From contig JAFLKN010000014.1 in NCBI GenBank assembly GCA_019163175.1, positions 1 to 64,000 on the forward strand: a stretch of DNA of 64,000 bases, given 5' to 3'. Shown piece by piece: positions 1 to 64,000 of this stretch. The translations under genes were made by a program, and so were the position numbers. This DNA comes from Prolixibacteraceae bacterium. GTDB lineage: Bacteria > Bacteroidota > Bacteroidia > Bacteroidales > Prolixibacteraceae. Under the pieces are notes generated by a model. That model saw only the letters and a program-made list of their open reading frames with translations. It was not told the origin of the DNA and ran no database searches. The stretch's first letter is position 1, and every line of letters begins with the position of its first letter.

Positions 1-653
1 GGAACTTTGGTCATCAGACCATCCCAACCACCCACTTTATCCAGACCAATAAATAGCATGATGGCAGAACCACCGATCATGATAATAACCTGAATCGCAT
101 CGGAATAAGCTACTGCCGTAAATCCACCAATTATAGTGAATATCGCTACAGCAATTCCGATGATGAATACCGTTGTCATCACATTCCAACCGAGAATACT
201 ATTCAGAACAAGAGCGCCGGCAAATAAGGTAAACGCCAGTTTCGTCATGATACTAATAATCAGCATCAATCCTGAAAAAAAGGTTCTGGCTCGTCGGTTA
301 TAACGGATTTCCAAAAATTCAGGAATGGTGTAGATATTGTTTTTCATGTAATGCGGAAACAGAATCGCGCAGGCAAAACCTAAGGTAATTGCACAGGTCA
401 ATTCAACTGAACCGGCAGAAAGTCCATACCGATAGGAGTCTCCGGATAAACCAACCAAATGTTCGGCGCCAATATTAGTCGCAAAAAGCGACGCACCAAT
501 TATTGGCCATTTTATCGATCTTCCTCCCAGAAAAAAGTTAGCACTGCTCTGCCCAGCCTTCTTGAGATAAGACATATACAGTCCGAAAGAAAGACTTCCT
601 CCCATTACAATTGCCAGAACAAGCCAATCGAGAATTGTTAGTGATAAATCCAT
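1..653 (-). CDS. Sodium:solute symporter (SSS family), N-terminal part, cut by window edge
   Basis: This is the open N-terminal part (about 217 codons) of a sodium-coupled solute transporter in the inner membrane. The start is the ATG at 653; the reading frame stays open to base 1, so the 3' end lies outside the window. The first 30 residues form a hydrophobic helix. They are followed by the family signature of a short polar loop ending in FFLGGRSIKWP and then a segment containing ASLFATNIGAEHLVGLSG, which is typical of SSS transporters annotated as sugar or sialic-acid symporters. It is the last gene visible in the minus-strand catabolic run, 40 bases after the epimerase gene, so a sugar substrate is a reasonable inference. 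The exact substrate cannot be read from sequence. Confidence 0.85.
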   Translation of the reverse strand, partial: MDLSLTILDWLVLAIVMGGSLSFGLYMSYLKKAGQSSANFFLGGRSIKWPIIGASLFATNIGAEHLVGLSGDSYRYGLSAGSVELTCAITLGFACAILFPHYMKNNIYTIPEFLEIRYNRRARTFFSGLMLIISIMTKLAFTLFAGALVLNSILGWNVMTTVFIIGIAVAIFTIIGGFTAVAYSDAIQVIIMIGGSAIMLFIGLDKVGGWDGLMTKV

Positions 654-693
654 TGTTGTTAGTTAAGTTTAAAAGTGCAAAAGAGTTTCTACC

Positions 694-1959
694 CTACTTC
701 GCCAAAATATCAAGTCGCTGTATGCTTTGAATCATGGCCCTGACCGTATGATAATTGATTTTCCAGGAATGCCCCATGTGTGTCCAAATGGGTTCACCTT
801 TGCGCGAAAGCAGCGGATACCACTCCCCGACCCCTTTATTAACGACTTTATCCATCACAAATCGATGCACATTTTCGTATGCCGTAATATATTTTTCGTC
901 GCCAAACAGAATCACTCCATCAAGCAGACCGATCAGAACTTCAGCCTGTTGCCAAAATTCCTTTTCCTTGTCGTACACGCCTCCTGAATGTGGACCTTCG
1001 ACATAAACGCCGCCAAATTCCCAATCGATACCGTTGTCAACGGTATGGTCAAAAATGATTCTGAATAAATCAGAGTAAATTTTCGGATCAATTTTCAGGA
1101 TATCGAGCGCATGAATCAACAACCAGGCAAATTCGGCATTGTGTCCGTAGCAGGTATTATCAGTAGCATTGCCTTTCTGACCTTCTTCCGAGAACCGATC
1201 CCAGCCCCAGATGATGTCAAATTTGATTTGAGGAGCAACCGACCAGTCTTTAAAGAACTGCGGAATACCAGTTTTATAAACTGGATGTATGATTCGGTTG
1301 ATGAGCAAATCAATATCTTCCAATAATTTCCGGCGATGAACGTCTTTTCCTGAACACTCATAAAGTGTGGTAAAAGCTTCCATCAGGTGCATATGAACAT
1401 CGAGCGTTTTGCGGTCACCGCCCTGACTTCCCGGACCACTGAGTGTCCAGTCGCGGTGGAACATTTCCCAATAACCGCCATACATCGTGTCGGTGCAATA
1501 TTTCTGAATCAGGTCAAAAACCTTTTCAGCATATTCAATCCCACGCTGGTCGCCGGTTGCAAGGGTATATTCGCTGAGGGAATAGATAGCAAAACTATGG
1601 CCATAAATGATTTTCTGATCGATCTTAACATTGCCTTTCCGGTCCAACATCCAGTAAAAACCTCCGAATTCCTTATCCCACATTTTGTCGATCAAAAAAT
1701 CGGCTCCATGTTTGGCCATTTCAGCATATTTTCCGTTGCCATATCCGGCACGGTGTGCCGACGAAATGGTATACAGACAGCGGGTTTGGGCAATCAGCGA
1801 TTTTTCATCTTCACCCGTATCATTTCCATCTTTATCGAAATGGGTGATAAACCCACCATTATTTTTGTCGATCATTCGGGTTGTCCAGAATGGTAATAAC
1901 TCACCGGTTAGGTGATTGATTGCTTCCGTTTTTAAAGCAAGTATTTCTTCTCTCTTCAT
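694..1959 (-). CDS. AGE-family sugar 2-epimerase (N-acylglucosamine or cello/mannobiose type)
   Basis: The 421-residue protein lacks a signal peptide and should act in the cytoplasm. It matches the (alpha/alpha)6-barrel AGE superfamily, which epimerises sugars at C2 (GlcNAc/ManNAc, or the reducing glucose/mannose of cellobiose or mannobiose). Visible family blocks are GGFYWMLDRKG near residue 100, YGHSFAIYSLSEY near 120, CYGHNAEFAWLL near 270 and MGHSWKINYH near 395. The last two carry the paired His residues expected for catalysis. The length is normal. It lies 15 bases after the oxidoreductase gene. The locus is rich in alpha-mannosidases, which makes a mannose-linked role attractive, while the aldolase and sialidase-like genes elsewhere would fit an N-acyl-sugar role. 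I cannot choose between them. Confidence 0.85.
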   Translation of the reverse strand: MKREEILALKTEAINHLTGELLPFWTTRMIDKNNGGFITHFDKDGNDTGEDEKSLIAQTRCLYTISSAHRAGYGNGKYAEMAKHGADFLIDKMWDKEFGGFYWMLDRKGNVKIDQKIIYGHSFAIYSLSEYTLATGDQRGIEYAEKVFDLIQKYCTDTMYGGYWEMFHRDWTLSGPGSQGGDRKTLDVHMHLMEAFTTLYECSGKDVHRRKLLEDIDLLINRIIHPVYKTGIPQFFKDWSVAPQIKFDIIWGWDRFSEEGQKGNATDNTCYGHNAEFAWLLIHALDILKIDPKIYSDLFRIIFDHTVDNGIDWEFGGVYVEGPHSGGVYDKEKEFWQQAEVLIGLLDGVILFGDEKYITAYENVHRFVMDKVVNKGVGEWYPLLSRKGEPIWTHMGHSWKINYHTVRAMIQSIQRLDILAK

Positions 1960-1974
1960 AGGTTAAAAATTAAT

Positions 1975-3456
1975 TTATGCTGGCATATCTGGCAACGTCC
2001 AGCCTTCGCGATAATTGTGTTTGATCAGTTCTTCAGCAAATGCTTTGGCATTTATTGGTTTTGTATAAACTTCATTAAAAGTAGGATTTCCATCTGTGAC
2101 TACCATTCCATTATCGAGACAGAATTTAATTTCTTCATTGTCGCGGATGTTGGTGAATTTCATATTTGGACCGTCCCAAAGTAATTCTTTATTCAAATCC
2201 TGAAGTCGGACAGCCAAAACACCCATGACCACCATTTCATTGAATGGCCCGGCCTGAGAGAAAGGCGATGCGGTTTCAATACGGTTTTCCGGACTTTCCT
2301 TACAGGCTCTGATCCAATCCTGTTCGTGGCTATCTTTAACACGTGGAATCGTCTTATCAACTTTAGGCACCCTTCCTGATACCAGCCATGGATCTTTACC
2401 ATAGCAACCACATACGAGTTTATCTTTCGTTCCGTGGAAAATCACACCGCCACCATCATCATTCATATCGCGTCCTTCTGGCCAATCAAATGGTTTCATT
2501 GGTTTCATGCCGCCATCCATCCAGGTAACCTGAACTTCAGGAAAATTAATTTTTATGCCATCGACTTTGGGTCGTGCAGGAAATATCAGTTGAACTGATT
2601 CTGTATTTGGTGGCGAGTCGGTCATGAGCATAGTGGAAGCTCCCTGAACCCGGGTTGGATAACCTAATTTAAGCCCCATGAAAACCGGATGAAGGATGTG
2701 ACAAGCCATATCGCCCAATGCACCTGTACCAAAGTCCCACCATCCGCGGAAACTCCAGGGCGTATACATCCGGTGGTATGGACGCGATTTTGCCGGACCT
2801 ATAAATAAATCCCAGTTCATTGTTTCCGGAACTGTCATTCCTTGCTTGGGGGCTGTTAGTCCCTGCGCCCATAAAGGTCTGTCAGTAAAGGCTTCAACTT
2901 TGGTCACTTCACCAATTTCATTATTCCAAAGCCACTCCTGAATTAGACGCACACCTTCGCCTGACGAGCCCTGGTTTCCCATAGAAGTAGCAACCTTGTG
3001 TTTTACAGCGAGCTTTGTTAAAAGTCGGGATTCATATACAGAATGTGTAAGCGGCTTTTGAACGTATACATGCTTGTTCAATGTCATTGCATGAGCGGCA
3101 ACTATGGCGTGATTGTGATCGGCTGTTGCAACTAAAACCGCATCAATCGACTTGTCCATTTCGTCATACATTACCCGCCAGTCCCAATATTTTTTGGCTT
3201 TCGGGAAATAATCAAAACATTTCTTGCTGTGGTCCCAATCTACATCACACAGGGCAACGATGTTCTCCGACTTCATGCTTTTCAGATTCGAAAAACCCAT
3301 ACCACCGATACCAACACCTGCAATATTTAATTTGTCGCTTGGCGCTTTGTATCCAAGACCTGCAATAACATTCGAAGGAACGATCATCATTCCGGCAGCT
3401 ACTGTTGAGGAGGTTCCAATAAATCCCCTTCTCGTCATGTTCTTGTTTTGTGTCAT
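1975..3456 (-). CDS. Tat-exported Gfo/Idh/MocA family oxidoreductase
   Basis: The 493-residue protein begins with a twin-arginine signal (TRRGFIG followed by a hydrophobic stretch and a small-residue region), so it is probably exported folded with its NAD(P) cofactor. A Rossmann glycine motif (GVGIGGMG) lies near residue 48. The family EKP motif appears as QKP near residue 135, keeping the lysine that usually contacts substrate. The C-terminal part has the expected sheet region with RGWWDFGTGALGDMACH. Members of this large family oxidise, reduce or epimerise sugars and inositols, and exported versions are common in Bacteroidota glycan loci. It sits between the epimerase and the unrecognised 369-residue gene. 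The substrate is unknown. Confidence 0.87.
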   Translation of the reverse strand: MTQNKNMTRRGFIGTSSTVAAGMMIVPSNVIAGLGYKAPSDKLNIAGVGIGGMGFSNLKSMKSENIVALCDVDWDHSKKCFDYFPKAKKYWDWRVMYDEMDKSIDAVLVATADHNHAIVAAHAMTLNKHVYVQKPLTHSVYESRLLTKLAVKHKVATSMGNQGSSGEGVRLIQEWLWNNEIGEVTKVEAFTDRPLWAQGLTAPKQGMTVPETMNWDLFIGPAKSRPYHRMYTPWSFRGWWDFGTGALGDMACHILHPVFMGLKLGYPTRVQGASTMLMTDSPPNTESVQLIFPARPKVDGIKINFPEVQVTWMDGGMKPMKPFDWPEGRDMNDDGGGVIFHGTKDKLVCGCYGKDPWLVSGRVPKVDKTIPRVKDSHEQDWIRACKESPENRIETASPFSQAGPFNEMVVMGVLAVRLQDLNKELLWDGPNMKFTNIRDNEEIKFCLDNGMVVTDGNPTFNEVYTKPINAKAFAEELIKHNYREGWTLPDMPA

Positions 3457-3499
3457 TTGTATAGGTTTTAGTAGGTAGTTAAGACTATTTCTATAAAAT

Positions 3500-4609
3500 T
3501 TATTTCCCGCTTAGTTCCTGGTAAATAGCCAGCAAAAAGTCGCGGTTATCGGCAGTCAGATAATGCATTTCGCCACCCATTCGGTTGAAAGTTTTACAAT
3601 AGCGCAGATAGTATGCCGGATTATCCATAGGCGGTTCACCATTCTTTTGCCAGTCCCAATCCGATTTGGCCAAATCAACAATCAGCATGTAATGGTTATC
3701 TATATGACCACCCTTTTGCATAATCAGGTTTTGAGACATGGACAGCGCCTTTTCGAAAATCATAGGCGACATAACTGCAGAACCAATCGACATGTACACC
3801 CCATAATCCAGATTACTCACACTTTTGGCGAAACTAAGAAAATCATTCTGCGCAACACGACCCAATGCCGCTCCGTGGTTCATCGGATGATTGTAAATGA
3901 TATCGTGTCCGAACATCGGGTGACCTGTAAAAGGAATTCCCAACTCATAAGCACGGGCCTGGGCTGAATATTTTTTAAACGGATGAGGAATGCTCCTGAA
4001 ACCAGCCTTCAACTCATATTTTTTGATTACACCAGCCAGATCAATGGCTGCCGCAGCCAGATCAGGATTGGTATTCATTTTTACTGAAGCTTCGTCGTAC
4101 AGGAAGGAGATTTCAGGAATTTGAAGTCCTTCCCGCGAAATCATTTTTCCGACAGACTCACCATAGCCCAGACCTTCATAGGCGCCAACTATCAATGCCA
4201 GATTGATATTGAAACCGGTATGATCCCATATTCCGAACTGGCCCAGTTCAACATTTTCACGCACATCTTCGCTCGATTTTCCCTGAAAAGCAAATTCCCA
4301 ATCGTGAATAATACCGGCCCCATTGGTTGATAAATGAGTTACCCATCCTTCTTCCATCAAAGCAATCAAGGTCGGTGACATACCATTTTTAATGGTGTGA
4401 GCGCCAAAAGTGAGCATCACCGATCGTTTTTCAGTTCGGGCAAAACGTATGTGTTCTGCTGTTTTCTCAATCAGCTTTTTACCCAATTCGGAAAGATGAT
4501 CAGGCTTCTGATTTACTTCAATATGGTCTTTTTCGATATAAACTTTATTCTTCCGATCGTCCAGTTTTTTAATAGCCAACTGATCACGATCTAATTTTGC
4601 GTATGGCAT
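3500..4609 (-). CDS. Unrecognised conserved protein, 369 aa, linked to a sugar kinase
   Basis: I do not recognise this protein with certainty. It has no signal peptide or membrane segment and looks cytoplasmic. The stretch around residues 75-130 contains LTFGAHTIKNGMSP, THLSTNGAGIIHDWEF and a Gly-rich segment YEGLGYGESVG. The order loosely recalls the NAD-binding fold of deoxyhypusine-synthase-like proteins, but this is an impression and not a family assignment. Other conspicuous segments are GIPFTGHPMFGHDIIYNHPMN (near 225) with several His residues, and DNHYMLIVDLAKSDWDW near 305. The gene follows the PfkB-HAD fusion by only 10 bases and precedes the oxidoreductase, so it most likely acts on a product of the same sugar pathway. 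Its length and composition are unremarkable and it appears intact. Confidence 0.6.
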   Translation of the reverse strand: MPYAKLDRDQLAIKKLDDRKNKVYIEKDHIEVNQKPDHLSELGKKLIEKTAEHIRFARTEKRSVMLTFGAHTIKNGMSPTLIALMEEGWVTHLSTNGAGIIHDWEFAFQGKSSEDVRENVELGQFGIWDHTGFNINLALIVGAYEGLGYGESVGKMISREGLQIPEISFLYDEASVKMNTNPDLAAAAIDLAGVIKKYELKAGFRSIPHPFKKYSAQARAYELGIPFTGHPMFGHDIIYNHPMNHGAALGRVAQNDFLSFAKSVSNLDYGVYMSIGSAVMSPMIFEKALSMSQNLIMQKGGHIDNHYMLIVDLAKSDWDWQKNGEPPMDNPAYYLRYCKTFNRMGGEMHYLTADNRDFLLAIYQELSGK

Positions 4610-4619
4610 TTTTTAAATC

Positions 4620-6518
4620 TTAAATATTTAACAAGCTGAGCAACTGATTTAATTGCGAAAAATCCGGAATAATCACATCGGCACCCGACTTGATCAAACG
4701 GCTGCGTTTGCTTTCATTCAGGCTGAAGCGCTTCAGTTCATTACTGGCAATACCAATAGCAATTCCGCCTCTTTTGCGTGTTTCCCTCATCTCAACTGGA
4801 CCGTCGCCAAAGGTTATTAGCTTACCAAACGAAGATTCCCCGATCGAACTCAAAATACGGTCGAGCACAATCTTTTTTGCTTCTTTGGTTACATCACCCA
4901 CAGCTCCGTAAATTCTACCTTCAAAAAGATGAACATAACCAAGTGCCTCAGCTTCTTTTTTCACATCTTCTTCATCGGTACCACTGGCCAGATATAGTTT
5001 CACCCCGGCATCGTGAAGCTTCTGAAGGAACGAAACTGCATTCTTCATGGTAAAATCTTCCAATGCCAGTTCGCCGCTCCGGTATTTTTCTTCGCGAACT
5101 TTAACCATTAGCAACAATTCGTCGTTATAAATCTTTTTATATCCGAATTCGTCCAGCATTTCATCTTCTGGCACACAGCCAAATTCACGAATAATATCGA
5201 GCAGACCTTTCATTTGCACCAAAGTCTGTATTCCGGTAGTTTTATCGATATACTCATTCACACGGGCCAAAACTTTCTGGTACAAAGCTTCATCAGCTTC
5301 CTGATATTTCTTGCCCAAAACTGCCTTAACCATCATTGGACCCATAATCAGCTCCCAGCCTTCGCGTAGAGTTGAGATGGTTCCATCGTGATCAAAAATG
5401 GCATGTTTTAGCTGAAGTTTTTCTTTCCACGCATTCACAATTTCTATTTCGGTTTGTGGCAGGTAGTTGGCATGGCGAATGTCTTCTGCCAGTTCAGGAG
5501 CATATACATAATCCGGATCGCTGCCTATAGCCATAATTTCTTCAGGAGTAGCTGTACCTGTTTGGAAAAGTTTTTGTACGGTAACACCGGCCACAAAAGT
5601 TCCTATTCCGGCCGCAACTTCCATATCGTAGCCGGCTGCCAGTGCTGATGCTGCACCGGCCAGATAACTGTCTCCGGCACCAACGGTGTCAACTCTTGAA
5701 ATAATCATCAAGCCTGAAATATCAGAGATTCCTTTTTCGCTGATGGTTAAAGAACCTTTCTTTCCGCGTGTAATAAACAATGGTTTCTTAAATCGTTTAT
5801 ACAGTTCTTCGGCGCAGGCAACTACTTCCGAATACAAAACCACATCGTCAGGAGCCTTATCTAACCCACACAAACGTGCAGCCTCGGTGTCGTTCATCTT
5901 ACGTATCGTGCCATTGTAAAAATCATTGAAGTTGCGGCTGTCAACAATAAACATTTTATCGGGGAATTGACTGATTACCTTCAGAAGTTCCCGTTTGAAA
6001 TAGTCGATATGAATACCGGAAGGAACTTGTTGATTAATCAGGACAACATCAACCTCGGGAATTTCGTGCACCAGATTGGCAATTAAACGGTCAGCCGTTT
6101 CTTTTGAGAGGACATTGTAGTTTCCAAAGTCAACACGGTTTAATTCAGTATCATCAATGTAAGGTTTGGCATAGGTGTGGGTTGACCATTTGTTCTCCTG
6201 AATTAAAAGATTGTCAGGATTGATGCCGTTGCGTTTCATAATTTTCACCATTTCAGCACCAAACGGATCAGTACCGATCACTCCAAATGCGCGAATATCT
6301 TTTATGCCCAGAGCCGCTAAATTGCTGGTTACATTTCCGGCTCCACCCAACGAATAGCGTTGCTCCCTGACGGGTCTGGTTGCCTGATTGGTTTCAACAG
6401 AGATTTCGCTCATGGCCTCATCGATAAACCAATAAGAATCCAGACAGAAATCACCTACCACAACAATTTTTACTGTGCTTATATCTTCAAGAATCTTTAC
6501 AAGTTGTTCCTTTTTCAT
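4620..6518 (-). CDS. Fusion of PfkB/HldE-type sugar kinase and HAD phosphatase
   Basis: The 632-residue protein joins two enzymes. Residues 1-330 are a PfkB carbohydrate kinase closest in look to the HldE/RfaE1 heptose-phosphate kinase: SLGGAGNVTSNLAALG near 57, a GTDPFG segment near 82, and the ATP/catalytic motif DTVGAGDSYLAG near 281 with its base Asp. Residues from about 372 onward are a HAD-superfamily phosphatase with motif I DHDGT (near 376), a Ser/Thr motif in LYLASGTDEE, and motif IV FGDGPVEMRETRKRGG near 571. In true HldE the second domain is a nucleotidyltransferase, so the HAD partner here is different. Phosphorylation followed by dephosphorylation at another position would resemble the isomerase-kinase-phosphatase order of heptose activation, and the GmhA-like gene at 14169 would supply the isomerase. 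This coupling is inference. Confidence 0.85.
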   Translation of the reverse strand: MKKEQLVKILEDISTVKIVVVGDFCLDSYWFIDEAMSEISVETNQATRPVREQRYSLGGAGNVTSNLAALGIKDIRAFGVIGTDPFGAEMVKIMKRNGINPDNLLIQENKWSTHTYAKPYIDDTELNRVDFGNYNVLSKETADRLIANLVHEIPEVDVVLINQQVPSGIHIDYFKRELLKVISQFPDKMFIVDSRNFNDFYNGTIRKMNDTEAARLCGLDKAPDDVVLYSEVVACAEELYKRFKKPLFITRGKKGSLTISEKGISDISGLMIISRVDTVGAGDSYLAGAASALAAGYDMEVAAGIGTFVAGVTVQKLFQTGTATPEEIMAIGSDPDYVYAPELAEDIRHANYLPQTEIEIVNAWKEKLQLKHAIFDHDGTISTLREGWELIMGPMMVKAVLGKKYQEADEALYQKVLARVNEYIDKTTGIQTLVQMKGLLDIIREFGCVPEDEMLDEFGYKKIYNDELLLMVKVREEKYRSGELALEDFTMKNAVSFLQKLHDAGVKLYLASGTDEEDVKKEAEALGYVHLFEGRIYGAVGDVTKEAKKIVLDRILSSIGESSFGKLITFGDGPVEMRETRKRGGIAIGIASNELKRFSLNESKRSRLIKSGADVIIPDFSQLNQLLSLLNI

Positions 6519-6547
6519 TAGGAATTAATTTATAAGTTATAAATATT

Positions 6548-7807
6548 TTATTTTAAAGTCGGAAACACATAAATGGCAACATCACCAGGTTCAACCTCTG
6601 TTGCGCTGGCATATTCATTCGCCGGAATTAGTGAACCATCTTTAAGTACTTTCTTTACTGAATCATCGGTATAAATCACCAATTTCATAGCTTTCTTGAA
6701 ATCCCGGTTCACAACAACCAGAAATGAATTTTCGGCGTTTTCAAGAACTGAAACAACAGCCCCCTCGCCCACTGTTTCGAGCAATTTAATTGGAGCCGGA
6801 AGCTGAGACAGGCGTTTTGTACCATTTGGAATATTCAGGCCGGTATGTGCTACAGAAATAACTTTGGCGCCTAAAAATACTCCGGAATAATTTTGAATCT
6901 CATTGCTGACTTTTTGCAAACGATCAAATACCACCGTGCGTTTTCCCTGTGCATCGAGCGGCGAACCAAAACCCCTGAAACTCCAGTATTCAATTCCCTG
7001 AGCGCCATACGCAAGATTTACAAAAGTCTGAAGTCGCAAATCTGCCAGACTAGGAATATCATGCACGAAAGTTTTTTCAGGCGTATAAGTTTTATAGAGC
7101 TGGTAAAAATCATTTAAAGTTGGCTGACCGGAATCGTCGGAATAGGCCAAATAGGAAGTTGTGAGCGCAAATGCCCAAAATGGGCGCCCCTCTGCCTGAT
7201 ATTTGTTGACAAAAAACTCCATATTTTCATACCATCTTGGATGTATTCCCCCATCAACCACCGGATAAAAATCGAAGGAAAGATAGGGTGCCGGGAATAT
7301 TTTATCGAACGAATCGATGTATTCTTTATAGTCTTTTGTTCCAAATTTACTTTTGTTCGAATTAATGTCAGGATACAGGTTTACAAAGCTGTAATGCTTT
7401 TTATCAGCAGCTTGCAGCCTTTTATTCCAATCGGCAAGTTCCTGAAATTTCGATTGGCCAGGTTCATCACCAAGGTAATAACCTTCAAGTGCAGGATGAT
7501 TCTTAAAACGCGCAGCAGTTTTCTCAGGATCAGATTTTAGCTCCGGACAAGAAATCATCAGCCTGACACCTGCTTTACCCGCTGCATCAAGCGCTTTGGC
7601 AATTGCATCTGCGTTCGAAAAAAAAGCGATATCAATGTTCACTCCAACATCTTTCAGCTTCTGGTAACTTTCTACCGATACTTCAGTCTGGGCAATACCA
7701 CCCCACGACATTACGGGGATTATTCCTCCCGATCTCAGTTTTCCTTGTGCGTTAACCTGTCCGAAACAAGTAATTGCAATAAGTATGAGTAATAAAATCT
7801 TCTTCAT
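6548..7807 (-). CDS. Secreted TIM-barrel glycosidase-like protein, copy 1 of 3
   Basis: The start is taken at the ATG at 7807 because it begins a clean signal peptide (MKKILLLILIAITCFG, cleavage after NAQ); the longer reading frame to 7861 would overlap the previous gene. The mature protein (about 400 residues) looks like a (beta/alpha)8 glycosidase with a small C-terminal beta domain. Markers are GYYLGDEPG near residue 114, where clan-A enzymes usually carry the acid/base Glu, LSFDFYPV near 180, WAFALTTSY near 220 and GAQGIEYWSF near 280. The nucleophile is not obvious. I cannot assign a numbered GH family. It is the third of three adjacent paralogues, seven bases after copy 2. A secreted or periplasmic role in trimming the glycan is likely. 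Confidence 0.75.
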   Translation of the reverse strand: MKKILLLILIAITCFGQVNAQGKLRSGGIIPVMSWGGIAQTEVSVESYQKLKDVGVNIDIAFFSNADAIAKALDAAGKAGVRLMISCPELKSDPEKTAARFKNHPALEGYYLGDEPGQSKFQELADWNKRLQAADKKHYSFVNLYPDINSNKSKFGTKDYKEYIDSFDKIFPAPYLSFDFYPVVDGGIHPRWYENMEFFVNKYQAEGRPFWAFALTTSYLAYSDDSGQPTLNDFYQLYKTYTPEKTFVHDIPSLADLRLQTFVNLAYGAQGIEYWSFRGFGSPLDAQGKRTVVFDRLQKVSNEIQNYSGVFLGAKVISVAHTGLNIPNGTKRLSQLPAPIKLLETVGEGAVVSVLENAENSFLVVVNRDFKKAMKLVIYTDDSVKKVLKDGSLIPANEYASATEVEPGDVAIYVFPTLK

Positions 7808-7814
7808 TGCAATT

Positions 7815-9008
7815 CTATTTTTTGGTTGGAAACATGTAAACAGCAACATCACCTGGTTCAATTTCAGTTTTACTGTCGTAAATACCGGCTTTAACTATCG
7901 AACCATCTTTTAGCACCCGTTTCAGTGACTCTTCGCCATATATTATTAGTGACATGCGCTTTTCCAGATCGCGGTTCAATACCACAAAAAAGGTATTTTC
8001 TCCGTTTTCCAAAGTCGAAACCAGTGCCCCATATCCTTCTGTTTCGAATACTTTTATGGCCCATGGCAAGGTGCTTAAACGTGTTGTACCTCTGGGGATC
8101 ACAGTTCCGTTATGTTTTACCGATACTATTTTTGAACCAACAAAAACTCCGGCCAAATTTTGAATCTCTTTATTGACAGTTTTAATCCTATCGTAAACAA
8201 CCGTACGCTTACCATTCAGACCTATTGGGGCGCTCCTTAAACCTTGCGACATCCAGTACGACCAGTATTCCAATCCCTGTGCACCATAAGCAAGGTTACT
8301 AAAAAGCTGAAGCCTTAGCGCTGGGATGGTGGGCTCGGGATGAAGATCGTTGTACGAACTGGCAAGAGCAAAAGCCCAAAACGGCTTATTCAGTTTTTGT
8401 GCTTCGGCTGAAAATATTTCAAGGCCTTCGTACCATCTCTCATGAACTCCATCATTCAGCACCGGATAAAAATCGTAGGATAACAGCTGCGTGGGAACTT
8501 CTTTGGCAAAAGTCCTGACATAGTCGGCATACGAAGAGGTACCCAAAGCTTCTGTATTGGTTGGATGAATACTGGCAATCAGATTCACAAAGCAAAAATG
8601 TTGTGTATCCAAGTCCACAATTTTCTTGGCCCATTCACCCAACTCCGGAAAATCTTTGCGAATTGGTTCATCTTTCAGGAAATAGCCAGCCAAAGCCGGA
8701 TGGTTCATGAATTTTTTAACGGTCTTCTCCCAGTCTGATTTTAACTCCGGACACGAAGAAACCATTTTCATATCTATCAAACGGGCAATATCCAATGCTT
8801 TTTGCATAGATTCTGCATCAGGATAATTAGCCAGATTTATAGTAATCCCCATTTCTTTCAGCTCTTTAAACCTTTCTAAATTGGTCTCAGCTGCCGGAAT
8901 TCCAGACCAAGCCATAATTGGAATCTCCTTGTCGGAGGGCAATCTGTCTTGCGCTAATGCAGTAAAAAATAGCGGAACCCAAAGACTTATCAGTACAATT
9001 TTTTTCAT
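7815..9008 (-). CDS. Secreted TIM-barrel glycosidase-like protein, copy 2 of 3
   Basis: The 397-residue protein has a signal peptide (MKKIVLISLWVPLFFTALAQ) and the same layout as its neighbours: IMAWSGIPAAETN after the signal, a strand with VSSCPELKSDWEKT, GYFLKDEP near residue 114, LSYDFYPV near 183, PFWAFALASSY near 220 and GAQGLEYWSYW near 260. It ends in a beta domain with VVLNRDLEKRMSL and EPGDVAVYMFPT, shared by all three copies. The Glu of DEP sits at the same residue number in each copy, which supports tandem duplication with the fold retained. It is about 60 residues shorter between the WAFAL and YGAQG blocks than copy 1. The family is unassigned; a glycoside hydrolase is the best guess. 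Confidence 0.75.
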   Translation of the reverse strand: MKKIVLISLWVPLFFTALAQDRLPSDKEIPIMAWSGIPAAETNLERFKELKEMGITINLANYPDAESMQKALDIARLIDMKMVSSCPELKSDWEKTVKKFMNHPALAGYFLKDEPIRKDFPELGEWAKKIVDLDTQHFCFVNLIASIHPTNTEALGTSSYADYVRTFAKEVPTQLLSYDFYPVLNDGVHERWYEGLEIFSAEAQKLNKPFWAFALASSYNDLHPEPTIPALRLQLFSNLAYGAQGLEYWSYWMSQGLRSAPIGLNGKRTVVYDRIKTVNKEIQNLAGVFVGSKIVSVKHNGTVIPRGTTRLSTLPWAIKVFETEGYGALVSTLENGENTFFVVLNRDLEKRMSLIIYGEESLKRVLKDGSIVKAGIYDSKTEIEPGDVAVYMFPTKK

Positions 9009-9026
9009 CGATCTGCTTTGTTATTT

Positions 9027-10250
9027 TTATCTGTTTGCCGTTGGGAACATGAAGATGGCTGCATCACCAGCATCCAGTTCCATCGAACTTTCATAAGCGC
9101 TGGCTGGCACAATCGTTCCATCCTTCAATACTCTTTTTACTGATTCATCCCCGTAAACGGTCAGGTTTATGCTGTTTAAAAAGTCTTTATTTACCACGAC
9201 CAGAAATGAATTTTCACCCTTTTCCAATACTGAAACGATTATAGGAGCGCCTTTGCTGTCAAGCACTTTAATGGCTTTTGGCAAACTTGTCAGACGAATT
9301 GTTCCAGCCGGAATTTTCCCAATATCGGCATGGCGTACACTCACGACTTTCGATCCAAGGAATACCCCGGACAGAGACTTGATTTCGGCACTCATTTGCT
9401 TAACCCGATCGTAGACCACGCTGCGCTTTCCAGTTGCACTAATTGGTGCACCGCGCTGGTCTTCGCCTGATGGTGAATTTACCGATGTGGCTGACCAGTA
9501 TGTAAAATATTGAATTCCCTGTGCTCCGTAGGCCAAATTGCTGAAAACCTGAAGCCGCATTGCGGCAAGTGTTTGCGGTGTTACATGATCGTTGTCGTAG
9601 TTGGTGGTGAGGGCAAAAGCCCAAAATGGCAATCCTGCATTTTTTGATTCTGCGGAAATCAATTCCAGATTTTCGTACCATGATTTTGAAAGCCTGTCTT
9701 TCATTACCGGGTAATAGTCGAATGATACAAACTGAAGCGGTATTTGCCTGATGTATTCCTGTACATATTCCTTGTAGCTTTTCGTTCCTAACTGAGTAGA
9801 ATCAGCAAAATTAGGGAACAGGTTTACATAGCAAAAATGTTTGTCGTCGACCGATTGAATTTTCTTTGCCCATGCTGACAATTCAGGAAACAGGCGAATA
9901 TTGGGCTCATCAATCAGGTGATATCCTGCAACGGCCGGATGATTTATAAATCGTTTCACCGTTTTTTCCGGTTCTTTCTTCAGTTCAGGGCAGGTTACCA
10001 GCATTTTCATGCCTACTTTGGCTGCCACATCCAAGGCTTTTTGCAGATCATCGATGTTGGAGAAAAAACTAAGCGAGTGAGTTATTCCGGCATCTTTCAT
10101 TTCCTGGTACCGTTCTACAGTAGTTTCACTTGCGGGAATACTGTACCAGGCCAGAACTGGAATTTCGCCATTGGATTTTAATCTTTCCTGTGAATTTGCA
10201 TTGCCTAATGAGAAAAATAAGAACAGAAGCAGCAGGTAATATTTGTGCAT
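9027..10250 (-). CDS. Secreted TIM-barrel glycosidase-like protein, copy 3 of 3
   Basis: The 407-residue protein starts with a signal peptide (MHKYYLLLLFLFFSLGNANS). It repeats the blocks of the two downstream copies: VLAWYSIPASETT, LVTCPELKKEPEKT, GYHLIDEP near residue 114, VSFDYYPV near 180, PFWAFALTTNY near 220 and a C-terminal beta domain ending in DAGDAAIFMFPT. One difference stands out: the segment that reads EYW in copies 1 and 2 reads QYF here (GAQGIQYFTYW), and a loop of about 15 residues follows. This copy is first in transcription order, 107 bases after the MFS gene, with a hairpin in that gap. It is probably a divergent enzyme with related but not identical specificity. Confidence 0.75.
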   Translation of the reverse strand: MHKYYLLLLFLFFSLGNANSQERLKSNGEIPVLAWYSIPASETTVERYQEMKDAGITHSLSFFSNIDDLQKALDVAAKVGMKMLVTCPELKKEPEKTVKRFINHPAVAGYHLIDEPNIRLFPELSAWAKKIQSVDDKHFCYVNLFPNFADSTQLGTKSYKEYVQEYIRQIPLQFVSFDYYPVMKDRLSKSWYENLELISAESKNAGLPFWAFALTTNYDNDHVTPQTLAAMRLQVFSNLAYGAQGIQYFTYWSATSVNSPSGEDQRGAPISATGKRSVVYDRVKQMSAEIKSLSGVFLGSKVVSVRHADIGKIPAGTIRLTSLPKAIKVLDSKGAPIIVSVLEKGENSFLVVVNKDFLNSINLTVYGDESVKRVLKDGTIVPASAYESSMELDAGDAAIFMFPTANR

Positions 10251-10305
10251 AATTATTCAGTTAAAACTCAGATTGTGGTTCATTTAATACACTCATAAAA
10301 TTTTA

Positions 10306-10337
10306 CCTTCCGGATAAATGTTAGTTTACCCGGAAGG
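10306..10337 (-). terminator. Possible hairpin between MFS and tandem TIM-barrel genes
   Basis: Arms CCTTCCGG (10306-10313) and CCGGAAGG (10330-10337) pair perfectly around a 16-base loop. On the minus strand the 3' arm is followed by a short A/T-rich tract (GTAAAATTTTATG). It lies in the 107-base gap after the MFS stop codon. It may be a weak terminator or attenuator that lowers expression of the tandem glycosidases, or an mRNA-stabilising stem. The U-tract is poor, so termination is uncertain. Confidence 0.4.
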
Positions 10338-10357
10338 AACTGAAAATTTATATCGTG

Positions 10358-11488
10358 CTAATTTTTTCGCACATATAGAGATACCCAAAGGATATAAAGC
10401 ATACATGCGCCAACCACTGAAACGCTGACTAGCGGTCCAAATGTAGTACTCACAAATCCCATTACCAGCGGAATTACGGCACCACCAGATACGGCCATGA
10501 TAAGTAATCCGGAAATTTCATTGGCACGTTCGGGCATTTTTTCCAGCGCAAGCGAAAAAATAATGGGGAACATATTTCCAACACCCAATCCAATAACCAA
10601 GATAGAAGCAAAAGCAATTGTATTTGTTGGAGAAAGGAATACACCCAAAACTCCGGCAAGTGAAAGCAATGTAATCAGCAAAAGGAAAAGGCGTGGTTTA
10701 ATCCAGTTTAAAATAAAGGCACCCAACAGTCGTGAAATTGTCTCACCGGCAAAGAACATGCTTATACCAATAACCGCCTGATCCAGAGTTATTCCGAATT
10801 TGGCGATCAAAATATTGGCGATATTGGTATTGATCGCAACTTCAGCGCCTACAATCAGGAAGATTGATAAAGCCATGAAAGCCACAAAACTGTTTTTCAA
10901 CAAGCCAAAACAAGAGGCAAACGAGGCTGGTTTGCGATCTGGTTTCGATTCTGTTATTGGTGTCATGGAAAGCCACAATGCGGCCAGTAAAGAAGTGATA
11001 CCATAAACAGCAAATACTAATTTCCAATCGCCGAAGCTGGTTGCCACGAACGAAGCAATAATAGGTCCTGAAAATGAGATGATTGCTTTTACGAACTGCG
11101 ATAAACTCATGAAGCTACCCAGTTTTTCTGAAGGAGTAACATCTTGCAGAAGTGGGTTTGCTGAAACCTGAATAACCGTATTTCCAATTCCGAGCAAAAT
11201 AAACGAGGCAAACATCATCCCAAATGAATAATGTATAAATGGCAAGCCCAGACCAATCGCCTGAATAACCATACCGATGTTCAGCATATTTCGCTTTCCG
11301 AACTTATCCTGCAAAACTCCGGCAGGAACAGAAAGGACAAAGAACCATAGCAGAACCATCATTGGTAAAAACTGGGCAATAAAATCTGTCAATGCAAAGT
11401 CTTGCTTTACATATCCAGTTGCTACTCCGATAATGTCAACAAATCCCATCACGATGAAGGATAAGAATACCGGAAGTATTTTCCGCAT
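10358..11488 (-). CDS. Sugar MFS permease (FucP-like)
   Basis: The protein of about 376 residues has roughly 12 hydrophobic segments and sits in the inner membrane. The N-terminal block GFVDIIGVATGYVKQDF and the loop PAGVLQDKFGKRN are typical of the FucP/FHS branch of the major facilitator superfamily, which imports sugars with protons. The start is placed at the ATG at 11488; a GTG seven codons upstream (11509) is an alternative. It lies 50 bases after the GH38 gene and before the tandem TIM-barrel genes, so it probably imports the monosaccharide or disaccharide they release. L-fucose specificity should not be assumed, because mannose, rhamnose or other sugars are equally possible. Confidence 0.85.
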   Translation of the reverse strand: MRKILPVFLSFIVMGFVDIIGVATGYVKQDFALTDFIAQFLPMMVLLWFFVLSVPAGVLQDKFGKRNMLNIGMVIQAIGLGLPFIHYSFGMMFASFILLGIGNTVIQVSANPLLQDVTPSEKLGSFMSLSQFVKAIISFSGPIIASFVATSFGDWKLVFAVYGITSLLAALWLSMTPITESKPDRKPASFASCFGLLKNSFVAFMALSIFLIVGAEVAINTNIANILIAKFGITLDQAVIGISMFFAGETISRLLGAFILNWIKPRLFLLLITLLSLAGVLGVFLSPTNTIAFASILVIGLGVGNMFPIIFSLALEKMPERANEISGLLIMAVSGGAVIPLVMGFVSTTFGPLVSVSVVGACMLYILWVSLYVRKN

Positions 11489-11559
11489 TTCAATTTTTGA
11501 ATTAGTCACAAGTTTAGATTTAGTTATTTTAATTAATTGATTTTTAATATATTGTTGGT

Positions 11560-14133
11560 TTATTCTTCAAGTAAGTTAACTTCTTTTACTACGCCTGATT
11601 TCTTATTTACCCGCAGTGTTTTTATTTCACATGGAGTAAAACTACCGCTCCATTTGCGGTCACTAAAGCCCAAATCGATTGTTACTGAAGCTGCTTTTCC
11701 GGCTGATTCCACACAGCGAATAATCAAATCATCACCAGTCTCGGCATTCTTAATGGCTGAAACGACCACATTGGGGGAATCAATAGAAAGCAGAGAGTCT
11801 GATTTTGGAAGTGAACCGCCATGGATTCCCTGGTAAATTGATAATGGTGGAGCACTGAATTCTTCGGCAAGCCTGATAATATTGCTTTCCTGCCAACTTT
11901 CCTGATGAGGAACAAGCAACATCCTGAATGTCTGAATACCCTGATCCATCCACATATATTCATTCTTCAAATCGAGCACTTTCGGATTATGGTGAGCAAA
12001 GACAGCAGCACGGGCAACCGAAATGCGCATATCATTTCCCAGAATGTTGTAACCATATTTGGCATCATTCATAACGGTCAGACCGAAATTGCTTCCGCTG
12101 CGTTTTCCTGTCACATCAATCCAACGCTGACCCGGATCTTCGTTTCCGTTAGCTTCGCGAACAATATGTCCGTAAGGTGTTTCGTAGGTTGCAACCGGAC
12201 TTTCTACATTAACCGGGAAAGAAAATTTCAGCATTTTTAAATGCTCATGCCAATCGAGAGTTACTTTGGCCTCCAGATTTTTTGATCCGGCATATAAAGT
12301 CCAGTCAATTGTAAGTTTCGAATCTCCGTAGGAAGCAACTACCCGCATGGTTGAACGTAACGGCCCGTTTTCCAGAATTTTCAGGGTAGCATTTCCGAAT
12401 GCGCCTATTTCTTTATCGTAAGTTTTTATATCGTGACTCCAGGTGTCGCTCGGATCATCAATAATAATGGCGTGGCAACCGGTATTTCCTCCGGCAAACA
12501 CTTCTTTACCGGTCTGTTTATCCAGAATTCCTAGAGTTCCATTGTACGAGAAAGTTACTTTAACCTTATCGTTTTCGAGCACGTTGTCCTTGGCAGATGC
12601 GGTAATCTGATGATTGAAATCGCCACCATCCCAAAGCCTTATCTGGCGATAACCCATGGCCGGAATCGCGGTATGAACAATCAGTTTCCTACGTGATCCG
12701 GTTTCAGAAGAACCACCGGTAAACTGGTGAGGTAATGGATTTCCTTTTTCATCGTCGACGCGCGAAGTTTTGTGCAAGGTTGGATTCCAGTTAAAATCGT
12801 ACTCTACATTTCCTATGACTTCCCAGGCATGCGGATTGAAAACCACCATATATTGCGAATCCGGATCTTCAGCAGCTATTTGCCATTCCAATTTCTGAAT
12901 GGCCATATAACTGGCCTGATGCGCTATATCCATGGCAAAACCGTAACCTTCGCGGGCAGCCTGAGAATGGTCGAACAAAGAAGAGCCTGCAAGACTATCA
13001 TGAAATTGAAGGAAAAGTACACGTTGCCATGCTGTCGTCAGTTCTTTTTTCGGGTAATTGGCGCCCCAGACCCATGAACCAATAGCCACAATTTTTTCGG
13101 CAGTAATCAAGGCTGTCTCCGATTGGCGATTTCCCTTTTTAATTTCCGATTCAGCCGTGTAACAGCCTACCGCATGATGTTGAAGATCATCGTCAACCAC
13201 TGCCAATTTCAGGTTTTTATCTGCACGAATTTCTTTAAAGTAGCGTTCAGGAGTACTGTAAAAAACTGCCGGTGCTCCTTTTTCTATCTTAAGTTCTTCA
13301 ATCGATTTGATATTATCTTTGGTGGCTCCACCACCGTGGTCACCAGCTCCAAAGTAATACATAAAGCTTTTCATGGGTTGGTTCTGCACTTGGGCAAGCA
13401 CTTTTTCCAGACGGTTTTTCACCACCCCACTATCGTTGTAACTCTGCTCTATACGATATGTCAATACTTCAGTGCCATCTTTACCTTTCCACCAGAAAAG
13501 GTCAGCAGGCAGCGTTTTTTCATGAGGTCCGGGACGCATGAAAATATAATTATCCATGCCCTGCTTTTTAATAATCTGTGGCAAAGTGCTGGTATGACCA
13601 AATGAATCGGGATTAAATCCAATGGTAGCTTTACACCCAAAAAGTTTTTGAAAAGTAAGCTGTCCATACAATCCCTGCCTTACCATGGCTTCTCCCCCGG
13701 GGATATTAATATCAGGCTCAACCCACCATCCGCCAATCACATTCCAGCGGCCTTCTTCAACACGTTTGCGAATTTTCTTCATCATTTCCGGATCATTCTC
13801 GGCGACCCAATGATAAAATTGGGCTGAACTGCTGATGAAGCAGAAACCGGGAGTTTCATTCATCCGGTCGAGTGCGGACTGAAAAGTACTGTGGACAATT
13901 GCCACACCTTCTGTCCATGGCCACAACCATACCGGATCAATATGTGCATGACCAATCATGTGAAATTTAAAATCAGGAGCATTGGCTGGCCACAGCGTTG
14001 CCTGCTGTAAATTATCAGCCAGAAGACTTGTTACCGGGGCAAATGCAAGAAATGCTGTACCTGTAGCCGTCTTACTTATGAAAGATCTTCTCGAAATCTG
14101 ATTTTGTTTTTTTGAATTGTTGGTATTATCCAT
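11560..14133 (-). CDS. GH38 alpha-mannosidase with Tat-type signal
   Basis: The 857-residue protein carries an N-terminal twin-arginine signal (SRRSFISK plus a hydrophobic stretch ending near LLADN). GH38 signatures are clear: HMIGHAHIDPVWLWPW near residue 58 (zinc-binding His and Asp), a WWVEPDINIPGGE block near 143, and NPDSFGHTSTLPQ near 175 holding the expected Asp nucleophile. A further block with FGAGDHGGG lies near 262. The second half is the usual all-beta region. The family removes alpha-linked mannose from N-glycans and mannans, with retention and a divalent metal. The gene follows the GmhA-like isomerase by 35 bases. Tat export, if real, would put a folded metalloenzyme in the periplasm, in contrast to many cytoplasmic bacterial GH38 enzymes. 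Confidence 0.92.
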   Translation of the reverse strand: MDNTNNSKKQNQISRRSFISKTATGTAFLAFAPVTSLLADNLQQATLWPANAPDFKFHMIGHAHIDPVWLWPWTEGVAIVHSTFQSALDRMNETPGFCFISSSAQFYHWVAENDPEMMKKIRKRVEEGRWNVIGGWWVEPDINIPGGEAMVRQGLYGQLTFQKLFGCKATIGFNPDSFGHTSTLPQIIKKQGMDNYIFMRPGPHEKTLPADLFWWKGKDGTEVLTYRIEQSYNDSGVVKNRLEKVLAQVQNQPMKSFMYYFGAGDHGGGATKDNIKSIEELKIEKGAPAVFYSTPERYFKEIRADKNLKLAVVDDDLQHHAVGCYTAESEIKKGNRQSETALITAEKIVAIGSWVWGANYPKKELTTAWQRVLFLQFHDSLAGSSLFDHSQAAREGYGFAMDIAHQASYMAIQKLEWQIAAEDPDSQYMVVFNPHAWEVIGNVEYDFNWNPTLHKTSRVDDEKGNPLPHQFTGGSSETGSRRKLIVHTAIPAMGYRQIRLWDGGDFNHQITASAKDNVLENDKVKVTFSYNGTLGILDKQTGKEVFAGGNTGCHAIIIDDPSDTWSHDIKTYDKEIGAFGNATLKILENGPLRSTMRVVASYGDSKLTIDWTLYAGSKNLEAKVTLDWHEHLKMLKFSFPVNVESPVATYETPYGHIVREANGNEDPGQRWIDVTGKRSGSNFGLTVMNDAKYGYNILGNDMRISVARAAVFAHHNPKVLDLKNEYMWMDQGIQTFRMLLVPHQESWQESNIIRLAEEFSAPPLSIYQGIHGGSLPKSDSLLSIDSPNVVVSAIKNAETGDDLIIRCVESAGKAASVTIDLGFSDRKWSGSFTPCEIKTLRVNKKSGVVKEVNLLEE

Positions 14134-14168
14134 TGTTTTGTATGTTTAGTTCGATTAATTAGGTCTTG

Positions 14169-14828
14169 TTATTCTTTTGAATCGAGATAGTAATTTCCAA
14201 AGAAATGATTCTCAACCATAACACAAAGTGTGTGGTAAACAGGCAAATGCAATTCCTGAACGTATGCGGTTCGTTTGCCATGAACATTGATCAGAATATC
14301 ACACATGGTCTTCATTTTTCCACCTGATTCTCCGGTTAATCCAATTACCAAAAGTCCTTTGGCCCTGGCAGTAAGAATGGCATCGAGAACATTCTGTGAA
14401 TTGCCAGAACTGCTGATCGCTAAAAGCACATCACCGACATTTCCGTAACCAACCACTTGCTGTGCGAAAATGAGATTAGCATCTGTATCGTTGGCAACTG
14501 CTGTAATCAAACCGCTGTGTGCTGTCAATGAAATTGCAGGCAGCCCATGTTGCAGTTTCTCTGCCAGATATGCACCTCTATCACTGTCAAGTTCTTTCAA
14601 ATGATCTTTCAATTCCTCAGTGATCGGGCGTTTATGCTCAAAGCCTTTCATTAACTCACCCACGATATGGTCAGAATCAGAGCAACTTCCACCATTACCG
14701 CAAATAAGAACTTTCCCGCCATGCTCATAACACTTGATCAGGGCATCGCCGGCTTTTGATATTTCAGAACTCAGAACCTGCAGCTGCGGATATCTTTTCA
14801 ATAATTCGTCAAGTATAATCGTTTCCAT
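14169..14828 (-). CDS. GmhA-like SIS-domain sugar-phosphate isomerase
   Basis: The 219-residue cytoplasmic protein has a single SIS domain. The phosphate-binding segment GNGGSCSDSDH near residue 43 and the Ser-rich loop ISSSGNSQNV near 138 are those of sedoheptulose-7-phosphate isomerase (GmhA) relatives. A Glu in HIVGELMKGF and a His in VQELHLPVYH stand where GmhA has its catalytic acid and base. GmhA converts sedoheptulose 7-phosphate to glycero-manno-heptose 7-phosphate. In this glycan locus it may serve a catabolic ketose/aldose phosphate step instead. It is only four bases after the ROK kinase, so kinase and isomerase are probably made together. An N-acetylglucosamine- or mannose-phosphate-type substrate remains possible. 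Confidence 0.82.
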   Translation of the reverse strand: METIILDELLKRYPQLQVLSSEISKAGDALIKCYEHGGKVLICGNGGSCSDSDHIVGELMKGFEHKRPITEELKDHLKELDSDRGAYLAEKLQHGLPAISLTAHSGLITAVANDTDANLIFAQQVVGYGNVGDVLLAISSSGNSQNVLDAILTARAKGLLVIGLTGESGGKMKTMCDILINVHGKRTAYVQELHLPVYHTLCVMVENHFFGNYYLDSKE

Positions 14829-14832
14829 TCAG

Positions 14833-15822
14833 TTAAAATTTGTTTTCGTAAATTGCCACACATAAGGCGGCATAATCACCAATCGAATCACCCAGTTCGG
14901 CGGGTTTTATCCGGCATACATCAAGTGCCGAAGGAATGGCTTCGCGCTGCATTACCTTTTCGATCAGTGGCTTGAATAATTCTTCATTTCGGGCATAAAT
15001 ACTACCGATTACAATGCATTCCGGGTTCAGAATGTCTATCAGTAACGAAAGTCCCATGCCTAAATAATCAGCCGATATTTGTATTATTTCATGAGCTACG
15101 GAGTCACCCGCCTGTGCTGCCAGAAAAACCATTTTGGCATCAATTTCACCAATCATTTCCGGCGAAGAACAGAAGCCAACGAATTGGTTGTTTTTCAGCT
15201 TTTCTGAAACGATTGATTTGGCCAGTTGAGCTATTCCGCCACCGCTGCAAAAACCTTCGAATGAACCTGCTTTTCCAAATCCGACAGGGCCGTCAGGCGC
15301 CAGACGAATGTGCCCGACTTCTCCACCCAGATCGTTGGTTCCGGCATACAATTGTCCATTCAGGATCAATCCGGCTCCCATTCCTGTACCGAAAGTCAGG
15401 AAAATCATGTTTCGCGTTCCTTTTCCGGCACCCATCATCCACTCGGCCAGTGCACAGGCGTTGGCATCGTTTTGAACTGCGGCCTCAACGCCATATCTTT
15501 TGCTGAAGATTTCAACAATAGGCACATTATCCCAACCCGGCAGATTTGGCGGCGAATATATCATTCCTTTTACCGAATCCAACGGACCTCCACAACTGAT
15601 ACCAATTCGTTTCAATTGACAGTCCGAAAAATCGAGCAACAACGAATCAATATGCTTTTGAAATTCAGCAAGAATAGCTTCGTAACCGCGTTCGACGCGA
15701 GTTTCAAAAAAAACTTTCTTTTTTATAGAAAAATTGGCGTCACCAATAACAACGGCACATTTGGTTCCACCAATATCGAGGCCGATATAAATATCTTCAG
15801 CTGTATGTTTAAATTCTGTCAT
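14833..15822 (-). CDS. ROK-family sugar kinase lacking the zinc Cys motif
   Basis: The 329-residue cytoplasmic kinase has the N-terminal phosphate motif GLDIGGTKCAVV (near 14), GISCGGPLDS near 90, a catalytic Asp in VQNDANACALAEW near 122, and FGTGMGAGLILNG near 148. The conserved His of the ROK signature is kept (GEVGHIRLAP near 169). The usual CxCGxxGCxE zinc site reads VGFGKAGSFE, so all three Cys are replaced while both Gly and the Glu remain. ROK kinases phosphorylate glucose, mannose, fructose, GlcNAc, ManNAc or allose. It has no DNA-binding domain, so it is a kinase and not a repressor. It is the first gene after the palindromic operator and probably primes the monosaccharide released by the mannosidases. 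Confidence 0.87.
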   Translation of the reverse strand: MTEFKHTAEDIYIGLDIGGTKCAVVIGDANFSIKKKVFFETRVERGYEAILAEFQKHIDSLLLDFSDCQLKRIGISCGGPLDSVKGMIYSPPNLPGWDNVPIVEIFSKRYGVEAAVQNDANACALAEWMMGAGKGTRNMIFLTFGTGMGAGLILNGQLYAGTNDLGGEVGHIRLAPDGPVGFGKAGSFEGFCSGGGIAQLAKSIVSEKLKNNQFVGFCSSPEMIGEIDAKMVFLAAQAGDSVAHEIIQISADYLGMGLSLLIDILNPECIVIGSIYARNEELFKPLIEKVMQREAIPSALDVCRIKPAELGDSIGDYAALCVAIYENKF

Positions 15823-15842
15823 CTAAGTTTGTTAGTTTATTT

Positions 15843-15856
15843 ACTAAATCGATTTA
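15843..15856. promoter_or_regulatory. Palindromic operator candidate before the ROK operon
   Basis: CTAAATCGATTTAG is a perfect 14-base palindrome with a central CG, the symmetry expected of a LacI-family operator. It lies in the 51-base gap between the LacI-type gene and the ROK start. A related sequence, CTAAACCGATTTAA (12 of 14 bases the same), occurs at 60339-60352 upstream of susC. Binding by the adjacent regulator is inferred, not shown. Confidence 0.55.
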
Positions 15857-15873
15857 GCTAAAATAGAAAAAAA

Positions 15874-16902
15874 TTAGTACCCACAGGATTTTCGAATAAT
15901 AAATTCAGTCTTCAATGTATACTGTTGAAATTTAGGTGTTCCATTAGGGCTATTGATTTTATCAAGAATAATATTTACTGCTTTTTTGCCGATTTCCTGA
16001 AGTGGCTGAGCAACTACAGTTACAGGACTTACACAGATTTTATACGCATCGGCATTATCAAAACTGACAATAGCAATGTCGTCAGGAATCTTCAGTCCCA
16101 AAGCCGAAATACACTCGATGCCATTGAGCCCCAGCTTGCTTGTTGAAAACAGAATGGCATCGGCCTTAAGATCTTCTTTGTGGCCAACTAATTCAGTAAT
16201 AGCAAGTGAAATATCCATACTTTCGTGAGAAAACGGCAGAACCTTAATCAGATTCTTGTCAACAAGAATTCCGTTATCGGTTAGCGCTTTTTTGTATCCT
16301 TCCGTACGCGCTTTCATGTTTACCAAGTCCAGATTTACCGTGATATTGGCAATTTTCTTTCGCCCTAATTTCAGTAAGTGAGTTGTTGCCTTATATGCGG
16401 CATCAAAATTATCAACCACAATGTAATTTGTCTCAATATCAGCAAAATAACGGTCAATCAAAACGAAAGGAGTGCGACCCTTTGAAAGTGCCCGAATCTG
16501 TGGTTCACTGTTCATTGGTGGCGAAATAATATAACCATCGACCTGGCTTTGTTGCAACATGGCTATTTGCTGTTTCGATTTTTCAGGATTTTCATCGGAA
16601 CTGCAGAATATGACACTGTATCCGTTTAGCGCAGCTTCCTTCTCGATTTCTCTTCCCAATTTTCCGAAAAATGGATTGGCAATATCAGCAATAATAAGGC
16701 CGATAGTATTTGTTTTTCCGGTACGCAATCCCTGTGCAATGCGGTTGGGCTGATAATTCATTTCCTTGGCCGCATCCATTACCTTTTGACAAATATCATC
16801 ACTGATCCGAAACTCTTTTCCCCGTCCGTTTAGTACGAACGAAACAAGTGTTTTGGAAACTCCCAAATGTATTGCAATGTCGTTTAGTGATGCTTTCTTC
16901 AT
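15874..16902 (-). CDS. LacI/GalR-family transcriptional regulator
   Basis: The 342-residue protein has an N-terminal helix-turn-helix (SLNDIAIHLGVSKTLVSFVLNG, here split as SLNDIAIHLGVS and KTLVSFVLNG) and the hinge-helix block NRIAQGLRTGKTNTIG near 55. It is followed by a periplasmic-binding-protein-like sensor starting IGLIIADIANPFF. The recognition helix is normal, but the segment after it (GRGKEFRISDDIC) is a few residues longer than in Escherichia coli LacI. The gene precedes the ROK kinase, with a perfect palindrome in the gap, so it probably controls the kinase-isomerase-mannosidase operon in response to a sugar or sugar phosphate. A second similar site upstream of susC suggests a wider regulon. 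The 135 bases before its start probably hold its own promoter. Confidence 0.92.
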   Translation of the reverse strand: MKKASLNDIAIHLGVSKTLVSFVLNGRGKEFRISDDICQKVMDAAKEMNYQPNRIAQGLRTGKTNTIGLIIADIANPFFGKLGREIEKEAALNGYSVIFCSSDENPEKSKQQIAMLQQSQVDGYIISPPMNSEPQIRALSKGRTPFVLIDRYFADIETNYIVVDNFDAAYKATTHLLKLGRKKIANITVNLDLVNMKARTEGYKKALTDNGILVDKNLIKVLPFSHESMDISLAITELVGHKEDLKADAILFSTSKLGLNGIECISALGLKIPDDIAIVSFDNADAYKICVSPVTVVAQPLQEIGKKAVNIILDKINSPNGTPKFQQYTLKTEFIIRKSCGY

Positions 16903-17037
16903 ATAATCCTACTATTTACCCAGACATAAAATATTTAATACAAGCAAAGCAACTAAATTTGGTAATCAGGTGTTCAAAAATAAGATTTAAGAAAATGAGA
17001 CCAATATGAAATATTACCCCAAACTAATAATATCTGA

Positions 17038-18354
17038 TCAAAATGTTCTTAAAATGTGCGTTAAGGCATCTTCACCTGAAACGTTAATATCTGGCTCAAT
17101 ACCAACCTTATTCAGACTTTTACCTTCATTGGTGTAATAATCAGCTACAGGTAAAATCAGATCATATTCATTATTTATTTTTAACGATTCTGTCAGCCAT
17201 GTTGCTCCTGCTGTTTTTTGTCCAACAATCGTAGCTATTTTTTGTTTTTTCAACACATCTATCCATGCTTCAAATACCTTAGATGTCTTTGAGTCAGTTA
17301 AAATATAGACCTTCCCTTGAAATACCTTTTTGACGGGAACTAAACTCAAGGCATACCCCTGCCCCTTGTAAAGCTCTCCGGACTTAAACTCCCCATAAGA
17401 AAAGTCCTTAAACAATCTTTTGTAATCCTGAACTTTGGGCAATCCAACATTGGCATCGAACCATTTTCTGGTCAAATAAACGCCGGCATTAATCGTTTTT
17501 CCCGAAAGATAATTAACAAGTTCATTCGCCGCCAAAGGGTTCTGCTTATAATTTCCACGAAGGTCAACAACAAGCTTCGAATAGCCTTTTTTCTCAATGA
17601 TTACGGCGATGCTGTCAACCTCCTTTTTTGTTACCGGAAGCGAATTTGCATCAAGCAAGGCAACCGAAGGTTTCAATTCCCGAACCGATACCTTTCGTTG
17701 CCGAACGGTAGACTTTCGCTGATTAACTTTATTGATTTCGTAAGGAGAAAATGGGAGTTTCTTTCCCAACCAAAAATAGGCAGCAGCCAATTCGTAATCA
17801 TCGGAAATTACCGATTTCAACTCATTGACGCTGCGTTTAAAACCAACCCACTCAGAAGACTTAAGCCAGGCAGGATTAACCAGATTTTTTTCAGTGATTG
17901 AAAATGCAGAATTTATGATGCCCGCATAATCTCTGATTGGCCTGTCATTCGGCATCTTCACACCAATTAATGAGCGAGGCTTATTTCGATCAATATATTT
18001 GCCCTTAAAGCTATTTCCTGAAATTGAAGCAGAAAACACAAACTGCTTGTCGAAATAATAAAACTGTCCATTTAGTAGAAAACTATCACTTTTCTGCTGC
18101 GTTGTTCCTTCTATAAAAACGATTTCAGGATACTTCAACTTTCCTGCAGTTTTTGCCACCGTATACATAAAGCTTCCGGCAATATCCTTCAAAGCATCTT
18201 TCCGGGTATAAGCCTCAAATGTTTTTTTTGCATTATTTACATTAATCGTGAGTAAAATTTCATCTCCGTATTCATTTTCTATCTTCCAGTAGGTCTGCGA
18301 AAACAACTGAGAAAATTGCAACAATAGAAAACTGAAAATCAATATTTTAACCAT
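17038..18354 (-). CDS. Secreted S41-peptidase-like protein with catalytic Ser missing
   Basis: The 438-residue protein has a signal peptide (MVKILIFSFLLLQFSQLFSQ), an N-terminal beta-rich domain of about 120 residues, and a C-terminal S41 (C-terminal-processing/tricorn-like) core. The core is recognised from KLVVDLRGNYKQNPLAANELVNYL near 265, VYILTDSKTSKVFEAW near 350, IVGQKTAGA near 375 and VGIEPDINV near the end. In S41 enzymes the TDSKTSKVFEAW position reads roughly T-x-S-x-x-E with the nucleophile Ser third; here that residue is Lys. The residue equivalent to the CtpA-type catalytic Lys is Ala. It is therefore probably inactive as a protease, or uses different chemistry. It follows the PA14-containing GH78 by 12 bases, and its role in glycan use is unclear. 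Confidence 0.75.
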   Translation of the reverse strand: MVKILIFSFLLLQFSQLFSQTYWKIENEYGDEILLTINVNNAKKTFEAYTRKDALKDIAGSFMYTVAKTAGKLKYPEIVFIEGTTQQKSDSFLLNGQFYYFDKQFVFSASISGNSFKGKYIDRNKPRSLIGVKMPNDRPIRDYAGIINSAFSITEKNLVNPAWLKSSEWVGFKRSVNELKSVISDDYELAAAYFWLGKKLPFSPYEINKVNQRKSTVRQRKVSVRELKPSVALLDANSLPVTKKEVDSIAVIIEKKGYSKLVVDLRGNYKQNPLAANELVNYLSGKTINAGVYLTRKWFDANVGLPKVQDYKRLFKDFSYGEFKSGELYKGQGYALSLVPVKKVFQGKVYILTDSKTSKVFEAWIDVLKKQKIATIVGQKTAGATWLTESLKINNEYDLILPVADYYTNEGKSLNKVGIEPDINVSGEDALTHILRTF

Positions 18355-18366
18355 AAACTAAATTCA

Positions 18367-21300
18367 TTACTTCTGAAATAAAACCATAGCCGGAACATCC
18401 TGCTTTTCAAAGTCGGGTCCGGAATATTGCACCCTGAGAAACATACCTCCGCCAGCCTGAAAATAGTTTAGCCTAATGGGGTGCATGCCTTCGGTAAGTT
18501 TTGCTTTACCAGCTTTCTCAATTTCAGCCCCGTGAGGACCATCGTGATCGATAACCAGCTGATTATCTATAAATAGCTTGGTTCCATCGTTCGACTGAAT
18601 GGTAAATTCGTAAAGTCCATCTTTTTTGATTTGTATCTTTCCCTCAAAGGTCAATGCATACTCGTCTTTGGTGGGAATTATCTGATCCAAACCAAACTCA
18701 TAAACAGTTCCTGATTTGATGACCGGATATTTCAAGAAATCCGGAAGTTTCATCCAGACACCTTCATAATATTTATAAATCAAGCCATTAATCTGCGGAT
18801 CGATAAAATCGACAAAATTGGTCTTCGTATTACTCGGGCCATAACCGCTCAAATAGGCTTTGGCTTTGATCACGGTAGGTTTGGTTATAAAAATCGGACC
18901 TGTGAACAGCAACGAAGTACTGTCAGGCTCGGTGTTATCAGTGGTGTAATGAATCTGTGCCTCAGCAACATCAGAACTTATATTTACTTTTACTGAATCG
19001 CGGACAATGGCCAAAGTGTCGGATGGGTGAATAATTGGATTTGAAAGAATTGTTTTCCGGAGAATATTTTTTGCACCAGCCGAATGAAACTGGTAGTTTC
19101 CTGATTCTATTTCATATACAGCAAACTGGCCCTCTTTCATCAGAAATTTCAACTCAGGTTTGTCTGATATAGATTTCCCGCTTTCAGTAACTTTTTGCTC
19201 ATTGTCGGCCAAAACATAAACTGTGGCTGAAGTATTGGCCGGAATGGTCACATTCAGCAAATAATCTTGGCCTTCAAACTTCCACTGCGTTTTAATTTCG
19301 CCGTAAACAGATTGATAGCTGGTATTGGCAAAAGACAAACTGCTTACCGGAACCGGCTTGATGATGGAATGTTTAAATCCGGGCTTTTCCAGATCTGGAC
19401 TAATACCTCCCAGATATTGATAAAACCACTGGCATACACTACCAAACATGGGGTGACTATGCGAAACATCGCCCTGAAAAGTCTCCCAAATGGTGGTGGC
19501 ACCTTTTTCAATCATGAAACCAAAGCCCGGAAAATCGCGCTGATTCATCAATGTATAAGCCAGATCTGCGCGTCCCATTTCGGTCAAAACCTCAAGCAGA
19601 AGTGGTGTTCCGAGAATGCCGGTATCAAAATGTACTTTGTTGTCAACAACCACATTCTTCAGCAAATTGGCAAAAACAGCTTCAACATCTTTCTTTTCGG
19701 CAAACCCAAAGCCTAGCGGATAAGCATTCGCTCCCTGCCTGCCAATTGAATAAGTCGAATTTGTTGCATCAAAATAAACTTTGGTAATATTTGCCTTTGC
19801 TTTCTCGCTTAACTGCTTGAAATATTCCTTGTCAGCTGTATTTCCAAGAATGCCTGAAATATTGGCCATTAACGTGCAGCAATGAAAATAATAACTGCTG
19901 TTTACAAAGTCGGCCGGAATATCCACAATATCAGGAGATACCCACTCTCCCAGCCCTTGTCCGGCAAGAATTCCATCTTTATTCAGAGAATTCTTCATGT
20001 ATTCAATCCAGTGCTTCATTCCGGAATAATGATTTTGCAAAATACGGGTATCGCCATAATACTGGTACATATACCAGGGAATAATGACGTAAGCCGACCC
20101 CCATGCTGTTCCACCTCCGCCATCCTGATAAGGTGTTGTGTTGGGAACATATCCGGTTTGATGGTTTTGCGCATCACTGATATCGTTCAGCCATTTGGTA
20201 TAAAACTGAGACATATCGAAGTTTGAAATTGCTGCTTTGGCCGAAATCTGACCATCTCCGGTGTAACCCCGACGCTCACGGTGCGGGCAATCGCTGGGGA
20301 TTCCGCCATGAACATTCCCAAGTTGAGTCCACTGATAATTGTCCAGAATCTGGTTCAATAAAGTGTTTGAACATTCAAAACTGCCAGCACGCTGAATATC
20401 AGTATTTACAACCCGGCCATCAATATTTTCAAGTGTCAGCGCAGTTGGCGATCCGTAAACATCGACATACCGGAACGCATGCCAGGTAAAACGGGGTTCC
20501 CAAATTTCAGTACCTTCTCCTTTTAAAATATAAGTGTCAGTCTGACCGTAAGTTGGCCCGAACTCTTCAATAAACCGAAGTTTCAGCTCAGTTCCTTTGG
20601 CTCCCGAAATTTTAAGTCGGGCCCAGCCAGAAAAGAGCCGTCCCATATCGAAGCGATAAACCCCTTCACCCCGCGGACTAATAGAAATGGGATTGATGGT
20701 TTGGGTGACCCTATCGGGAGGAGAAACCTGTGCTTTTAAAGTACCGGTTGGTGGACGAACGGAAACTGCATTTTGCCATTTAGCGTCATCGAAAGCTGTT
20801 TCGTTCCATCCTTTTTGCTCCATTCGGGCATCATAAATTTCTCCTGAATGTAAACCATTGTAATATATTGGACTTAAGTCACATTTCCAACTTTCATCAC
20901 TGCTAACAATTTCCCTTTTCCCATCTTCATATTCAATTTCGAATTGAGCAAGCAGTCGTGGAGAATCATACCAAAGCATAGTATCATTCGGACGATCAGC
21001 CTGGATATACCAACCGTTTCCAAGAATAACTCCAAAGGCGTTTTCTCCTGATTTTAAGGCTGAAGTAATATCAAATATTTCGTAAAGAACCGTGGTATTC
21101 ATATTTCCAATTCTCGATTCACTCCATTTTTCAACTTTCTGCCGGTCGTAATTGGTTTGATTGGGTGAAAGCACATGGTCACCAATTTTCGCACCATTGA
21201 TATACAACTCGTAGTAGCCCAATCCGCTGATATATGCCCGGGCTTGCTTTATTTTACCCGAAAGACCTGCCGTTTTTCTGAAAAGCGGAGCAGGAAGTTT

Positions 21301-21774
21301 CCACTCTTTGGTGGCTAAAGATTCCGGCGCTCCAATCCATTTGGCCTGCCAGTCGCTTTTCTCCAGTAATCCCATTTCCCAATGTGCGACCGGACTCCAG
21401 GCCGAAACTGCACTTTCCTCATCCCAAATCTTTACTTTCCAGCTTACTTTCATTCCAGAAGTCAGCGGCTTGCCTTTGTATTCAATTTGAATGGACTGAT
21501 CAGATTCGATTTTGCCTGAATCCCATAAATCAGGAGTACCGCTTTGCAACAATTCATCTGTTGTTGCAACCAGTATCTGGTAGGCTGTTTGCTTTGCGCC
21601 GCGAACATCTTTCTTCATTTTCCATGAAAGACGGGGCGCGAACACATCTAAGCCAATAGGATTAGTAAGATATTCGCAGCAAAGATCATTCGCCTCAGGC
21701 AATGTTCTTTGAGGTTTGCAGGAAATAATACTCAGCAAAATCAGACTAAAGATAATTAAGCGGTGTTTCTTCAT
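18367..21774 (-). CDS. GH78 alpha-L-rhamnosidase with CHB_HEX and PA14 domains (lipoprotein)
   Basis: The 1135-residue protein has a lipoprotein signal (lipobox ending at the Cys of LLSIISC), so it is anchored to a membrane. The order is as follows. First comes the N-terminal rhamnosidase beta domain (CCEYLTNPIGLD near 32, APRLSW). Next is the accessory domain with YISGLGYYELYINGAKIGDHVLSP near 180. The catalytic (alpha/alpha)6 barrel runs about 460-800, with DCPHRERRGYTGDGQ near 495 carrying the general-acid Glu and flanking Asp residues, and TIWETFQGD near 760 as a likely base region. A chitobiase-C-like repeat (IHYTTDNTEPDS) begins near 938, and a PA14 carbohydrate-binding domain runs about 1000-1130 (IQSNDGTKLFIDNQLVIDHDG, split here for length). 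Such enzymes release terminal rhamnose. The C-terminal binding domains are an uncommon extra and may hold the enzyme on the glycan. Confidence 0.92.
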   Translation of the reverse strand: MKKHRLIIFSLILLSIISCKPQRTLPEANDLCCEYLTNPIGLDVFAPRLSWKMKKDVRGAKQTAYQILVATTDELLQSGTPDLWDSGKIESDQSIQIEYKGKPLTSGMKVSWKVKIWDEESAVSAWSPVAHWEMGLLEKSDWQAKWIGAPESLATKEWKLPAPLFRKTAGLSGKIKQARAYISGLGYYELYINGAKIGDHVLSPNQTNYDRQKVEKWSESRIGNMNTTVLYEIFDITSALKSGENAFGVILGNGWYIQADRPNDTMLWYDSPRLLAQFEIEYEDGKREIVSSDESWKCDLSPIYYNGLHSGEIYDARMEQKGWNETAFDDAKWQNAVSVRPPTGTLKAQVSPPDRVTQTINPISISPRGEGVYRFDMGRLFSGWARLKISGAKGTELKLRFIEEFGPTYGQTDTYILKGEGTEIWEPRFTWHAFRYVDVYGSPTALTLENIDGRVVNTDIQRAGSFECSNTLLNQILDNYQWTQLGNVHGGIPSDCPHRERRGYTGDGQISAKAAISNFDMSQFYTKWLNDISDAQNHQTGYVPNTTPYQDGGGGTAWGSAYVIIPWYMYQYYGDTRILQNHYSGMKHWIEYMKNSLNKDGILAGQGLGEWVSPDIVDIPADFVNSSYYFHCCTLMANISGILGNTADKEYFKQLSEKAKANITKVYFDATNSTYSIGRQGANAYPLGFGFAEKKDVEAVFANLLKNVVVDNKVHFDTGILGTPLLLEVLTEMGRADLAYTLMNQRDFPGFGFMIEKGATTIWETFQGDVSHSHPMFGSVCQWFYQYLGGISPDLEKPGFKHSIIKPVPVSSLSFANTSYQSVYGEIKTQWKFEGQDYLLNVTIPANTSATVYVLADNEQKVTESGKSISDKPELKFLMKEGQFAVYEIESGNYQFHSAGAKNILRKTILSNPIIHPSDTLAIVRDSVKVNISSDVAEAQIHYTTDNTEPDSTSLLFTGPIFITKPTVIKAKAYLSGYGPSNTKTNFVDFIDPQINGLIYKYYEGVWMKLPDFLKYPVIKSGTVYEFGLDQIIPTKDEYALTFEGKIQIKKDGLYEFTIQSNDGTKLFIDNQLVIDHDGPHGAEIEKAGKAKLTEGMHPIRLNYFQAGGGMFLRVQYSGPDFEKQDVPAMVLFQK

Positions 21775-21794
21775 TATTAGCTAGTTAAAAATTA

Positions 21795-22769
21795 CTATTT
21801 CAACTTAAACTTTAGTATTTGTTCTGAAATTTCGGGTCTCAAATATTTCTTTAGTGCTTCAGGATACCCCATTTCCCAGGGAGTTTTCTCTACCCATTCT
21901 GATTTTTTACCAGCAATCTTGATAGTTCCCTTGGATGAAATTTCAACAACAGTAAATAACGGCTCTTTAAAAGGTGCTGTGTATTTGATCCACTTGAAAT
22001 TTTTATCGACTTCCTCGCCATATTGAATTTGTGCATACTTTTCACCCAACCAGTGATACGACATGGAAGTGATGGTGATGTACCAGATTCCGTTTATATT
22101 TTCAGCATAATCGTAATGGGTATGACCGTTAAAACAACCAACCACTTTATTCCCGGGGCTTTTAGCATTGTGTGTCTCCAAAAGACTTTGAATCTCTTTG
22201 TAATTTTCCACACCGTATTCCTGATCGGCGCTGCTGTAATGCGCCAAACCCTGATGCGAAAATATGACAACGGGATACTTCGTTGCGGCTAAGTCAGCCT
22301 TGAACCATTTCAGTTGCTCAGCGCCAATAAATTGCTTGTATCCTTTTACTTCGGGATCCTTCATATCATTTCCGTCGAGCACAATAAAATGAAATCCATT
22401 TTTATCGAATGAATAGTAGCTGCTTTTCATTCCCCGGTAAGCCACTGCTTTTTCGCGCGATGTACCGTTGTCCATTTCATGGTTTCCTATTACATGATAT
22501 TTGTCGCCCGGAAACGAATTCCAGATGTCGAAATACTTGGCGTATTTGGGTTCAGGTGTAGAAAAATCGCCCAATTCGATAATGAAGTCTGGCTTTTCTT
22601 TCTTCATTGCATCAATAAATGTGGTAATGCGGTATTCTGAATCGTGCATGGTAGAGAGGTGAACATCAGTGCACATTCCAATACGAATAGAACTGGCTTT
22701 TTTTGCAGAAAGAGAACTTGAAATTCCCAAACAAAAAAGTATAGCGAATAAAATTTTTGCAATTTTCAT
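21795..22769 (-). CDS. Secreted calcineurin-like metallophosphoesterase
   Basis: The 324-residue protein has a signal peptide (MKIAKILFAILFCLGISSSLS) and all five metal-binding blocks of the calcineurin-like superfamily: CTDVHLS near 33, LGDFSTPE near 65, GNHEMDNG near 95, FSHQGLAH near 170 and NGHTHYDY near 215. It probably binds two metals and hydrolyses a phosphomonoester or phosphodiester outside the cytoplasm. It lies 20 bases before the GH78-PA14 gene and 46 after the esterase-like gene. It is one of five such proteins in the window. Its small size, without the fibronectin-like domain of purple acid phosphatases, sets it apart from the copies at 46958 and 60583. Confidence 0.87.
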   Translation of the reverse strand: MKIAKILFAILFCLGISSSLSAKKASSIRIGMCTDVHLSTMHDSEYRITTFIDAMKKEKPDFIIELGDFSTPEPKYAKYFDIWNSFPGDKYHVIGNHEMDNGTSREKAVAYRGMKSSYYSFDKNGFHFIVLDGNDMKDPEVKGYKQFIGAEQLKWFKADLAATKYPVVIFSHQGLAHYSSADQEYGVENYKEIQSLLETHNAKSPGNKVVGCFNGHTHYDYAENINGIWYITITSMSYHWLGEKYAQIQYGEEVDKNFKWIKYTAPFKEPLFTVVEISSKGTIKIAGKKSEWVEKTPWEMGYPEALKKYLRPEISEQILKFKLK

Positions 22770-22815
22770 GGTTGCGATTTGACAATTAAGAACTGAAAAT
22801 TTACAATTTATTATT

Positions 22816-23988
22816 TTATTTCAGGTTAAGGTATTTCATTACCGCCTCATCACCCATAAGTGCGTTGGCTGGCATCGGATTTTGTTCGTTAAAAACCAGA
22901 AGCGCTTCCTTTGGCAATATGGTAACAAAACTTTCGTCGAACCCGTTTTTATAAGGCAAACGACCAGCATTTAAATCGAGGTAATGATCCAGAAAATTAT
23001 AAACTGGATATCGTTTTGTAGCTTCATAGCCGTGCCGTTCAGCCGAAAAATGAGCATTATCCAATCTGCTTTCTGCATCGTACAAAGCATATACTTTCTG
23101 AAGGTAAGGCATTTCAATGCGCGGAGTATTTTTGGTCCAGTCGCCACCATCCGAAATCAGCAACATGGGGCGCGGCGCACAAAGGGCAGCAATTTCTACA
23201 TTGTTGGTCTGATGGCTTTTACTGCGGTGAACAGGCATTCCGCTTTCGCAGGTGCAGCCACCAAAGAAATATGCCGAAACCATCACCACCGGAACTGAAA
23301 CTTTAATGCGATTGTCTAAAGCAGTTATCATGATAGTTTGCGTTCCACCACCCGATTCACCGGTGATTCCAATTTTTTCAGGATCAACATCAGGCCGGGA
23401 AACTAAATAATCCAAAACTCGCTTGCTGTTGAATGTTTGCAGTAATAAGGCAATTGGAATTTTGTGTGAGACCTGTTTTGAATCGGTATACCCAACCATA
23501 TCGTAAGCAAAAACAACTGCTCCCATGCGTGCAAAACAGGCACTTCGGGTCTGCACATCAGCACTAACACGCCGGTCTTCCCAATGACCGTGAGGAGTTA
23601 AAATTGCCGGGCATTTCTTATCGGCCTTAATTGGCCTGTAAAGGTTTCCGGTAATATAAAATCCGGGAAAGCTTTGGATGGCAATATTCTCAACAATGTA
23701 GCCATCCATAGTGCGTGTGCAATGAATAATGGCTTTAAAATCAGCATCGACTTTAGGCATTTGATCGAACTTCATTCCTTTTATAATTCCCTGCCTGATC
23801 ACATCTGCACGTTTCTCCCAATCGGCTCGGGTTTTCCATTCCGAAGCCCATTTTTTCATCAGAACATTTGCCTCATCTTCAGTCCAATACCCACCCTGAC
23901 ACAACATGCTTTCCTGCGCAGAAATGCCCAATTGACTTAGGAGTAAAAACAATATAATTATACCTTTCATCCAGATTTTCGTTCTCAT
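22816..23988 (-). CDS. Secreted acetylxylan-esterase-like alpha/beta hydrolase
   Basis: The 390-residue protein has a signal peptide (hydrophobic core GIIILFLLLSQLGISA). It shows an alpha/beta-hydrolase core: ILTPHGHWEDRR near 133 (oxyanion strand), AYDMVGYTDS near 160, the nucleophile elbow GITGESGGGTQT near 208, and a late NAHFSAERHGYE near 317 with the probable catalytic His. A Cys-rich loop FFGGCTCESG lies near 243. The layout is that of Bacteroidota proteins annotated as acetylxylan esterases or dienelactone-hydrolase-like. It could remove acetyl or other ester groups that block the glycosidases. It is in the same run as GH78 and GH92 genes. The ester substrate cannot be read from sequence. 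Confidence 0.78.
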   Translation of the reverse strand: MRTKIWMKGIIILFLLLSQLGISAQESMLCQGGYWTEDEANVLMKKWASEWKTRADWEKRADVIRQGIIKGMKFDQMPKVDADFKAIIHCTRTMDGYIVENIAIQSFPGFYITGNLYRPIKADKKCPAILTPHGHWEDRRVSADVQTRSACFARMGAVVFAYDMVGYTDSKQVSHKIPIALLLQTFNSKRVLDYLVSRPDVDPEKIGITGESGGGTQTIMITALDNRIKVSVPVVMVSAYFFGGCTCESGMPVHRSKSHQTNNVEIAALCAPRPMLLISDGGDWTKNTPRIEMPYLQKVYALYDAESRLDNAHFSAERHGYEATKRYPVYNFLDHYLDLNAGRLPYKNGFDESFVTILPKEALLVFNEQNPMPANALMGDEAVMKYLNLK

Positions 23989-24019
23989 AGATCTATTTTT
24001 TAATTATTGTCTGCAAATA

Positions 24020-26275
24020 TCAATTCTGAATAATACCCAAATAGCGGGCTTCCCAGTATGGCCAGAGCCAAAAAACAGGTTCACGCACCTGAGTGAGGTC
24101 TCCTTGCCGCGCTGCCCAGGGATTTTTATCCCAGCGTACTGTAGACCGAATGCTTGCCGGTGGCAATTCCGAGATCTGAACTTCTTCCAGGATTGGATTT
24201 CTCACCACCTGAACATCTTCACGCAAGGTATGATCAATCGGCCAATCCATCAAATCCAGTGGAGCATCTTTCAAAAAGTCAAGGGTCTGCGCAACATTCA
24301 CTTTCTTTCCGCAAGCAAAGGCATAAGCCAGATTGTTCACCAGATTTTCACCTGCAGGCTGATTGGTCATCCACTCATCCATCAGTTTCTGGTAAAATTC
24401 TTTCAGTTTGGGATCATTTTCGTATTTCAGAATAATGGGGAAAAGATAACCTTCGAGCGTGCGGTCGAAGTAAATCTGCCAGGCCGGATTCTTGGAGTTT
24501 AAGCGTGAAACATTGTCCAGATAACCTTCAGCATCGATCAACCTGCGATATTCTTTTTCATATTTTTCATCACCGGTAAGATGACCGGCAAATTTTAGAT
24601 AAACCAGCAACTCAAAGGAATTTATACTCCGCTCCGAAGCCCAATCCGGATCGTGATTGATCTGATCGGGTGACCAAACTGCCCAATGGGTATGCGTTCC
24701 ATCGACGTCAACAAAGTTGTAGTTGTTTTTTATCACGTAATCCACAATTTTCTTCACATGATCACGAACCAGCTCTTTTTCAGCGGCATCGGCGACAAGT
24801 TCATAAAAGTAAAAATAGCCCATCATGTGCCCATCCATTTCGTCGGTACTGGTATCGCCTTTCCACAACCACTTGCTGTCAGCTGAGGGTCTCCAACGCT
24901 TTTCAACCGGCTTGTAGCGCGGATCGCTAACCAGTTCTTCAGCAATTTCTTTTTGATTGTAGGTTCGGTTTCCATCGTGAACTTCTTTCCAATCGACCGG
25001 AACAATTGACCGAGCAAAAAAGCCTTCCGTTCCGGTTACAGTCTGCAAGTATTTCAGAAATTCAAAAGCTTTTCTGGCCTTCATTTTGGCATCAGGATCT
25101 TTTGTCGCTGCATACCTGAAGCTTTCCATAGCCAGATAACCGCTGGTATATTCACCATCGTTATCGTCGTCTGAATTACGCCATGAAGCTGTATCACCAG
25201 GTATTTCCAAATGAAGAATACCGCAGGTCCAGGGATCGCGCATGTGCTTTTTCATTAGCTGACCATAGAAGTTCTTTTGCTTGTCTTCCATAGTCATCAT
25301 GTTTCGCTTAATTAAACTCACGCCATTTGCCGTAGCTACCCAGGCATTCCCCAAAGCATCAAATGCCAGGTCGTTCACTTTATTGTCGGTAAGCCAGCGC
25401 TTACTGAAGCGCAACGAATGGGTGCCATCTTTGGCATAACGAACAATACCGACATTGGTACCAACCCACATCAGTCCATCAGGTGATTGGCTGATGCAGT
25501 TGATAAAGATCGACGGAATTCCTTCTTGTGGCGTAATCTTTTTGATTAGTTTTTCATTATCGCGTACCGAAACGCCACCCATTACACCGGCCCAAATATT
25601 TCCGGATGGATCGAATGAAATAGCTCGTGCATAGCAGCTTATCAAATCCGAAACATCCTGATACAATTTGGTTTTACCATCTTTACACAAGTAAAGTCCG
25701 GCATCAGTTGCAACCCATAAATTTCCTTTTGTATCAGTAGCCGCATCGCGGACTGACCGGGCGATGGAATAGTCCTGCGGTGTCCATTTGTTATTTTCAT
25801 AGCGCCAAATTCCATGTGGACCCAAGGCATAATTTCCTTCACCAGCAATGCAAATTTCGGAGATTGGCGGTTTAACACCTTCTTCTTTAGTCAGCTGCTT
25901 GTTTCGAAAGCGGTAAATTCCATCCCAGGTTCCCAGCAAAACATCGCCATTCTGATTAACTCTTACGGCATAAGCCGGGCCACGGCTCTCTCCTGAAATA
26001 ATTGGTTCCCAATTTCTGGTATCTTTATTTTTTCTGAAAATACCAGATGCTGTTGCAATCCAAATGTTCGATTCCTGATCAACAGCAATACTTCTGACTT
26101 CGTTATCAGCCCTATCAATACCCACCCTATATGCATCGTGAGTTTCCTGAACAAACGGGGTGTCCTGATAGACCATATCCTGCGAATTTACCGGGGGTGC
26201 AGATGGTTTTGACTGGCAGCCTGCAAGTGCAACTGACAAAAAGATTAGCGAAAAAATCGTTTTATTTGAATTCAT
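24020..26275 (-). CDS. Lipoprotein with beta-propeller and helical-toroid domain, copy 1 of 4
   Basis: The 751-residue lipoprotein (lipobox Cys in SVALAGC) has two parts. Residues about 45-320 contain repeats of the two-component-regulator propeller type (VRSIAVDQESNIWIATASGIF, split by repeats of similar form such as PDGLMWVGTNVGI and ALGNAWVATANGV). Residues from about 330 to the end are mostly helical and look like an (alpha/alpha) toroid, with conserved blocks shared by the three other copies: SDDDNDGEYTSGYLA near 368, GFFARS near 414, WKGDTSTDEMDGH near 472, THTHWAVWSPD near 530 and LDLMDWPIDHTLREDV near 680. The helical half looks enzymatic because of its conserved Asp, Glu, His and Arg residues, but I cannot name a family. 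It is the most divergent of the four. It sits between the DUF1349 gene and the esterase. Confidence 0.7.
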   Translation of the reverse strand: MNSNKTIFSLIFLSVALAGCQSKPSAPPVNSQDMVYQDTPFVQETHDAYRVGIDRADNEVRSIAVDQESNIWIATASGIFRKNKDTRNWEPIISGESRGPAYAVRVNQNGDVLLGTWDGIYRFRNKQLTKEEGVKPPISEICIAGEGNYALGPHGIWRYENNKWTPQDYSIARSVRDAATDTKGNLWVATDAGLYLCKDGKTKLYQDVSDLISCYARAISFDPSGNIWAGVMGGVSVRDNEKLIKKITPQEGIPSIFINCISQSPDGLMWVGTNVGIVRYAKDGTHSLRFSKRWLTDNKVNDLAFDALGNAWVATANGVSLIKRNMMTMEDKQKNFYGQLMKKHMRDPWTCGILHLEIPGDTASWRNSDDDNDGEYTSGYLAMESFRYAATKDPDAKMKARKAFEFLKYLQTVTGTEGFFARSIVPVDWKEVHDGNRTYNQKEIAEELVSDPRYKPVEKRWRPSADSKWLWKGDTSTDEMDGHMMGYFYFYELVADAAEKELVRDHVKKIVDYVIKNNYNFVDVDGTHTHWAVWSPDQINHDPDWASERSINSFELLVYLKFAGHLTGDEKYEKEYRRLIDAEGYLDNVSRLNSKNPAWQIYFDRTLEGYLFPIILKYENDPKLKEFYQKLMDEWMTNQPAGENLVNNLAYAFACGKKVNVAQTLDFLKDAPLDLMDWPIDHTLREDVQVVRNPILEEVQISELPPASIRSTVRWDKNPWAARQGDLTQVREPVFWLWPYWEARYLGIIQN

Positions 26276-26290
26276 AATTTAGTTATCATT

Positions 26291-26887
26291 TTAATCAATT
26301 TTATATTCAGGCCACTGGCAATCTGTTATTCTGAAATCAGAAAATGCAGCAACAAAACTAGATTTCAATGGACTGCAGGCATATACACCAAGCCGGACAG
26401 CGGAAATTGGGTTGTGCATATGAAACATGCGCATCTGCTGAAAATGCCTTCCATTCTCAGAAAATTCAATGTAAAAATCCTGTCCCCGCCGACTCAGCCG
26501 ATACCAAATATCAGTAATAAATGCTGGTATATCAGTAGTTGCCCAATCAGAAAATCCGAAATTGGTTACGACCGAACCTAAGCGTGCAAAATCCTCATTT
26601 TCGCACTCGACCGAAGCTTTCGTCCAGTTTTCACTGTCCTGATACAGGATGATTCCACACTGATCGTATTGCGTTTTCGCTTCAAATTCAGTTTTTACAG
26701 TAAAGGTGAAATCGCCTTCAATTTCTTTAACAAAAGCATGGCCATTGTCGTTTCGAAAACCATAATAAGTGCGCTGCCAAAAGTCGGTATCTGGATCGGT
26801 TACGATAATCAGACGGTCGTTTTCAATCCCGAAATTTTGGGGTTGATTAAGCCAGCTAAAATCCGAAAGTTTCATTTGGTTTTCCAT
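26291..26887 (-). CDS. DUF1349 family protein (concanavalin-like beta sandwich)
   Basis: The 198-residue protein lacks a signal peptide. The middle is characteristic of DUF1349: TDPDTDFWQRTYYG near 32, IEGDFTFTVKTEF near 56, QCGIILYQDSENWTKASVE near 75 and WYRLSRRGQDFYIEFSENG near 125, ending in FSDFRITDCQW. The fold is a concanavalin-like sandwich that often binds carbohydrate, and the family is frequently annotated as regulation-of-enolase-1-like without proven function. It lies seven bases after the GH92 gene and 15 before a propeller protein. A cytoplasmic sugar-binding or enzymatic role is possible. Its shortness is normal for the family. Confidence 0.85.
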   Translation of the reverse strand: MENQMKLSDFSWLNQPQNFGIENDRLIIVTDPDTDFWQRTYYGFRNDNGHAFVKEIEGDFTFTVKTEFEAKTQYDQCGIILYQDSENWTKASVECENEDFARLGSVVTNFGFSDWATTDIPAFITDIWYRLSRRGQDFYIEFSENGRHFQQMRMFHMHNPISAVRLGVYACSPLKSSFVAAFSDFRITDCQWPEYKID

Positions 26888-26894
26888 GATTCGT

Positions 26895-29204
26895 TTATAT
26901 AGGTTTGTTTGTCATTTCAAATTCAAGTATACCCCCAGCCTGAATTTCGTCCCAGGTCACATACAACCGATCAAGCGGATTGCCATTCAAACGTATTGAT
27001 TTACTGTATATATTTTCAGGCGAAACTTGATGGGCTTTTAGCGTGAAAACCTTTCCATTTGGAAGCTGAATTTCAGTCTTTTCAAATTGCGGACTTCCGA
27101 AATAATATTTACCATCAACCGGATTGACAGGATACATGCCCATTGCACTGAAAACATACCAGGCCGACATTTGTCCACAATCTTCGTTGCCACACAATCC
27201 TTCCGGAGAATTTTGATACAGCGTATTGATAATTTTATTGGTGTAGAATTGTGTTTTTTCAGGTTTTCCGACCAGATTATATAAATAAGCCGAGTTGTGG
27301 TCGGGCTCATTTCCCTGCGAATACTGGCCAATCAAACCAGTCACATCCTCGGTATCTTCACCCAACAATTCAGATGTTTGCGTAAACAAACTGTCGAGCA
27401 TCAATTCAAAACCAGCCTTTCCGCCCATCATTTCAATTAAGCCCGGCATGTCGTGCGGTACAAAAAATGAGTACTGCCAGGTGTTTCCTTCCACGCAATG
27501 CTGATTGCCATATTCAGCAAAACGCGGGTGAAAGGGTTCATACCAACTGCCATCACTATTTCTCCCACGAAATAATCTATAAGTCGGATCGAACAAATTC
27601 TTGTAATACTGGGAGCGGTCCATGTACTTCTTGTAGTCGTCCTGCTTGCCCAATTGTTTGGCTATTTGGGCAATACACCAATCGTCGTATGCGTATTCCA
27701 GCGTTTTTGAAACGGTTCCGTTCTTTTCTTTGTCGGTGGGCACAAACCTAAATTCGCGATAAAATCCAAGGCCTTTCCTGTTTGTTTCTGAAACAGCTAC
27801 CAAAGCTTTGTACATTTCTTCTAAATCATATTGTCCTAACTTTTTAGCCAAAGCATCGGCCATCAAAACTGCAGCGTGGTAACCAATCATCGATCCACCT
27901 TCGTTGCCCGAAATTTCCCAATAGGGCAATTCGCCGGTCTGACGGTATTTAGCGATCATCGAATGAATGATATTTTCCTCAACTTTTGGCTGCATCAGCA
28001 ACAGCAAAGGATTTTCGGCACGAAAAGTATCCCACAGCGACAACAATGTATAATGGGTATAATCTTCAGCCTTTTCTGGTTCATGCTTAAAGTTTTTGTA
28101 GAATCCATCAGCATCCGAGAAGCGATACGGAGCCAAATAACAATGATATAAGGAAGTATAGAAAATGGTTCTCTTTTCCGTATCCGATGTACTGACCTTT
28201 ATTTTCGAAAGCTCTTCGTTCCATTTTGCACGGGTTGCCTGATGCATCTGATCGAAATCCCAGCCAAACGTCTCGGCAGTTTTCAGATTGGCTAAAGCTC
28301 CATCTTCGCTAACCGAGGAAATTGAAACTTTAACCTTCAAATCCTGACTTTCAGTTCCATCGAATGAAAATGCTGCAGCAAGCTTTTTCCCCTTTACCAG
28401 ATTATCTGCTGTTGTATCAGCAAGAAAAGAGCGATGTTCCTTCATATTCCGCGAAAACTGCATAGCGAAATATACCCGATGTACGTTGGCTTTGCCTGAC
28501 GAAAACCGGTAACCGGTAATCAATTCAGGCGACAGGTATCGAATTTGGGCATCCGTAGTATGATCGCTATTTGTAAAACCCAAATTGAGGACTATGTTTT
28601 GACTATCAGATTTTTTATTAAAATGATAACGATGCATGGCTGCAAGTTCAGAGACCGTCAACTCCACATCAATGTTGTCATCCTGAAGATTAACCGAATA
28701 AAATCCGGGAGATGCCTTCTCCGTTTTGTGAGAGAATCCGGAACGGTATTTCAGGAGAAAATGTTTGTCAAACGCACCTAAATGGCCATCGCGGTTAACA
28801 AAGCCATTGGGATTTAGTCCATTCTCAGCAATAATCTGGCTGACTGTAGAATCGCTCTGGATAAAATACTTTGCTTCAATAGATTTGATGGTAGGCATCA
28901 CTGAAATGTCGCAATAATCACCAACCCCTGTCCCACTCAAATGCGTATGCGAAAAGCCAACAATTGTGCTATCCTTATACCGATATCCTCCTGAATATTG
29001 CCAGCCCTGCCCTCCATTATCAGGACTGAGTTGTATCATTCCAAAAGGATAGGCCACCCCGGGAAACAGATTACCAAACCCCTTGCCCATTTCGCCACCG
29101 GTACCAATGAATGAATTGACATAGCTTGCACAATCAGCCTTTTGCCTAATAGTGGGCTGACAAGCAGCCAGTGCCAAAATGAATATGGCAATCAACTTCC
29201 TCAT
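26895..29204 (-). CDS. GH92 alpha-mannosidase (lipoprotein)
   Basis: The 769-residue lipoprotein (ILALAAC lipobox) is a typical GH92 calcium-dependent inverting alpha-mannosidase. Hallmarks are YVNSFIGTGGEMGKGFGNLFPG at the N-terminus (shown as YVNSFIGTGG and GNLFPG), GFSHTHLSGTG near 83, the acid Glu block EGNTWQYSFFVPHD near 568, QGNEPDHNSAYLYN near 630 and GNEDCGQMSAWYVFSAMGMYPV near 670 (shown in part, GNEDCGQMSAWY), which holds the acidic residues thought to activate water. It is anchored in a membrane, probably facing the periplasm or cell surface, and removes alpha-1,2-, 1,3- or 1,4-linked mannose. It is three bases after the GH78 gene at 29208, so the two are probably translationally coupled. 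Confidence 0.95.
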   Translation of the reverse strand: MRKLIAIFILALAACQPTIRQKADCASYVNSFIGTGGEMGKGFGNLFPGVAYPFGMIQLSPDNGGQGWQYSGGYRYKDSTIVGFSHTHLSGTGVGDYCDISVMPTIKSIEAKYFIQSDSTVSQIIAENGLNPNGFVNRDGHLGAFDKHFLLKYRSGFSHKTEKASPGFYSVNLQDDNIDVELTVSELAAMHRYHFNKKSDSQNIVLNLGFTNSDHTTDAQIRYLSPELITGYRFSSGKANVHRVYFAMQFSRNMKEHRSFLADTTADNLVKGKKLAAAFSFDGTESQDLKVKVSISSVSEDGALANLKTAETFGWDFDQMHQATRAKWNEELSKIKVSTSDTEKRTIFYTSLYHCYLAPYRFSDADGFYKNFKHEPEKAEDYTHYTLLSLWDTFRAENPLLLLMQPKVEENIIHSMIAKYRQTGELPYWEISGNEGGSMIGYHAAVLMADALAKKLGQYDLEEMYKALVAVSETNRKGLGFYREFRFVPTDKEKNGTVSKTLEYAYDDWCIAQIAKQLGKQDDYKKYMDRSQYYKNLFDPTYRLFRGRNSDGSWYEPFHPRFAEYGNQHCVEGNTWQYSFFVPHDMPGLIEMMGGKAGFELMLDSLFTQTSELLGEDTEDVTGLIGQYSQGNEPDHNSAYLYNLVGKPEKTQFYTNKIINTLYQNSPEGLCGNEDCGQMSAWYVFSAMGMYPVNPVDGKYYFGSPQFEKTEIQLPNGKVFTLKAHQVSPENIYSKSIRLNGNPLDRLYVTWDEIQAGGILEFEMTNKPI

Positions 29205-29207
29205 TGC

Positions 29208-31976
29208 TTAATTGTTTCTTAAAGTGAATTCATACTTTCCGGAGTGCACTTTTAATTGATGAGTACCATCTTTGTATTCCAAATATTCAATTCCATCTCG
29301 TTGTTTTAAAGGCAAACCACCTTCTTTCATTTCATCTTTTTCATTTCCGGGCAAATAAACCTTTGCCGTTGTATTAAATGGCACCTCCAGTTTTAAGGTG
29401 AATAAATCCGGATTTTTCTCCCACTCTGAACTAACCTTTCCTCTTATCGTCTCAATTTCTGCTTTGCCCTTTCCCAGACTATCCAACACCAAAGGTTTCA
29501 CCTGAAATTCAGCGAATGCAGGATTCAACTCCTCCAACTGAATACCGGCAATGTATTTATAGAACCAGGCATCAATGCTTCCCATCATGACGTGGTTTTT
29601 CGATTGTTTCAAGGTCCAGAACTCACAAACAGTGGTGTATTTCTTCATCATTTCGTTCCAGCTTGGCGCGGTTTTCTGGTTAATTATTCCCCAGGCCACA
29701 TCAGCCCTTCCCGATTTAGCCAATGCTTCGGGCATATATTTGGTGCCCAAAACACCTGTTGTGAGGTGCGTCGAATTATTAACCACCACATCATTAACCA
29801 GATTATCCAACACTTTTTGCTTCAGATCTTCAGGAACAATTCTGAGATAAAGTGGGAAAGCATTGGCCATTTGGCTGCCATCACTGTAATTTCCGGTTTC
29901 CGAATTCAGATAGGTTTTGTTGTATTTATCACGAATATCGGCAGCTAATTTTCTGAAATATCCCTGGTCAGCACTATTTCCTAACACTGAAGCCACATCA
30001 GCCATAATACGGGCATTCCAGAAATAAAATGCCGTAGGTACCGACTCTGGCTGTCCTTCCTTCCATCCTTTTACCATACTTCCCCAGTCGCCAATCCAAC
30101 CCATAGGCAGAATTAAATCATTCGAAATGCTATCAAGAAAATTCATATAGCGCTTCATTGCCGGATAATGTTTCTTCAGAATACGCCGATCACCATAGGC
30201 AACGTAATACTGCCAAAGCAGCGTAAAATAAGTGCTACTCCATTCAATTCCCTGATCGGGCATATAGGGTTGCGGTGAAATAATTGGCAGATCACCGGTT
30301 GTCTCATCCTGATTTTCCCTGATTCCATCCAGCCAATTCTCGTAAAACAATGCCATATCAAAATTGAACATGGCTTCTTCGGCAGTAACCTGTGCATCGC
30401 CAAGCCATCCCAAACGTTCATCGCGCTGTGGGCAATCCATCGGATAGCCCATCATGTTGCTCTTTTGCGACCATACTGTGGCTTTATGAATTTTATTCAC
30501 CAGCGGATTATCGCATTCAAAACTACCGGTCTGCTGATTGGCCGAATGCAGCACCTTGCCTTTAATATCAAGCAGTTCGAAAGGTCCGTTTTCTGAAGTC
30601 AGTTCAACATACCTAAATCCAAAAAAGGTAAACGCGGATTCGTAAACCTCTATACCATCACCTTTAAAGATATATTCCGCAGTTGCTTTGGCATTTTCAT
30701 TGCTCGTGGCATCAATAGTCCCATCGCTTTTAATATCCTCAGCAAACCTGATTTTCAGCCGGGTATTCTTATTCCCTTTTACGTTCACGCTGACCCAACC
30801 TGAAAAATTCTGTCCCATGTCGAATACTTTCATTCCGCGAACAGGAGCTACAAGTTCTTTAGGCAAAATAGTTTCATTCACTTTTATAGCTGGCATTCGC
30901 TGAGAGACTAGACGAGACTTTACCGACTGATAAACAGTTACATTTTTCCACTCAGAGTCGTTAAAATTGATCGTATTCCATCCTTTTTGCTCAAGGTTGG
31001 CATCATAAACTTCACCATCGTAAACACAATTATAAGTCAACGGACCATTTGCCCATTTCCAATCTTTGTTTGTAGTTATGATTTCGGTTGAGCCGTCGGT
31101 ATAAGTTACATGAATTTGTGCGAAGGCTTTTTTAGACCCGAACCACTGCATTCGGTATTGGTTCCACCATTTTTCATACGGATTATACCAACCGTTTCCG
31201 AGGTGAATTCCGAGGGCATTTTTCCCCTCTTTCAGAAATTCAGTTATATCGAAGGTATCGTACAGGATGTATTTGTGGTAGGGAGTTTTTGCCGGAGATA
31301 AAACATGATCTCCAATCCGTTGGCCATTGACAAAGAATTCGTAATAGCCCAAACCTGTGATAAAAGCTTTTGCTGATTGAATTTCGTTTTGCAGAATCAC
31401 CTCATTTCTCACCAATAATGAATTACCATCATGGATGATCGTGTCTTTCATTGTGGCTTGCTCCTTTGAGTTTCCGTAGAAACCTTTTGCCGGAACTGAT
31501 TCATTTTCGTGTCCATTGCCAATCCAACTGGCTTTCCATTCTGCTGCATCCAAAATTGCAGTTTCAAAACTCGAAACCGGACTTTTATGTTCCTTCCCAT
31601 TTCTATCCCAAACTATTATTTTCCAGAAGTATTTCCGGTTCGACTTCAGGTCTATACCTGCATATTCGTGTTGGATGGTTTCGCTGGATTCGATCTTACC
31701 TGAATCCCACATATCGGCTTGATCATCTCTTAGTTTATCGGCTGAAGACGTAAGCAAAATTCGGTAGGCTGATTGAGTTTGATTTCGTTGGGAGGCGTTT
31801 ATCACCCACGAAAAACGAGGATGAGCTTCATCCATGTTAATCGGTGATTCGGCGTATTCGACCAACATGCTGTCAAAAATAAATTTCGGGTGGTTTCCAG
31901 TTGAACAACCTGTGAGTAATGGCAATATATATAGGGTAAGAATCCTGATAATATTTTTTACCGGTTTACTGCACAT
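29208..31976 (-). CDS. GH78 alpha-L-rhamnosidase (lipoprotein)
   Basis: The 922-residue lipoprotein (lipobox LPLLTGC) has the standard GH78 order: N-terminal rhamnosidase domain with MLVEYAESPINMDEAHPRFSW near 36 (split: ESPINMDEAHPRFSW), a second beta domain with FITGLGYYEFFVNGQRIGDH near 207, and the catalytic barrel with DCPQRDERLGWLGDAQ near 515, containing the general-acid Glu and the flanking Asp residues. CEFWTLKQSKNHVMMG near 790 is a probable base region. Unlike the enzyme at 18367 it has no chitobiase-C or PA14 extension. It is the first gene of the minus-strand run that continues to at least 17038, and the 313 bases upstream of it should hold the promoter. It should release terminal alpha-L-rhamnose. 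Confidence 0.94.
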   Translation of the reverse strand: MCSKPVKNIIRILTLYILPLLTGCSTGNHPKFIFDSMLVEYAESPINMDEAHPRFSWVINASQRNQTQSAYRILLTSSADKLRDDQADMWDSGKIESSETIQHEYAGIDLKSNRKYFWKIIVWDRNGKEHKSPVSSFETAILDAAEWKASWIGNGHENESVPAKGFYGNSKEQATMKDTIIHDGNSLLVRNEVILQNEIQSAKAFITGLGYYEFFVNGQRIGDHVLSPAKTPYHKYILYDTFDITEFLKEGKNALGIHLGNGWYNPYEKWWNQYRMQWFGSKKAFAQIHVTYTDGSTEIITTNKDWKWANGPLTYNCVYDGEVYDANLEQKGWNTINFNDSEWKNVTVYQSVKSRLVSQRMPAIKVNETILPKELVAPVRGMKVFDMGQNFSGWVSVNVKGNKNTRLKIRFAEDIKSDGTIDATSNENAKATAEYIFKGDGIEVYESAFTFFGFRYVELTSENGPFELLDIKGKVLHSANQQTGSFECDNPLVNKIHKATVWSQKSNMMGYPMDCPQRDERLGWLGDAQVTAEEAMFNFDMALFYENWLDGIRENQDETTGDLPIISPQPYMPDQGIEWSSTYFTLLWQYYVAYGDRRILKKHYPAMKRYMNFLDSISNDLILPMGWIGDWGSMVKGWKEGQPESVPTAFYFWNARIMADVASVLGNSADQGYFRKLAADIRDKYNKTYLNSETGNYSDGSQMANAFPLYLRIVPEDLKQKVLDNLVNDVVVNNSTHLTTGVLGTKYMPEALAKSGRADVAWGIINQKTAPSWNEMMKKYTTVCEFWTLKQSKNHVMMGSIDAWFYKYIAGIQLEELNPAFAEFQVKPLVLDSLGKGKAEIETIRGKVSSEWEKNPDLFTLKLEVPFNTTAKVYLPGNEKDEMKEGGLPLKQRDGIEYLEYKDGTHQLKVHSGKYEFTLRNN

Positions 31977-32289
31977 TGGGTTAAAGTTTAGGTTCTATTA
32001 ATTGTTGATTTGGCTGAAATACCAATTTTAGTGTACCTATGAGAGATATTTCAAATCAGGTATAGTCAAATACAGACAATATTTATTCAAAGTAACACCA
32101 GTACAGTGAACTTTTCTACCTATTTGTTATCCAAATACTAACAAATATTAACCCTAATCAAAAACAAAAGCTTTTTTACTGACTTGACTATTCTTTACAA
32201 TTAAAGACCATCCGTAGAGCATTCAAAATATTTGGATATGCATGAAAAGCATCGAAAAAAAGAAAAAAGCGGTTCAAAACCGCTTTAGC
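31977..32289. promoter_or_regulatory. Intergenic region upstream of the GH78-GH92 run
   Basis: This 313-base A/T-rich gap separates the GH78 start (31976) from the AraC stop. It should hold the promoter of the long minus-strand run. I see no exact Bacteroidota -7 box (TAnnTTTG) and no copy of the palindrome found at 15843. Its right end holds the AraC terminator described separately. Confidence 0.4.
32257..32289 (-). terminator. Rho-independent terminator of the AraC-type gene
   Basis: A perfect nine-base stem (AAAGCGGTT at 32266-32274 pairing with AACCGCTTT at 32278-32286) with a three-base loop lies directly after the AraC stop codon. On the minus strand it is followed by a T-rich run. It should stop transcription before the GH78 promoter region. 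Confidence 0.75.
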
Positions 32290-33141
32290 TTAAAGAAAAT
32301 CTTTCCGATATTCCGATGGTGTTTTTTTCATAATTACCTTGAAATAATGGTTGAAATTGGCAAGGTTATTATAGCCACACTCATAACATATCTGGGTAAT
32401 CTGTTTATCGGTTTCGGCCAACAGTTTGGCGGCTATACCAATTCGGACACTTTTCACATAGTCCATAAATGTCTGATTGGTCTTTTTCTTGAAATACCGA
32501 CAAAACGAACTTGGTTCCATGCAAACAAGCGAAGAGGCGTCTCTCAGATTAATACCTTCCTGAATATTCTGGAAAACGTATTCGTAAATTTTATTGATGT
32601 GATCCTGATCCTTATCGTAGGTATGAGGCAATGACGAGGGCAGAGCCAAATATTCTATATCTTCAATTTGCAGCAAGTAGCTGAATACCTTTAGCAACTC
32701 AACATACTTATCAAGGCCTTTTAGGTTTACCATGCGCTTAAGTGTTGCAGCAACCTTTTCGGTTAAGGGGCCTTTAAACAAGATTCCACCACCTGCTTTA
32801 TTCATCAAATCAACAACAGGCTCTAATTCAGGAATTTTAAAAAAGTCTGATGAAATTAAATTTTCGTAAAAATGTGTAACAATGCATTCCGGATCCATAT
32901 CAGGTTCCATTTCCAAAATTTCCCAGCAATGCATGATGTTTGGTCCCAAAAGAACCAAATCACCTTTTGAATAGCTCGAAATATGGTTTCCGACTATTCT
33001 TCGGCCCGATCCGGATGTAATCAAATTAAGTTCAAAATTCTTATGAGAATGTATTTTTCCCGAGTTCGGATCCATCTTCAATCTTCTTGTAATAAAAGAA
33101 TGCTTTTGAGGCACGTAGATTTTCTCGTATACAAATTCCAT
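32290..33141 (-). CDS. AraC-family transcriptional regulator with cupin-like sensor
   Basis: The 283-residue cytoplasmic protein has an N-terminal cupin-like arm. Its NFELNLITSGSGRRIVGNHI region near 35 (NFELNLITSGSG) and KGDLVLLGPNIMHCW near 60 are the usual sugar-sensing barrel. A C-terminal pair of helix-turn-helix motifs spans about 185-283 (LRDASSLVCMEPSSFCRYFKK and ITQICYECGYNNLANFNHYFK in the expected places, quoted only by position at about 199-219 and 250-270), ending in the family TPSEYRK. It is divergent from the aldolase operon, separated by 198 bases, and faces the GH78 run downstream. It probably activates one or both in response to a released sugar. There is no hybrid two-component or ECF sigma/anti-sigma regulator in the window. 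Confidence 0.92.
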   Translation of the reverse strand: MEFVYEKIYVPQKHSFITRRLKMDPNSGKIHSHKNFELNLITSGSGRRIVGNHISSYSKGDLVLLGPNIMHCWEILEMEPDMDPECIVTHFYENLISSDFFKIPELEPVVDLMNKAGGGILFKGPLTEKVAATLKRMVNLKGLDKYVELLKVFSYLLQIEDIEYLALPSSLPHTYDKDQDHINKIYEYVFQNIQEGINLRDASSLVCMEPSSFCRYFKKKTNQTFMDYVKSVRIGIAAKLLAETDKQITQICYECGYNNLANFNHYFKVIMKKTPSEYRKDFL

Positions 33142-33339
33142 AATTAGTCTTTTTTAACCTTAAAATGTAAATGTAGAAGTTTATTTTAATATTTCAGTCA
33201 AATTTCAATGCAAACGGAACAATATACAACAAGCAATACGACGCTCAATCATGTTCCTTTGTGTAAATGAATCAATTTAATTCAGCCAGATTCAGGCACC
33301 TAATTATATCTCTTACTACAACATTTTGAAATATTAATT

Positions 33340-34248
33340 ATGAAATTACCATTATGCGGAATTATCCCTCCCGTTATTACTCCACTAATTAATAACGATA
33401 CTCTCGATTTAAAGGGACTTGAAAAATTAATAGAATATTTGATATCAGGCGGCGTTCACGGGTTGTTTATGCTTGGAACAACAGGTGAAGCAACAAGCCT
33501 TAGTTATGCATTACGCAAAGAACTTATTAAAAGAACCAGTGAATTTGTAAATAATCGGATACCAGTAGTTGTGGGCATAACCGATACTTCGCTCGAAGGT
33601 TCAATAGAGATTGCAGAATATACTGCAAAAGTGGGGTTAGATGGTGTTGTTATTGCGCCCCCTTATTATTTGCCAATATCGCAGGAAGAAATGAGGGAAT
33701 ATCTGGAAGTAATGGTTCCGAAATTACCGTTGCCATTTTTAATGTACGATATGCCCGGATGTACAAAAATTCATATGTCTCTTGGAACTATTAGGCGGGC
33801 AAAAGAATTGGGTGCAATCGGCGTAAAAGATAGTTCCGGAGATATGAATTATCTTTACTCTCTGCTTCAGGAATTTAAAGATTCACCTAACTTTTCAATC
33901 ATAGCAGGAACTGAATTATTTCTGCCCGAAACAATTTTGCATGGTGGGCATGGTGCAGTTGCCGGAGGAGCAAATCTGTTTCCAAAGCTATTTGTAGATT
34001 TATACAATGCTTCATTAGCAAAGGATTTTGATAAAATTAAGATCCTTCGCGAAAAAATGATCATGATCAATGATTTGATCTACAATGTTGGCAAGAATAA
34101 CTCAAAATATATCAAAGGAATAAAATGTGCTTTATCTGTAATGGATATTTGCGACGATTATGTGGCATGGCCAATTCGCCGTTATGGCGAAGAAGAGCGT
34201 ATGAAAATTAGACAAAACGTTCAAATATTGTTAGAGTCAATGAGTTGA
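33340..34248 (+). CDS. DHDPS/NAL-family aldolase or dehydratase
   Basis: The 302-residue cytoplasmic protein belongs to the class-I aldolase family that includes dihydrodipicolinate synthase, N-acetylneuraminate lyase and keto-deoxy sugar-acid aldolases. Family residues are present: GTTGEATSLSYALRK near 46, a Tyr in LMYDMPGCTK near 136, and the Schiff-base Lys in IGVKDSSGDMNYL near 162. The start is the ATG at 33340, and the length is normal. Its neighbours are sialidase-like genes and a decayed symporter, so a keto-acid sugar such as a sialic acid or a related deoxy-keto acid is a plausible substrate. Ordinary lysine biosynthesis is less likely in this setting. It opens the plus-strand operon opposite the AraC gene. 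Confidence 0.88.
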   Translation: MKLPLCGIIPPVITPLINNDTLDLKGLEKLIEYLISGGVHGLFMLGTTGEATSLSYALRKELIKRTSEFVNNRIPVVVGITDTSLEGSIEIAEYTAKVGLDGVVIAPPYYLPISQEEMREYLEVMVPKLPLPFLMYDMPGCTKIHMSLGTIRRAKELGAIGVKDSSGDMNYLYSLLQEFKDSPNFSIIAGTELFLPETILHGGHGAVAGGANLFPKLFVDLYNASLAKDFDKIKILREKMIMINDLIYNVGKNNSKYIKGIKCALSVMDICDDYVAWPIRRYGEEERMKIRQNVQILLESMS

Positions 34249-34285
34249 CCTTTTAGGCCAAATTGAATTCTGATACTCAATCTAA

Positions 34286-34688
34286 ATGAAGCTTCCAATT
34301 CATGATCTAGTCGTTTTTATTGTCCGCACTTTTGAAAACGTAATTTTAGGTGCATGTTATTTATTTAGGAACAAGACATTTAACCAATTTGATTCAGGGT
34401 GCAGACTTATCTAATTTCAGCATCCGATTATCTTGAAATTTGGTTTGGTGCATGCCTTCGGGATTATTCCCCCATTTGCAAAAACGTCATGCTACTCCGG
34501 GCTTAATTGCAGGTATTTTGGTTTTCATTTGGATATATTTAGCTCCAATTGTTTCCAGTTCTGATAATCTTTCGACATTTAAATGTCCTTTTAACAGCAA
34601 CCTTACTATCGTATTCGAAACTTTAATTATTTTCATTGTAGGATTTCTCTCTATGAAATTATTTTCAGGCAAACCTATAACCAAATAA
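34286..34688 (+). pseudogene. Remnant of a sodium:solute symporter gene
   Basis: The 450 bases between the aldolase and the sialidase-like gene contain two decayed pieces. From 34286 an ATG frame reads MKLPIHDLVVFIV and then a stretch ending FRNKTFNQFDSG, like the first helix and loop of an SSS symporter, and then stops. In another frame, 34440-34688 encodes KRHATPGLIAGILVFIW, a polar break, and NLTIVFETLIIFIVGFLSM, like the last two helices of the same family; it has no upstream ATG and a stop just before it. The middle of a transporter (about 350 residues) is missing. The likeness is my reading of pattern, not a search result. A small new membrane protein starting at the TTG at 34440 is the alternative. 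Confidence 0.5.
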
Positions 34689-34698
34689 AAATCTCATT

Positions 34699-35766
34699 AT
34701 GAAGACTATTGGCTCTATTCTTTTGATTGTCGTTACTCTAAACTGCTTGGCAAAAAGCCCATTTAAAGGCTCACAAGCAATTGTAAAATCTGAATTTGTA
34801 TACACTGCGGAAGAAGTCAGTTTTCCGAGTTGCCATGCTTCTACCATTGTTGAAACTCCGGAAGGAATGATTGCCGCCTGGTTTGGAGGAACCGAGGAAA
34901 GAGCGCCCGATGTTTGCATTTATACTTCAATCTGCAATCAGGGTAAATGGAGTAAACCAGCTATGGCTGCCGACGGAATACATGAAGGAAAGCAATATCC
35001 TTGCTGGAACCCGGTATTATTCCGGAAAAACAACGGTGATGTTGTGCTTTATTATAAGGTTGGTCCAACTCCTCGCGACTGGTGGGGACTTTATAAAACA
35101 TCAAAAGACAATGGAAAAACATGGTCATCGGCAACACGGATTCCAAACGATTTATTGGGTCCGATAAAAAACAAACCCGTGCGATTGTCTGATGGTAAAA
35201 TACTCTATCCTACCAGTTTTGAAACTTCGGAAACATGGAATTCTTATATGGAAACTTCGGACCAGGATTTGAATAACTGGCAACGAATTAAGTTGGATAA
35301 CGGTACCTACCAAACCATCCAGCCAACTGTTCTATTCTATAAAAATCAAACACTGCAATTACTTTTCCGCAGTAAAAACAAAACCATCATCGAATCGTGG
35401 TCAAAAGACAATGGTCAAACCTGGTCAGCATTGGCGCCCACATCATTACCTAACAACAATTCAGGTTTAGATGCAGTTACTTTAGCCAATGGAAATCAGG
35501 CTCTTATTTTCAATCCAATTACCAAAGGAAGAAACAAACTCGGTATTGCTGTTTCAAAAGATGGTATCAACTGGGAAGCTGCTGTGCTGCTTGAAGATGA
35601 TCAAAACACAAGAGGCGAATATTCATATCCGGCCATTATTCAGGCTAAAAACGGAATGATCCATGTGACTTACACCTGGAAGCGGGAGTTGATTAAACAT
35701 GCGATCATTGATCCTTCAAAACTAAAAACCAAACCTATTCTGAATGGCGAATGGCCCGAAGAATAA
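34699..35766 (+). CDS. Secreted BNR sialidase-superfamily protein
   Basis: The 355-residue protein has a signal peptide (MKTIGSILLIVVTLNCLA) and a six-bladed propeller pattern. Asp-box repeats are SKDNGKTWSSA near 134, SKDNGQTWSAL near 236 and a partial SKDGINWEA near 290. Conserved blocks are FPSCHASTIVETPEGMIAAW near 41, FGGTEER, PCWNPVLF near 100, GPIKNKPVRLSDG near 155, and YSYPAIIQ with VTYTWKR near the end. They match a subgroup of sialidase-like proteins present in bacteria and plants. The FRIP motif of classical GH33 sialidases is not seen, so true sialidase activity is uncertain. It lies just before a paralogous sialidase-like/deacetylase fusion (17 bases to its ATG). Confidence 0.82.
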   Translation: MKTIGSILLIVVTLNCLAKSPFKGSQAIVKSEFVYTAEEVSFPSCHASTIVETPEGMIAAWFGGTEERAPDVCIYTSICNQGKWSKPAMAADGIHEGKQYPCWNPVLFRKNNGDVVLYYKVGPTPRDWWGLYKTSKDNGKTWSSATRIPNDLLGPIKNKPVRLSDGKILYPTSFETSETWNSYMETSDQDLNNWQRIKLDNGTYQTIQPTVLFYKNQTLQLLFRSKNKTIIESWSKDNGQTWSALAPTSLPNNNSGLDAVTLANGNQALIFNPITKGRNKLGIAVSKDGINWEAAVLLEDDQNTRGEYSYPAIIQAKNGMIHVTYTWKRELIKHAIIDPSKLKTKPILNGEWPEE

Positions 35767-35783
35767 ACCCAAATAAACCGATT

Positions 35784-37874
35784 ATGAGTAAGCTAAAATT
35801 CTTTTTATATGTGTTTTTGCTATCTGCATTAAGCGGATTTGCGCAGACACGAAATGCAAAAAACGCGATTGTAAGCGAAGAAATTATTTTCCCGTACCAG
35901 AACGAACATGTGCATGGAAGCAGTATAGTTTCACTTCCCAATGGAGATATGCTGGCTTGCTGGTTTCAGGGCAGCGGCGAACGCACAGCTGACGATGTAA
36001 GAGTAATGGGAGCACGATTAAAAAAGGGATCAAAAACATGGACTACACCATTTCTGATGGCCGACACCAAAGGAATCCCGGATTGCAACCCTGTTCTTTT
36101 CTTAAACCGAAAAGGCAAATTGTTTCTCTTTTGGGTTGCTGTTCATGCCAACAAATGGGAAGATGCCATTTTAAGATTCCGAACATCGACCAATTACAAG
36201 GACAACGATGCCCCTGTTTGGGAATGGCAAGACGATATTCTGCTTAAACCCAACGACAGTTTCGCGAAAGAAGTAGAAAAAAGATTTAAAGAATTGCCTG
36301 ACAATGAAGCGGGATGGGCAGCTTATGCTCCTCAGTATGACGACATGATTAAAGAAGCCAGCAAAGATTTGCTAAAAAGAAGTTTAGGCTGGATGACACG
36401 TATTCACCCGATTACACTCGAAAGCGGAAGAATTTTGCTGCCGCTTTATTCTGATGGCTTAAACTTTTCAATGGTGGCCATTTCTGATGACGATGGAACA
36501 ACCTGGAGACCAAGTCTTCCGATTGTTGGTCGCGGCCCGATACAACCAGCGCTTGCAGTAAAGAAGAACGGAGATATTGTAGCATATATGCGCGATAGCG
36601 GCGATGCCCCGGCCCGCGTTCACACCAGCATTTCAACCGATAACGGTGAATCATGGAGCGCCTCTCAGAAAACCGAAATTCCAAATGAAGCCAGTGTGGA
36701 AATATGCGTTTTGAAAGACGGCATATGGGCTTTCTTCGGAAACGACATTAGCGATGGACGTTACCGCTTGTCGCTTTATCTTTCAGATGACGAAGGTACA
36801 AGCTGGAGATGGAAAGAATTAATTGAATACATGCCTGACAAAAGGGGCAGTTTTTCTTATCCTTGCCTGATTCAAACTCCTGATGGACTGCTGAATATTT
36901 CGTATTCATATTCACTTGGCGAAGGGAAAAAATCGATCAAACATGTAGTTGTCGATCCCGAAAAAATAGCCACCAAAACAAACGCTGAAAAACTTGGGTT
37001 TGCAAAAGATAAAAAAGTAATACTGCTTCACATCGACGATGCAGGTATGTGTCCGGAAGCCAACAAAGCAACTCAATTTTATTTCGAAAACAACTATATC
37101 CAATCGGCAGCGGTTATGATGCCTTGTCCAAATTCAGGAGAAATGATTGAATGGGCAAAGAAAAATCCGAAAGCTGATATTGGAGCACACCTGACCCTGA
37201 CCAGCGAATGGCAAAAATACCGTTGGGGCTCAATTACAAAGGCATCAAAAGTTCCCGGTTTGATTGATCCGGACGGAAAATTCTATCATGAAGTTCCAGA
37301 AGTGGTTGCACATGCATCGGCTAAAGAAGTTGAAATTGAAATTCAGGCACAACTTGATAAAATGATTGCTTTGGGAGTAACGCCATCGCACATGGATACA
37401 CATATGGGAACACTGTATGGTTCACCTGACTACGTTAAAGTATTTCTGGCAACTGCCGAAAAATATCAGATACCAGCCAATGCCATTGATTTATCTAATC
37501 CGACTGTGGCCAACCTGTTTAAATCGCAGGGTTACCCGATTACCGACGGAGTTGTTGATTTAATGAATGCTTATAAACTTCCTAAACTAGATTTCTTCAC
37601 CAGTGTTCCGAACGGAAAAACCTACGAAGAAAAAAGAAACAATTTCTTCGAACTGGTCAAATCGCTTCCCAACGCCTTGACCGAAATTATTTTTCACCCA
37701 TCGGTTGAAACTGAAAATCTAAAGTCCATTACCGGATCATGGCAACAGCGGGTTTGGGAATCGCAATTGTTCTCTGATCCGGTCGTAATCAAATTCTTCA
37801 AAGACAACGAGATTCAGATCACAAACTGGGAAGAAATCATGCAAAAATTTAAAGCTAAAAAGCAAGCTAAATAA
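35784..37874 (+). CDS. Fusion: sialidase-like propeller plus ChbG/YdjC-type deacetylase
   Basis: The start is the ATG at 35784, which begins a signal peptide (MSKLKFFLYVFLLSALSGFAQ) after the previous stop; the frame itself opens earlier at 35751. The protein is about 696 residues. Residues 20-405 form a sialidase-like propeller with Asp boxes SDDDGTTWRPS, STDNGESWSAS and SDDEGTSWRWK, and the blocks GSSIVSLPNGDMLACWFQG and YSYPCLIQ-like SYPCLIQTPDG. Residues 410-690 form a ChbG/HpnK carbohydrate deacetylase: HIDDAGMCPEANKA near 416 with metal-binding Asp and His, IGAHLTLTSEW near 465 and SHMDTHMGTLYGS near 533. The fusion suggests that a blocking acetyl group and the sugar it protects are removed together, outside the cytoplasm. 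A signal peptide on a ChbG-type domain is unusual. Confidence 0.85.
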   Translation: MSKLKFFLYVFLLSALSGFAQTRNAKNAIVSEEIIFPYQNEHVHGSSIVSLPNGDMLACWFQGSGERTADDVRVMGARLKKGSKTWTTPFLMADTKGIPDCNPVLFLNRKGKLFLFWVAVHANKWEDAILRFRTSTNYKDNDAPVWEWQDDILLKPNDSFAKEVEKRFKELPDNEAGWAAYAPQYDDMIKEASKDLLKRSLGWMTRIHPITLESGRILLPLYSDGLNFSMVAISDDDGTTWRPSLPIVGRGPIQPALAVKKNGDIVAYMRDSGDAPARVHTSISTDNGESWSASQKTEIPNEASVEICVLKDGIWAFFGNDISDGRYRLSLYLSDDEGTSWRWKELIEYMPDKRGSFSYPCLIQTPDGLLNISYSYSLGEGKKSIKHVVVDPEKIATKTNAEKLGFAKDKKVILLHIDDAGMCPEANKATQFYFENNYIQSAAVMMPCPNSGEMIEWAKKNPKADIGAHLTLTSEWQKYRWGSITKASKVPGLIDPDGKFYHEVPEVVAHASAKEVEIEIQAQLDKMIALGVTPSHMDTHMGTLYGSPDYVKVFLATAEKYQIPANAIDLSNPTVANLFKSQGYPITDGVVDLMNAYKLPKLDFFTSVPNGKTYEEKRNNFFELVKSLPNALTEIIFHPSVETENLKSITGSWQQRVWESQLFSDPVVIKFFKDNEIQITNWEEIMQKFKAKKQAK

Positions 37875-37875
37875 A

Positions 37876-38739
37876 ATGAAAATCAGATTTTCCATTCTGT
37901 TATTATTGATTTTTGGCAGTCTGTCAGTTACGGCACAAACCACCACCACCCGGGCCGATCAAATTTTAAAAGAATTCCTGAATCCAAAGTCAGAAACAGT
38001 GTTGGTTGCAGCCCACCGCGCCGGACATAACGGTTATCCGGAGAATTCGTTGTCGGCCTTCAAACATGCGCTTGAAATTGGTGTCGACATTATTGAAACC
38101 GACGTAAAGGTAACCAGGGACAGCGTGGTGGTATTGATGCACGATGGAAAAATTGACCGGACAACCAACGGAACCGGCAATCCTGAAAATTACACATTGG
38201 CTGAATTAAAACAATTCAGGCTGAAAATGCCCGATGGCACACTGACCAACGAAACCATTGCTACATTTGAGGATGCACTCACGCTGGTAAAAGGGAAAGC
38301 CCTGATTGATATCGACATTAAAACCAGCCATTTAAAACCGGTTGTAAACGCAGTGAAAAGAACCGGTACTGAAAAGCAGGTATTTTATTTCGACAACGAC
38401 TACGATGCTCTGAAGGAAGTTTTAAGCTACCAACCTGCCGCTATGTTAATGCCACGCGCCTATTCCTACCAAATGGCTGATTCGGCACTAAACATATTTC
38501 ATCCTCAGGTAATCCACATCGACGAATCTTTTTACACCAGCAAACTAACTGATATGATCCGGAGTAATAATGCACTAATCTGGATTAATGCGCTTGACGG
38601 TGCAGATAATCTGATCAGAAAAGGAAAGATCGATCAGGCAATTACTGATTTGCTTCGGTTCAAGGCCAATATCATTCAAACCGATGAACCTGAAAAGCTA
38701 ATTCCATACCTGAAAGCAAAAGGGCTTCGTAATTTCTAA
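37876..38739 (+). CDS. Secreted glycerophosphodiester phosphodiesterase family protein
   Basis: The 287-residue protein has a signal peptide (MKIRFSILLLLIFGSLSVTAQ) and a GDPD TIM barrel. AAHRAGHNGYPENSLSAFKHA near 50 has the catalytic His, with Glu in PENS; ETDVKVTRDSVVVLMHD near 73 (shown in part, ETDVKVTRDS and LMHDGKIDRTTNG) gives the metal Glu and Asp and the second His. ALIDIDIK follows near 140. The family cleaves glycerophosphodiesters, and some members act on other phosphodiesters. It begins one base after the deacetylase fusion stop, so the pair is co-translated. With the five metallophosphoesterases it adds to a phosphate-rich enzyme set. The glycan phosphodiester target is inference. 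Confidence 0.88.
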   Translation: MKIRFSILLLLIFGSLSVTAQTTTTRADQILKEFLNPKSETVLVAAHRAGHNGYPENSLSAFKHALEIGVDIIETDVKVTRDSVVVLMHDGKIDRTTNGTGNPENYTLAELKQFRLKMPDGTLTNETIATFEDALTLVKGKALIDIDIKTSHLKPVVNAVKRTGTEKQVFYFDNDYDALKEVLSYQPAAMLMPRAYSYQMADSALNIFHPQVIHIDESFYTSKLTDMIRSNNALIWINALDGADNLIRKGKIDQAITDLLRFKANIIQTDEPEKLIPYLKAKGLRNF

Positions 38740-38807
38740 GACGGAACCAAGTTGACCAGATTTTTGTTCTTCTATTTGACATTGAAACCTAACTTAACCA
38801 ATACCCG

Positions 38808-41027
38808 ATGAAACAAAATTTCCTACAATTTGCCGCTTTGGGCGCTTTTCTTTTGCTGGCCGGAAGCGGTTGCCAAAACCAATCGTCTAATCTCAGCTCG
38901 GTTGATCCTTATATTGGCGGAATGGGACACCTGCTCCACCCCACCCGACCGAATGTGCAGCTGCCTAACCAACTGATACGGATGCACCCGATGCGGGCTG
39001 ATTTTCTGGATGACCAAATCAGTTTTTTTCCGCTGACCATTGCATCGCATCGAAACGGCGAATTATTTGGAATTTTACCCGGACTTGGCAATCCGGATGC
39101 CAATACCTGGTACGAACGACAAACTTACGATCACGATCTAGAAGTTGTCCGTCCGTATTATTATTCAACTTACCTGATCGATGAAGAAATCAATGTTGAA
39201 TTTGTTCCGGGTAACAAAGTGGGATATTTCAGGTTTAAATTTCCGGCCGGTTCCGAAAAACAACTGAAACTGAATATCCTTAACAAAGGAAGCTGGAACA
39301 AAATTTCAGGAAATACAGTGGCAGGAGAAGAAGATTTTGAAGGCATGAAAGCTTTTGTTTACGGAGAGTTTAGCCAGGAGGCAGAAGTTACATTGCGTGA
39401 GCAAACCATCGTAAACAAGCGGAGAAACACCAGTCGGCAGGAGCCGCAGATCTGGTATAAATTCCCCAAAGGAACTGATGATTTGCTTGAGTTTAAATAT
39501 GCCATTTCGTATATCAGCCCTGAACAAGCAAAAGAAAACCTGAACAAAGAAATGACTGGTCGTGATTTTGCTTCCCTGAAGAAAAGCGGCGAAGAAATCT
39601 GGGACAAAACACTCGGACAAATTCAGGTGAAAGGTGGAGACGATGCACACCGCAGAAGTTTTTACACCGCGCTTTACCGAAATTACGAGCGCATGGTTAA
39701 CATCAGCGAATACGGCCGGTATTACAGCGCATACGATCATCAGGTACACGAAAGCACACGCGATTTTTACATCGATGATTGGGTTTGGGACACCTATTTG
39801 GCCATGCACCCGCTTCGTATGATTTTAAACCCAAAATTGGAATCGGATATGCTTCAATCTTACGTTAGCATGTACGAGCAAGGCGGTTGGATGCCGCAGT
39901 TTCCGCTTTTGTTTAAAGATAATCCGGCGATGAATGGATTTCATTCTACCATTGTATTTCTGGATGCTTACAGGAAAAATGTGCGCAATTTCGACATTGA
40001 TAAAGCTTACGAAGGAATACGAAAAAATGCAACCGATGCCACCATGCTTCCCTGGCGTAACGGACCAAAAACTTCACTCGACACTTTCTACCGGGCAAAA
40101 GGCTATTTTCCAGCTTTACATCCTGAAGAAGTTGAGACCGTAAAAGAAGTACATGATTTTGAAAAACGGCAAAGCGTGGCCATCACGCTGGGGCATAGTT
40201 ACGACGACTGGGCATTGAGTGAAATGGCTAAAGAACTGGGAAAAACTGAAGATCAAAACTATTTCAGTCAACAGGCATTGAATTACAGCAACCTATACCG
40301 TTCGGATAAAAAAATGTTCTGGCCTAAAGATGCCGATGGAAATTGGATTGAGATTGATCCCAAATTTGACGGTGGGCCCGGTGGACGCGATTATTACGAC
40401 GAAAACAATGCGTATACATATCAATGGCAGGTTCAGCAGGATATTCCCGGATTAATCAAACTGATGGGCGGAAACGAAAAATTCACTGCCAACCTGGATC
40501 AGTTATTCCGCGAAGATCTTGGTCGGACAAAATTCCAGTTCTGGGCTAAATTTGCTGATGCAACCGGCTTAGTCGGACAATTCTCGATGGGCAACGAACC
40601 GAGTTTCCATATACCCTACCTGTACAATTATGCAGGTCAGGCCTGGAAAACTCAGAAACGAATTCGGTTTTTGCTTGATGTATGGTTTCAGGACAATATT
40701 TTCGGTATTCCGGGCGATGAAGACGGCGGCGGCATGACTTCTTTTGTAGTCTTTTCCTCCATGGGCTTTTACCCGGTTACTCCCGGATTGCCTGTTTACA
40801 CCATAGGAAGCCCTGTTTTTGAGGAAGTAAAAATCAAGCTTGACAATGGCAATACGTTTACACTAAAAGCCAACAAGTCATCGAAACTGAACAAATACAT
40901 TCAGTCGGCTAAACTGAACGGAAAAGTACTTAACCGACCATGGTTTACACACGATGACCTCATGAACGGGGCAACAATTGAATTGGAAATGGGACCCTAC
41001 CCAAATAAAAACTGGGGAGTTGAATAA
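38808..41027 (+). CDS. Divergent GH92 alpha-mannosidase-like lipoprotein
   Basis: The 739-residue lipoprotein (LLLAGSGC) belongs to GH92 but differs from the other two copies. The usual GTGG...PG...PFG entry reads VDPYIGGMGHLLHPTRPN followed by LPNQLIRMHP. The helical catalytic part is recognisable: SFYTALYRNYERM near 285, the acid Glu region DENNAYTYQWQVQQDIPGL near 530, MGNEPSFHIPYLYNYAG near 594, and GIPGDEDGGGMTSFVVFSSMG near 636 (shown as PGDEDGGGMTSFVVFSSMG), where the other copies have CGNED. Enough acidic residues remain for activity. It ends the plus-strand operon and converges on the GH92 at 41212. A different linkage or modified mannose, such as a phosphorylated one, is possible but unproven. 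Confidence 0.85.
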   Translation: MKQNFLQFAALGAFLLLAGSGCQNQSSNLSSVDPYIGGMGHLLHPTRPNVQLPNQLIRMHPMRADFLDDQISFFPLTIASHRNGELFGILPGLGNPDANTWYERQTYDHDLEVVRPYYYSTYLIDEEINVEFVPGNKVGYFRFKFPAGSEKQLKLNILNKGSWNKISGNTVAGEEDFEGMKAFVYGEFSQEAEVTLREQTIVNKRRNTSRQEPQIWYKFPKGTDDLLEFKYAISYISPEQAKENLNKEMTGRDFASLKKSGEEIWDKTLGQIQVKGGDDAHRRSFYTALYRNYERMVNISEYGRYYSAYDHQVHESTRDFYIDDWVWDTYLAMHPLRMILNPKLESDMLQSYVSMYEQGGWMPQFPLLFKDNPAMNGFHSTIVFLDAYRKNVRNFDIDKAYEGIRKNATDATMLPWRNGPKTSLDTFYRAKGYFPALHPEEVETVKEVHDFEKRQSVAITLGHSYDDWALSEMAKELGKTEDQNYFSQQALNYSNLYRSDKKMFWPKDADGNWIEIDPKFDGGPGGRDYYDENNAYTYQWQVQQDIPGLIKLMGGNEKFTANLDQLFREDLGRTKFQFWAKFADATGLVGQFSMGNEPSFHIPYLYNYAGQAWKTQKRIRFLLDVWFQDNIFGIPGDEDGGGMTSFVVFSSMGFYPVTPGLPVYTIGSPVFEEVKIKLDNGNTFTLKANKSSKLNKYIQSAKLNGKVLNRPWFTHDDLMNGATIELEMGPYPNKNWGVE

Positions 41028-41049
41028 ATTATTTTACTAATGATGACTA

Positions 41050-41096
41050 AAATAAAAGTCCCGTATTCTGAAGTTCAGAATACGGGACTTTTATTT
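41050..41096. terminator. Bidirectional terminator between convergent GH92 genes
   Basis: A near-perfect 23-base inverted repeat with almost no loop centres at 41073. Its GC core (AAGTCCCGTATTCTGAA and its complement) is flanked by A-rich sequence on the left and T-rich on the right, giving a U-tract on both strands. It lies 23 bases after the GH92 stop at 41027 and 116 bases past the end of the opposing GH92. Confidence 0.9.
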
Positions 41097-41211
41097 ACCA
41101 GCCAATCGGTTATTTATGCTCGGCATTTTTCAGGTTCGGCTTGGTTCGCCAGCTGGCATCGGGATTCAAGCAGGTATGGTACTGAGCCGTCAGTTCGGCC
41201 CCGAAAATTTA

Positions 41212-43584
41212 CTATTTGCTCATAGATGGAGGTGCATCTTCAGGTTTGCTGCCCCATTTTTTATTGGGCTCAGCCCCCATTTTAAATACAAGCGTTCCGC
41301 CATCAGTAATTTCTTTCTGAGATAGCCAGGTTTTGTTCATGGGTTTACCATTTAAGGTAGCCGATTGAATATATTTATTGACTGCAGAGTTGTTCTCCGT
41401 TTCAATAGTGAAGGTTTTTCCCTTACCACAATCAAGGCTAGCTTTTCCGAACAGAGGACTACCAATAACATAAATTGCTTCTCCGGGAGTAACCGGGTAA
41501 ATGCCCATTGCACTCAAAACATACCATGATGAGAGCGATCCCATGTCTTCATTTCCGCACAAACCGCCGGGTCCACTACGATAGAGTTCTTCAGTTACCT
41601 GCCGTGCCCTCAATTGTGTTTTCCAGGGCTCGCCGGCATAGTTGTAAAGATAAGCCACATGATGTGAGGGTTGATTGCCATGCACATACTGACCAATTGT
41701 ACCTACCACGCCTACATATTTAGGTGCTGAAATATTCGGGTTCATTTCGAAAAAAGTATCCAGTTTTGAGGTAAATGCCTTGGGACTGCCAAACAGGTTA
41801 ATCAAGCCTTTTACATCGTGCTGAACCGACCAGATGTACTGCCATGCATTCGATTCGGTGTAATGACGGTTGGGGCGTTTGCCAACCAAAAGCGGATCAA
41901 AATACTTGTAGTACGATTGCTCACCCTCTTTAACAATTTCCTGCTCACGACCGTTTAACGCTTCCAGCCACGAACCATCAGCCTTTTTCGGGCGCATAAA
42001 CTGTATTTGGGCATCCCACAAATTTTTATAGTTTCCTGCCCTTTTCATGAATGTCTGATAATCTTCTTTTTTGCCAAGTTCTTGCGCCAGCTGGGCGATA
42101 CACCAATCGTCGTAAGCCAGTTCCAGTGTGTTCGGAACCGATTCGGTCACCTTGTCAACTGGCGTATATCCTAATTCCAGGTAAAACTTAAGTCCCGATC
42201 TTCCGGCAGAATGTGGTACCGGAAGTTTAGGTTCCTCCAGCGCCTTTTTACGCATGGCCTCATAAAGGAAATTCACATCAAAATCCCGGAAACCTTTCAT
42301 GTACGCGTCAACAATTACCGGAATGAGGTGATCGCCAACCATGGCTTCGCCATAAACATTCAGGAAATGCTGTGCCGGAAGCCAACCGTAATCTTTGGTC
42401 TTCGCCACAATCGACCGAATAAAATCATTCACATGGTCGGGCGCCGTCAAGGTCAAAAGCGGATGTTGGGAGCGATAAGTATCCCAACATGAAAACGATC
42501 CGTAGAAATCATATCCTTTGGCTTCGTGTACTTTCTTATCCGAGCCCATGTATTTTCCATCCACGTCCTGAGAAATGTACTGCGCCAAAAATGAATGATA
42601 GAGCGCTGTATAGAAAATTTCTTTCTGCTCATCGGTAGCGCCATCAATTTTAACTTTCGACAATTCTTTAGTCCAGATTTCACTCGCCTTATTTCTGATT
42701 CCATCAAAATCCCAATCATTAATTTCTGCATTTAGATTCTTTCGGGCACCTTCAACACTGGTGTATGAAATTCCTACCTTCACCAAAATCTGTTCATTTT
42801 CCTTTGTCCTGAAGGTGACAAAAGCACCAATATTTTTTCCGTTTTCGCCATTTTTGTAGGGCCAGATGCTTCCACCCGATTCAGGAGTCTTCAGATCGTT
42901 GTCAAACGTTCCGTAATATGCAAATGGTTTGCTGAATTCAGCAACAAAATACAATTTGCCCAATCCGGCATTTTTCACACCCTCAATCCGCTTATTATTC
43001 AAAATGCTTAATTCAGATAGCTCATTGGATGCGTTACTTCCGATTTGATGACCCAAATCCAGAATAATACGTGCACTTTCAGATTTGGGAAAAGTGTACC
43101 GGTGAAAACCAGCCCGCTGTGTTGAAGTCAGCTCGGCTTTTACATTTTCGTCTTTCAGGAAAACGGAATAATAACCGGGCGAGGCGGTTTCACTGCTGTG
43201 ATCAAATCTTGAGCGGTATCCTTCGTCCGGATTTTCAAGCGATCCGGGTGTAGTCTGAAGTTTTAATCCGGTAGTCGGCATCAGGAGCACTTCTCCCCCA
43301 TTCACCATTCCCACGCCGCTCCAGTGCGTATGACTGAAACCCATGATTGAACTTTCGGAATAGATGTATCCGGCGCAGTAGGTCCAGCCCTGTGTGTGCA
43401 TATCGGGACTCAGATGAACCATGGCAAACGGCAAGGATGCACCGGGGAAAGTATGGCCAAAAAAATCGGTTCCCAAAAACGGGTTTACATGATTTACCGG
43501 ATTATCATTCTGAGCAAAAATAGCTGGTAATGCTGAGCAAAGAACAAAACTAACAAGTACTAACCGGAGAACAAAGCGTTTCAT
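41212..43584 (-). CDS. GH92 alpha-mannosidase
   Basis: The 790-residue protein has a cleavable signal peptide (MKRFVLRLVLVSFVLCSALPA) and a canonical GH92 sequence: VNPFLGTDFFGHTFPGASLPF near 32 (FFGHTFPGASLPF), MGFSHTHWSGVGM near 80, DGSFSCWDTYRSQHPLL-like YGSFSCWDTYRSQHP near 360, the acid Glu block ESNAWQYIWSVQHD near 577, HGNQPSHHVAYLYN near 636 and CGNEDMGSLSSWYVLSAMG near 677. It should be a calcium-dependent alpha-mannosidase in the periplasm or outside the cell. It has no lipobox, unlike the GH92 proteins at 26895 and 38808. It is the last gene of its run, 46 bases after a propeller/helical protein, and is followed by the shared terminator. Confidence 0.95.
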   Translation of the reverse strand: MKRFVLRLVLVSFVLCSALPAIFAQNDNPVNHVNPFLGTDFFGHTFPGASLPFAMVHLSPDMHTQGWTYCAGYIYSESSIMGFSHTHWSGVGMVNGGEVLLMPTTGLKLQTTPGSLENPDEGYRSRFDHSSETASPGYYSVFLKDENVKAELTSTQRAGFHRYTFPKSESARIILDLGHQIGSNASNELSELSILNNKRIEGVKNAGLGKLYFVAEFSKPFAYYGTFDNDLKTPESGGSIWPYKNGENGKNIGAFVTFRTKENEQILVKVGISYTSVEGARKNLNAEINDWDFDGIRNKASEIWTKELSKVKIDGATDEQKEIFYTALYHSFLAQYISQDVDGKYMGSDKKVHEAKGYDFYGSFSCWDTYRSQHPLLTLTAPDHVNDFIRSIVAKTKDYGWLPAQHFLNVYGEAMVGDHLIPVIVDAYMKGFRDFDVNFLYEAMRKKALEEPKLPVPHSAGRSGLKFYLELGYTPVDKVTESVPNTLELAYDDWCIAQLAQELGKKEDYQTFMKRAGNYKNLWDAQIQFMRPKKADGSWLEALNGREQEIVKEGEQSYYKYFDPLLVGKRPNRHYTESNAWQYIWSVQHDVKGLINLFGSPKAFTSKLDTFFEMNPNISAPKYVGVVGTIGQYVHGNQPSHHVAYLYNYAGEPWKTQLRARQVTEELYRSGPGGLCGNEDMGSLSSWYVLSAMGIYPVTPGEAIYVIGSPLFGKASLDCGKGKTFTIETENNSAVNKYIQSATLNGKPMNKTWLSQKEITDGGTLVFKMGAEPNKKWGSKPEDAPPSMSK

Positions 43585-43630
43585 AATGATCTGTTTAAAA
43601 GTGATCTAATATGTAAATATGCTGAAAATT

Positions 43631-45946
43631 CTAATATAAATCAGGCCTTTTCGGACCATCATAAGGTTTGGCTCCAACTAAACCGGGTTTGGATTTGCTA
43701 ACTAAGATCAATTCCGGATTTTTAGTTTCAGGAGCCTGAATAAAGCCATGATAGCGGGCCATCCAGTAATCTCTTAAAAAACTGGTTGGCTCCCTTACAA
43801 CCCTGCCGCCAGAACCACCATCTAAAACAGTGGCATTTCCGCTACCTATGTATACCGATGTTTCACGGGGCGACAAACTCTTTTTTGCACCTTCGTACGA
43901 AATATATCCGGGTTCAATATTCAAATCATCGCGCTCCGAATTTCTGTAGTTGTGCTGCACACAGTCCAAAGTCATTTCGCGCAAATGTTTGACCGCTTTA
44001 TCCAATTCGCATTCATTTCCGGTTAATGCACCATACGAGAAATTATACCAAGGCAAATGTTCCATTCGTTTCACCTCCCAGGTACGTTCGAGGCTGCGCA
44101 GATAAACTGACCGGAGGGCCGGATCGCTGGCATAGCGAAGTAGTGTATTGTAACTTTCGAATGCCAGATTATCGTCCCAAGGAGCTAATGTTGCAGGCGG
44201 AAATGTATTTTTCTGGCGGATTGTGTTGGTATGATAACCCCAGCCGATTAGCTGTTTCAAGCCATTACTGAATTTTGAATCACCTGTAATGGAGAAAGCT
44301 GAATGCATAAAAGCCAAAGCTTCCAGTCCGTTTATTCCGCGGTCGTTGTAACCATACGGACGCAGAAGATACTCCGGATTCCAGCGTGCCCAACGTGTTG
44401 GCTTTCCATCCATGTCGTTCATCATCCATCCGCATTTCAAGATATATGAAGCCATCCGTTGCAAATGTTCTTTGGCCATTTCCTTTTCTTTGCCTTCAGC
44501 CACCAAATCGTAAAAAAGCGAGACAGCATAAAAATGGGCAGTAACTTCATCACTCGAGGTATCGCCTTTCCAAAACCATTTTCCATCAGCTGTTGGATAC
44601 CATTTTGCGGGTAATCCGCCTGAGCCCTGTTTGCCCATTTCATCCTTATCAGCCGTTGTAGACCAAATAGATCGGGCAATAAAACCTTCGGTCTGCGTAA
44701 TTTTTTGCAGCCAAATCATTGCTTTGAACGATTCGATTGCCTCAGCTTTTGCAGTTGGATCACCGGTAGCAGCATATTTATAGCTCATTGCTGCCAGATA
44801 AGTGGCCGTATGACCACCGTCATTGTCGCTGACTTCGCGAACCCATTCGCCATCTTTTTGGTACAGCATGTGCATAAATCCAAGCCGTTTATGTCCCCAT
44901 TCGTTGATATGATTTTCGTAATATGCCGCCTTCTTCTGGAGTGTATAAGGTTCATAGTGAATAACTCCGACTCCCTTTTCTGTAGCCACATAAACCACTT
45001 TATCGCCAACGGCAATGCCATTTACCTGATCGCCGGGTAACCAGTGATCGCCCCCGAAATAATGCCAGTCGTTCTCAAGCATCCTCACCGCACCATTTGA
45101 GGTTCCAATCCAGACATCACCATCAAATCCCTTTTCAAGGCAAGTTGTATTCTCAACAGGCAGGCCATTGGTGCCTTTGAGTATGGTTAAAGTAGCGCCA
45201 CGCAGAACACCAAGACCTTTGTTGGTACCGATCAGCAAACGTGTTCCGATGCTTAGCAAATCGCGTGTAACTTTTGACGGAAGCATGCCCCAGTCGATAA
45301 AGTCCTCATTCACAACCAACCCATCAAAAAGAATTAATTTATCGGGGCGAAGTAAGTATAGGGTTCCGCCATAGGATTCAATTCGCTTGATTGGACCCAA
45401 CTCGACCGGAGTGTCATGCAATTGCGATCCGTCTTCCATAAGCATGGTCACATCGCTCGAATAGTAACCACCTTCAGGTTTAATCGAACTAAACTTACCG
45501 TTTTCGAACCTGTAAATTTCGTCTTTGGTAGCTGCGTGCAATTTTCCCTGGTGTATGCACAGATCGACGTATTCCCGATCGTCAATTTTTGTCCAGACTG
45601 TGCCCGATAATTTATAAATTCCTTTTGAGCTAAGTGCCCAAAGATCGCCAGCCTCTGGCATGAGTCTGCGAACTCCTTCCGGAGAATTCTTTTCGGCAAC
45701 AAAAGCTCCATTACTCAGTGCTGAAATTCTTCCTTCGAATACGGCATAGCATTTACTGTTCTGAACAGCAATGGATTGAACCGGCGAAATTGTAGGTATT
45801 TTTTCGGCTACCTCTTGCAAATAAACATTGTCCTGCTGCGGTTTCCACAAATGAGCCAAAGTTTTGTCTGGATTTTGAGCCGAAAGTGTATTGGACAAAA
45901 TGCTCAGAAATAAAGCAAGTTGAATTGATTTAAAGTAAGTTTTCAT
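43631..45946 (-). CDS. Secreted beta-propeller and helical-toroid protein, copy 2 of 4
   Basis: The 771-residue protein has a signal peptide (LALFLSILSNTLSAQ). The N-terminal half (about 45-325) is a regulator-type propeller with blades such as AGDLWALSSKGIYKL, IGTRLLIGTNKGLGVL, DGDVWIGTSNGAVRM and VVYVATEKGVGVI. The helical half repeats the shared blocks: VSDNDGGHTATYLA near 372, GFIARS near 418, WKGDTSSDEVTAHFYA near 462 and DGKPTRWARWNPEYLLRP near 505. GNECELDKAVKHLREMTLDC near 680 replaces the DWSI-N-x-x-R-x-D block of the other copies. The C-terminus ends with SYWMARYHG-like DYWMARYHGF. It is flanked by GH92 and a metallophosphoesterase. The function is unknown and a glycan-active enzyme is the best guess. 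Confidence 0.72.
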   Translation of the reverse strand: MKTYFKSIQLALFLSILSNTLSAQNPDKTLAHLWKPQQDNVYLQEVAEKIPTISPVQSIAVQNSKCYAVFEGRISALSNGAFVAEKNSPEGVRRLMPEAGDLWALSSKGIYKLSGTVWTKIDDREYVDLCIHQGKLHAATKDEIYRFENGKFSSIKPEGGYYSSDVTMLMEDGSQLHDTPVELGPIKRIESYGGTLYLLRPDKLILFDGLVVNEDFIDWGMLPSKVTRDLLSIGTRLLIGTNKGLGVLRGATLTILKGTNGLPVENTTCLEKGFDGDVWIGTSNGAVRMLENDWHYFGGDHWLPGDQVNGIAVGDKVVYVATEKGVGVIHYEPYTLQKKAAYYENHINEWGHKRLGFMHMLYQKDGEWVREVSDNDGGHTATYLAAMSYKYAATGDPTAKAEAIESFKAMIWLQKITQTEGFIARSIWSTTADKDEMGKQGSGGLPAKWYPTADGKWFWKGDTSSDEVTAHFYAVSLFYDLVAEGKEKEMAKEHLQRMASYILKCGWMMNDMDGKPTRWARWNPEYLLRPYGYNDRGINGLEALAFMHSAFSITGDSKFSNGLKQLIGWGYHTNTIRQKNTFPPATLAPWDDNLAFESYNTLLRYASDPALRSVYLRSLERTWEVKRMEHLPWYNFSYGALTGNECELDKAVKHLREMTLDCVQHNYRNSERDDLNIEPGYISYEGAKKSLSPRETSVYIGSGNATVLDGGSGGRVVREPTSFLRDYWMARYHGFIQAPETKNPELILVSKSKPGLVGAKPYDGPKRPDLY

Positions 45947-45970
45947 AGTTTTAGGTTTAGTGGTTCATAT

Positions 45971-46954
45971 CTATTTAACCCCCATAAATGAAGCCGGAAA
46001 GGAACACTCCTGAACTTTCTTTCCATCAGCTTCCCTGATCCAGGTATCGAATTCGTATTTCCCTTTTGTCAAAACGATGACACGTCCTCCGGGCAATGGA
46101 TCTTCAACATTTTTCATTTTTTTAGTTACGCGTCCGTATGCCAATGCAATATTGTGGTAAACACCGATGTAGTCGTTGATGTGATCGTGGCCCACAAATG
46201 TTCCCATTACATCACCACATTCGAGTAGTGCTGTAAACATTCCTGAATTGATTACCGGACTACATTCTTCTTCGTTTTTTACTCCGATTGCTTTAATTGC
46301 AATGTTTTTCCATGCCTGAGTATATTCAGGAAGCGGAATATGAAAAAATGCCAATGCCGGTAACGGTTGCCCACCATTTAATTTGGTAAATTCAGCACTG
46401 TTTTTGCGATACCAGGCAATTTGCTGAAAATCGATCCATCCATATCCTCCAACTTTGGGTTCCAGTGTACTGTAATCGTTGGAATCCAGACAATACAAAA
46501 CGGCTTCCGTTTTTTTCGTATTCCCCAATACAGGCAAAATAAAATTCGAATTTCCTTTCATATCGCCTTTGTCATTATTCAAACAGAATGGAAGGCTTTG
46601 AATAAAGTCAGCAACTTTCTTACGATCATAACCGCGCTCCGACTCGTGATTTCCAAAAACCACTGCCCACGGAATTTTTGCATTGGAAAATACTTCAGCT
46701 AAACGACGGAAACCTTCTTCCGGGTTCTCTTCAGTAACAATATCGCCGGTAAGCATTGCCAAATCAGGCTTTTCCATTTCAAGTACTTTCCGAATGGTTT
46801 CATAAACATCCAGATTATCGCCATCAACCAGATGGATATGCGTATCGGTAAACTGAACAATCTTAAACTTTCCTGAATCATTAAATCTCAATTTGGGGCC
46901 TGCCAAAACTGATTGAACAAGGAAAAAGCAAAGCACAAAAAATAGACTCTTCAT
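45971..46954 (-). CDS. Secreted metallophosphoesterase (small type)
   Basis: The 327-residue protein has a signal peptide (MKSLFFVLCFFLVQSVLAG) and all calcineurin-like blocks: IVQFTDTHIHLVDG near 33, AMLTGDIVTEENP near 67, VVFGNHESERGYD near 96, FFHIPLPEYTQAW near 205 and FVGHDHINDY near 255. It resembles the small purple-acid-phosphatase-like enzymes common in Bacteroidota and plants. It lies 24 bases before the propeller/helical gene and only three bases after the larger phosphatase at 46958, so the two are probably co-translated. It should act in the periplasm on a phosphorylated sugar or a glycan phosphate; the exact substrate is unknown. Confidence 0.88.
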   Translation of the reverse strand: MKSLFFVLCFFLVQSVLAGPKLRFNDSGKFKIVQFTDTHIHLVDGDNLDVYETIRKVLEMEKPDLAMLTGDIVTEENPEEGFRRLAEVFSNAKIPWAVVFGNHESERGYDRKKVADFIQSLPFCLNNDKGDMKGNSNFILPVLGNTKKTEAVLYCLDSNDYSTLEPKVGGYGWIDFQQIAWYRKNSAEFTKLNGGQPLPALAFFHIPLPEYTQAWKNIAIKAIGVKNEEECSPVINSGMFTALLECGDVMGTFVGHDHINDYIGVYHNIALAYGRVTKKMKNVEDPLPGGRVIVLTKGKYEFDTWIREADGKKVQECSFPASFMGVK

Positions 46955-46957
46955 ATA

Positions 46958-48736
46958 TTATTTTTTTATTTCGAAGGAATCGATCAGTTTGTTTTCATTG
47001 TTGTAGGTCTGGAAACTCAAATTGGTTCCTTCAATTTTCACATACTGGTATAAATGTCCGGTAGCATTACGAAATTCGGCATAAGGCTCCGGAGTCATTT
47101 CATGCTCCCGGTTCGGTATTCCAACTGAAATGATGTAGGCCGTTCCATCGTTATACGACGATACGACCTTACCCTCCTTCATTGGTTTCGACCGCATGTA
47201 GTAATGAATATGACCACCGAAAACCATATCGACGTGATATTTATCGAACAGCGGAACCCAAGCCTTCTGTATATCGAAATAGGGCTCTTCCCAGTTGTAT
47301 GGTGGAAAGTGAAACATGGCAATTTTCCATGTCGCCTTGCTTTCGGCCAGTTGCTTTTCAATCCATGGAGTTTGAGGCTCCATCGGAGAAGTGGCATCAA
47401 TCATCAGAAACAAGGTATTTTTATAGCTAAACGAATAGGTTTGTTCTGTCGGAACACCTTCAGGAGCGTTCAACGGATAACTAAACTGGTCGCGATAAAG
47501 CTGTGCACCCAGACCGGCGCGGTTATCATGATTTCCGGGAACTGCCATCAATGGAATTGAATTGAAAACTTCCCGTGAATACTCAAAAAGCTCGTCCCAC
47601 TGATTCCGGAACAAACCATCGCTAACCAAATCACCAACAATGGAATAAAAAGCAGCATCAGGATGTTGTTCGTATGAAAGCTTAAGAATTTCGCCAAACT
47701 TTGGGGAGTAATGCGTATCGCCAAACCATAAAAATGAAAAAGAATTGTCGTCGGCTGAGGTATTGAAGCTACTGGCTGAGGACCAATCCGCTGTCTTTCC
47801 AACCACATACTCGTAAGTTGAGCCGGGTTTTAAATCGCGCAACCGGGCGGTGAAATGGTTGATATACCGGTCATTCATCAGCAATCGGTCTTCCAATCGG
47901 ATTCTTTCGCCACCAACTATCTGCTCTTCAGTTGTTCCCTTTACCCGGTATTTAAGTTCGCAGGTGGCAACAGTGGTGTCCGTTCTCCATTGAATATCAA
48001 TTCCTGTTGAAGGATCGGAACTCCAACTTAAATGAACCTGATCGGGATTAGCGGATGATGGATATTTGCTTGACCTGAAAGCCCCGATTAAATGCGATTC
48101 AGCAGTTCTTCCTCTGGTTGTTGTCAACAATTTTTGACCTTTCAGCGCATCAGGGACATCTGTCAATACCAATTCGTCCCAATCGTGATAGGTAAAAGCG
48201 CCATTATCCAGATTTTCTACAAATTGATTTTCAGGAAAAAAATTGCTGAGCGTAAGCTGATCATTTGTATTCTGCGGAGCAACCGAAACAAAATAGTGCA
48301 TTCCCAATTCCTGATCAAAGCCATTTACACCAAGGCCTACATGACCTGATTTAAAAGATTTTTGCCAGACCTCATAAATTGTCTGCTCGTTTTTCATTGT
48401 ATGCTCAGTTTTCTGGAAACCACTTTCAGGCAGCCAAAAAGGAATGACCTTTTGTTCGGCACTTCTCATCACTGAAACCACAACGGGAACATTGACATCG
48501 AAACTCCAGTGCTGCGTAGCCAGGGCATCTTTTTCATTCTGAGAAAACAAGGCCATGACCAAATCATTATTCAATGCTGACAGTTGTTTTTCGTCGCTGG
48601 TCTGGTACAATTTTGTAATAACATCATCCATTACAGTTTTAACGGATTTTGCCTCATGTTTGCAGGAACTCAAGCCTGAAACCAACACGGATATTAGTAA
48701 AATCGGAAATATTCTTGAAAATTGATATGCCTTCAT
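46958..48736 (-). CDS. Lipoprotein purple-acid-phosphatase-like enzyme with extra N-terminal domain
   Basis: The 592-residue lipoprotein (VLVSGLSSC) has three parts. Residues about 25-210 are an unrecognised domain. Residues about 215-305 are the fibronectin-like purple-acid-phosphatase N-domain (QVHLSWSSDPSTGIDIQWRTD, quoted as HLSWSSDP and IDIQWRTDTTVATCEL). Residues about 315-575 are the metallophosphoesterase with LWFGDTHYSP, YSIVGDLVSDG, AVPGNHDNRAG, MFHFPPYNWEEP and FGGHIHYYMRS. The last two parts closely resemble the whole protein at 60583, down to the WRTDTTV phrase, so they are paralogues and the N-terminal 180 residues are an addition. It is separated from the upstream gene by a 110-base gap holding a hairpin. 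Confidence 0.85.
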   Translation of the reverse strand: MKAYQFSRIFPILLISVLVSGLSSCKHEAKSVKTVMDDVITKLYQTSDEKQLSALNNDLVMALFSQNEKDALATQHWSFDVNVPVVVSVMRSAEQKVIPFWLPESGFQKTEHTMKNEQTIYEVWQKSFKSGHVGLGVNGFDQELGMHYFVSVAPQNTNDQLTLSNFFPENQFVENLDNGAFTYHDWDELVLTDVPDALKGQKLLTTTRGRTAESHLIGAFRSSKYPSSANPDQVHLSWSSDPSTGIDIQWRTDTTVATCELKYRVKGTTEEQIVGGERIRLEDRLLMNDRYINHFTARLRDLKPGSTYEYVVGKTADWSSASSFNTSADDNSFSFLWFGDTHYSPKFGEILKLSYEQHPDAAFYSIVGDLVSDGLFRNQWDELFEYSREVFNSIPLMAVPGNHDNRAGLGAQLYRDQFSYPLNAPEGVPTEQTYSFSYKNTLFLMIDATSPMEPQTPWIEKQLAESKATWKIAMFHFPPYNWEEPYFDIQKAWVPLFDKYHVDMVFGGHIHYYMRSKPMKEGKVVSSYNDGTAYIISVGIPNREHEMTPEPYAEFRNATGHLYQYVKIEGTNLSFQTYNNENKLIDSFEIKK

Positions 48737-48774
48737 ATTTCAAATTGAATAAAATAAATGAGTAGAAATTTTAT

Positions 48775-48812
48775 AAAGGCGTACTGAAACAAATTGTTTT
48801 TCGTACGCCTTT
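48775..48812 (-). terminator. Hairpin between propeller/helical protein and phosphatase genes
   Basis: Arms AAAGGCGTAC (48775-48784) and GTACGCCTTT (48803-48812) pair perfectly, and the 18-base loop can fold further (AAAC with GTTT). It lies after the stop of the gene at 48847. The minus-strand sequence past it (ATAAAATTTCTAC) is only weakly T-rich, so it may be a partial terminator or an mRNA-end stabiliser. Confidence 0.5.
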
Positions 48813-48846
48813 AACCAAACCTAAAACCCCGTATTGAAAATTGTGT

Positions 48847-51084
48847 TTATTTTTTTATTTCAGGTTCACCTATTACACCAAGGTAACGGCCAATCCAATA
48901 AGGCAACAACCAAATGTCACCAGCACTATTTTCAGAACCACCCATTCCGGTATTATCCAGATTAAAACGGTTTTCGTTGTGTCTTGTAATCCGCAGTTCG
49001 TCGGGAGGAAGAACCTCTGAAATAGTTTGCCCCCTGAAATTCGGTTCAAGTTTCACAATATCTTTTCTATGGCTGTTGGATATAGACCAGTCTATCAAAT
49101 CCAGCGGATATTCCTGAAGGTACCAGACAGCCTCATTCAAGTCAATGTTGTCTGCTTCAACTAAGGCGGTCATAATATTCCAAAGACCCTCTTTTTCAGG
49201 GCGTTCAATCTCAAAATGATCAATAATTGCCTCTTTATATCTGGCTTTTAACGTGTCGTTAAAAGCATACCTGTACAAACCCCAATAACCACAATAGTAC
49301 ATTTCATCATCAGAGTGGTTCCATTCTCCTGACAACATTTTACTCCAATCATCAGCATCGGCTGGCGCAATGCCAATTTCCTTCATAGGGCGCATCAGGT
49401 TTTCAAAATACCCATGTTCCTTCATCAAATAGAAAGCAGCTTCTTTATATTTCTCTTTTTTTGTAAAATGGTAGGCTGTCTGCAACATCCCAATGATATT
49501 GGAGGAGTTAATTTTACGGTCACCAACATTTTTAGGACGAGCATTTACATACTCCGGATTCCAACGACCCCAACGGGTAGGCTTGCCGTCCCAATCGATC
49601 ATATAATAATCATTTTTCACAACATGCGACATTAAGGTATCAATCAACATGATTGCTTTATTCTTTAGTTCTGGTTCAGCAACAAGTTCAGCAATTGCAC
49701 CAAAAGCAAAGATATGGCCGATTGCTTCGTCGCTGCTTGTGGTCGATTTCCAGTCCCACTCAGGATCAACTGCATTTCGCCACGGTTCACCAACCACATC
49801 AGTTAAATTATAACCGGTTCTTTCAAACGAACGCGAAGGAAATCCTGAGTTTAAAGAGTTGATGGTATAAAGTCGCTCCATAGCATCGAGTGATTCACGA
49901 ATGTTCTGCAATGCTTCATCTGATTTGGTTACAGTATAACGAAAAGTTTCTCCGGCCAAATACATTGAAGTCCATAAACCGTCGTTGTCCGAATTTTCCA
50001 TACTTCCGGTAGTAACATCTCCATTTACCATTCTGGATACGGTTGCATTAAAGCCGGTTCGTATATGACGATCACGTACCTGTTTTTCAAAGAAAATGGC
50101 CTTTTCATGCAAAGTCATCTCTTCAAAACAGATTTTACCCAATCCGCTGTTCGTCAAAATTAATACTGAATTCTCAGGACCTTTTGAAATATGAATTACA
50201 GTATCCGAAGGAATCCATCGTTGCGAAGCATAGTAATTAAATTTACCATCTTCGCGAAGCATCATAGCACCCCAGGTTGATCCAAACCAAAGGTTACCAT
50301 CAATTTGACTAATTGAAGTTAGTTCCGTCCAAGGCATTTTTTTCTGAATCTCACCAGTTTGCTTTTGGGTTTTAGTATCAATTTCGTAAAAACCATCAGT
50401 TGTTCCAACAATCAGCTTGTTCGAAGTTAAACCCATGCAAGTTGCAGTGGCATCAGTTGTTACTTTCGATAACTCATTTTTTTCCGGCGAAAAGGCAAAA
50501 ATTGAAGGTTTACCTAAAATCCAGAAGAGGTTGTTCGATTCATCATACTTGATGTCTTTTACTTGTTCACCGGGAAGGGAACCTTCCCATAATTTTTTTG
50601 AATCTTTCAGTAAATTTAATGCCTTTCCATCTGAAATCAAGAAAGCAAAATCTCTTCCGCCGGCAAAAATCCTTGCATCAGCTAAGGTATGGCGCGAGTA
50701 CAAATTACCTGCCCATGCGTTGCTTAAAACAGCTTTATCATCGATATAAACGAGTTGATCATGATAAATCCCAATAGCAGATATTTTTTTATCCGAGGTT
50801 GCCCGATCCTGCATATCTTTCACCAGAGTTCCGGGGAAAAGAAATTGTCCGTTCCTTGTGCGCATTAAACCTTTTGTTGAAAATACTTGCACATATCCGT
50901 TTCGGTCTGCTACTGCATTTATCAGTTTTGCATCTTTCAGCTCCAGATTGTACTTAATACTGTAATCCTGAACAAAGGCTTTATCCTGATGTGTCTGAGT
51001 AACTTTCTTTTCAGTTTTTGTATTGCATGAAGCAACTGCAAAGGCCAAACTCAGTATGGCAATTTTTATTAAGGTTGTTGTCAT
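48847..51084 (-). CDS. Lipoprotein with beta-propeller and helical-toroid domain, copy 3 of 4
   Basis: The 745-residue lipoprotein (lipobox AFAVASC) is the same length as, and closely similar to, the gene immediately upstream (51100), from which it is 15 bases away; the two are a tandem duplication. The propeller (about 45-320) has blades such as DGNLWFGSTWGAMMLREDG and NKLIVGTTDGFYEID. The helical part has NSDNDGLWTSMYLAGETFRY near 363 (NSDNDGLWTSMYLAG), GFPSRSFERTG near 408, WDWKSTTSSDEAIGHIFAFG near 445, WDGKPTRWGRWNPEYVNARP near 510, and DLIDWSISNSHRKDIVKLEP near 675, ending IWLLPYWIGRYLGVI. The conserved Asp, Glu, His, Arg and Trp set in this half suggests an active site. No family name can be given. 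Confidence 0.72.
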   Translation of the reverse strand: MTTTLIKIAILSLAFAVASCNTKTEKKVTQTHQDKAFVQDYSIKYNLELKDAKLINAVADRNGYVQVFSTKGLMRTRNGQFLFPGTLVKDMQDRATSDKKISAIGIYHDQLVYIDDKAVLSNAWAGNLYSRHTLADARIFAGGRDFAFLISDGKALNLLKDSKKLWEGSLPGEQVKDIKYDESNNLFWILGKPSIFAFSPEKNELSKVTTDATATCMGLTSNKLIVGTTDGFYEIDTKTQKQTGEIQKKMPWTELTSISQIDGNLWFGSTWGAMMLREDGKFNYYASQRWIPSDTVIHISKGPENSVLILTNSGLGKICFEEMTLHEKAIFFEKQVRDRHIRTGFNATVSRMVNGDVTTGSMENSDNDGLWTSMYLAGETFRYTVTKSDEALQNIRESLDAMERLYTINSLNSGFPSRSFERTGYNLTDVVGEPWRNAVDPEWDWKSTTSSDEAIGHIFAFGAIAELVAEPELKNKAIMLIDTLMSHVVKNDYYMIDWDGKPTRWGRWNPEYVNARPKNVGDRKINSSNIIGMLQTAYHFTKKEKYKEAAFYLMKEHGYFENLMRPMKEIGIAPADADDWSKMLSGEWNHSDDEMYYCGYWGLYRYAFNDTLKARYKEAIIDHFEIERPEKEGLWNIMTALVEADNIDLNEAVWYLQEYPLDLIDWSISNSHRKDIVKLEPNFRGQTISEVLPPDELRITRHNENRFNLDNTGMGGSENSAGDIWLLPYWIGRYLGVIGEPEIKK

Positions 51085-51099
51085 TGTTTGTTGATTTAG

Positions 51100-53337
51100 T
51101 TAATTTTTAACCGGTTCACTTATAACCCCTAAATAGCGCCCCATCCAGTAGGGTAATAACCAAATGTCACCTGCACTGTGTTCATCTGTTCCGTTACTAC
51201 CAGTGCGGTCAATATTAAACATGTTCCCATTGTGTCTTTGAACTGGTCTTTCATCAGGAGGAAGTACTTCTTTTAAGGTTTGATGCCTAAAGTTAGGCTC
51301 CATCTTTTCAATATCTTTACGATGACTATTCATTATACTCCAGTTGATCAAGTCGAGAGGATGTTCCTGTAAATACCAAACAGCTTCTTTCAAATCGTAA
51401 TCGCGATCGCCCAGCATTGCTGTAAAAATATTCCAGGCGCCTTCTTTTTCGGGCCGTTCGATTTCCCAATGATCAACTATGGCATCTTTGAATTTGGCTT
51501 TTAAATCTTCATTCAATGCGTATCGGTACAATCCCCAATAACCGAGGAAATACATTTCATCATCGGAGTGATTCCATGCATCTGACAATTCTTTGCTTAA
51601 CTCATCGGCATCAGCAGGAGCCATACCAATCTCTTTCATAGGTCTCATCAGGTTTTTCAGGTAGCCGTATTTGTCCATGAGCTCGACAGCTTTCTGCTTA
51701 AACACTTCCTTTTTTGTGAAATGATAGGCTGTTTGCAACATAGCAATGATATTGGAAGAACAGATTTTCCGGTCACCCACATTTTCGGGGCGGGCATTTA
51801 CATATTCCGGATTCCAGCGCCCCCACAAAGTAGGTTTGCCATCGAAATCGATCAAATACAGTTCGTGATCGACAATATGCTGCATCAAAATATCAATCAG
51901 GTGGATTGACCGCAGTTTTACCGATGGATCGTCAATAAGTTCGGCTATGGCTGCCATAACAAAAATATGACCGATAGCTTCGTCGCTGCTGGTCGTTGCT
52001 TTCCAATCCCACTCCGGATCTTTGGCATGCTGCCAACGGTCAGGGTCTGACAAAACCTTGATATAACCGCTGCGCTCAAACGAACGTGCCGGGAAACCAA
52101 CCGGATTCGAATTGATCGTATACTGGCGTTCCATGGCATCAAGCGACTCCAGGCAATTTTGCAGGGCATCTTCAGATTTTGTAACCGCATACCTGAAAAC
52201 TTCACCACCCAGATACATTGAAGTCCATAGACCGTCGTTGTCGGAGTCACTCAGGTATCCGGTCGATAAATTTCCGTGTTTCAAGCCATCCCATGAAGCA
52301 TTAAATCCGTTGCGGATATGTCGCTCACGAACCTGAGTTTCGAAATACAAAGCCTTTTCTTCCAGAGTCATGCTTTTGAAAAAAATCTGACCCAGCCCTT
52401 TGTCTGTCAATATCAAGACAGATGCATCCGGACCTTCTGCAATTTCGATAACTTTATTTCCCGGTAGCCAACGCTCCCCATTGTAATAGTTAAACTTCCC
52501 ATCCGGACGAAGCATAAAAGCCCCGAAATCGGAACCAAACCAAACCTTTCCATTGATCTCTTTTACACAGGTAATTTCGGGGCTTGGAAGCTTTGTATGC
52601 AGTTCACCAATTTGTTTTTTAGAACTGGTATTCCATTCCAGGTATCCGTTTTTTGTACCGATGATTATTTTGCTACCTTTTTCGACTACTTCGAATGAAG
52701 TAAATCCTTTGCCATCAAAGACTTTACTCAACTTTTTATCTTTCAGGCTAAAAGTACTCAGCGATTGATTTCCAAGTATCCAGAACAAGCCATTTGCTGC
52801 CGAATATCGGATATCGAGAATAGGGTCAGTTTGGTTACCTGTCCACAATACTTTAGAATCTTTAATGCATTTTAAGGTTTTGCCGTCTGACACCAGAAAC
52901 GTAAAATCATCACCTGCGGTGAATAAACTGGCAGTGGGCATTTCGTGCTTCGAAAATAACTTTCCGGCCCAGGCATTGCTCAAAACTGATTTATCATCAA
53001 GGTAAACAAACTGGTTTTGATACGAAGCCAGATCGACTATCTTTTTCCCTGCCATGGGGCGATAAGACTTATCTGCTTCAAGCGTTCCGGGATAAAGAAA
53101 CTGACCATCAAAAGGTTTCATTAAGCCTGCCGAAGTAAGAATCTGAATGTTTCCATTGCGGTCGGAAGCGACTTTTAGAAGTTGCAGTCCTTCGGTAGTG
53201 GAGTAGTATTTTACACTGTAGTCCTGTAAGAAAGGCACATCTTTGTGCACCGTTTTTTGAGCTTTTGCCAGATTAATACCTAACGGATCAATCAGTAAAA
53301 GGCATAAAATAAAAGCAAATTGGTTTAGGGTTTTCAT
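51100..53337 (-). CDS. Secreted beta-propeller and helical-toroid protein, copy 4 of 4
   Basis: The 745-residue protein has a cleavable signal peptide (FAFILCLLLIDPLGINLAKA) and not a lipobox, so it may be released where its tandem twin at 48847 is anchored. Its blocks match the twin: DSDNDGLWTSMYLGGEVFRY near 364 (DSDNDGLWTSMYLGG), GFPARSFERSG near 408, WDWKATTSSDEAIGHIFVMA near 445, FDGKPTLWGRWNPEYVNARP near 510, LDLINWSIMNSHRKDIEKMEP near 673 (LINWSIMNSHRKDI), and IWLLPYWMGRYLGVI at the end. The propeller holds DRNGNIQILTSAGLMKPFDG and GKVWFGSDFGAFMLRPDG. It lies 26 bases after the metallophosphoesterase at 53364. Different cell locations for near-identical enzymes suggest staged processing of one glycan. 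Confidence 0.72.
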   Translation of the reverse strand: MKTLNQFAFILCLLLIDPLGINLAKAQKTVHKDVPFLQDYSVKYYSTTEGLQLLKVASDRNGNIQILTSAGLMKPFDGQFLYPGTLEADKSYRPMAGKKIVDLASYQNQFVYLDDKSVLSNAWAGKLFSKHEMPTASLFTAGDDFTFLVSDGKTLKCIKDSKVLWTGNQTDPILDIRYSAANGLFWILGNQSLSTFSLKDKKLSKVFDGKGFTSFEVVEKGSKIIIGTKNGYLEWNTSSKKQIGELHTKLPSPEITCVKEINGKVWFGSDFGAFMLRPDGKFNYYNGERWLPGNKVIEIAEGPDASVLILTDKGLGQIFFKSMTLEEKALYFETQVRERHIRNGFNASWDGLKHGNLSTGYLSDSDNDGLWTSMYLGGEVFRYAVTKSEDALQNCLESLDAMERQYTINSNPVGFPARSFERSGYIKVLSDPDRWQHAKDPEWDWKATTSSDEAIGHIFVMAAIAELIDDPSVKLRSIHLIDILMQHIVDHELYLIDFDGKPTLWGRWNPEYVNARPENVGDRKICSSNIIAMLQTAYHFTKKEVFKQKAVELMDKYGYLKNLMRPMKEIGMAPADADELSKELSDAWNHSDDEMYFLGYWGLYRYALNEDLKAKFKDAIVDHWEIERPEKEGAWNIFTAMLGDRDYDLKEAVWYLQEHPLDLINWSIMNSHRKDIEKMEPNFRHQTLKEVLPPDERPVQRHNGNMFNIDRTGSNGTDEHSAGDIWLLPYWMGRYLGVISEPVKN

Positions 53338-53363
53338 GATCTATGTTTACTTGTAATTAAAAA

Positions 53364-54890
53364 CTAAGGTATTCGAAAAACACGCGAGGCCTGAAATACC
53401 TGGCCAAACATGTCGGTTGTTTTCACAGTAACGGTATGCGTTCCAGATGCTATTTCTTTGGGTAAGGTGGTTTGCCACATATGATCTGATTTGCTTGGCG
53501 AATCCATCGAATAGCCAAAAGAATCTTCCAGAGATTGCCCATCTACCGACTTTTGAAGCAGTGAACTGAGCTTGTGCATTCGAAGAATTTCAGGATCAAT
53601 GGCCTTAACCTGCTGAAGCGGTCTCCAAACGTTGAAGTTATCAATGCACATTTCAACTTTCGACCGCGCCGAACCAGCAAAAACATTGACTAAGATTTTG
53701 GTTGTATCCAACTCACTAATCTTTATTTCTTCAGGCAAATAAATATTCATCTGGTAATTCTCGGGCCGGCGTGCAGCTTTAAAACGGACGCTGTAATTTG
53801 CCCCATCGAATGTGATAACCGAATAGCCATTGGGAGCACCATCATTCATAGTAGCATGAGGTATGCCCAATTCGTCATTCAGACCACACCACCAGCTACC
53901 ACAAACAGTTGCATTAACCAGATGGTGATGAGTTTCGGTTCCTTTCCAGCCCATCTTTTTGTCAACAAACAGATTCAATTGTTCATGAGCATGACCGGAG
54001 ATAGAAAACGTATATTTTCTGTCGCTGATCAGATCAAAAATCTGTTCTTTGTTATCGCACATAACAATGGGTGCATGCATAATCAAAACTACCAGTTTAT
54101 TCTTTGGAACAAATTCAAGATAGTTTTTTACAAAGCTGATTTGTGAATCAGTAAAATGTGGAATGTATTTGCCATCAGGCTTGAAGTAAATATTATTGAA
54201 GTCAATAAAAACAACCTGTCCATACTCAAACGCATAGGTTGACGGGCCATAAATGCGCTTAAACGTAGCATCCTTTTCATCTGTATTTTTAGCTTCGCGA
54301 TCGAAGTCGTGATTACCAAAAGTATTGTACCATGGAATTCCGATTTGGGCAATTCCGTGGTTAATTTCATTAAAAAGCGCAGGGCCATCTGCAGTAATGT
54401 CGCCCAATGACACGCCAAAAATTGCATTGGTTCCGATGCATTCTTCCACCACATCATGATTGATATAATTGACTTCCTTTAATCCACGAGTCTGGGTATC
54501 GCCGAAAAACAGAGCAGAAAACTTCTTTGGTTCTTCAGATTTAACCAGTGGAAAATTGACAGAAGTAGTTGAAGCAACGGAGTCACTCTTTTTGTACAAA
54601 AAGAAGTGCTGCGGTATTTTGTCAGAATTCAGAGGCACTGCATAATTAGCAGGCTTTACTACAAAAAGGTTGGTTTCATTTCCAACAGGAAGTGTCCATT
54701 TCCCATCAGAATTGGTTTGTATCACCTCAGCTCCATTTGAAACACAAATACCTTTAATTCCCTTTTCTGCTGCATCAAAAGTTCCATTGGAGTTGCCATC
54801 AAGAAAAACAATTCCCGATACGAAATCCTGGCTGAATACACTACTTGACAGGCAGATGAAAAAGTAAAGGCAAATTAACCTGAGTTTCAT
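53364..54890 (-). CDS. Secreted metallophosphoesterase with MetallophosN/MetallophosC-type flanks
   Basis: The start is placed at the ATG at 54890, which begins the signal peptide MKLRLICLYFFICLSSSVFS; the frame extends nine codons further. The protein is about 508 residues. The N-terminal domain (about 20-110) is a small beta fold with GIVFLDGNSNGTFDAAEKGI, like SdrD-B or MetallophosN domains. The catalytic core has LFFGDTQTRG near 130, GVSLGDITADGP near 160, NTFGNHDFDREA near 185, IMHAPIVMCD near 265 and SISGHAHEQLN near 290. The C-terminal 170 residues match the calcineurin-type C-terminal domain, with GSWWCGLNDELGIPHATMNDG near 330 (quoted as GSWWCGLNDE and HATMNDGAPNG). It is the first gene after the SusD terminator, and a possible -7 box lies just upstream. 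Confidence 0.88.
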   Translation of the reverse strand: MKLRLICLYFFICLSSSVFSQDFVSGIVFLDGNSNGTFDAAEKGIKGICVSNGAEVIQTNSDGKWTLPVGNETNLFVVKPANYAVPLNSDKIPQHFFLYKKSDSVASTTSVNFPLVKSEEPKKFSALFFGDTQTRGLKEVNYINHDVVEECIGTNAIFGVSLGDITADGPALFNEINHGIAQIGIPWYNTFGNHDFDREAKNTDEKDATFKRIYGPSTYAFEYGQVVFIDFNNIYFKPDGKYIPHFTDSQISFVKNYLEFVPKNKLVVLIMHAPIVMCDNKEQIFDLISDRKYTFSISGHAHEQLNLFVDKKMGWKGTETHHHLVNATVCGSWWCGLNDELGIPHATMNDGAPNGYSVITFDGANYSVRFKAARRPENYQMNIYLPEEIKISELDTTKILVNVFAGSARSKVEMCIDNFNVWRPLQQVKAIDPEILRMHKLSSLLQKSVDGQSLEDSFGYSMDSPSKSDHMWQTTLPKEIASGTHTVTVKTTDMFGQVFQASRVFRIP

Positions 54891-54914
54891 AGTATTTCTC
54901 TTTAGTGATGAAAA

Positions 54915-54922
54915 CAAAGTTA
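54915..54922 (-). promoter_or_regulatory. Possible Bacteroidota -7 promoter element
   Basis: The minus strand reads TAACTTTG, an exact fit to TAnnTTTG, 25 bases upstream of the ATG at 54890. A TTTG that could serve as -33 box is not at the usual spacing, so this is only a candidate promoter for the phosphoesterase gene. Confidence 0.3.
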
Positions 54923-54984
54923 AAGTTTAGCATCCAAAAATTTGGAGAGTGCACAATAATTGTATTCGGGAACAAACAAGTTGC

Positions 54985-55025
54985 ATAAAAAAGAGTGCCA
55001 CCTCCAGTTGGTGGTGGCACTCTTT
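54985..55025 (-). terminator. Rho-independent terminator after susD
   Basis: A perfect 13-base stem (AAAGAGTGCCACC at 54990-55002 with GGTGGCACTCTTT at 55013-55025) and a 10-base loop lie 32 bases past the SusD stop. The minus-strand product continues into a T run. It ends the susCD unit. Confidence 0.88.
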
Positions 55026-55056
55026 AAAAAGTATGGTTAAAATACGAAAGTATTTT

Positions 55057-56751
55057 TTATTGCAGTAACCAGAATTTAGACCATGAACTGTCTTTACCGT
55101 CCTGAGCAGTAAATGCAGTCTCGACTAAACTACTTATCGCAGTTGCATAATTGGCAGCATTTCTGTTTTTCTCATTGGCATCATAACGAAAACGCAGTGG
55201 CATGGCATTACGTCTTCCTTTGGGGCCAAAAGCTAAATTTGGAAGACCAGTTCTTCTCCAGTCACACCATGATTCCATCGCCACATTCCAGTTAGCAATC
55301 CATTTTTGGGTCATAATCTGCTCTAAAGTGCCAGTATATTTAACTCCTGTGATTGCAATATACGTTGCATAACTTGCACCCACTCCCCAAGCATCGAGTG
55401 AAGCTTTAACACCTTTTTCATACCAAGATTGTTGTGCACCAACTGACCATCCTTTTTTTGCAGCTTCAGCAAGTATGAAACACACTTCAGAATAAGAAAT
55501 AAGTCTGGCTTTTAGCAAAGCACCGGTAGCACCTTTATATTGGTCGGCAAGAGCTGAAACGTGATCATTGTATCCCCCTTGTGTTGGAACAGGATTTAAA
55601 TTATATGTATATGGTTCAGCAGCAAGATAAGCAGTAGGTATACCTACATAATCCATAGTATCAACCAAAACTTTACCGGCTGTAACATCAGCAATCCATG
55701 TAGCTTTATTATAAACAACCATGTTTTTTGATGCCATATAAGCAGGGTCTAAATACCGAACACCATTTATTTTAGTATCAGTTAAAGGCAAGTATTTAGT
55801 AGTAACCTTAATCGGAACTTTAACTTTATTGAACCAAACAGCAATACGTGGGTCTTTCAATGCAACAAGTACATCTCTGAAACCAGCACCAAGTTGAATA
55901 CGGCTAAAATTGCTTTCACTTGTATCGTATTTTGTGTTTGCTGGCCATGAATCAGCATTTGATGTTCCAACATAACTCATTGTAGCATCATCATCATTTG
56001 CTGTAAAAATCGGATAAGTGGTAGAATTGGAAATAATTCCTTCAATACCAGATTTTGCATATTCAGGTAGTTTAGTTGAAACGCGAAGATAATATCTCAA
56101 CATGAGTGAATTAGCTAGCTTTCTCCATTTCAATGGATTTCCATTAAATAGAACGTCAGCATCCTTATTAATACCGGCATAAGCATCTACTGATTTTGAT
56201 AACAGAGTATTTGCTTTTTTCAGGTCTTCAATAATTCCTTTATAAATAACCTCTTGCGCATCAAATACTGGAAACATATCCTCTTGACCTCCTACTGGAG
56301 CGTTTAATGCTGCTGTATAAGGAGCATTTCCCCATCCATCGGTAATGTAACCAAAATTAAATGCTCTCAAAACTAATGCCATTCCCTGCTGAAATTCCAT
56401 ACCTTCATCTACTGATCTTTCATAGAGTTGCTTGATATTACGGAGATTTCCGTAATAGCCTTCCCATGAACGCTCAGTAATCCAGTCAAAGTTATTTAAC
56501 CCTGAACTCCAACCACTTTTTTGTACATATTGCATAACTCCAGCCAAATCGCCATTATAACCGTTTTCGAGGTAAGGCAATGCAGTGGCAGTAATAACTG
56601 TCGGAACTATTAAGTTAGGATTAACAGTCGAGGGGTCTACCCCATTCGGGTTCACATTTAATTCGGTAAGATCCTTGCACGAAGCAAAAACTACCAATAT
56701 TAGAACCAGAAATAATTTATAATGTGTTTTCATAAATTTCATGATTTTCAT
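55057..56751 (-). CDS. susD-like: SusD/RagB-like outer-membrane lipoprotein (SusD-like_2 type)
   Basis: The 564-residue lipoprotein (VLILVVFASC lipobox) is the surface glycan-binding partner of the TonB-dependent transporter encoded just before it (nine-base gap). The N-terminus of the mature protein, LNVNPNGVDPSTVNPNLIVPT (shown as NPNGVDPSTVNPNLIVPT), and helices with YVQKSGWSSG and RNIKQLYERSVDEG are those of the SusD-like_2 branch. The C-terminus contains WIANWNVAMESWCDWRRTGLPNL (quoted as MESWCDWRRTGLPNL) and MPLRFRYDANEKNRNAANY, both typical. Three in-frame ATGs occur near the start (residues 1, 4 and 7). It is the only SusD in the window, so the many enzymes probably share this one importer. 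Glycan specificity is not readable. Confidence 0.94.
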   Translation of the reverse strand: MKIMKFMKTHYKLFLVLILVVFASCKDLTELNVNPNGVDPSTVNPNLIVPTVITATALPYLENGYNGDLAGVMQYVQKSGWSSGLNNFDWITERSWEGYYGNLRNIKQLYERSVDEGMEFQQGMALVLRAFNFGYITDGWGNAPYTAALNAPVGGQEDMFPVFDAQEVIYKGIIEDLKKANTLLSKSVDAYAGINKDADVLFNGNPLKWRKLANSLMLRYYLRVSTKLPEYAKSGIEGIISNSTTYPIFTANDDDATMSYVGTSNADSWPANTKYDTSESNFSRIQLGAGFRDVLVALKDPRIAVWFNKVKVPIKVTTKYLPLTDTKINGVRYLDPAYMASKNMVVYNKATWIADVTAGKVLVDTMDYVGIPTAYLAAEPYTYNLNPVPTQGGYNDHVSALADQYKGATGALLKARLISYSEVCFILAEAAKKGWSVGAQQSWYEKGVKASLDAWGVGASYATYIAITGVKYTGTLEQIMTQKWIANWNVAMESWCDWRRTGLPNLAFGPKGRRNAMPLRFRYDANEKNRNAANYATAISSLVETAFTAQDGKDSSWSKFWLLQ

Positions 56752-56760
56752 TTTTTTTTG

Positions 56761-59700
56761 TTAGAAATTCACATTTAACTTAATACCTACTGGAATAGTC
56801 CAAGGAGAAACATTAAAACGTTCAATACCTTGTTTGAACATAATTCCGCTACTTCCTTGTACACCACTTTCAGGCTGAAAAGCCATTTCAGGATCAATAC
56901 CAATGCCGGCTTTGGTCCATAAAATTATATTACGACTGTATAGGGAAATGGAAGCATTATGAATTCCGATAGACTTCATTGAAGGAAGCTGATAAGCAAT
57001 GGAGATTTCTCTAAGCTTTACAAAATCAGCATCGAAAGTCGCTGTCTTGGTGTAATCCCATCCATAGAAATCCTGGTATCTGATTAATGGAGTACCTTCA
57101 CCTCCTAAATGTTCGGCTACTGCAATAAATTTACCGTTTTCGTCATAGTCACCTTCAACTCCTGGCATAAATACACCATCATACAAGGTAATACCACCTT
57201 CGGTATACTTCAAACCACCGGTTTCTTTAGTTGGACCTCCAACAACAACAAAGAATTCGCCATCAGGAGAAAGATACTTGTCAGCATTTGCTTTTAGGAA
57301 TGCAGGAATGTCTGTGATTCCATTTGTATTCACCATCTTATCTATCCATCGTTGCGAATGCAAATCAGATTCTCCGTAACGCAAGGTTTGAGAAACAAAT
57401 TGGCCTCCCTTTCGGTAATCTAAGCTCGCACTCAAAGTCCATTTTTTATATGATACGGATGTTTGAAGTCCAAGTGTAAAGTCTGGATTAAAGTTTCCAA
57501 TTACAGGAGCAACTCGTTTTCCATCTTTTTCCCAAGTACCGTCAGAACTATCCCAACCTTCATCATCCATAATTGGCCAACCATAGTATGGAGAAGTTTT
57601 GTCTTCAACACGTAGCATTTTTTTATCAATGATGTTACCAATTTCTTCACCAACCCAAGTAACGGCGCCACCTTTTGCATCTGTCCATAGAGTTATGTAG
57701 TTGAATCCTTTAGACAATTCTTCAACTTTGGTACTATTTTTTGAGAAAACAAAATTAACATCCCAAACTAAGTCATTGGTTTTAATCGGAGTACCTCCTA
57801 GAGAAAGCTCAATACCTTTACTTGAAATTAAACCCGCATTAATTTGTTTTGCACTATTACCGGAAGAAGGTGGTAAACCAATACTTAATACCTGGTTCTC
57901 GTTTTTAGCTGAATAATAGGTTCCTTCAAATTTCAAGCGATTGTCGAAAAACGCCAGATCAGCACCAACTTCCCAAGATGTTTTAATTTCTGGTTTAAGG
58001 TCAGGAAGTAATAAAGTACCGGAAGTTGTCAAACGAGTCTGACTTCCCCATGCTCCGGCATCGCCCATAGTAGAAAGTAATCTGTATGGATCAGTATCAT
58101 TACCAACCATAGCCACGCCAGCTCTTAATTTAGCCAGTGAAATTTTGTCACCTAAATCGACCATATTATTAACTAGCAAACTTAATGATGCTGATGGGTA
58201 GAAATAAGAACGGTTTTCAGCAGGCAGAGTACTTGACCAATCATTTCTGGCAGTCAGATCAAGATAGGCATAATCTTTATATCCAACAGAGGCCATTGCA
58301 TAAGCACTATAAATTGCTTTCTGACTCCATGAGGAACCATAAACAATATTTGTGTTGACAATATTACTGATCGAGTATATTCCAGGAATAATTAAACCAG
58401 ATCCACCATCTTTTGCTCTGGTGCTATTGTTGGCAGCATATTGATACATATAATTTCCACCTGCAGATGCAGTAATATTGAAATCACCAGCTTTTTTGTT
58501 GTAGGCAAAAAGGAAATCGGCATTCTGCTCTCTACGGTATAAATTCTGCAAACCATAATATCCTTTAGGCTCTTTGTTATAGCTTGGAGCTATTTTAGTG
58601 TCTCTGAATTCATGGAACTGATCATGGGTATAACCAACTGCTAAAGATAAATCAGAAGTAATCTGATAATCAAGTTTTGCATTTCCATAGATCCGGTCTC
58701 TTTTAAAACCGTTATTAACTTCATTCGCCAGGAAATAAGGGTTATTCATAAAACCACCTCTTGAATAAGTACCATTAGAGTTAATTTTAAGCTGATAAGG
58801 TGCATTTTGTTGAAGACCTTCTTTTCCTTTTTCCCAATAATCTTTCAAAGCAAGAACATCAATATGTGGGTTCATTTCATAAAGTGCTTGCAAAGGGTTA
58901 GAACCACGGTTACCTGCCGGGCGATTTTTTGCTCCTGATGTGGTAAAGTTAATACTGGAACTAACTTTAACTTTTTCAGTCAATTTTATAGAAGAATTCA
59001 ACGATATTGAATTCTTGTGCAAATCACTATTAGGGATAACACCTTTATTTTGCATATTACTATACGACAACCTGTAATCCATCTTTTCATTTGAATCACT
59101 AATCGAAAAAGTATTGTCAGTGGTGTAACCTGTATTAAAGAAGTTTTTGTAGTTATCAGGGTGAGAAACCAATGGAGTTGCAGTTAGCGCACCTTCTGAA
59201 TTAAAGTATGGCCATTGATAAGCAAGCATACCCTTATCCAATTCTGGACCAACCCAACCACTAGTTGTAGGATCAATTACCTGATAAGCTAAACCATTGT
59301 TTGGTCTATTGTCCTGAGTGTATGGACGGTTACCATTTGCCATAAGGTTGTGCATCGGAAGAAATTTATATGGGTTTTCAGTAACCGAATTTGAACTGAA
59401 TGAAATACCTAACCCTTTCTTTTTCTTACCTGATTTTGTTGTAATCAATACAACTCCATTACCTGCCCTCGAACCATAAAGTGCAGCAGCACTTGGTCCT
59501 TTTAAAACAGATACACTCTCAATGTCTTCTGAATTTAGATCGGAGATAGCATTACCGTAGTCAGCTTTATTATCTCCCCCCATAGAGGAAATGTTATTCA
59601 ATGTGTTGTTCATCGGAATACCATCAACAACAAACAAAGGCTGATTGTCACTGGTTAAAGATGAAGCACCACGAATTACCATACTAACGGATGATCCAGG

Positions 59701-60174
59701 TCCACCAGTAGAACTAATGGCAACCCCGGCAACTTTTCCAGCGAGTGAATTTAAAATGTTTTCTTGTGCCACTTTCTGAAGAGATTCACCTTTAACTTCT
59801 CCAACAGAATATCCCAGGGACTTTTTCTCCCTTGCAATACCCAGAGCTGTAACAACAACTTCATCAACACCAATACTTGTTGATTCCAACGTAACGTTAA
59901 TTACAGATTTTCCATTTACCGGAATTTCCTGAGATTGCATCCCAACAAATGAAATAATCAAAGTAGATTGAGCACTCGGCGCTGTAATGTTGTATTTACC
60001 ATCCATGTCACTAAGGACACCTGTTGTGGTCCCTTTAACCACGATAGTTGCTCCCGGAAGAACTTCTCCATCAGAGCTCTTTACAACACCACTCACCTTG
60101 ATCTGTCCGAATGCATTGCTTGTTAAAAAAGCAAACATCCCCAGAAGGAGCATTTGTAAAACTTTCTTTTTCAT
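56761..60174 (-). CDS. susC-like: SusC/RagA-type TonB-dependent outer-membrane transporter
   Basis: The protein is about 1137 residues from the ATG at 60174; a TTG two codons upstream is unlikely to be the start. It has a signal peptide (VLQMLLLGMFAFLTSNAFG), a carboxypeptidase-regulatory-like beta domain (about 25-105, SGVVKSSDGEVLPGATIVVKG), a TonB-dependent plug (about 115-235, with the SusC motif VRGASS-like VIRGASSLTSDNQPLFVVDG, SVLKGPSAAALYGSRAGNGV), and a long C-terminal beta barrel ending VGIKLNVNF with the terminal aromatic residue. It imports oligosaccharides with energy from TonB-ExbBD, capped by the SusD protein. A LacI-operator-like sequence lies about 165 bases upstream. It is followed by susD in the same short operon. 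Confidence 0.96.
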   Translation of the reverse strand: MKKKVLQMLLLGMFAFLTSNAFGQIKVSGVVKSSDGEVLPGATIVVKGTTTGVLSDMDGKYNITAPSAQSTLIISFVGMQSQEIPVNGKSVINVTLESTSIGVDEVVVTALGIAREKKSLGYSVGEVKGESLQKVAQENILNSLAGKVAGVAISSTGGPGSSVSMVIRGASSLTSDNQPLFVVDGIPMNNTLNNISSMGGDNKADYGNAISDLNSEDIESVSVLKGPSAAALYGSRAGNGVVLITTKSGKKKKGLGISFSSNSVTENPYKFLPMHNLMANGNRPYTQDNRPNNGLAYQVIDPTTSGWVGPELDKGMLAYQWPYFNSEGALTATPLVSHPDNYKNFFNTGYTTDNTFSISDSNEKMDYRLSYSNMQNKGVIPNSDLHKNSISLNSSIKLTEKVKVSSSINFTTSGAKNRPAGNRGSNPLQALYEMNPHIDVLALKDYWEKGKEGLQQNAPYQLKINSNGTYSRGGFMNNPYFLANEVNNGFKRDRIYGNAKLDYQITSDLSLAVGYTHDQFHEFRDTKIAPSYNKEPKGYYGLQNLYRREQNADFLFAYNKKAGDFNITASAGGNYMYQYAANNSTRAKDGGSGLIIPGIYSISNIVNTNIVYGSSWSQKAIYSAYAMASVGYKDYAYLDLTARNDWSSTLPAENRSYFYPSASLSLLVNNMVDLGDKISLAKLRAGVAMVGNDTDPYRLLSTMGDAGAWGSQTRLTTSGTLLLPDLKPEIKTSWEVGADLAFFDNRLKFEGTYYSAKNENQVLSIGLPPSSGNSAKQINAGLISSKGIELSLGGTPIKTNDLVWDVNFVFSKNSTKVEELSKGFNYITLWTDAKGGAVTWVGEEIGNIIDKKMLRVEDKTSPYYGWPIMDDEGWDSSDGTWEKDGKRVAPVIGNFNPDFTLGLQTSVSYKKWTLSASLDYRKGGQFVSQTLRYGESDLHSQRWIDKMVNTNGITDIPAFLKANADKYLSPDGEFFVVVGGPTKETGGLKYTEGGITLYDGVFMPGVEGDYDENGKFIAVAEHLGGEGTPLIRYQDFYGWDYTKTATFDADFVKLREISIAYQLPSMKSIGIHNASISLYSRNIILWTKAGIGIDPEMAFQPESGVQGSSGIMFKQGIERFNVSPWTIPVGIKLNVNF

Positions 60175-60582
60175 AGACAATTTAGTTTTGTAAATAAATA
60201 TAGAATCTCAAATTAGGTAAAACTTCCCACAGGAAGTAAAATTTTCATATTCCAACGGAACAAATTTTAGAAATAAAAAAGGAGAAAGCTTATGGAATTT
60301 TATTCGAGTTACATCAAATATTAACTAACAAAATCTTGCTAAACCGATTTAAAAAAATCATTAAGTTAAAATTCCATTACACAAATGTTAATATTCCGAC
60401 ATTTGCTGAAGTAACCGGAAAACCTGCGTTTACGAAATAACTTTAAATAACCTTAAATAACATTAAAAGCAGAAAGCTTGTTCATCAACAAATCAATCTG
60501 CTTCTAACGTTATAATTTATTGAGATAAAGTTTTGGCCTTAAATTCCTATATTAAATTGATAATCAAACTCCTTTTTTGAGG
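60175..60582. promoter_or_regulatory. susC upstream region
   Basis: This stretch of about 400 bases is A/T-rich and separates susC from the phosphatase at 60583, both on the minus strand. It holds the operator-like site at 60339. I see no exact TAnnTTTG; the closest is TAACATTTG on the minus strand near 60382. A tiny plus-strand frame preceded by GGAG near 60281 is dismissed as chance. Confidence 0.4.
60339..60352. promoter_or_regulatory. Second LacI-operator-like site, upstream of susC
   Basis: CTAAACCGATTTAA differs from the perfect palindrome at 15843-15856 in two of 14 positions and keeps the central CG. It lies about 165 bases upstream of the susC ATG, where a repressor or activator site could act. 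A shared regulator is inferred from this likeness only. Confidence 0.45.
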
Positions 60583-61881
60583 CTATTTTTGTTTTGGAAC
60601 CAAAGGATTCATTTCAATAAATTTCTTGGCACCATCCTTTTTCCGCTGAAGCCTGAATTCATCGAAAAGTTCGCCATTGGGTGTAACTGATTGATAAGTT
60701 AAACCATTTTGTGAAATGGATATTTTCTGGAAAAGTTCAAGGTTGCCTCCTTTAAATTCCATCCATGATTTAGTACCTGTAGGATAAAGTTTGGGTCCGC
60801 TCACTGAAACAACATAAACTATTGGAGGTTTACTGTTCAGATTATCTGATGCCCTTCCACGTCCATAGGAATGATCGTGACCGGTAAGTACCAAGTCGAC
60901 CTTATATTTTTCGAGAATGGGCTGAAAATGCTTACGCAATTGCGGATTATCTCGGGTATCTTTAGTTGAGTAGAATGGAAGATGAGTGGTAACTACAACC
61001 CATTCTTTTGTATTTGTGCGAAGAACAGAGTCGAGCCAGGCCTTCTGAACTGTCAATTCATATCCATTTTCATCTTCAAGTTCAGAGCCAGAAGCTGAAT
61101 CGATTGAAATTAGTCGCAAATTGGGATAATCAATAAAAAAACAAGTTCCATCCAAATCGGCAGGACCGTTGGTAGGTTGAGTAAATTGCGTATTCCAGTG
61201 TAGCCCGGGAACCAAGTCATTGTAATCATGATTTCCGGGAGTCATGATCTGGGGTACAGTTGCAAAAATATATGAACCTGCGGCAAACCATTCATACCAT
61301 TCAATGTCTCTTCCGGCCCGATTAATAATGTCACCGGCATAAAGCATAAATCTGCAATTGGGCTCGTATTGATAGGCGGCACGTACAACTCTTGACCATT
61401 GCGATTTCAAATCTAGCTGTGGATCGCCAAAATAGATAAATGAAAAATCCCTTTTCGAATCTTCAGAAGTTTGAAACTGAAACCATTCACTCCAATGATT
61501 TTCCACACCCACACGATAAACGTATTTTGCGCCTGGCTTCAACCCTTTTAAAACAACGGAATGTTGATTGACAGTTATGGTTGGCTCCTTGTCATAGGCA
61601 TGCTTAACTTTTGTGGTCAAAGCACTAAATGATTTTGTTTCTTCCTTATTTAAACGAGATGTTGAAGCCGGCTGCAATTCACAAACAGAACTTTGAACAG
61701 TCGTGTCTGTTCTCCAAGTCACGGCAACCGATGTAGTAGGATCAACCGTCAAATTCAATACGATTCTGTCTGGATTTACCGATGGCAAATTGACCTGTGC
61801 AAAAGACAGGTTGATGCCACCGAAGAGAATTGCACAAAAAACCAACAAAAAACGAAAGCTCAAATGGTTAATTATCTTCAT
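60583..61881 (-). CDS. Secreted purple-acid-phosphatase-like enzyme
   Basis: The 432-residue protein has a signal peptide (SFRFLLVFCAILFGGINLSFA). An N-terminal fibronectin-like domain (about 30-135) has RIVLNLTVDPTTSVAVTWRTD (in part VDPTTSVAVTWRTD), followed by the metallophosphoesterase core: IYFGDPQLDLKS near 150, MLYAGDIINRAG near 180, MTPGNHDYNDL near 212, VTTHLPFYSTKD near 302 and LVLTGHDHSYGRGRA near 335. The metal-binding residues are complete. It lacks the N-terminal domain of its relative at 46958. It lies 35 bases after the ceramidase-superfamily gene at 61917, and the two form a short operon that may run on into susC. It probably acts in the periplasm on a phosphorylated substrate. 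Confidence 0.9.
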   Translation of the reverse strand: MKIINHLSFRFLLVFCAILFGGINLSFAQVNLPSVNPDRIVLNLTVDPTTSVAVTWRTDTTVQSSVCELQPASTSRLNKEETKSFSALTTKVKHAYDKEPTITVNQHSVVLKGLKPGAKYVYRVGVENHWSEWFQFQTSEDSKRDFSFIYFGDPQLDLKSQWSRVVRAAYQYEPNCRFMLYAGDIINRAGRDIEWYEWFAAGSYIFATVPQIMTPGNHDYNDLVPGLHWNTQFTQPTNGPADLDGTCFFIDYPNLRLISIDSASGSELEDENGYELTVQKAWLDSVLRTNTKEWVVVTTHLPFYSTKDTRDNPQLRKHFQPILEKYKVDLVLTGHDHSYGRGRASDNLNSKPPIVYVVSVSGPKLYPTGTKSWMEFKGGNLELFQKISISQNGLTYQSVTPNGELFDEFRLQRKKDGAKKFIEMNPLVPKQK

Positions 61882-61916
61882 CTAAGTAAAATTTAAATTC
61901 AGGAATTGTAACAAAC

Positions 61917-63197
61917 TTATTTTCCAGTTGGTTTTGGACTTTCAGTAACCAGTTTTAAAGCTTCTGTCTCATAAATTTCTCCGGTCATTTCGCCTAACGA
62001 TGTACGGGTAATATAATTGTAGCGTTCAAAGCCGCCAAAATCTTCTTTGGTAAGGATATATCCAAAAGCATCGTTAGTCAATCCAAATAGGAAAGGCTGT
62101 TCTGTATTCATTTTACGTTTCACATAAAAACCAATATTGGGTAATGCCTCACCTGGAATAGTTAAAACCTGAGCCTTACCAATATTCAAAAGATTTACCC
62201 GTGTGGTAACCGAAGTGAAATCCATATTCTTTGCAGCATTCCCGGCAACAGGTGAATTTTTAAAAACGTAACGCATCACCTCATTGTCAACCGGAAATTT
62301 AATCATCCGCGAAGTACAGTACAAATCAGGATTTTCATCAACCGGAGCTTTTTCAACAATGCGAAGAGCCTCGTCGGCCATTAGGTTACCAATTCGAATG
62401 CACTCATTCCAATCGTTAGCCTCTCCCCCATTTTCAAGACGGGTATCGGCTGTGACCATGCCACCTTGAGCGCTATTCATAAAAATAGCCATACCACCCA
62501 CTTTCGATTCAATTCGCTCGTATAGTGGTCCGCATAAATCAGGACTCATTGTTTTACGGTCAGTACCCAAAATTTCAGGATGTGTAGCATAATTGACCAA
62601 TGTTACTATCGTTTTTCCTTTGTTTTTTCCTGAAGAAGCAACGGCTTGTAATACTCCGCAGCGGGGATCATAAAGTTTGTCGGCATAATAGTTATAGGCT
62701 ATTTTTCCTTTGGCAACGCCAACTGCCGTTTTAAGTGTAGCAGGTTCCAGGTTCGCAATCGCTTCGTTCACGGCATCGGCCATCTGAATAACACACCAAT
62801 CCAGATATTTAAGATCGGCCCCAGTATTTCCCTTTTCATCCGGAAAACCATAAGCATCAGGTGCACTGTGGGCATGCGTTGCTCCAATTAAAATATTTTC
62901 AGCCGGAATACCTTTAATCAGTTTTCGCGACCGGTTGCCTAAATAAGCTGGCCAACCCAGATTATCAACACTCACAATTGCAACACGTGTTTCTCCCTTT
63001 TCCAGAACAAAAGCCCGGATAAATAAATCTCCTTGCTTGCTGGTAGGCATCACCGGCGTGCCCATTCCTCCGGAAATAGGAATTAAAGTTTTAGGTGTTA
63101 TTACTCGCAAAGCCGCACCGGCTTTGAATGTTTGAGCATTAGCGCTCCCTAAAAATGAGAACAAAATAAATACAGCACTGATTAATCTTATTTTCAT
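61917..63197 (-). CDS. Secreted short neutral-ceramidase-superfamily protein
   Basis: The 426-residue protein has a signal peptide (LISAVFILFSFLGSANA). The N-terminal-domain pattern of neutral/alkaline ceramidase relatives is clear: FKAGAALRVITPKTLIPISGG near 24 (AGAALRVITPKTLIPISGG), IGATHAHSAPDAYG near 105 with zinc-type His residues, and VNYATHPEILG near 203 with another. The usual G-D-V-S/N-P segment reads GGMVTAD near 245, so the residue at the ceramidase nucleophile position is Thr. The C-terminal immunoglobulin-like domain of true ceramidases is missing, and the protein is only about two thirds of their length. It is therefore probably not a ceramidase; other amidase or hydrolase activity is possible. 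It heads the run that includes the phosphatase at 60583. Confidence 0.75.
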   Translation of the reverse strand: MKIRLISAVFILFSFLGSANAQTFKAGAALRVITPKTLIPISGGMGTPVMPTSKQGDLFIRAFVLEKGETRVAIVSVDNLGWPAYLGNRSRKLIKGIPAENILIGATHAHSAPDAYGFPDEKGNTGADLKYLDWCVIQMADAVNEAIANLEPATLKTAVGVAKGKIAYNYYADKLYDPRCGVLQAVASSGKNKGKTIVTLVNYATHPEILGTDRKTMSPDLCGPLYERIESKVGGMAIFMNSAQGGMVTADTRLENGGEANDWNECIRIGNLMADEALRIVEKAPVDENPDLYCTSRMIKFPVDNEVMRYVFKNSPVAGNAAKNMDFTSVTTRVNLLNIGKAQVLTIPGEALPNIGFYVKRKMNTEQPFLFGLTNDAFGYILTKEDFGGFERYNYITRTSLGEMTGEIYETEALKLVTESPKPTGK

Positions 63198-63416
63198 GAT
63201 GATTGTTTAAGTTGGTATATGCAAATATTAGAAAGCAAGGTAAGATGAACAAACGGAAAATTACCTGTATTACATAGTATCCTAACAACTGAATAGCCTT
63301 TTCAACTAAATATTCGTTTAAAAAAGTCAATAAATCATCAGAAATATACTTTTTTATCTATTTACTTTACGAAACAAAGAATAGTAGTACAGAAATTAAA
63401 CCTAAACTATAACAAG

Positions 63417-64000
63417 ATGCGAATTCTTAAACTTAACCTATTCGTTCTGCTGCTTTTAGTAGTTTCAGTGTCTCTTCAGGCACAGCCAAAGACTAAAACC
63501 AAAGGGCAAAATAAATACCGGAGCAACTACGAAGAAAAAACGCTTTCGCCAACCGACAATCCTTATCTTTTACCTTACAACCGTTGGATTGTGCCAAACG
63601 GAACACAAGTTTATTTTGGCAATCCTGAACTGGAAAACCATGCACTCGATGTTGCGCTTTCGCCCGACGAAAAATGGATCGCGGTTGAAGGCCGTTATGA
63701 AGTGGTGGTTATTTCGGTCGAAACAGGAAAACTGGCTGACAACCTCCCGATGAAAGGCTTAATCAAAGATCAGAATATCATGAACACCTTCTCTGGAATT
63801 TGCTGGCTAAAGGAAGGTGAACAATACAAATTATTCTGGGGAGCTGTCGGTAACAAGTCAAGCTCTTATGTTTTAACTGCCAACTGGGATGGTAAAAAAC
63901 TAACCAGCGCCGAACCCTATTCCTTCGAAGTCGTCAAGCCAGCAGAAACAGCTCTGCCAAACGAAGTTCTTATTCAGAATGAAAATGGGGAAAATTACCT
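63417..64000 (+). CDS. Secreted beta-propeller protein, N-terminal part, cut by window edge
   Basis: An ATG at 63417 opens a frame that stays open to the window end (194 codons seen). It has a signal peptide (FVLLLLVVSVSLQA). After a basic linker come WIVPNGTQVYFGNPELENHA, LDVALSPDEKWIAVEGRYEVVV and VETGKLADNLPMKG, which are propeller blades of the YVTN/YncE kind (quoted with breaks). The opening pattern is like Bacteroidota proteins that join a YncE-type propeller to an alkaline-phosphatase-superfamily domain, but the second domain would lie outside the window. It is divergent from the gene at 63197, with 219 bases between the two starts. The identity of the missing C-terminal part decides the annotation. 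Confidence 0.65.
   Translation, partial: MRILKLNLFVLLLLVVSVSLQAQPKTKTKGQNKYRSNYEEKTLSPTDNPYLLPYNRWIVPNGTQVYFGNPELENHALDVALSPDEKWIAVEGRYEVVVISVETGKLADNLPMKGLIKDQNIMNTFSGICWLKEGEQYKLFWGAVGNKSSSYVLTANWDGKKLTSAEPYSFEVVKPAETALPNEVLIQNENGENY

Follow-up and report, generated by a model that had tools for sequence, protein, structure and literature searches.

A probable family of glycan-degrading enzymes joining a beta-propeller to an (alpha/alpha)6 barrel in Prolixibacteraceae and beyond

Genomic organization of the locus

The window, that is the whole 64,000-nucleotide stretch of a Prolixibacteraceae contig analyzed here, encodes four large related proteins that are designated below by the first coordinate of their ORFs; these and all neighbouring genes described lie on the reverse strand. 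Member 1 (24020..26275, 751 residues; the 24020 type) comprises a propeller followed by a helical barrel that starts at residue 322 (DNA 24023-25312). In member 2 (43631..45946, 771 residues), the barrel starts at residue 329 (DNA 43634-44962) and is followed by a C-terminal tail of low confidence in the structure. Members 3 (48847..51084; the 51100 type) and 4 (51100..53337) both count 745 residues with a barrel starting at residue 318 (DNA 48850-50133 and 51103-52386, respectively). A lipobox pattern is present in 24020 (LAGC) and 48847 (VASC), while 43631 and 51100 carry a signal peptide devoid of it; by this simple rule, which is not SignalP, two copies would be lipoproteins and two would be released, as the first-pass annotation had proposed.

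That annotation had also grouped the four ORFs as one family, and all four were found. Their C-terminal halves align in all six pairs over 401-446 columns, with 27-69% identity (blastp, E 0 to 3.5e-43, thus E <= 4e-43 in every pair), the barrel halves of 48847 and 51100 being 69% identical. The N-terminal halves of this last pair align along their whole length (E 3e-99), in contrast with just 67-128 columns in the remaining five pairs (E 3e-11 to 2e-4). The family has six matches in this genome, and two of these lie on a different contig. In a quickly built tree with several long branches, 43631 and one relative share a long branch.

Upstream of members 3 and 4, Pfam identifies a SusD (55057-56751) and a SusC-type receptor (56761-60180). 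It also assigns a metallophosphoesterase with MetallophosN/C domains (53364..54917) between member 4 and SusD, and two others between members 2 and 3 (45971-46954, and 46958-48736 with a purple-acid-phosphatase N domain). A further metallophosphoesterase (21795..22769) lies near member 1, and a GH92 protein (41212..43584; Pfam/NCBIfam) adjoins member 2. The window also encodes a purple-acid-phosphatase-like protein (60583-61881) and a ceramidase-like protein (61917-63197), the latter under the Pfam cut-off. GDPD, PAP, BNR_2, YdjC, DHDPS, GH92 and SusCD genes are common to the window and to other Bacteroidota clusters.

Fold of the two halves

In the full-length AlphaFold2 model of 51100 (pLDDT 94.3, pTM 0.92), the propeller leads directly into an (alpha/alpha)6 barrel; the pTM values of the two family models are 0.92 and 0.89. 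Strand counting on the model gives ~7 propeller blades. Pfam reports Reg_prop in the 24020 propeller, and profile and fold analyses return hits with the sensor domains of BT4663, BT3049 and BT4673, in keeping with the regulator-type propeller first annotated; propeller hits are likewise among the matches listed when the full-length model is used as query. The N-terminal half thus resembles that of hybrid two-component systems (BT4663 and its relatives). Unlike these systems, the four proteins have no kinase or DNA-binding part, as initially noted: the Pfam scan of the four proteins reports neither, and no kinase, response-regulator or HTH domain accompanies the propeller. The model NF052228, for PorZ of the type IX secretion system, matches the propeller of 24020 with 36.6 bits and 43631 with 15 bits, far under its 260-bit cut-off, and does not match the other two proteins.

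The helical half had been likened to an (alpha/alpha) toroid, and the confident AlphaFold2 barrel bears this out. In the models, inner and outer helices pair up into a ring, a feature of the (alpha/alpha)6 glycan-active fold class, the last part of this ring being irregular (short helices at residues 633-658, long loop at 659-721). Among the best 50 of 635 Foldseek matches of this half against the PDB, nearly all are (alpha/alpha)6 barrels. The top ones are cellobiose and GlcNAc 2-epimerases (E 1.1e-4, TM 0.42-0.45), and others are GH88-like and GH76 proteins, all of these matches being remote (TM by query at most ~0.45). The models place the barrel in the (alpha/alpha)6 fold class typical of glycan-active enzymes, catalysis being a prediction; such barrels serve also as epimerases and lyases.

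Conserved residues cluster in the barrel

The analysis of family members covered 93 of 103 eligible locus proteins together with the four window proteins. Columns conserved at >=0.9 number 48 in the helical half versus 11 in the N-terminal half. In the barrel half, 22 D/E/H/R/K/N/Q positions reach >=0.88 (11 acids, four Arg, four Asn, two His and one Lys). Twenty of the 22 map to the long-loop face (p 0.0003-0.0006), in long outer-to-inner loops or in the first turns of inner helices, the face being assigned from helix order. The long-loop face is the usual active-site side of such barrels. The barrel acids and the R.D motif are up to 100% conserved across phyla, the propeller far less. The best conserved part of the propeller is its last blades, which abut the barrel and contain R289 (97% conserved), an exception to the otherwise almost correct initial view that conserved acidic, His and Arg residues all belong to the helical half.

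The motifs first listed fared unevenly. GF..RS is found in all four proteins, and SDNDG..T..YL in three, 24020 having DDNDG. The literal W.WK.TTSSDE..GH and DGKPTRW.RWNPEY occur in only two of the four each, but looser forms, W.WK..TS[ST]DE...H and DG..T.W..W.P, are present in all. DW.I.N..R.D, thought to be shared by three copies, is found in one, only its R.D being common to the four.

Searches for a known family

Searching the helical half, a step proposed with the first-pass annotation, returned no confident match to a characterized family in Pfam, NCBIfam, PHROGs, or PDB sequences and folds. The four proteins and the barrels of 50 members gave no convincing barrel hit in Pfam, nor did NCBIfam; the best PHROGs hit has an E of 0.17. 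The barrel profile run against PDB sequences yielded eight chance-level rows (E <= 10; best E 0.24), mostly M2-1 proteins. Two of the 50 barrels match DUF2750 (best E 8e-4); as the remaining 48 show no such hit, this is regarded as fortuitous. The viral fold library gave nothing under E 0.001, tblastn of 51100 found no match in 72,556 plasmid records, and no description of the family was found in the titles and abstract starts of open-licence PubMed Central papers. The barrel family is thus probably new relative to Pfam, NCBIfam, PHROGs and the PDB models.

GH88/GH105-type (PF07470) and GH76 (PF03663) proteins share the barrel fold, and their catalytic acids stand at the N-ends of inner helices, as do acids of the present family. 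In contrast, neither Pfam model matches, and hhalign gives 0.7% (7 sequences) and 12% (16 sequences) for GH88/GH105, and 6.9% (6 sequences) for GH76. In the better-sampled run, the GH76, GH88 and epimerase alignments find each other at 94%, versus only 7-12% for the family barrel against them; in the smaller run, the epimerase-GH88 link itself reached just 31%.

Distribution and genomic context of the relatives

The GTDB scan identified at least 575 confirmed stretches, which carry the labels of about a dozen phyla; the relatives are spread over many bacteria, and one genome is archaeal. Neighbours were analyzed in the best 80 of these, ranked by similarity to 24020, so that 24020-type loci are over-represented; cluster counts exclude the window. 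GH92, GH78 and PAP-like clusters are each found in no more than 4-5 of the 80 loci, Gfo/Idh in 19, and UxuA in seven, all from Dyadobacter. In six chosen loci, five from Runella (L027, L028, L031, L038, L043) and one from Spirosoma (L033), a sigma-SusC-SusD set lies beside a family pair. Of the 59 Pfam families found in their 55 neighbours, the 25 listed include neither a glycoside hydrolase nor a metallophosphoesterase, L033 having a PAP-like gene. The five Runella loci contain an ECF sigma factor, SusC, SusD and the family pair, a set that is the single glycan locus to be recognised there, their other recurrent-cluster gene being Gfo/Idh alone (three of five), and none of the recurrent phosphatase clusters. 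The Spirosoma locus, which is not minimal, adds a third family gene and ceramidase-like, GDPD, PAP-like and HGSNAT-like genes. Since these loci were chosen for their gene order, five out of six is a description and not a test. Six other chosen loci (43 neighbours; 25 of 44 Pfam families listed) include four GH20 and five HGSNAT genes, and L045 encodes a natural fusion of 1408 residues between a GH20 (hexosaminidase) domain, the propeller and the barrel.

Outside this context, all three Paenibacillus members are devoid of a strongly hydrophobic N-terminus and lie near ABC solute-binding proteins. The member from an archaeal MAG has no export signal apparent by eye. An intracellular enzyme fits these members better than a surface receptor. 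The Pfam assignments of 108 of 130 neighbours in chosen, mostly non-Bacteroidota loci (507 close neighbours overall) are led by histidine phosphatases, with five genes, all in Paenibacillus (25 of 160 families listed).

Of 81 family places, 24 have a listed metallophosphoesterase no farther than 10 kb away, versus 2.3 expected by density; they are spread over 14 of 56 clusters and 12 of 20 genomes. The GH88 control, present in 13 of the same 20 genomes, gives 0 of 37 places (1.0 expected), all 37 being used. The list holds the best 150 of 290 phosphatase matches, and the 81 places comprise 48 of 48 from one search together with others in the 20 genomes, short fragments (G022:C110, G004:C56:5790, G004:C306:38696) being left aside and genomes G008, G019, G021, G211, G219 and G423 lying outside the set. 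The enrichment is only indicative, because the genomes were chosen for carrying the family and its members cluster. Moreover, no listed metallophosphoesterase comes within this distance of 42 of the 56 family clusters; together with the five Runella loci, these clusters weaken a phosphate-based reading.

A putative glycan-degrading enzyme and its rivals

The genomic context, with its glycan-import and glycan-degrading genes, supports a glycan-catabolic role, and the four proteins probably represent a family of glycan-degrading enzymes that had not been described before and whose members are mostly exported. The glycan-active family put forward at first is thus partly upheld, as to its novelty in Pfam, NCBIfam, PHROGs and the PDB and as to its catabolic context, while the enzymatic nature of the barrel, and its reaction, are what we infer. 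The barrel would be the catalytic half, a glycoside hydrolase acting on oligosaccharides, perhaps from a phosphate- and hexosamine-containing glycan. In 51100, the best candidates for the acid/base residues are D366 and D368 of the DNDG loop and D452 and E453 of the TSSDE motif, which H457, D592, R673 and D675 might assist. The propeller may provide a platform or a subsite for the barrel, and the several paralogues per locus could cut different linkages. More tentatively, and with some doubt, propeller and barrel may define a glycoside hydrolase family or clan of their own, taxonomically broad, that would alone supply the enzymatic core where a SusC/SusD locus is minimal. Elsewhere, it would be joined by dedicated phosphatases, a hexosaminidase and an N-acetyltransferase in acting on an unrecognised phosphate-bearing amino-sugar glycan. 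The ceramidase-like, GDPD, phosphatase, BNR_2, DHDPS and AGE genes brought up a GPI-type, inositol-phosphate or sialylated glycan, but only as an idea that is not put forward as a claim.

The same barrel could instead belong to a family of polysaccharide lyases or sugar epimerases, which seems unlikely to us. The cellobiose and GlcNAc 2-epimerases (PF07221) are its top fold matches, and UxuA and Gfo/Idh in the GTDB loci hint at uronic-acid or oxidised-sugar metabolism; however, PF07221 does not match, and hhalign gives 20% (10 sequences) and 8.5% (19 sequences), against the 94% linking epimerases, GH88 and GH76. The 2-epimerases use a pair of active-site histidines, whereas the family conserves other residues, with two His and 11 acids. 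Quite improbable as well is a non-catalytic glycan-binding or sensor protein combining a sensor propeller with a helical binding domain: the BT4663, BT3049 and BT4673 hits and the lipobox of two copies would suit it, but Pfam reports no signalling domain, the barrel acids and R.D are far better conserved across phyla than the propeller, and the Paenibacillus and archaeal members have no obvious export signal.

Even less probable is a relative of the SGL clan (GH144, GH162, GH189, GH192-194 and Group 4), which is defined by a Glu, a Phe and a Tyr in the pocket. GH144, which we take to be PF10091, has no match in the 50 barrels (E <= 0.01), PDB sequences returned only the chance-level rows mentioned above, and hhalign against 17 PF10091 proteins gives 0.2%, though the same test links GH144-type proteins to other barrels at only 0.1-2%, so that a very remote tie could escape it. 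The likeness lies in domain order: according to PMC12102758, which names several SGL-clan PDB entries, the Group 4 protein PgSGL4 of Photobacterium gaetbulicola joins a six-bladed propeller to an (alpha/alpha)6 barrel, and had no activity on the substrates tried. The family has this order, propeller then barrel, as well as a signal peptide and no known substrate, but differs by its ~7 blades and by having none of the extra C-terminal domains of PgSGL4, which is itself compared by description only. An unnamed six-hairpin protein of Maribacter is mentioned in PMC11036162. The least probable reading is a barrel that, with the recurrent phosphatases, targets phosphorylated or phosphodiester-linked portions of its substrate and not ordinary glycosidic bonds; the metallophosphoesterase co-location and the Paenibacillus histidine phosphatases speak for it, whereas the SusCD, GH20, GH92 and GH78 neighbours indicate glycan breakdown and the Runella and Spirosoma neighbours listed include no metallophosphoesterase.

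If the barrel is catalytic, as the preferred glycan-degrading reading holds, hundreds of proteins that model searches now label by their propeller alone, or not at all, would be recognised as glycan-degrading enzymes, and SusC/SusD loci that show no enzyme would be supplied with one. The partners of the family, namely hexosaminidase, N-acetyltransferase, phosphatases and mannosidases, would then narrow the choice of the glycan.

A shared propeller-barrel architecture

The four ORFs grouped by the first-pass annotation, named here by their starts (24020-26275, 43631-45946, 48847-51084 and 51100-53337), exist as described and all lie on the minus strand. Aligned whole, the other three share 29, 27, and 26% identity with 24020. 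All six pairs of C-terminal halves align (27-69% identity, blastp E 0 to 3.5e-43); for the N-terminal, propeller halves, 48847 and 51100 alone align throughout, the remaining five pairs yielding 67-128 aligned columns (E 3e-11 to 2e-4). This likeness is far beyond chance and is strongest in the helical half. The motif strings first proposed occur literally in one to four of the four proteins, depending on the string: the DNDG, SSDE, and RWNPEY blocks are found in all four when loosened but not as literal strings in all, and DW.I.N..R.D, claimed for three proteins, is found in one. The proposed split into two lipoproteins and two released proteins agrees with our assignment by hydropathy and a pattern rule, not SignalP, 24020 and 48847 fitting the lipobox pattern, and 43631 and 51100 having a hydrophobic N-terminus devoid of a lipobox.

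Pfam analysis reports Reg_prop in 24020 (61 bits), with sub-threshold propeller-type and stray matches in the other three, and NCBIfam reports PorZ, far under its cut-off, for two of the four. By way of the propeller, the profile of the full-length proteins matches sensor domains from BT4663, BT3049, and BT4673. Among the helical halves of 50 members, the sole Pfam match at E 0.01 was DUF2750, in two, and the helical half gave nothing over noise against PHROGs and no match to the PDB by sequence profile.

Fold and conserved residues

The AlphaFold2 model of 51100 (97 sequences; mean pLDDT 94.3, pTM 0.92) comprises 29 listed strands up to residue 323, forming about seven blades, and helices from residue 325 onward. 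The barrel half of 43631, modeled alone (pLDDT 86.4, pTM 0.89), gave 635 Foldseek matches, the best 50 of which are almost all (α/α)6 barrels. Among these 50, nine rows fall below E 0.001, eight of them cellobiose-, glucose-, or similar sugar 2-epimerases and the ninth a putative exported protein (7tem); further rows, at query TM-scores of 0.26-0.45, include YihS, a GH88 protein, BT_3782, Dfg5, GH76, GH9, and GH146. A tail protein of virus SSV19 also lies among the best 50. Because of the models and the Foldseek results, we regard the predicted fold class of the helical half as clear, with no close solved relative in the PDB profile search or among the best 50 of the 635 matches.

Profile-profile comparison by hhalign (SEPARATENESS) used alignments of 6 GH76, 16 GH88, 19 epimerase, and 17 PF10091 sequences, the last being GH144-type proteins. 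The GH76, GH88, and epimerase alignments detect one another at 94% probability, whereas the family profile reaches 7% with GH76, 12% with GH88, 8.5% with the epimerases, and 0.2% with PF10091; PF10091 itself reaches just 0.1-2% with the other three. In a first, smaller run (7 GH88, 10 epimerases), the family gave 0.7% with GH88 and 20% with the epimerases, and epimerases detected GH88 at only 31%; subclades of the family detected one another at 100% in that run.

Across 97 sequences (38 effective), 48 columns of the barrel half are conserved at 90% or more, versus 11 of the propeller half, where columns at 85% or more are mainly Gly, Trp, Leu, and similar residues, plus Q38 and the last-blade R289-W-L. 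In the barrel, K328, R342, D452, R673, and D675 are fully conserved, followed by D366, D368, and D662 (99%), D592, R418, and H340 (97%), and E453, N367, and H457 (95%). The inner helices 368-386, 451-467, 521-541, 590-605, and 722-736 are more conserved than the adjoining outer ones. With barrel sides assigned by us from the helix order, 20 of the 22 conserved D/E/H/R/K/N/Q positions map to the long loops that run from outer to inner helices or to the initial turns of inner helices (54-57% expected, p 0.0003-0.0006). The long-loop face of such barrels is the usual active-site face.

Distribution

The organism's own genome holds six family matches, two of them on another contig. Its own genome included, the family occurs in 7 of 23 same-genus genomes and in 7 of 395 of an even phylum sample; among relatives in all, 8 of 41 carry it. 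By these counts, the distribution is patchy, like that of polysaccharide loci. A GTDB scan returned at least 591 pattern matches, at least 575 of them confirmed. The 80 loci kept, many from MAGs and bearing taxon names as labeled in the records, are titled Bacteroidota, Armatimonadota, Planctomycetota, Acidobacteria, Hydrogenedentota, Poribacteria, Calditrichaeota, Nitrospiraceae, KSB1, Victivallales, Verrucomicrobia, Paenibacillus, and one Thermoproteales archaeon. The genomes behind twelve of these loci hold 1 to 14 matches each; the fourteen, some of them fragments, are in G446, the genome behind L065 (titled Hydrogenedentota).

The propeller profile built from the family likewise matches nearly all proteins with a near-full barrel (119 of 121). 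Members in loci L084, L094, and L071 have about 130-140 residues ahead of the barrel, which leaves no room for a full propeller, and the last blades are therefore the constant part. A hydrophobic N-terminus is present in 94 of 105 members with a long N-terminal half, the 11 others including all three Paenibacillus members.

Genomic context

In the window, the family lies beside SusC/SusD, three GH92, one GH38, and two GH78 genes, as well as five metallophosphoesterase-type proteins, a GDPD, two BNR_2 proteins, and a ceramidase-like protein (61917-63197, minus strand, under the Pfam cut-off). Relatives of a 707-residue protein with BNR_2 repeats and a YdjC-like domain (35751-37874, plus strand) are repeatedly neighbors of the family in other genomes, and those of a PfkB-type sugar kinase fused to a HAD hydrolase (4620-6518, minus strand) lie close to it in 8 of the 80 GTDB loci. 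The AGE, SIS, ROK, and DHDPS-family genes (694-1959, 14169-15822, 33340-34248) may together form a catabolic set of the amino-sugar or sialic-acid type. Three ORFs of 369-437 residues (3500-4609, 6548-7861, and 7815-9008) returned no Pfam match at E 0.001.

Excluding the window, the clusters recurring in the 80 loci are Gfo/Idh (19), BNR_2 (17), SusC (15), SusD (13), DHDPS (10), ceramidase-like (9), HGSNAT (9), PfkB-HAD (8), GH78, GH92, and GDPD (5 each), and PAP (4). The window and other Bacteroidota clusters have GDPD, PAP, MPP, BNR, YdjC, DHDPS, AraC, GH92, and SusCD genes in common. The ceramidase-like gene also lies near the family in the archaeal MAG, and L072 has a copy at 7885-9180. 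Six loci, picked for this arrangement, present a family pair or triplet divergent from ECF sigma factor, SusC, and SusD genes; within the sequence covered by each locus, the five from Runella contain no other named recurrent cluster except Gfo/Idh in three, and the sixth, Spirosoma L033, also carries ceramidase-like, GDPD, PAP-like, and HGSNAT-like genes. Recurrent neighbors in a second set of six picked loci are GH20 and HGSNAT-like genes. L045 encodes a natural fusion of a GH20 domain with a propeller-barrel protein (7076-11302, 1408 residues), and two propeller-barrel units are fused into one protein in L045 (11316-15770, 1484 residues) and L046 (11351-15895, 1514 residues). A near-full 24020-type member accompanies the near-full 51100-type member in 26 of 27 loci (exception L069), a count biased by anchoring the loci on 24020-like matches. 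Pfam has no match at E 0.001 for the 779-residue protein encoded at 5801-8140 in L077, whose cluster lies beside the family in 5 of the 80 loci.

Across 20 genomes, a metallophosphoesterase from the best 150 of 290 matches lies within 10 kb of 24 of 81 family places versus 2.3 expected from density, and of none of 37 GH88 places versus 1.0 expected; counted by clusters, the figures are 14 of 56 and 0 of 33. The genes repeated among the Paenibacillus loci are two of metallophosphoesterase type, those for histidine phosphatases, and one of exo/endo-phosphatase type.

Predicted function

The closest architectural precedent identified here is PgSGL4, a Photobacterium gaetbulicola protein of the β-1,2-glucanase clan, which is reported to have no known substrate (PMC12102758). 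The comparison with PF10091 proteins of that clan yielded no sequence evidence that equates it with the family. The first-pass annotation had proposed an undescribed glycan-active enzyme family; no description was found in searches of open-licence PubMed Central text.

A non-catalytic role, which the propeller's match to sensor domains would suit, is rather improbable; Pfam shows no signaling domain, and acids of the barrel are conserved across phyla. A lyase or epimerase, in keeping with the sugar 2-epimerases that lead the Foldseek rows, is also unlikely; the family profile matches the epimerases only weakly in both hhalign runs. The barrel would be catalytic and the reaction hydrolysis, and the family probably consists of glycan-cleaving hydrolases. 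The neighboring genes suggest that their substrate would bear amino sugars and perhaps phosphate.
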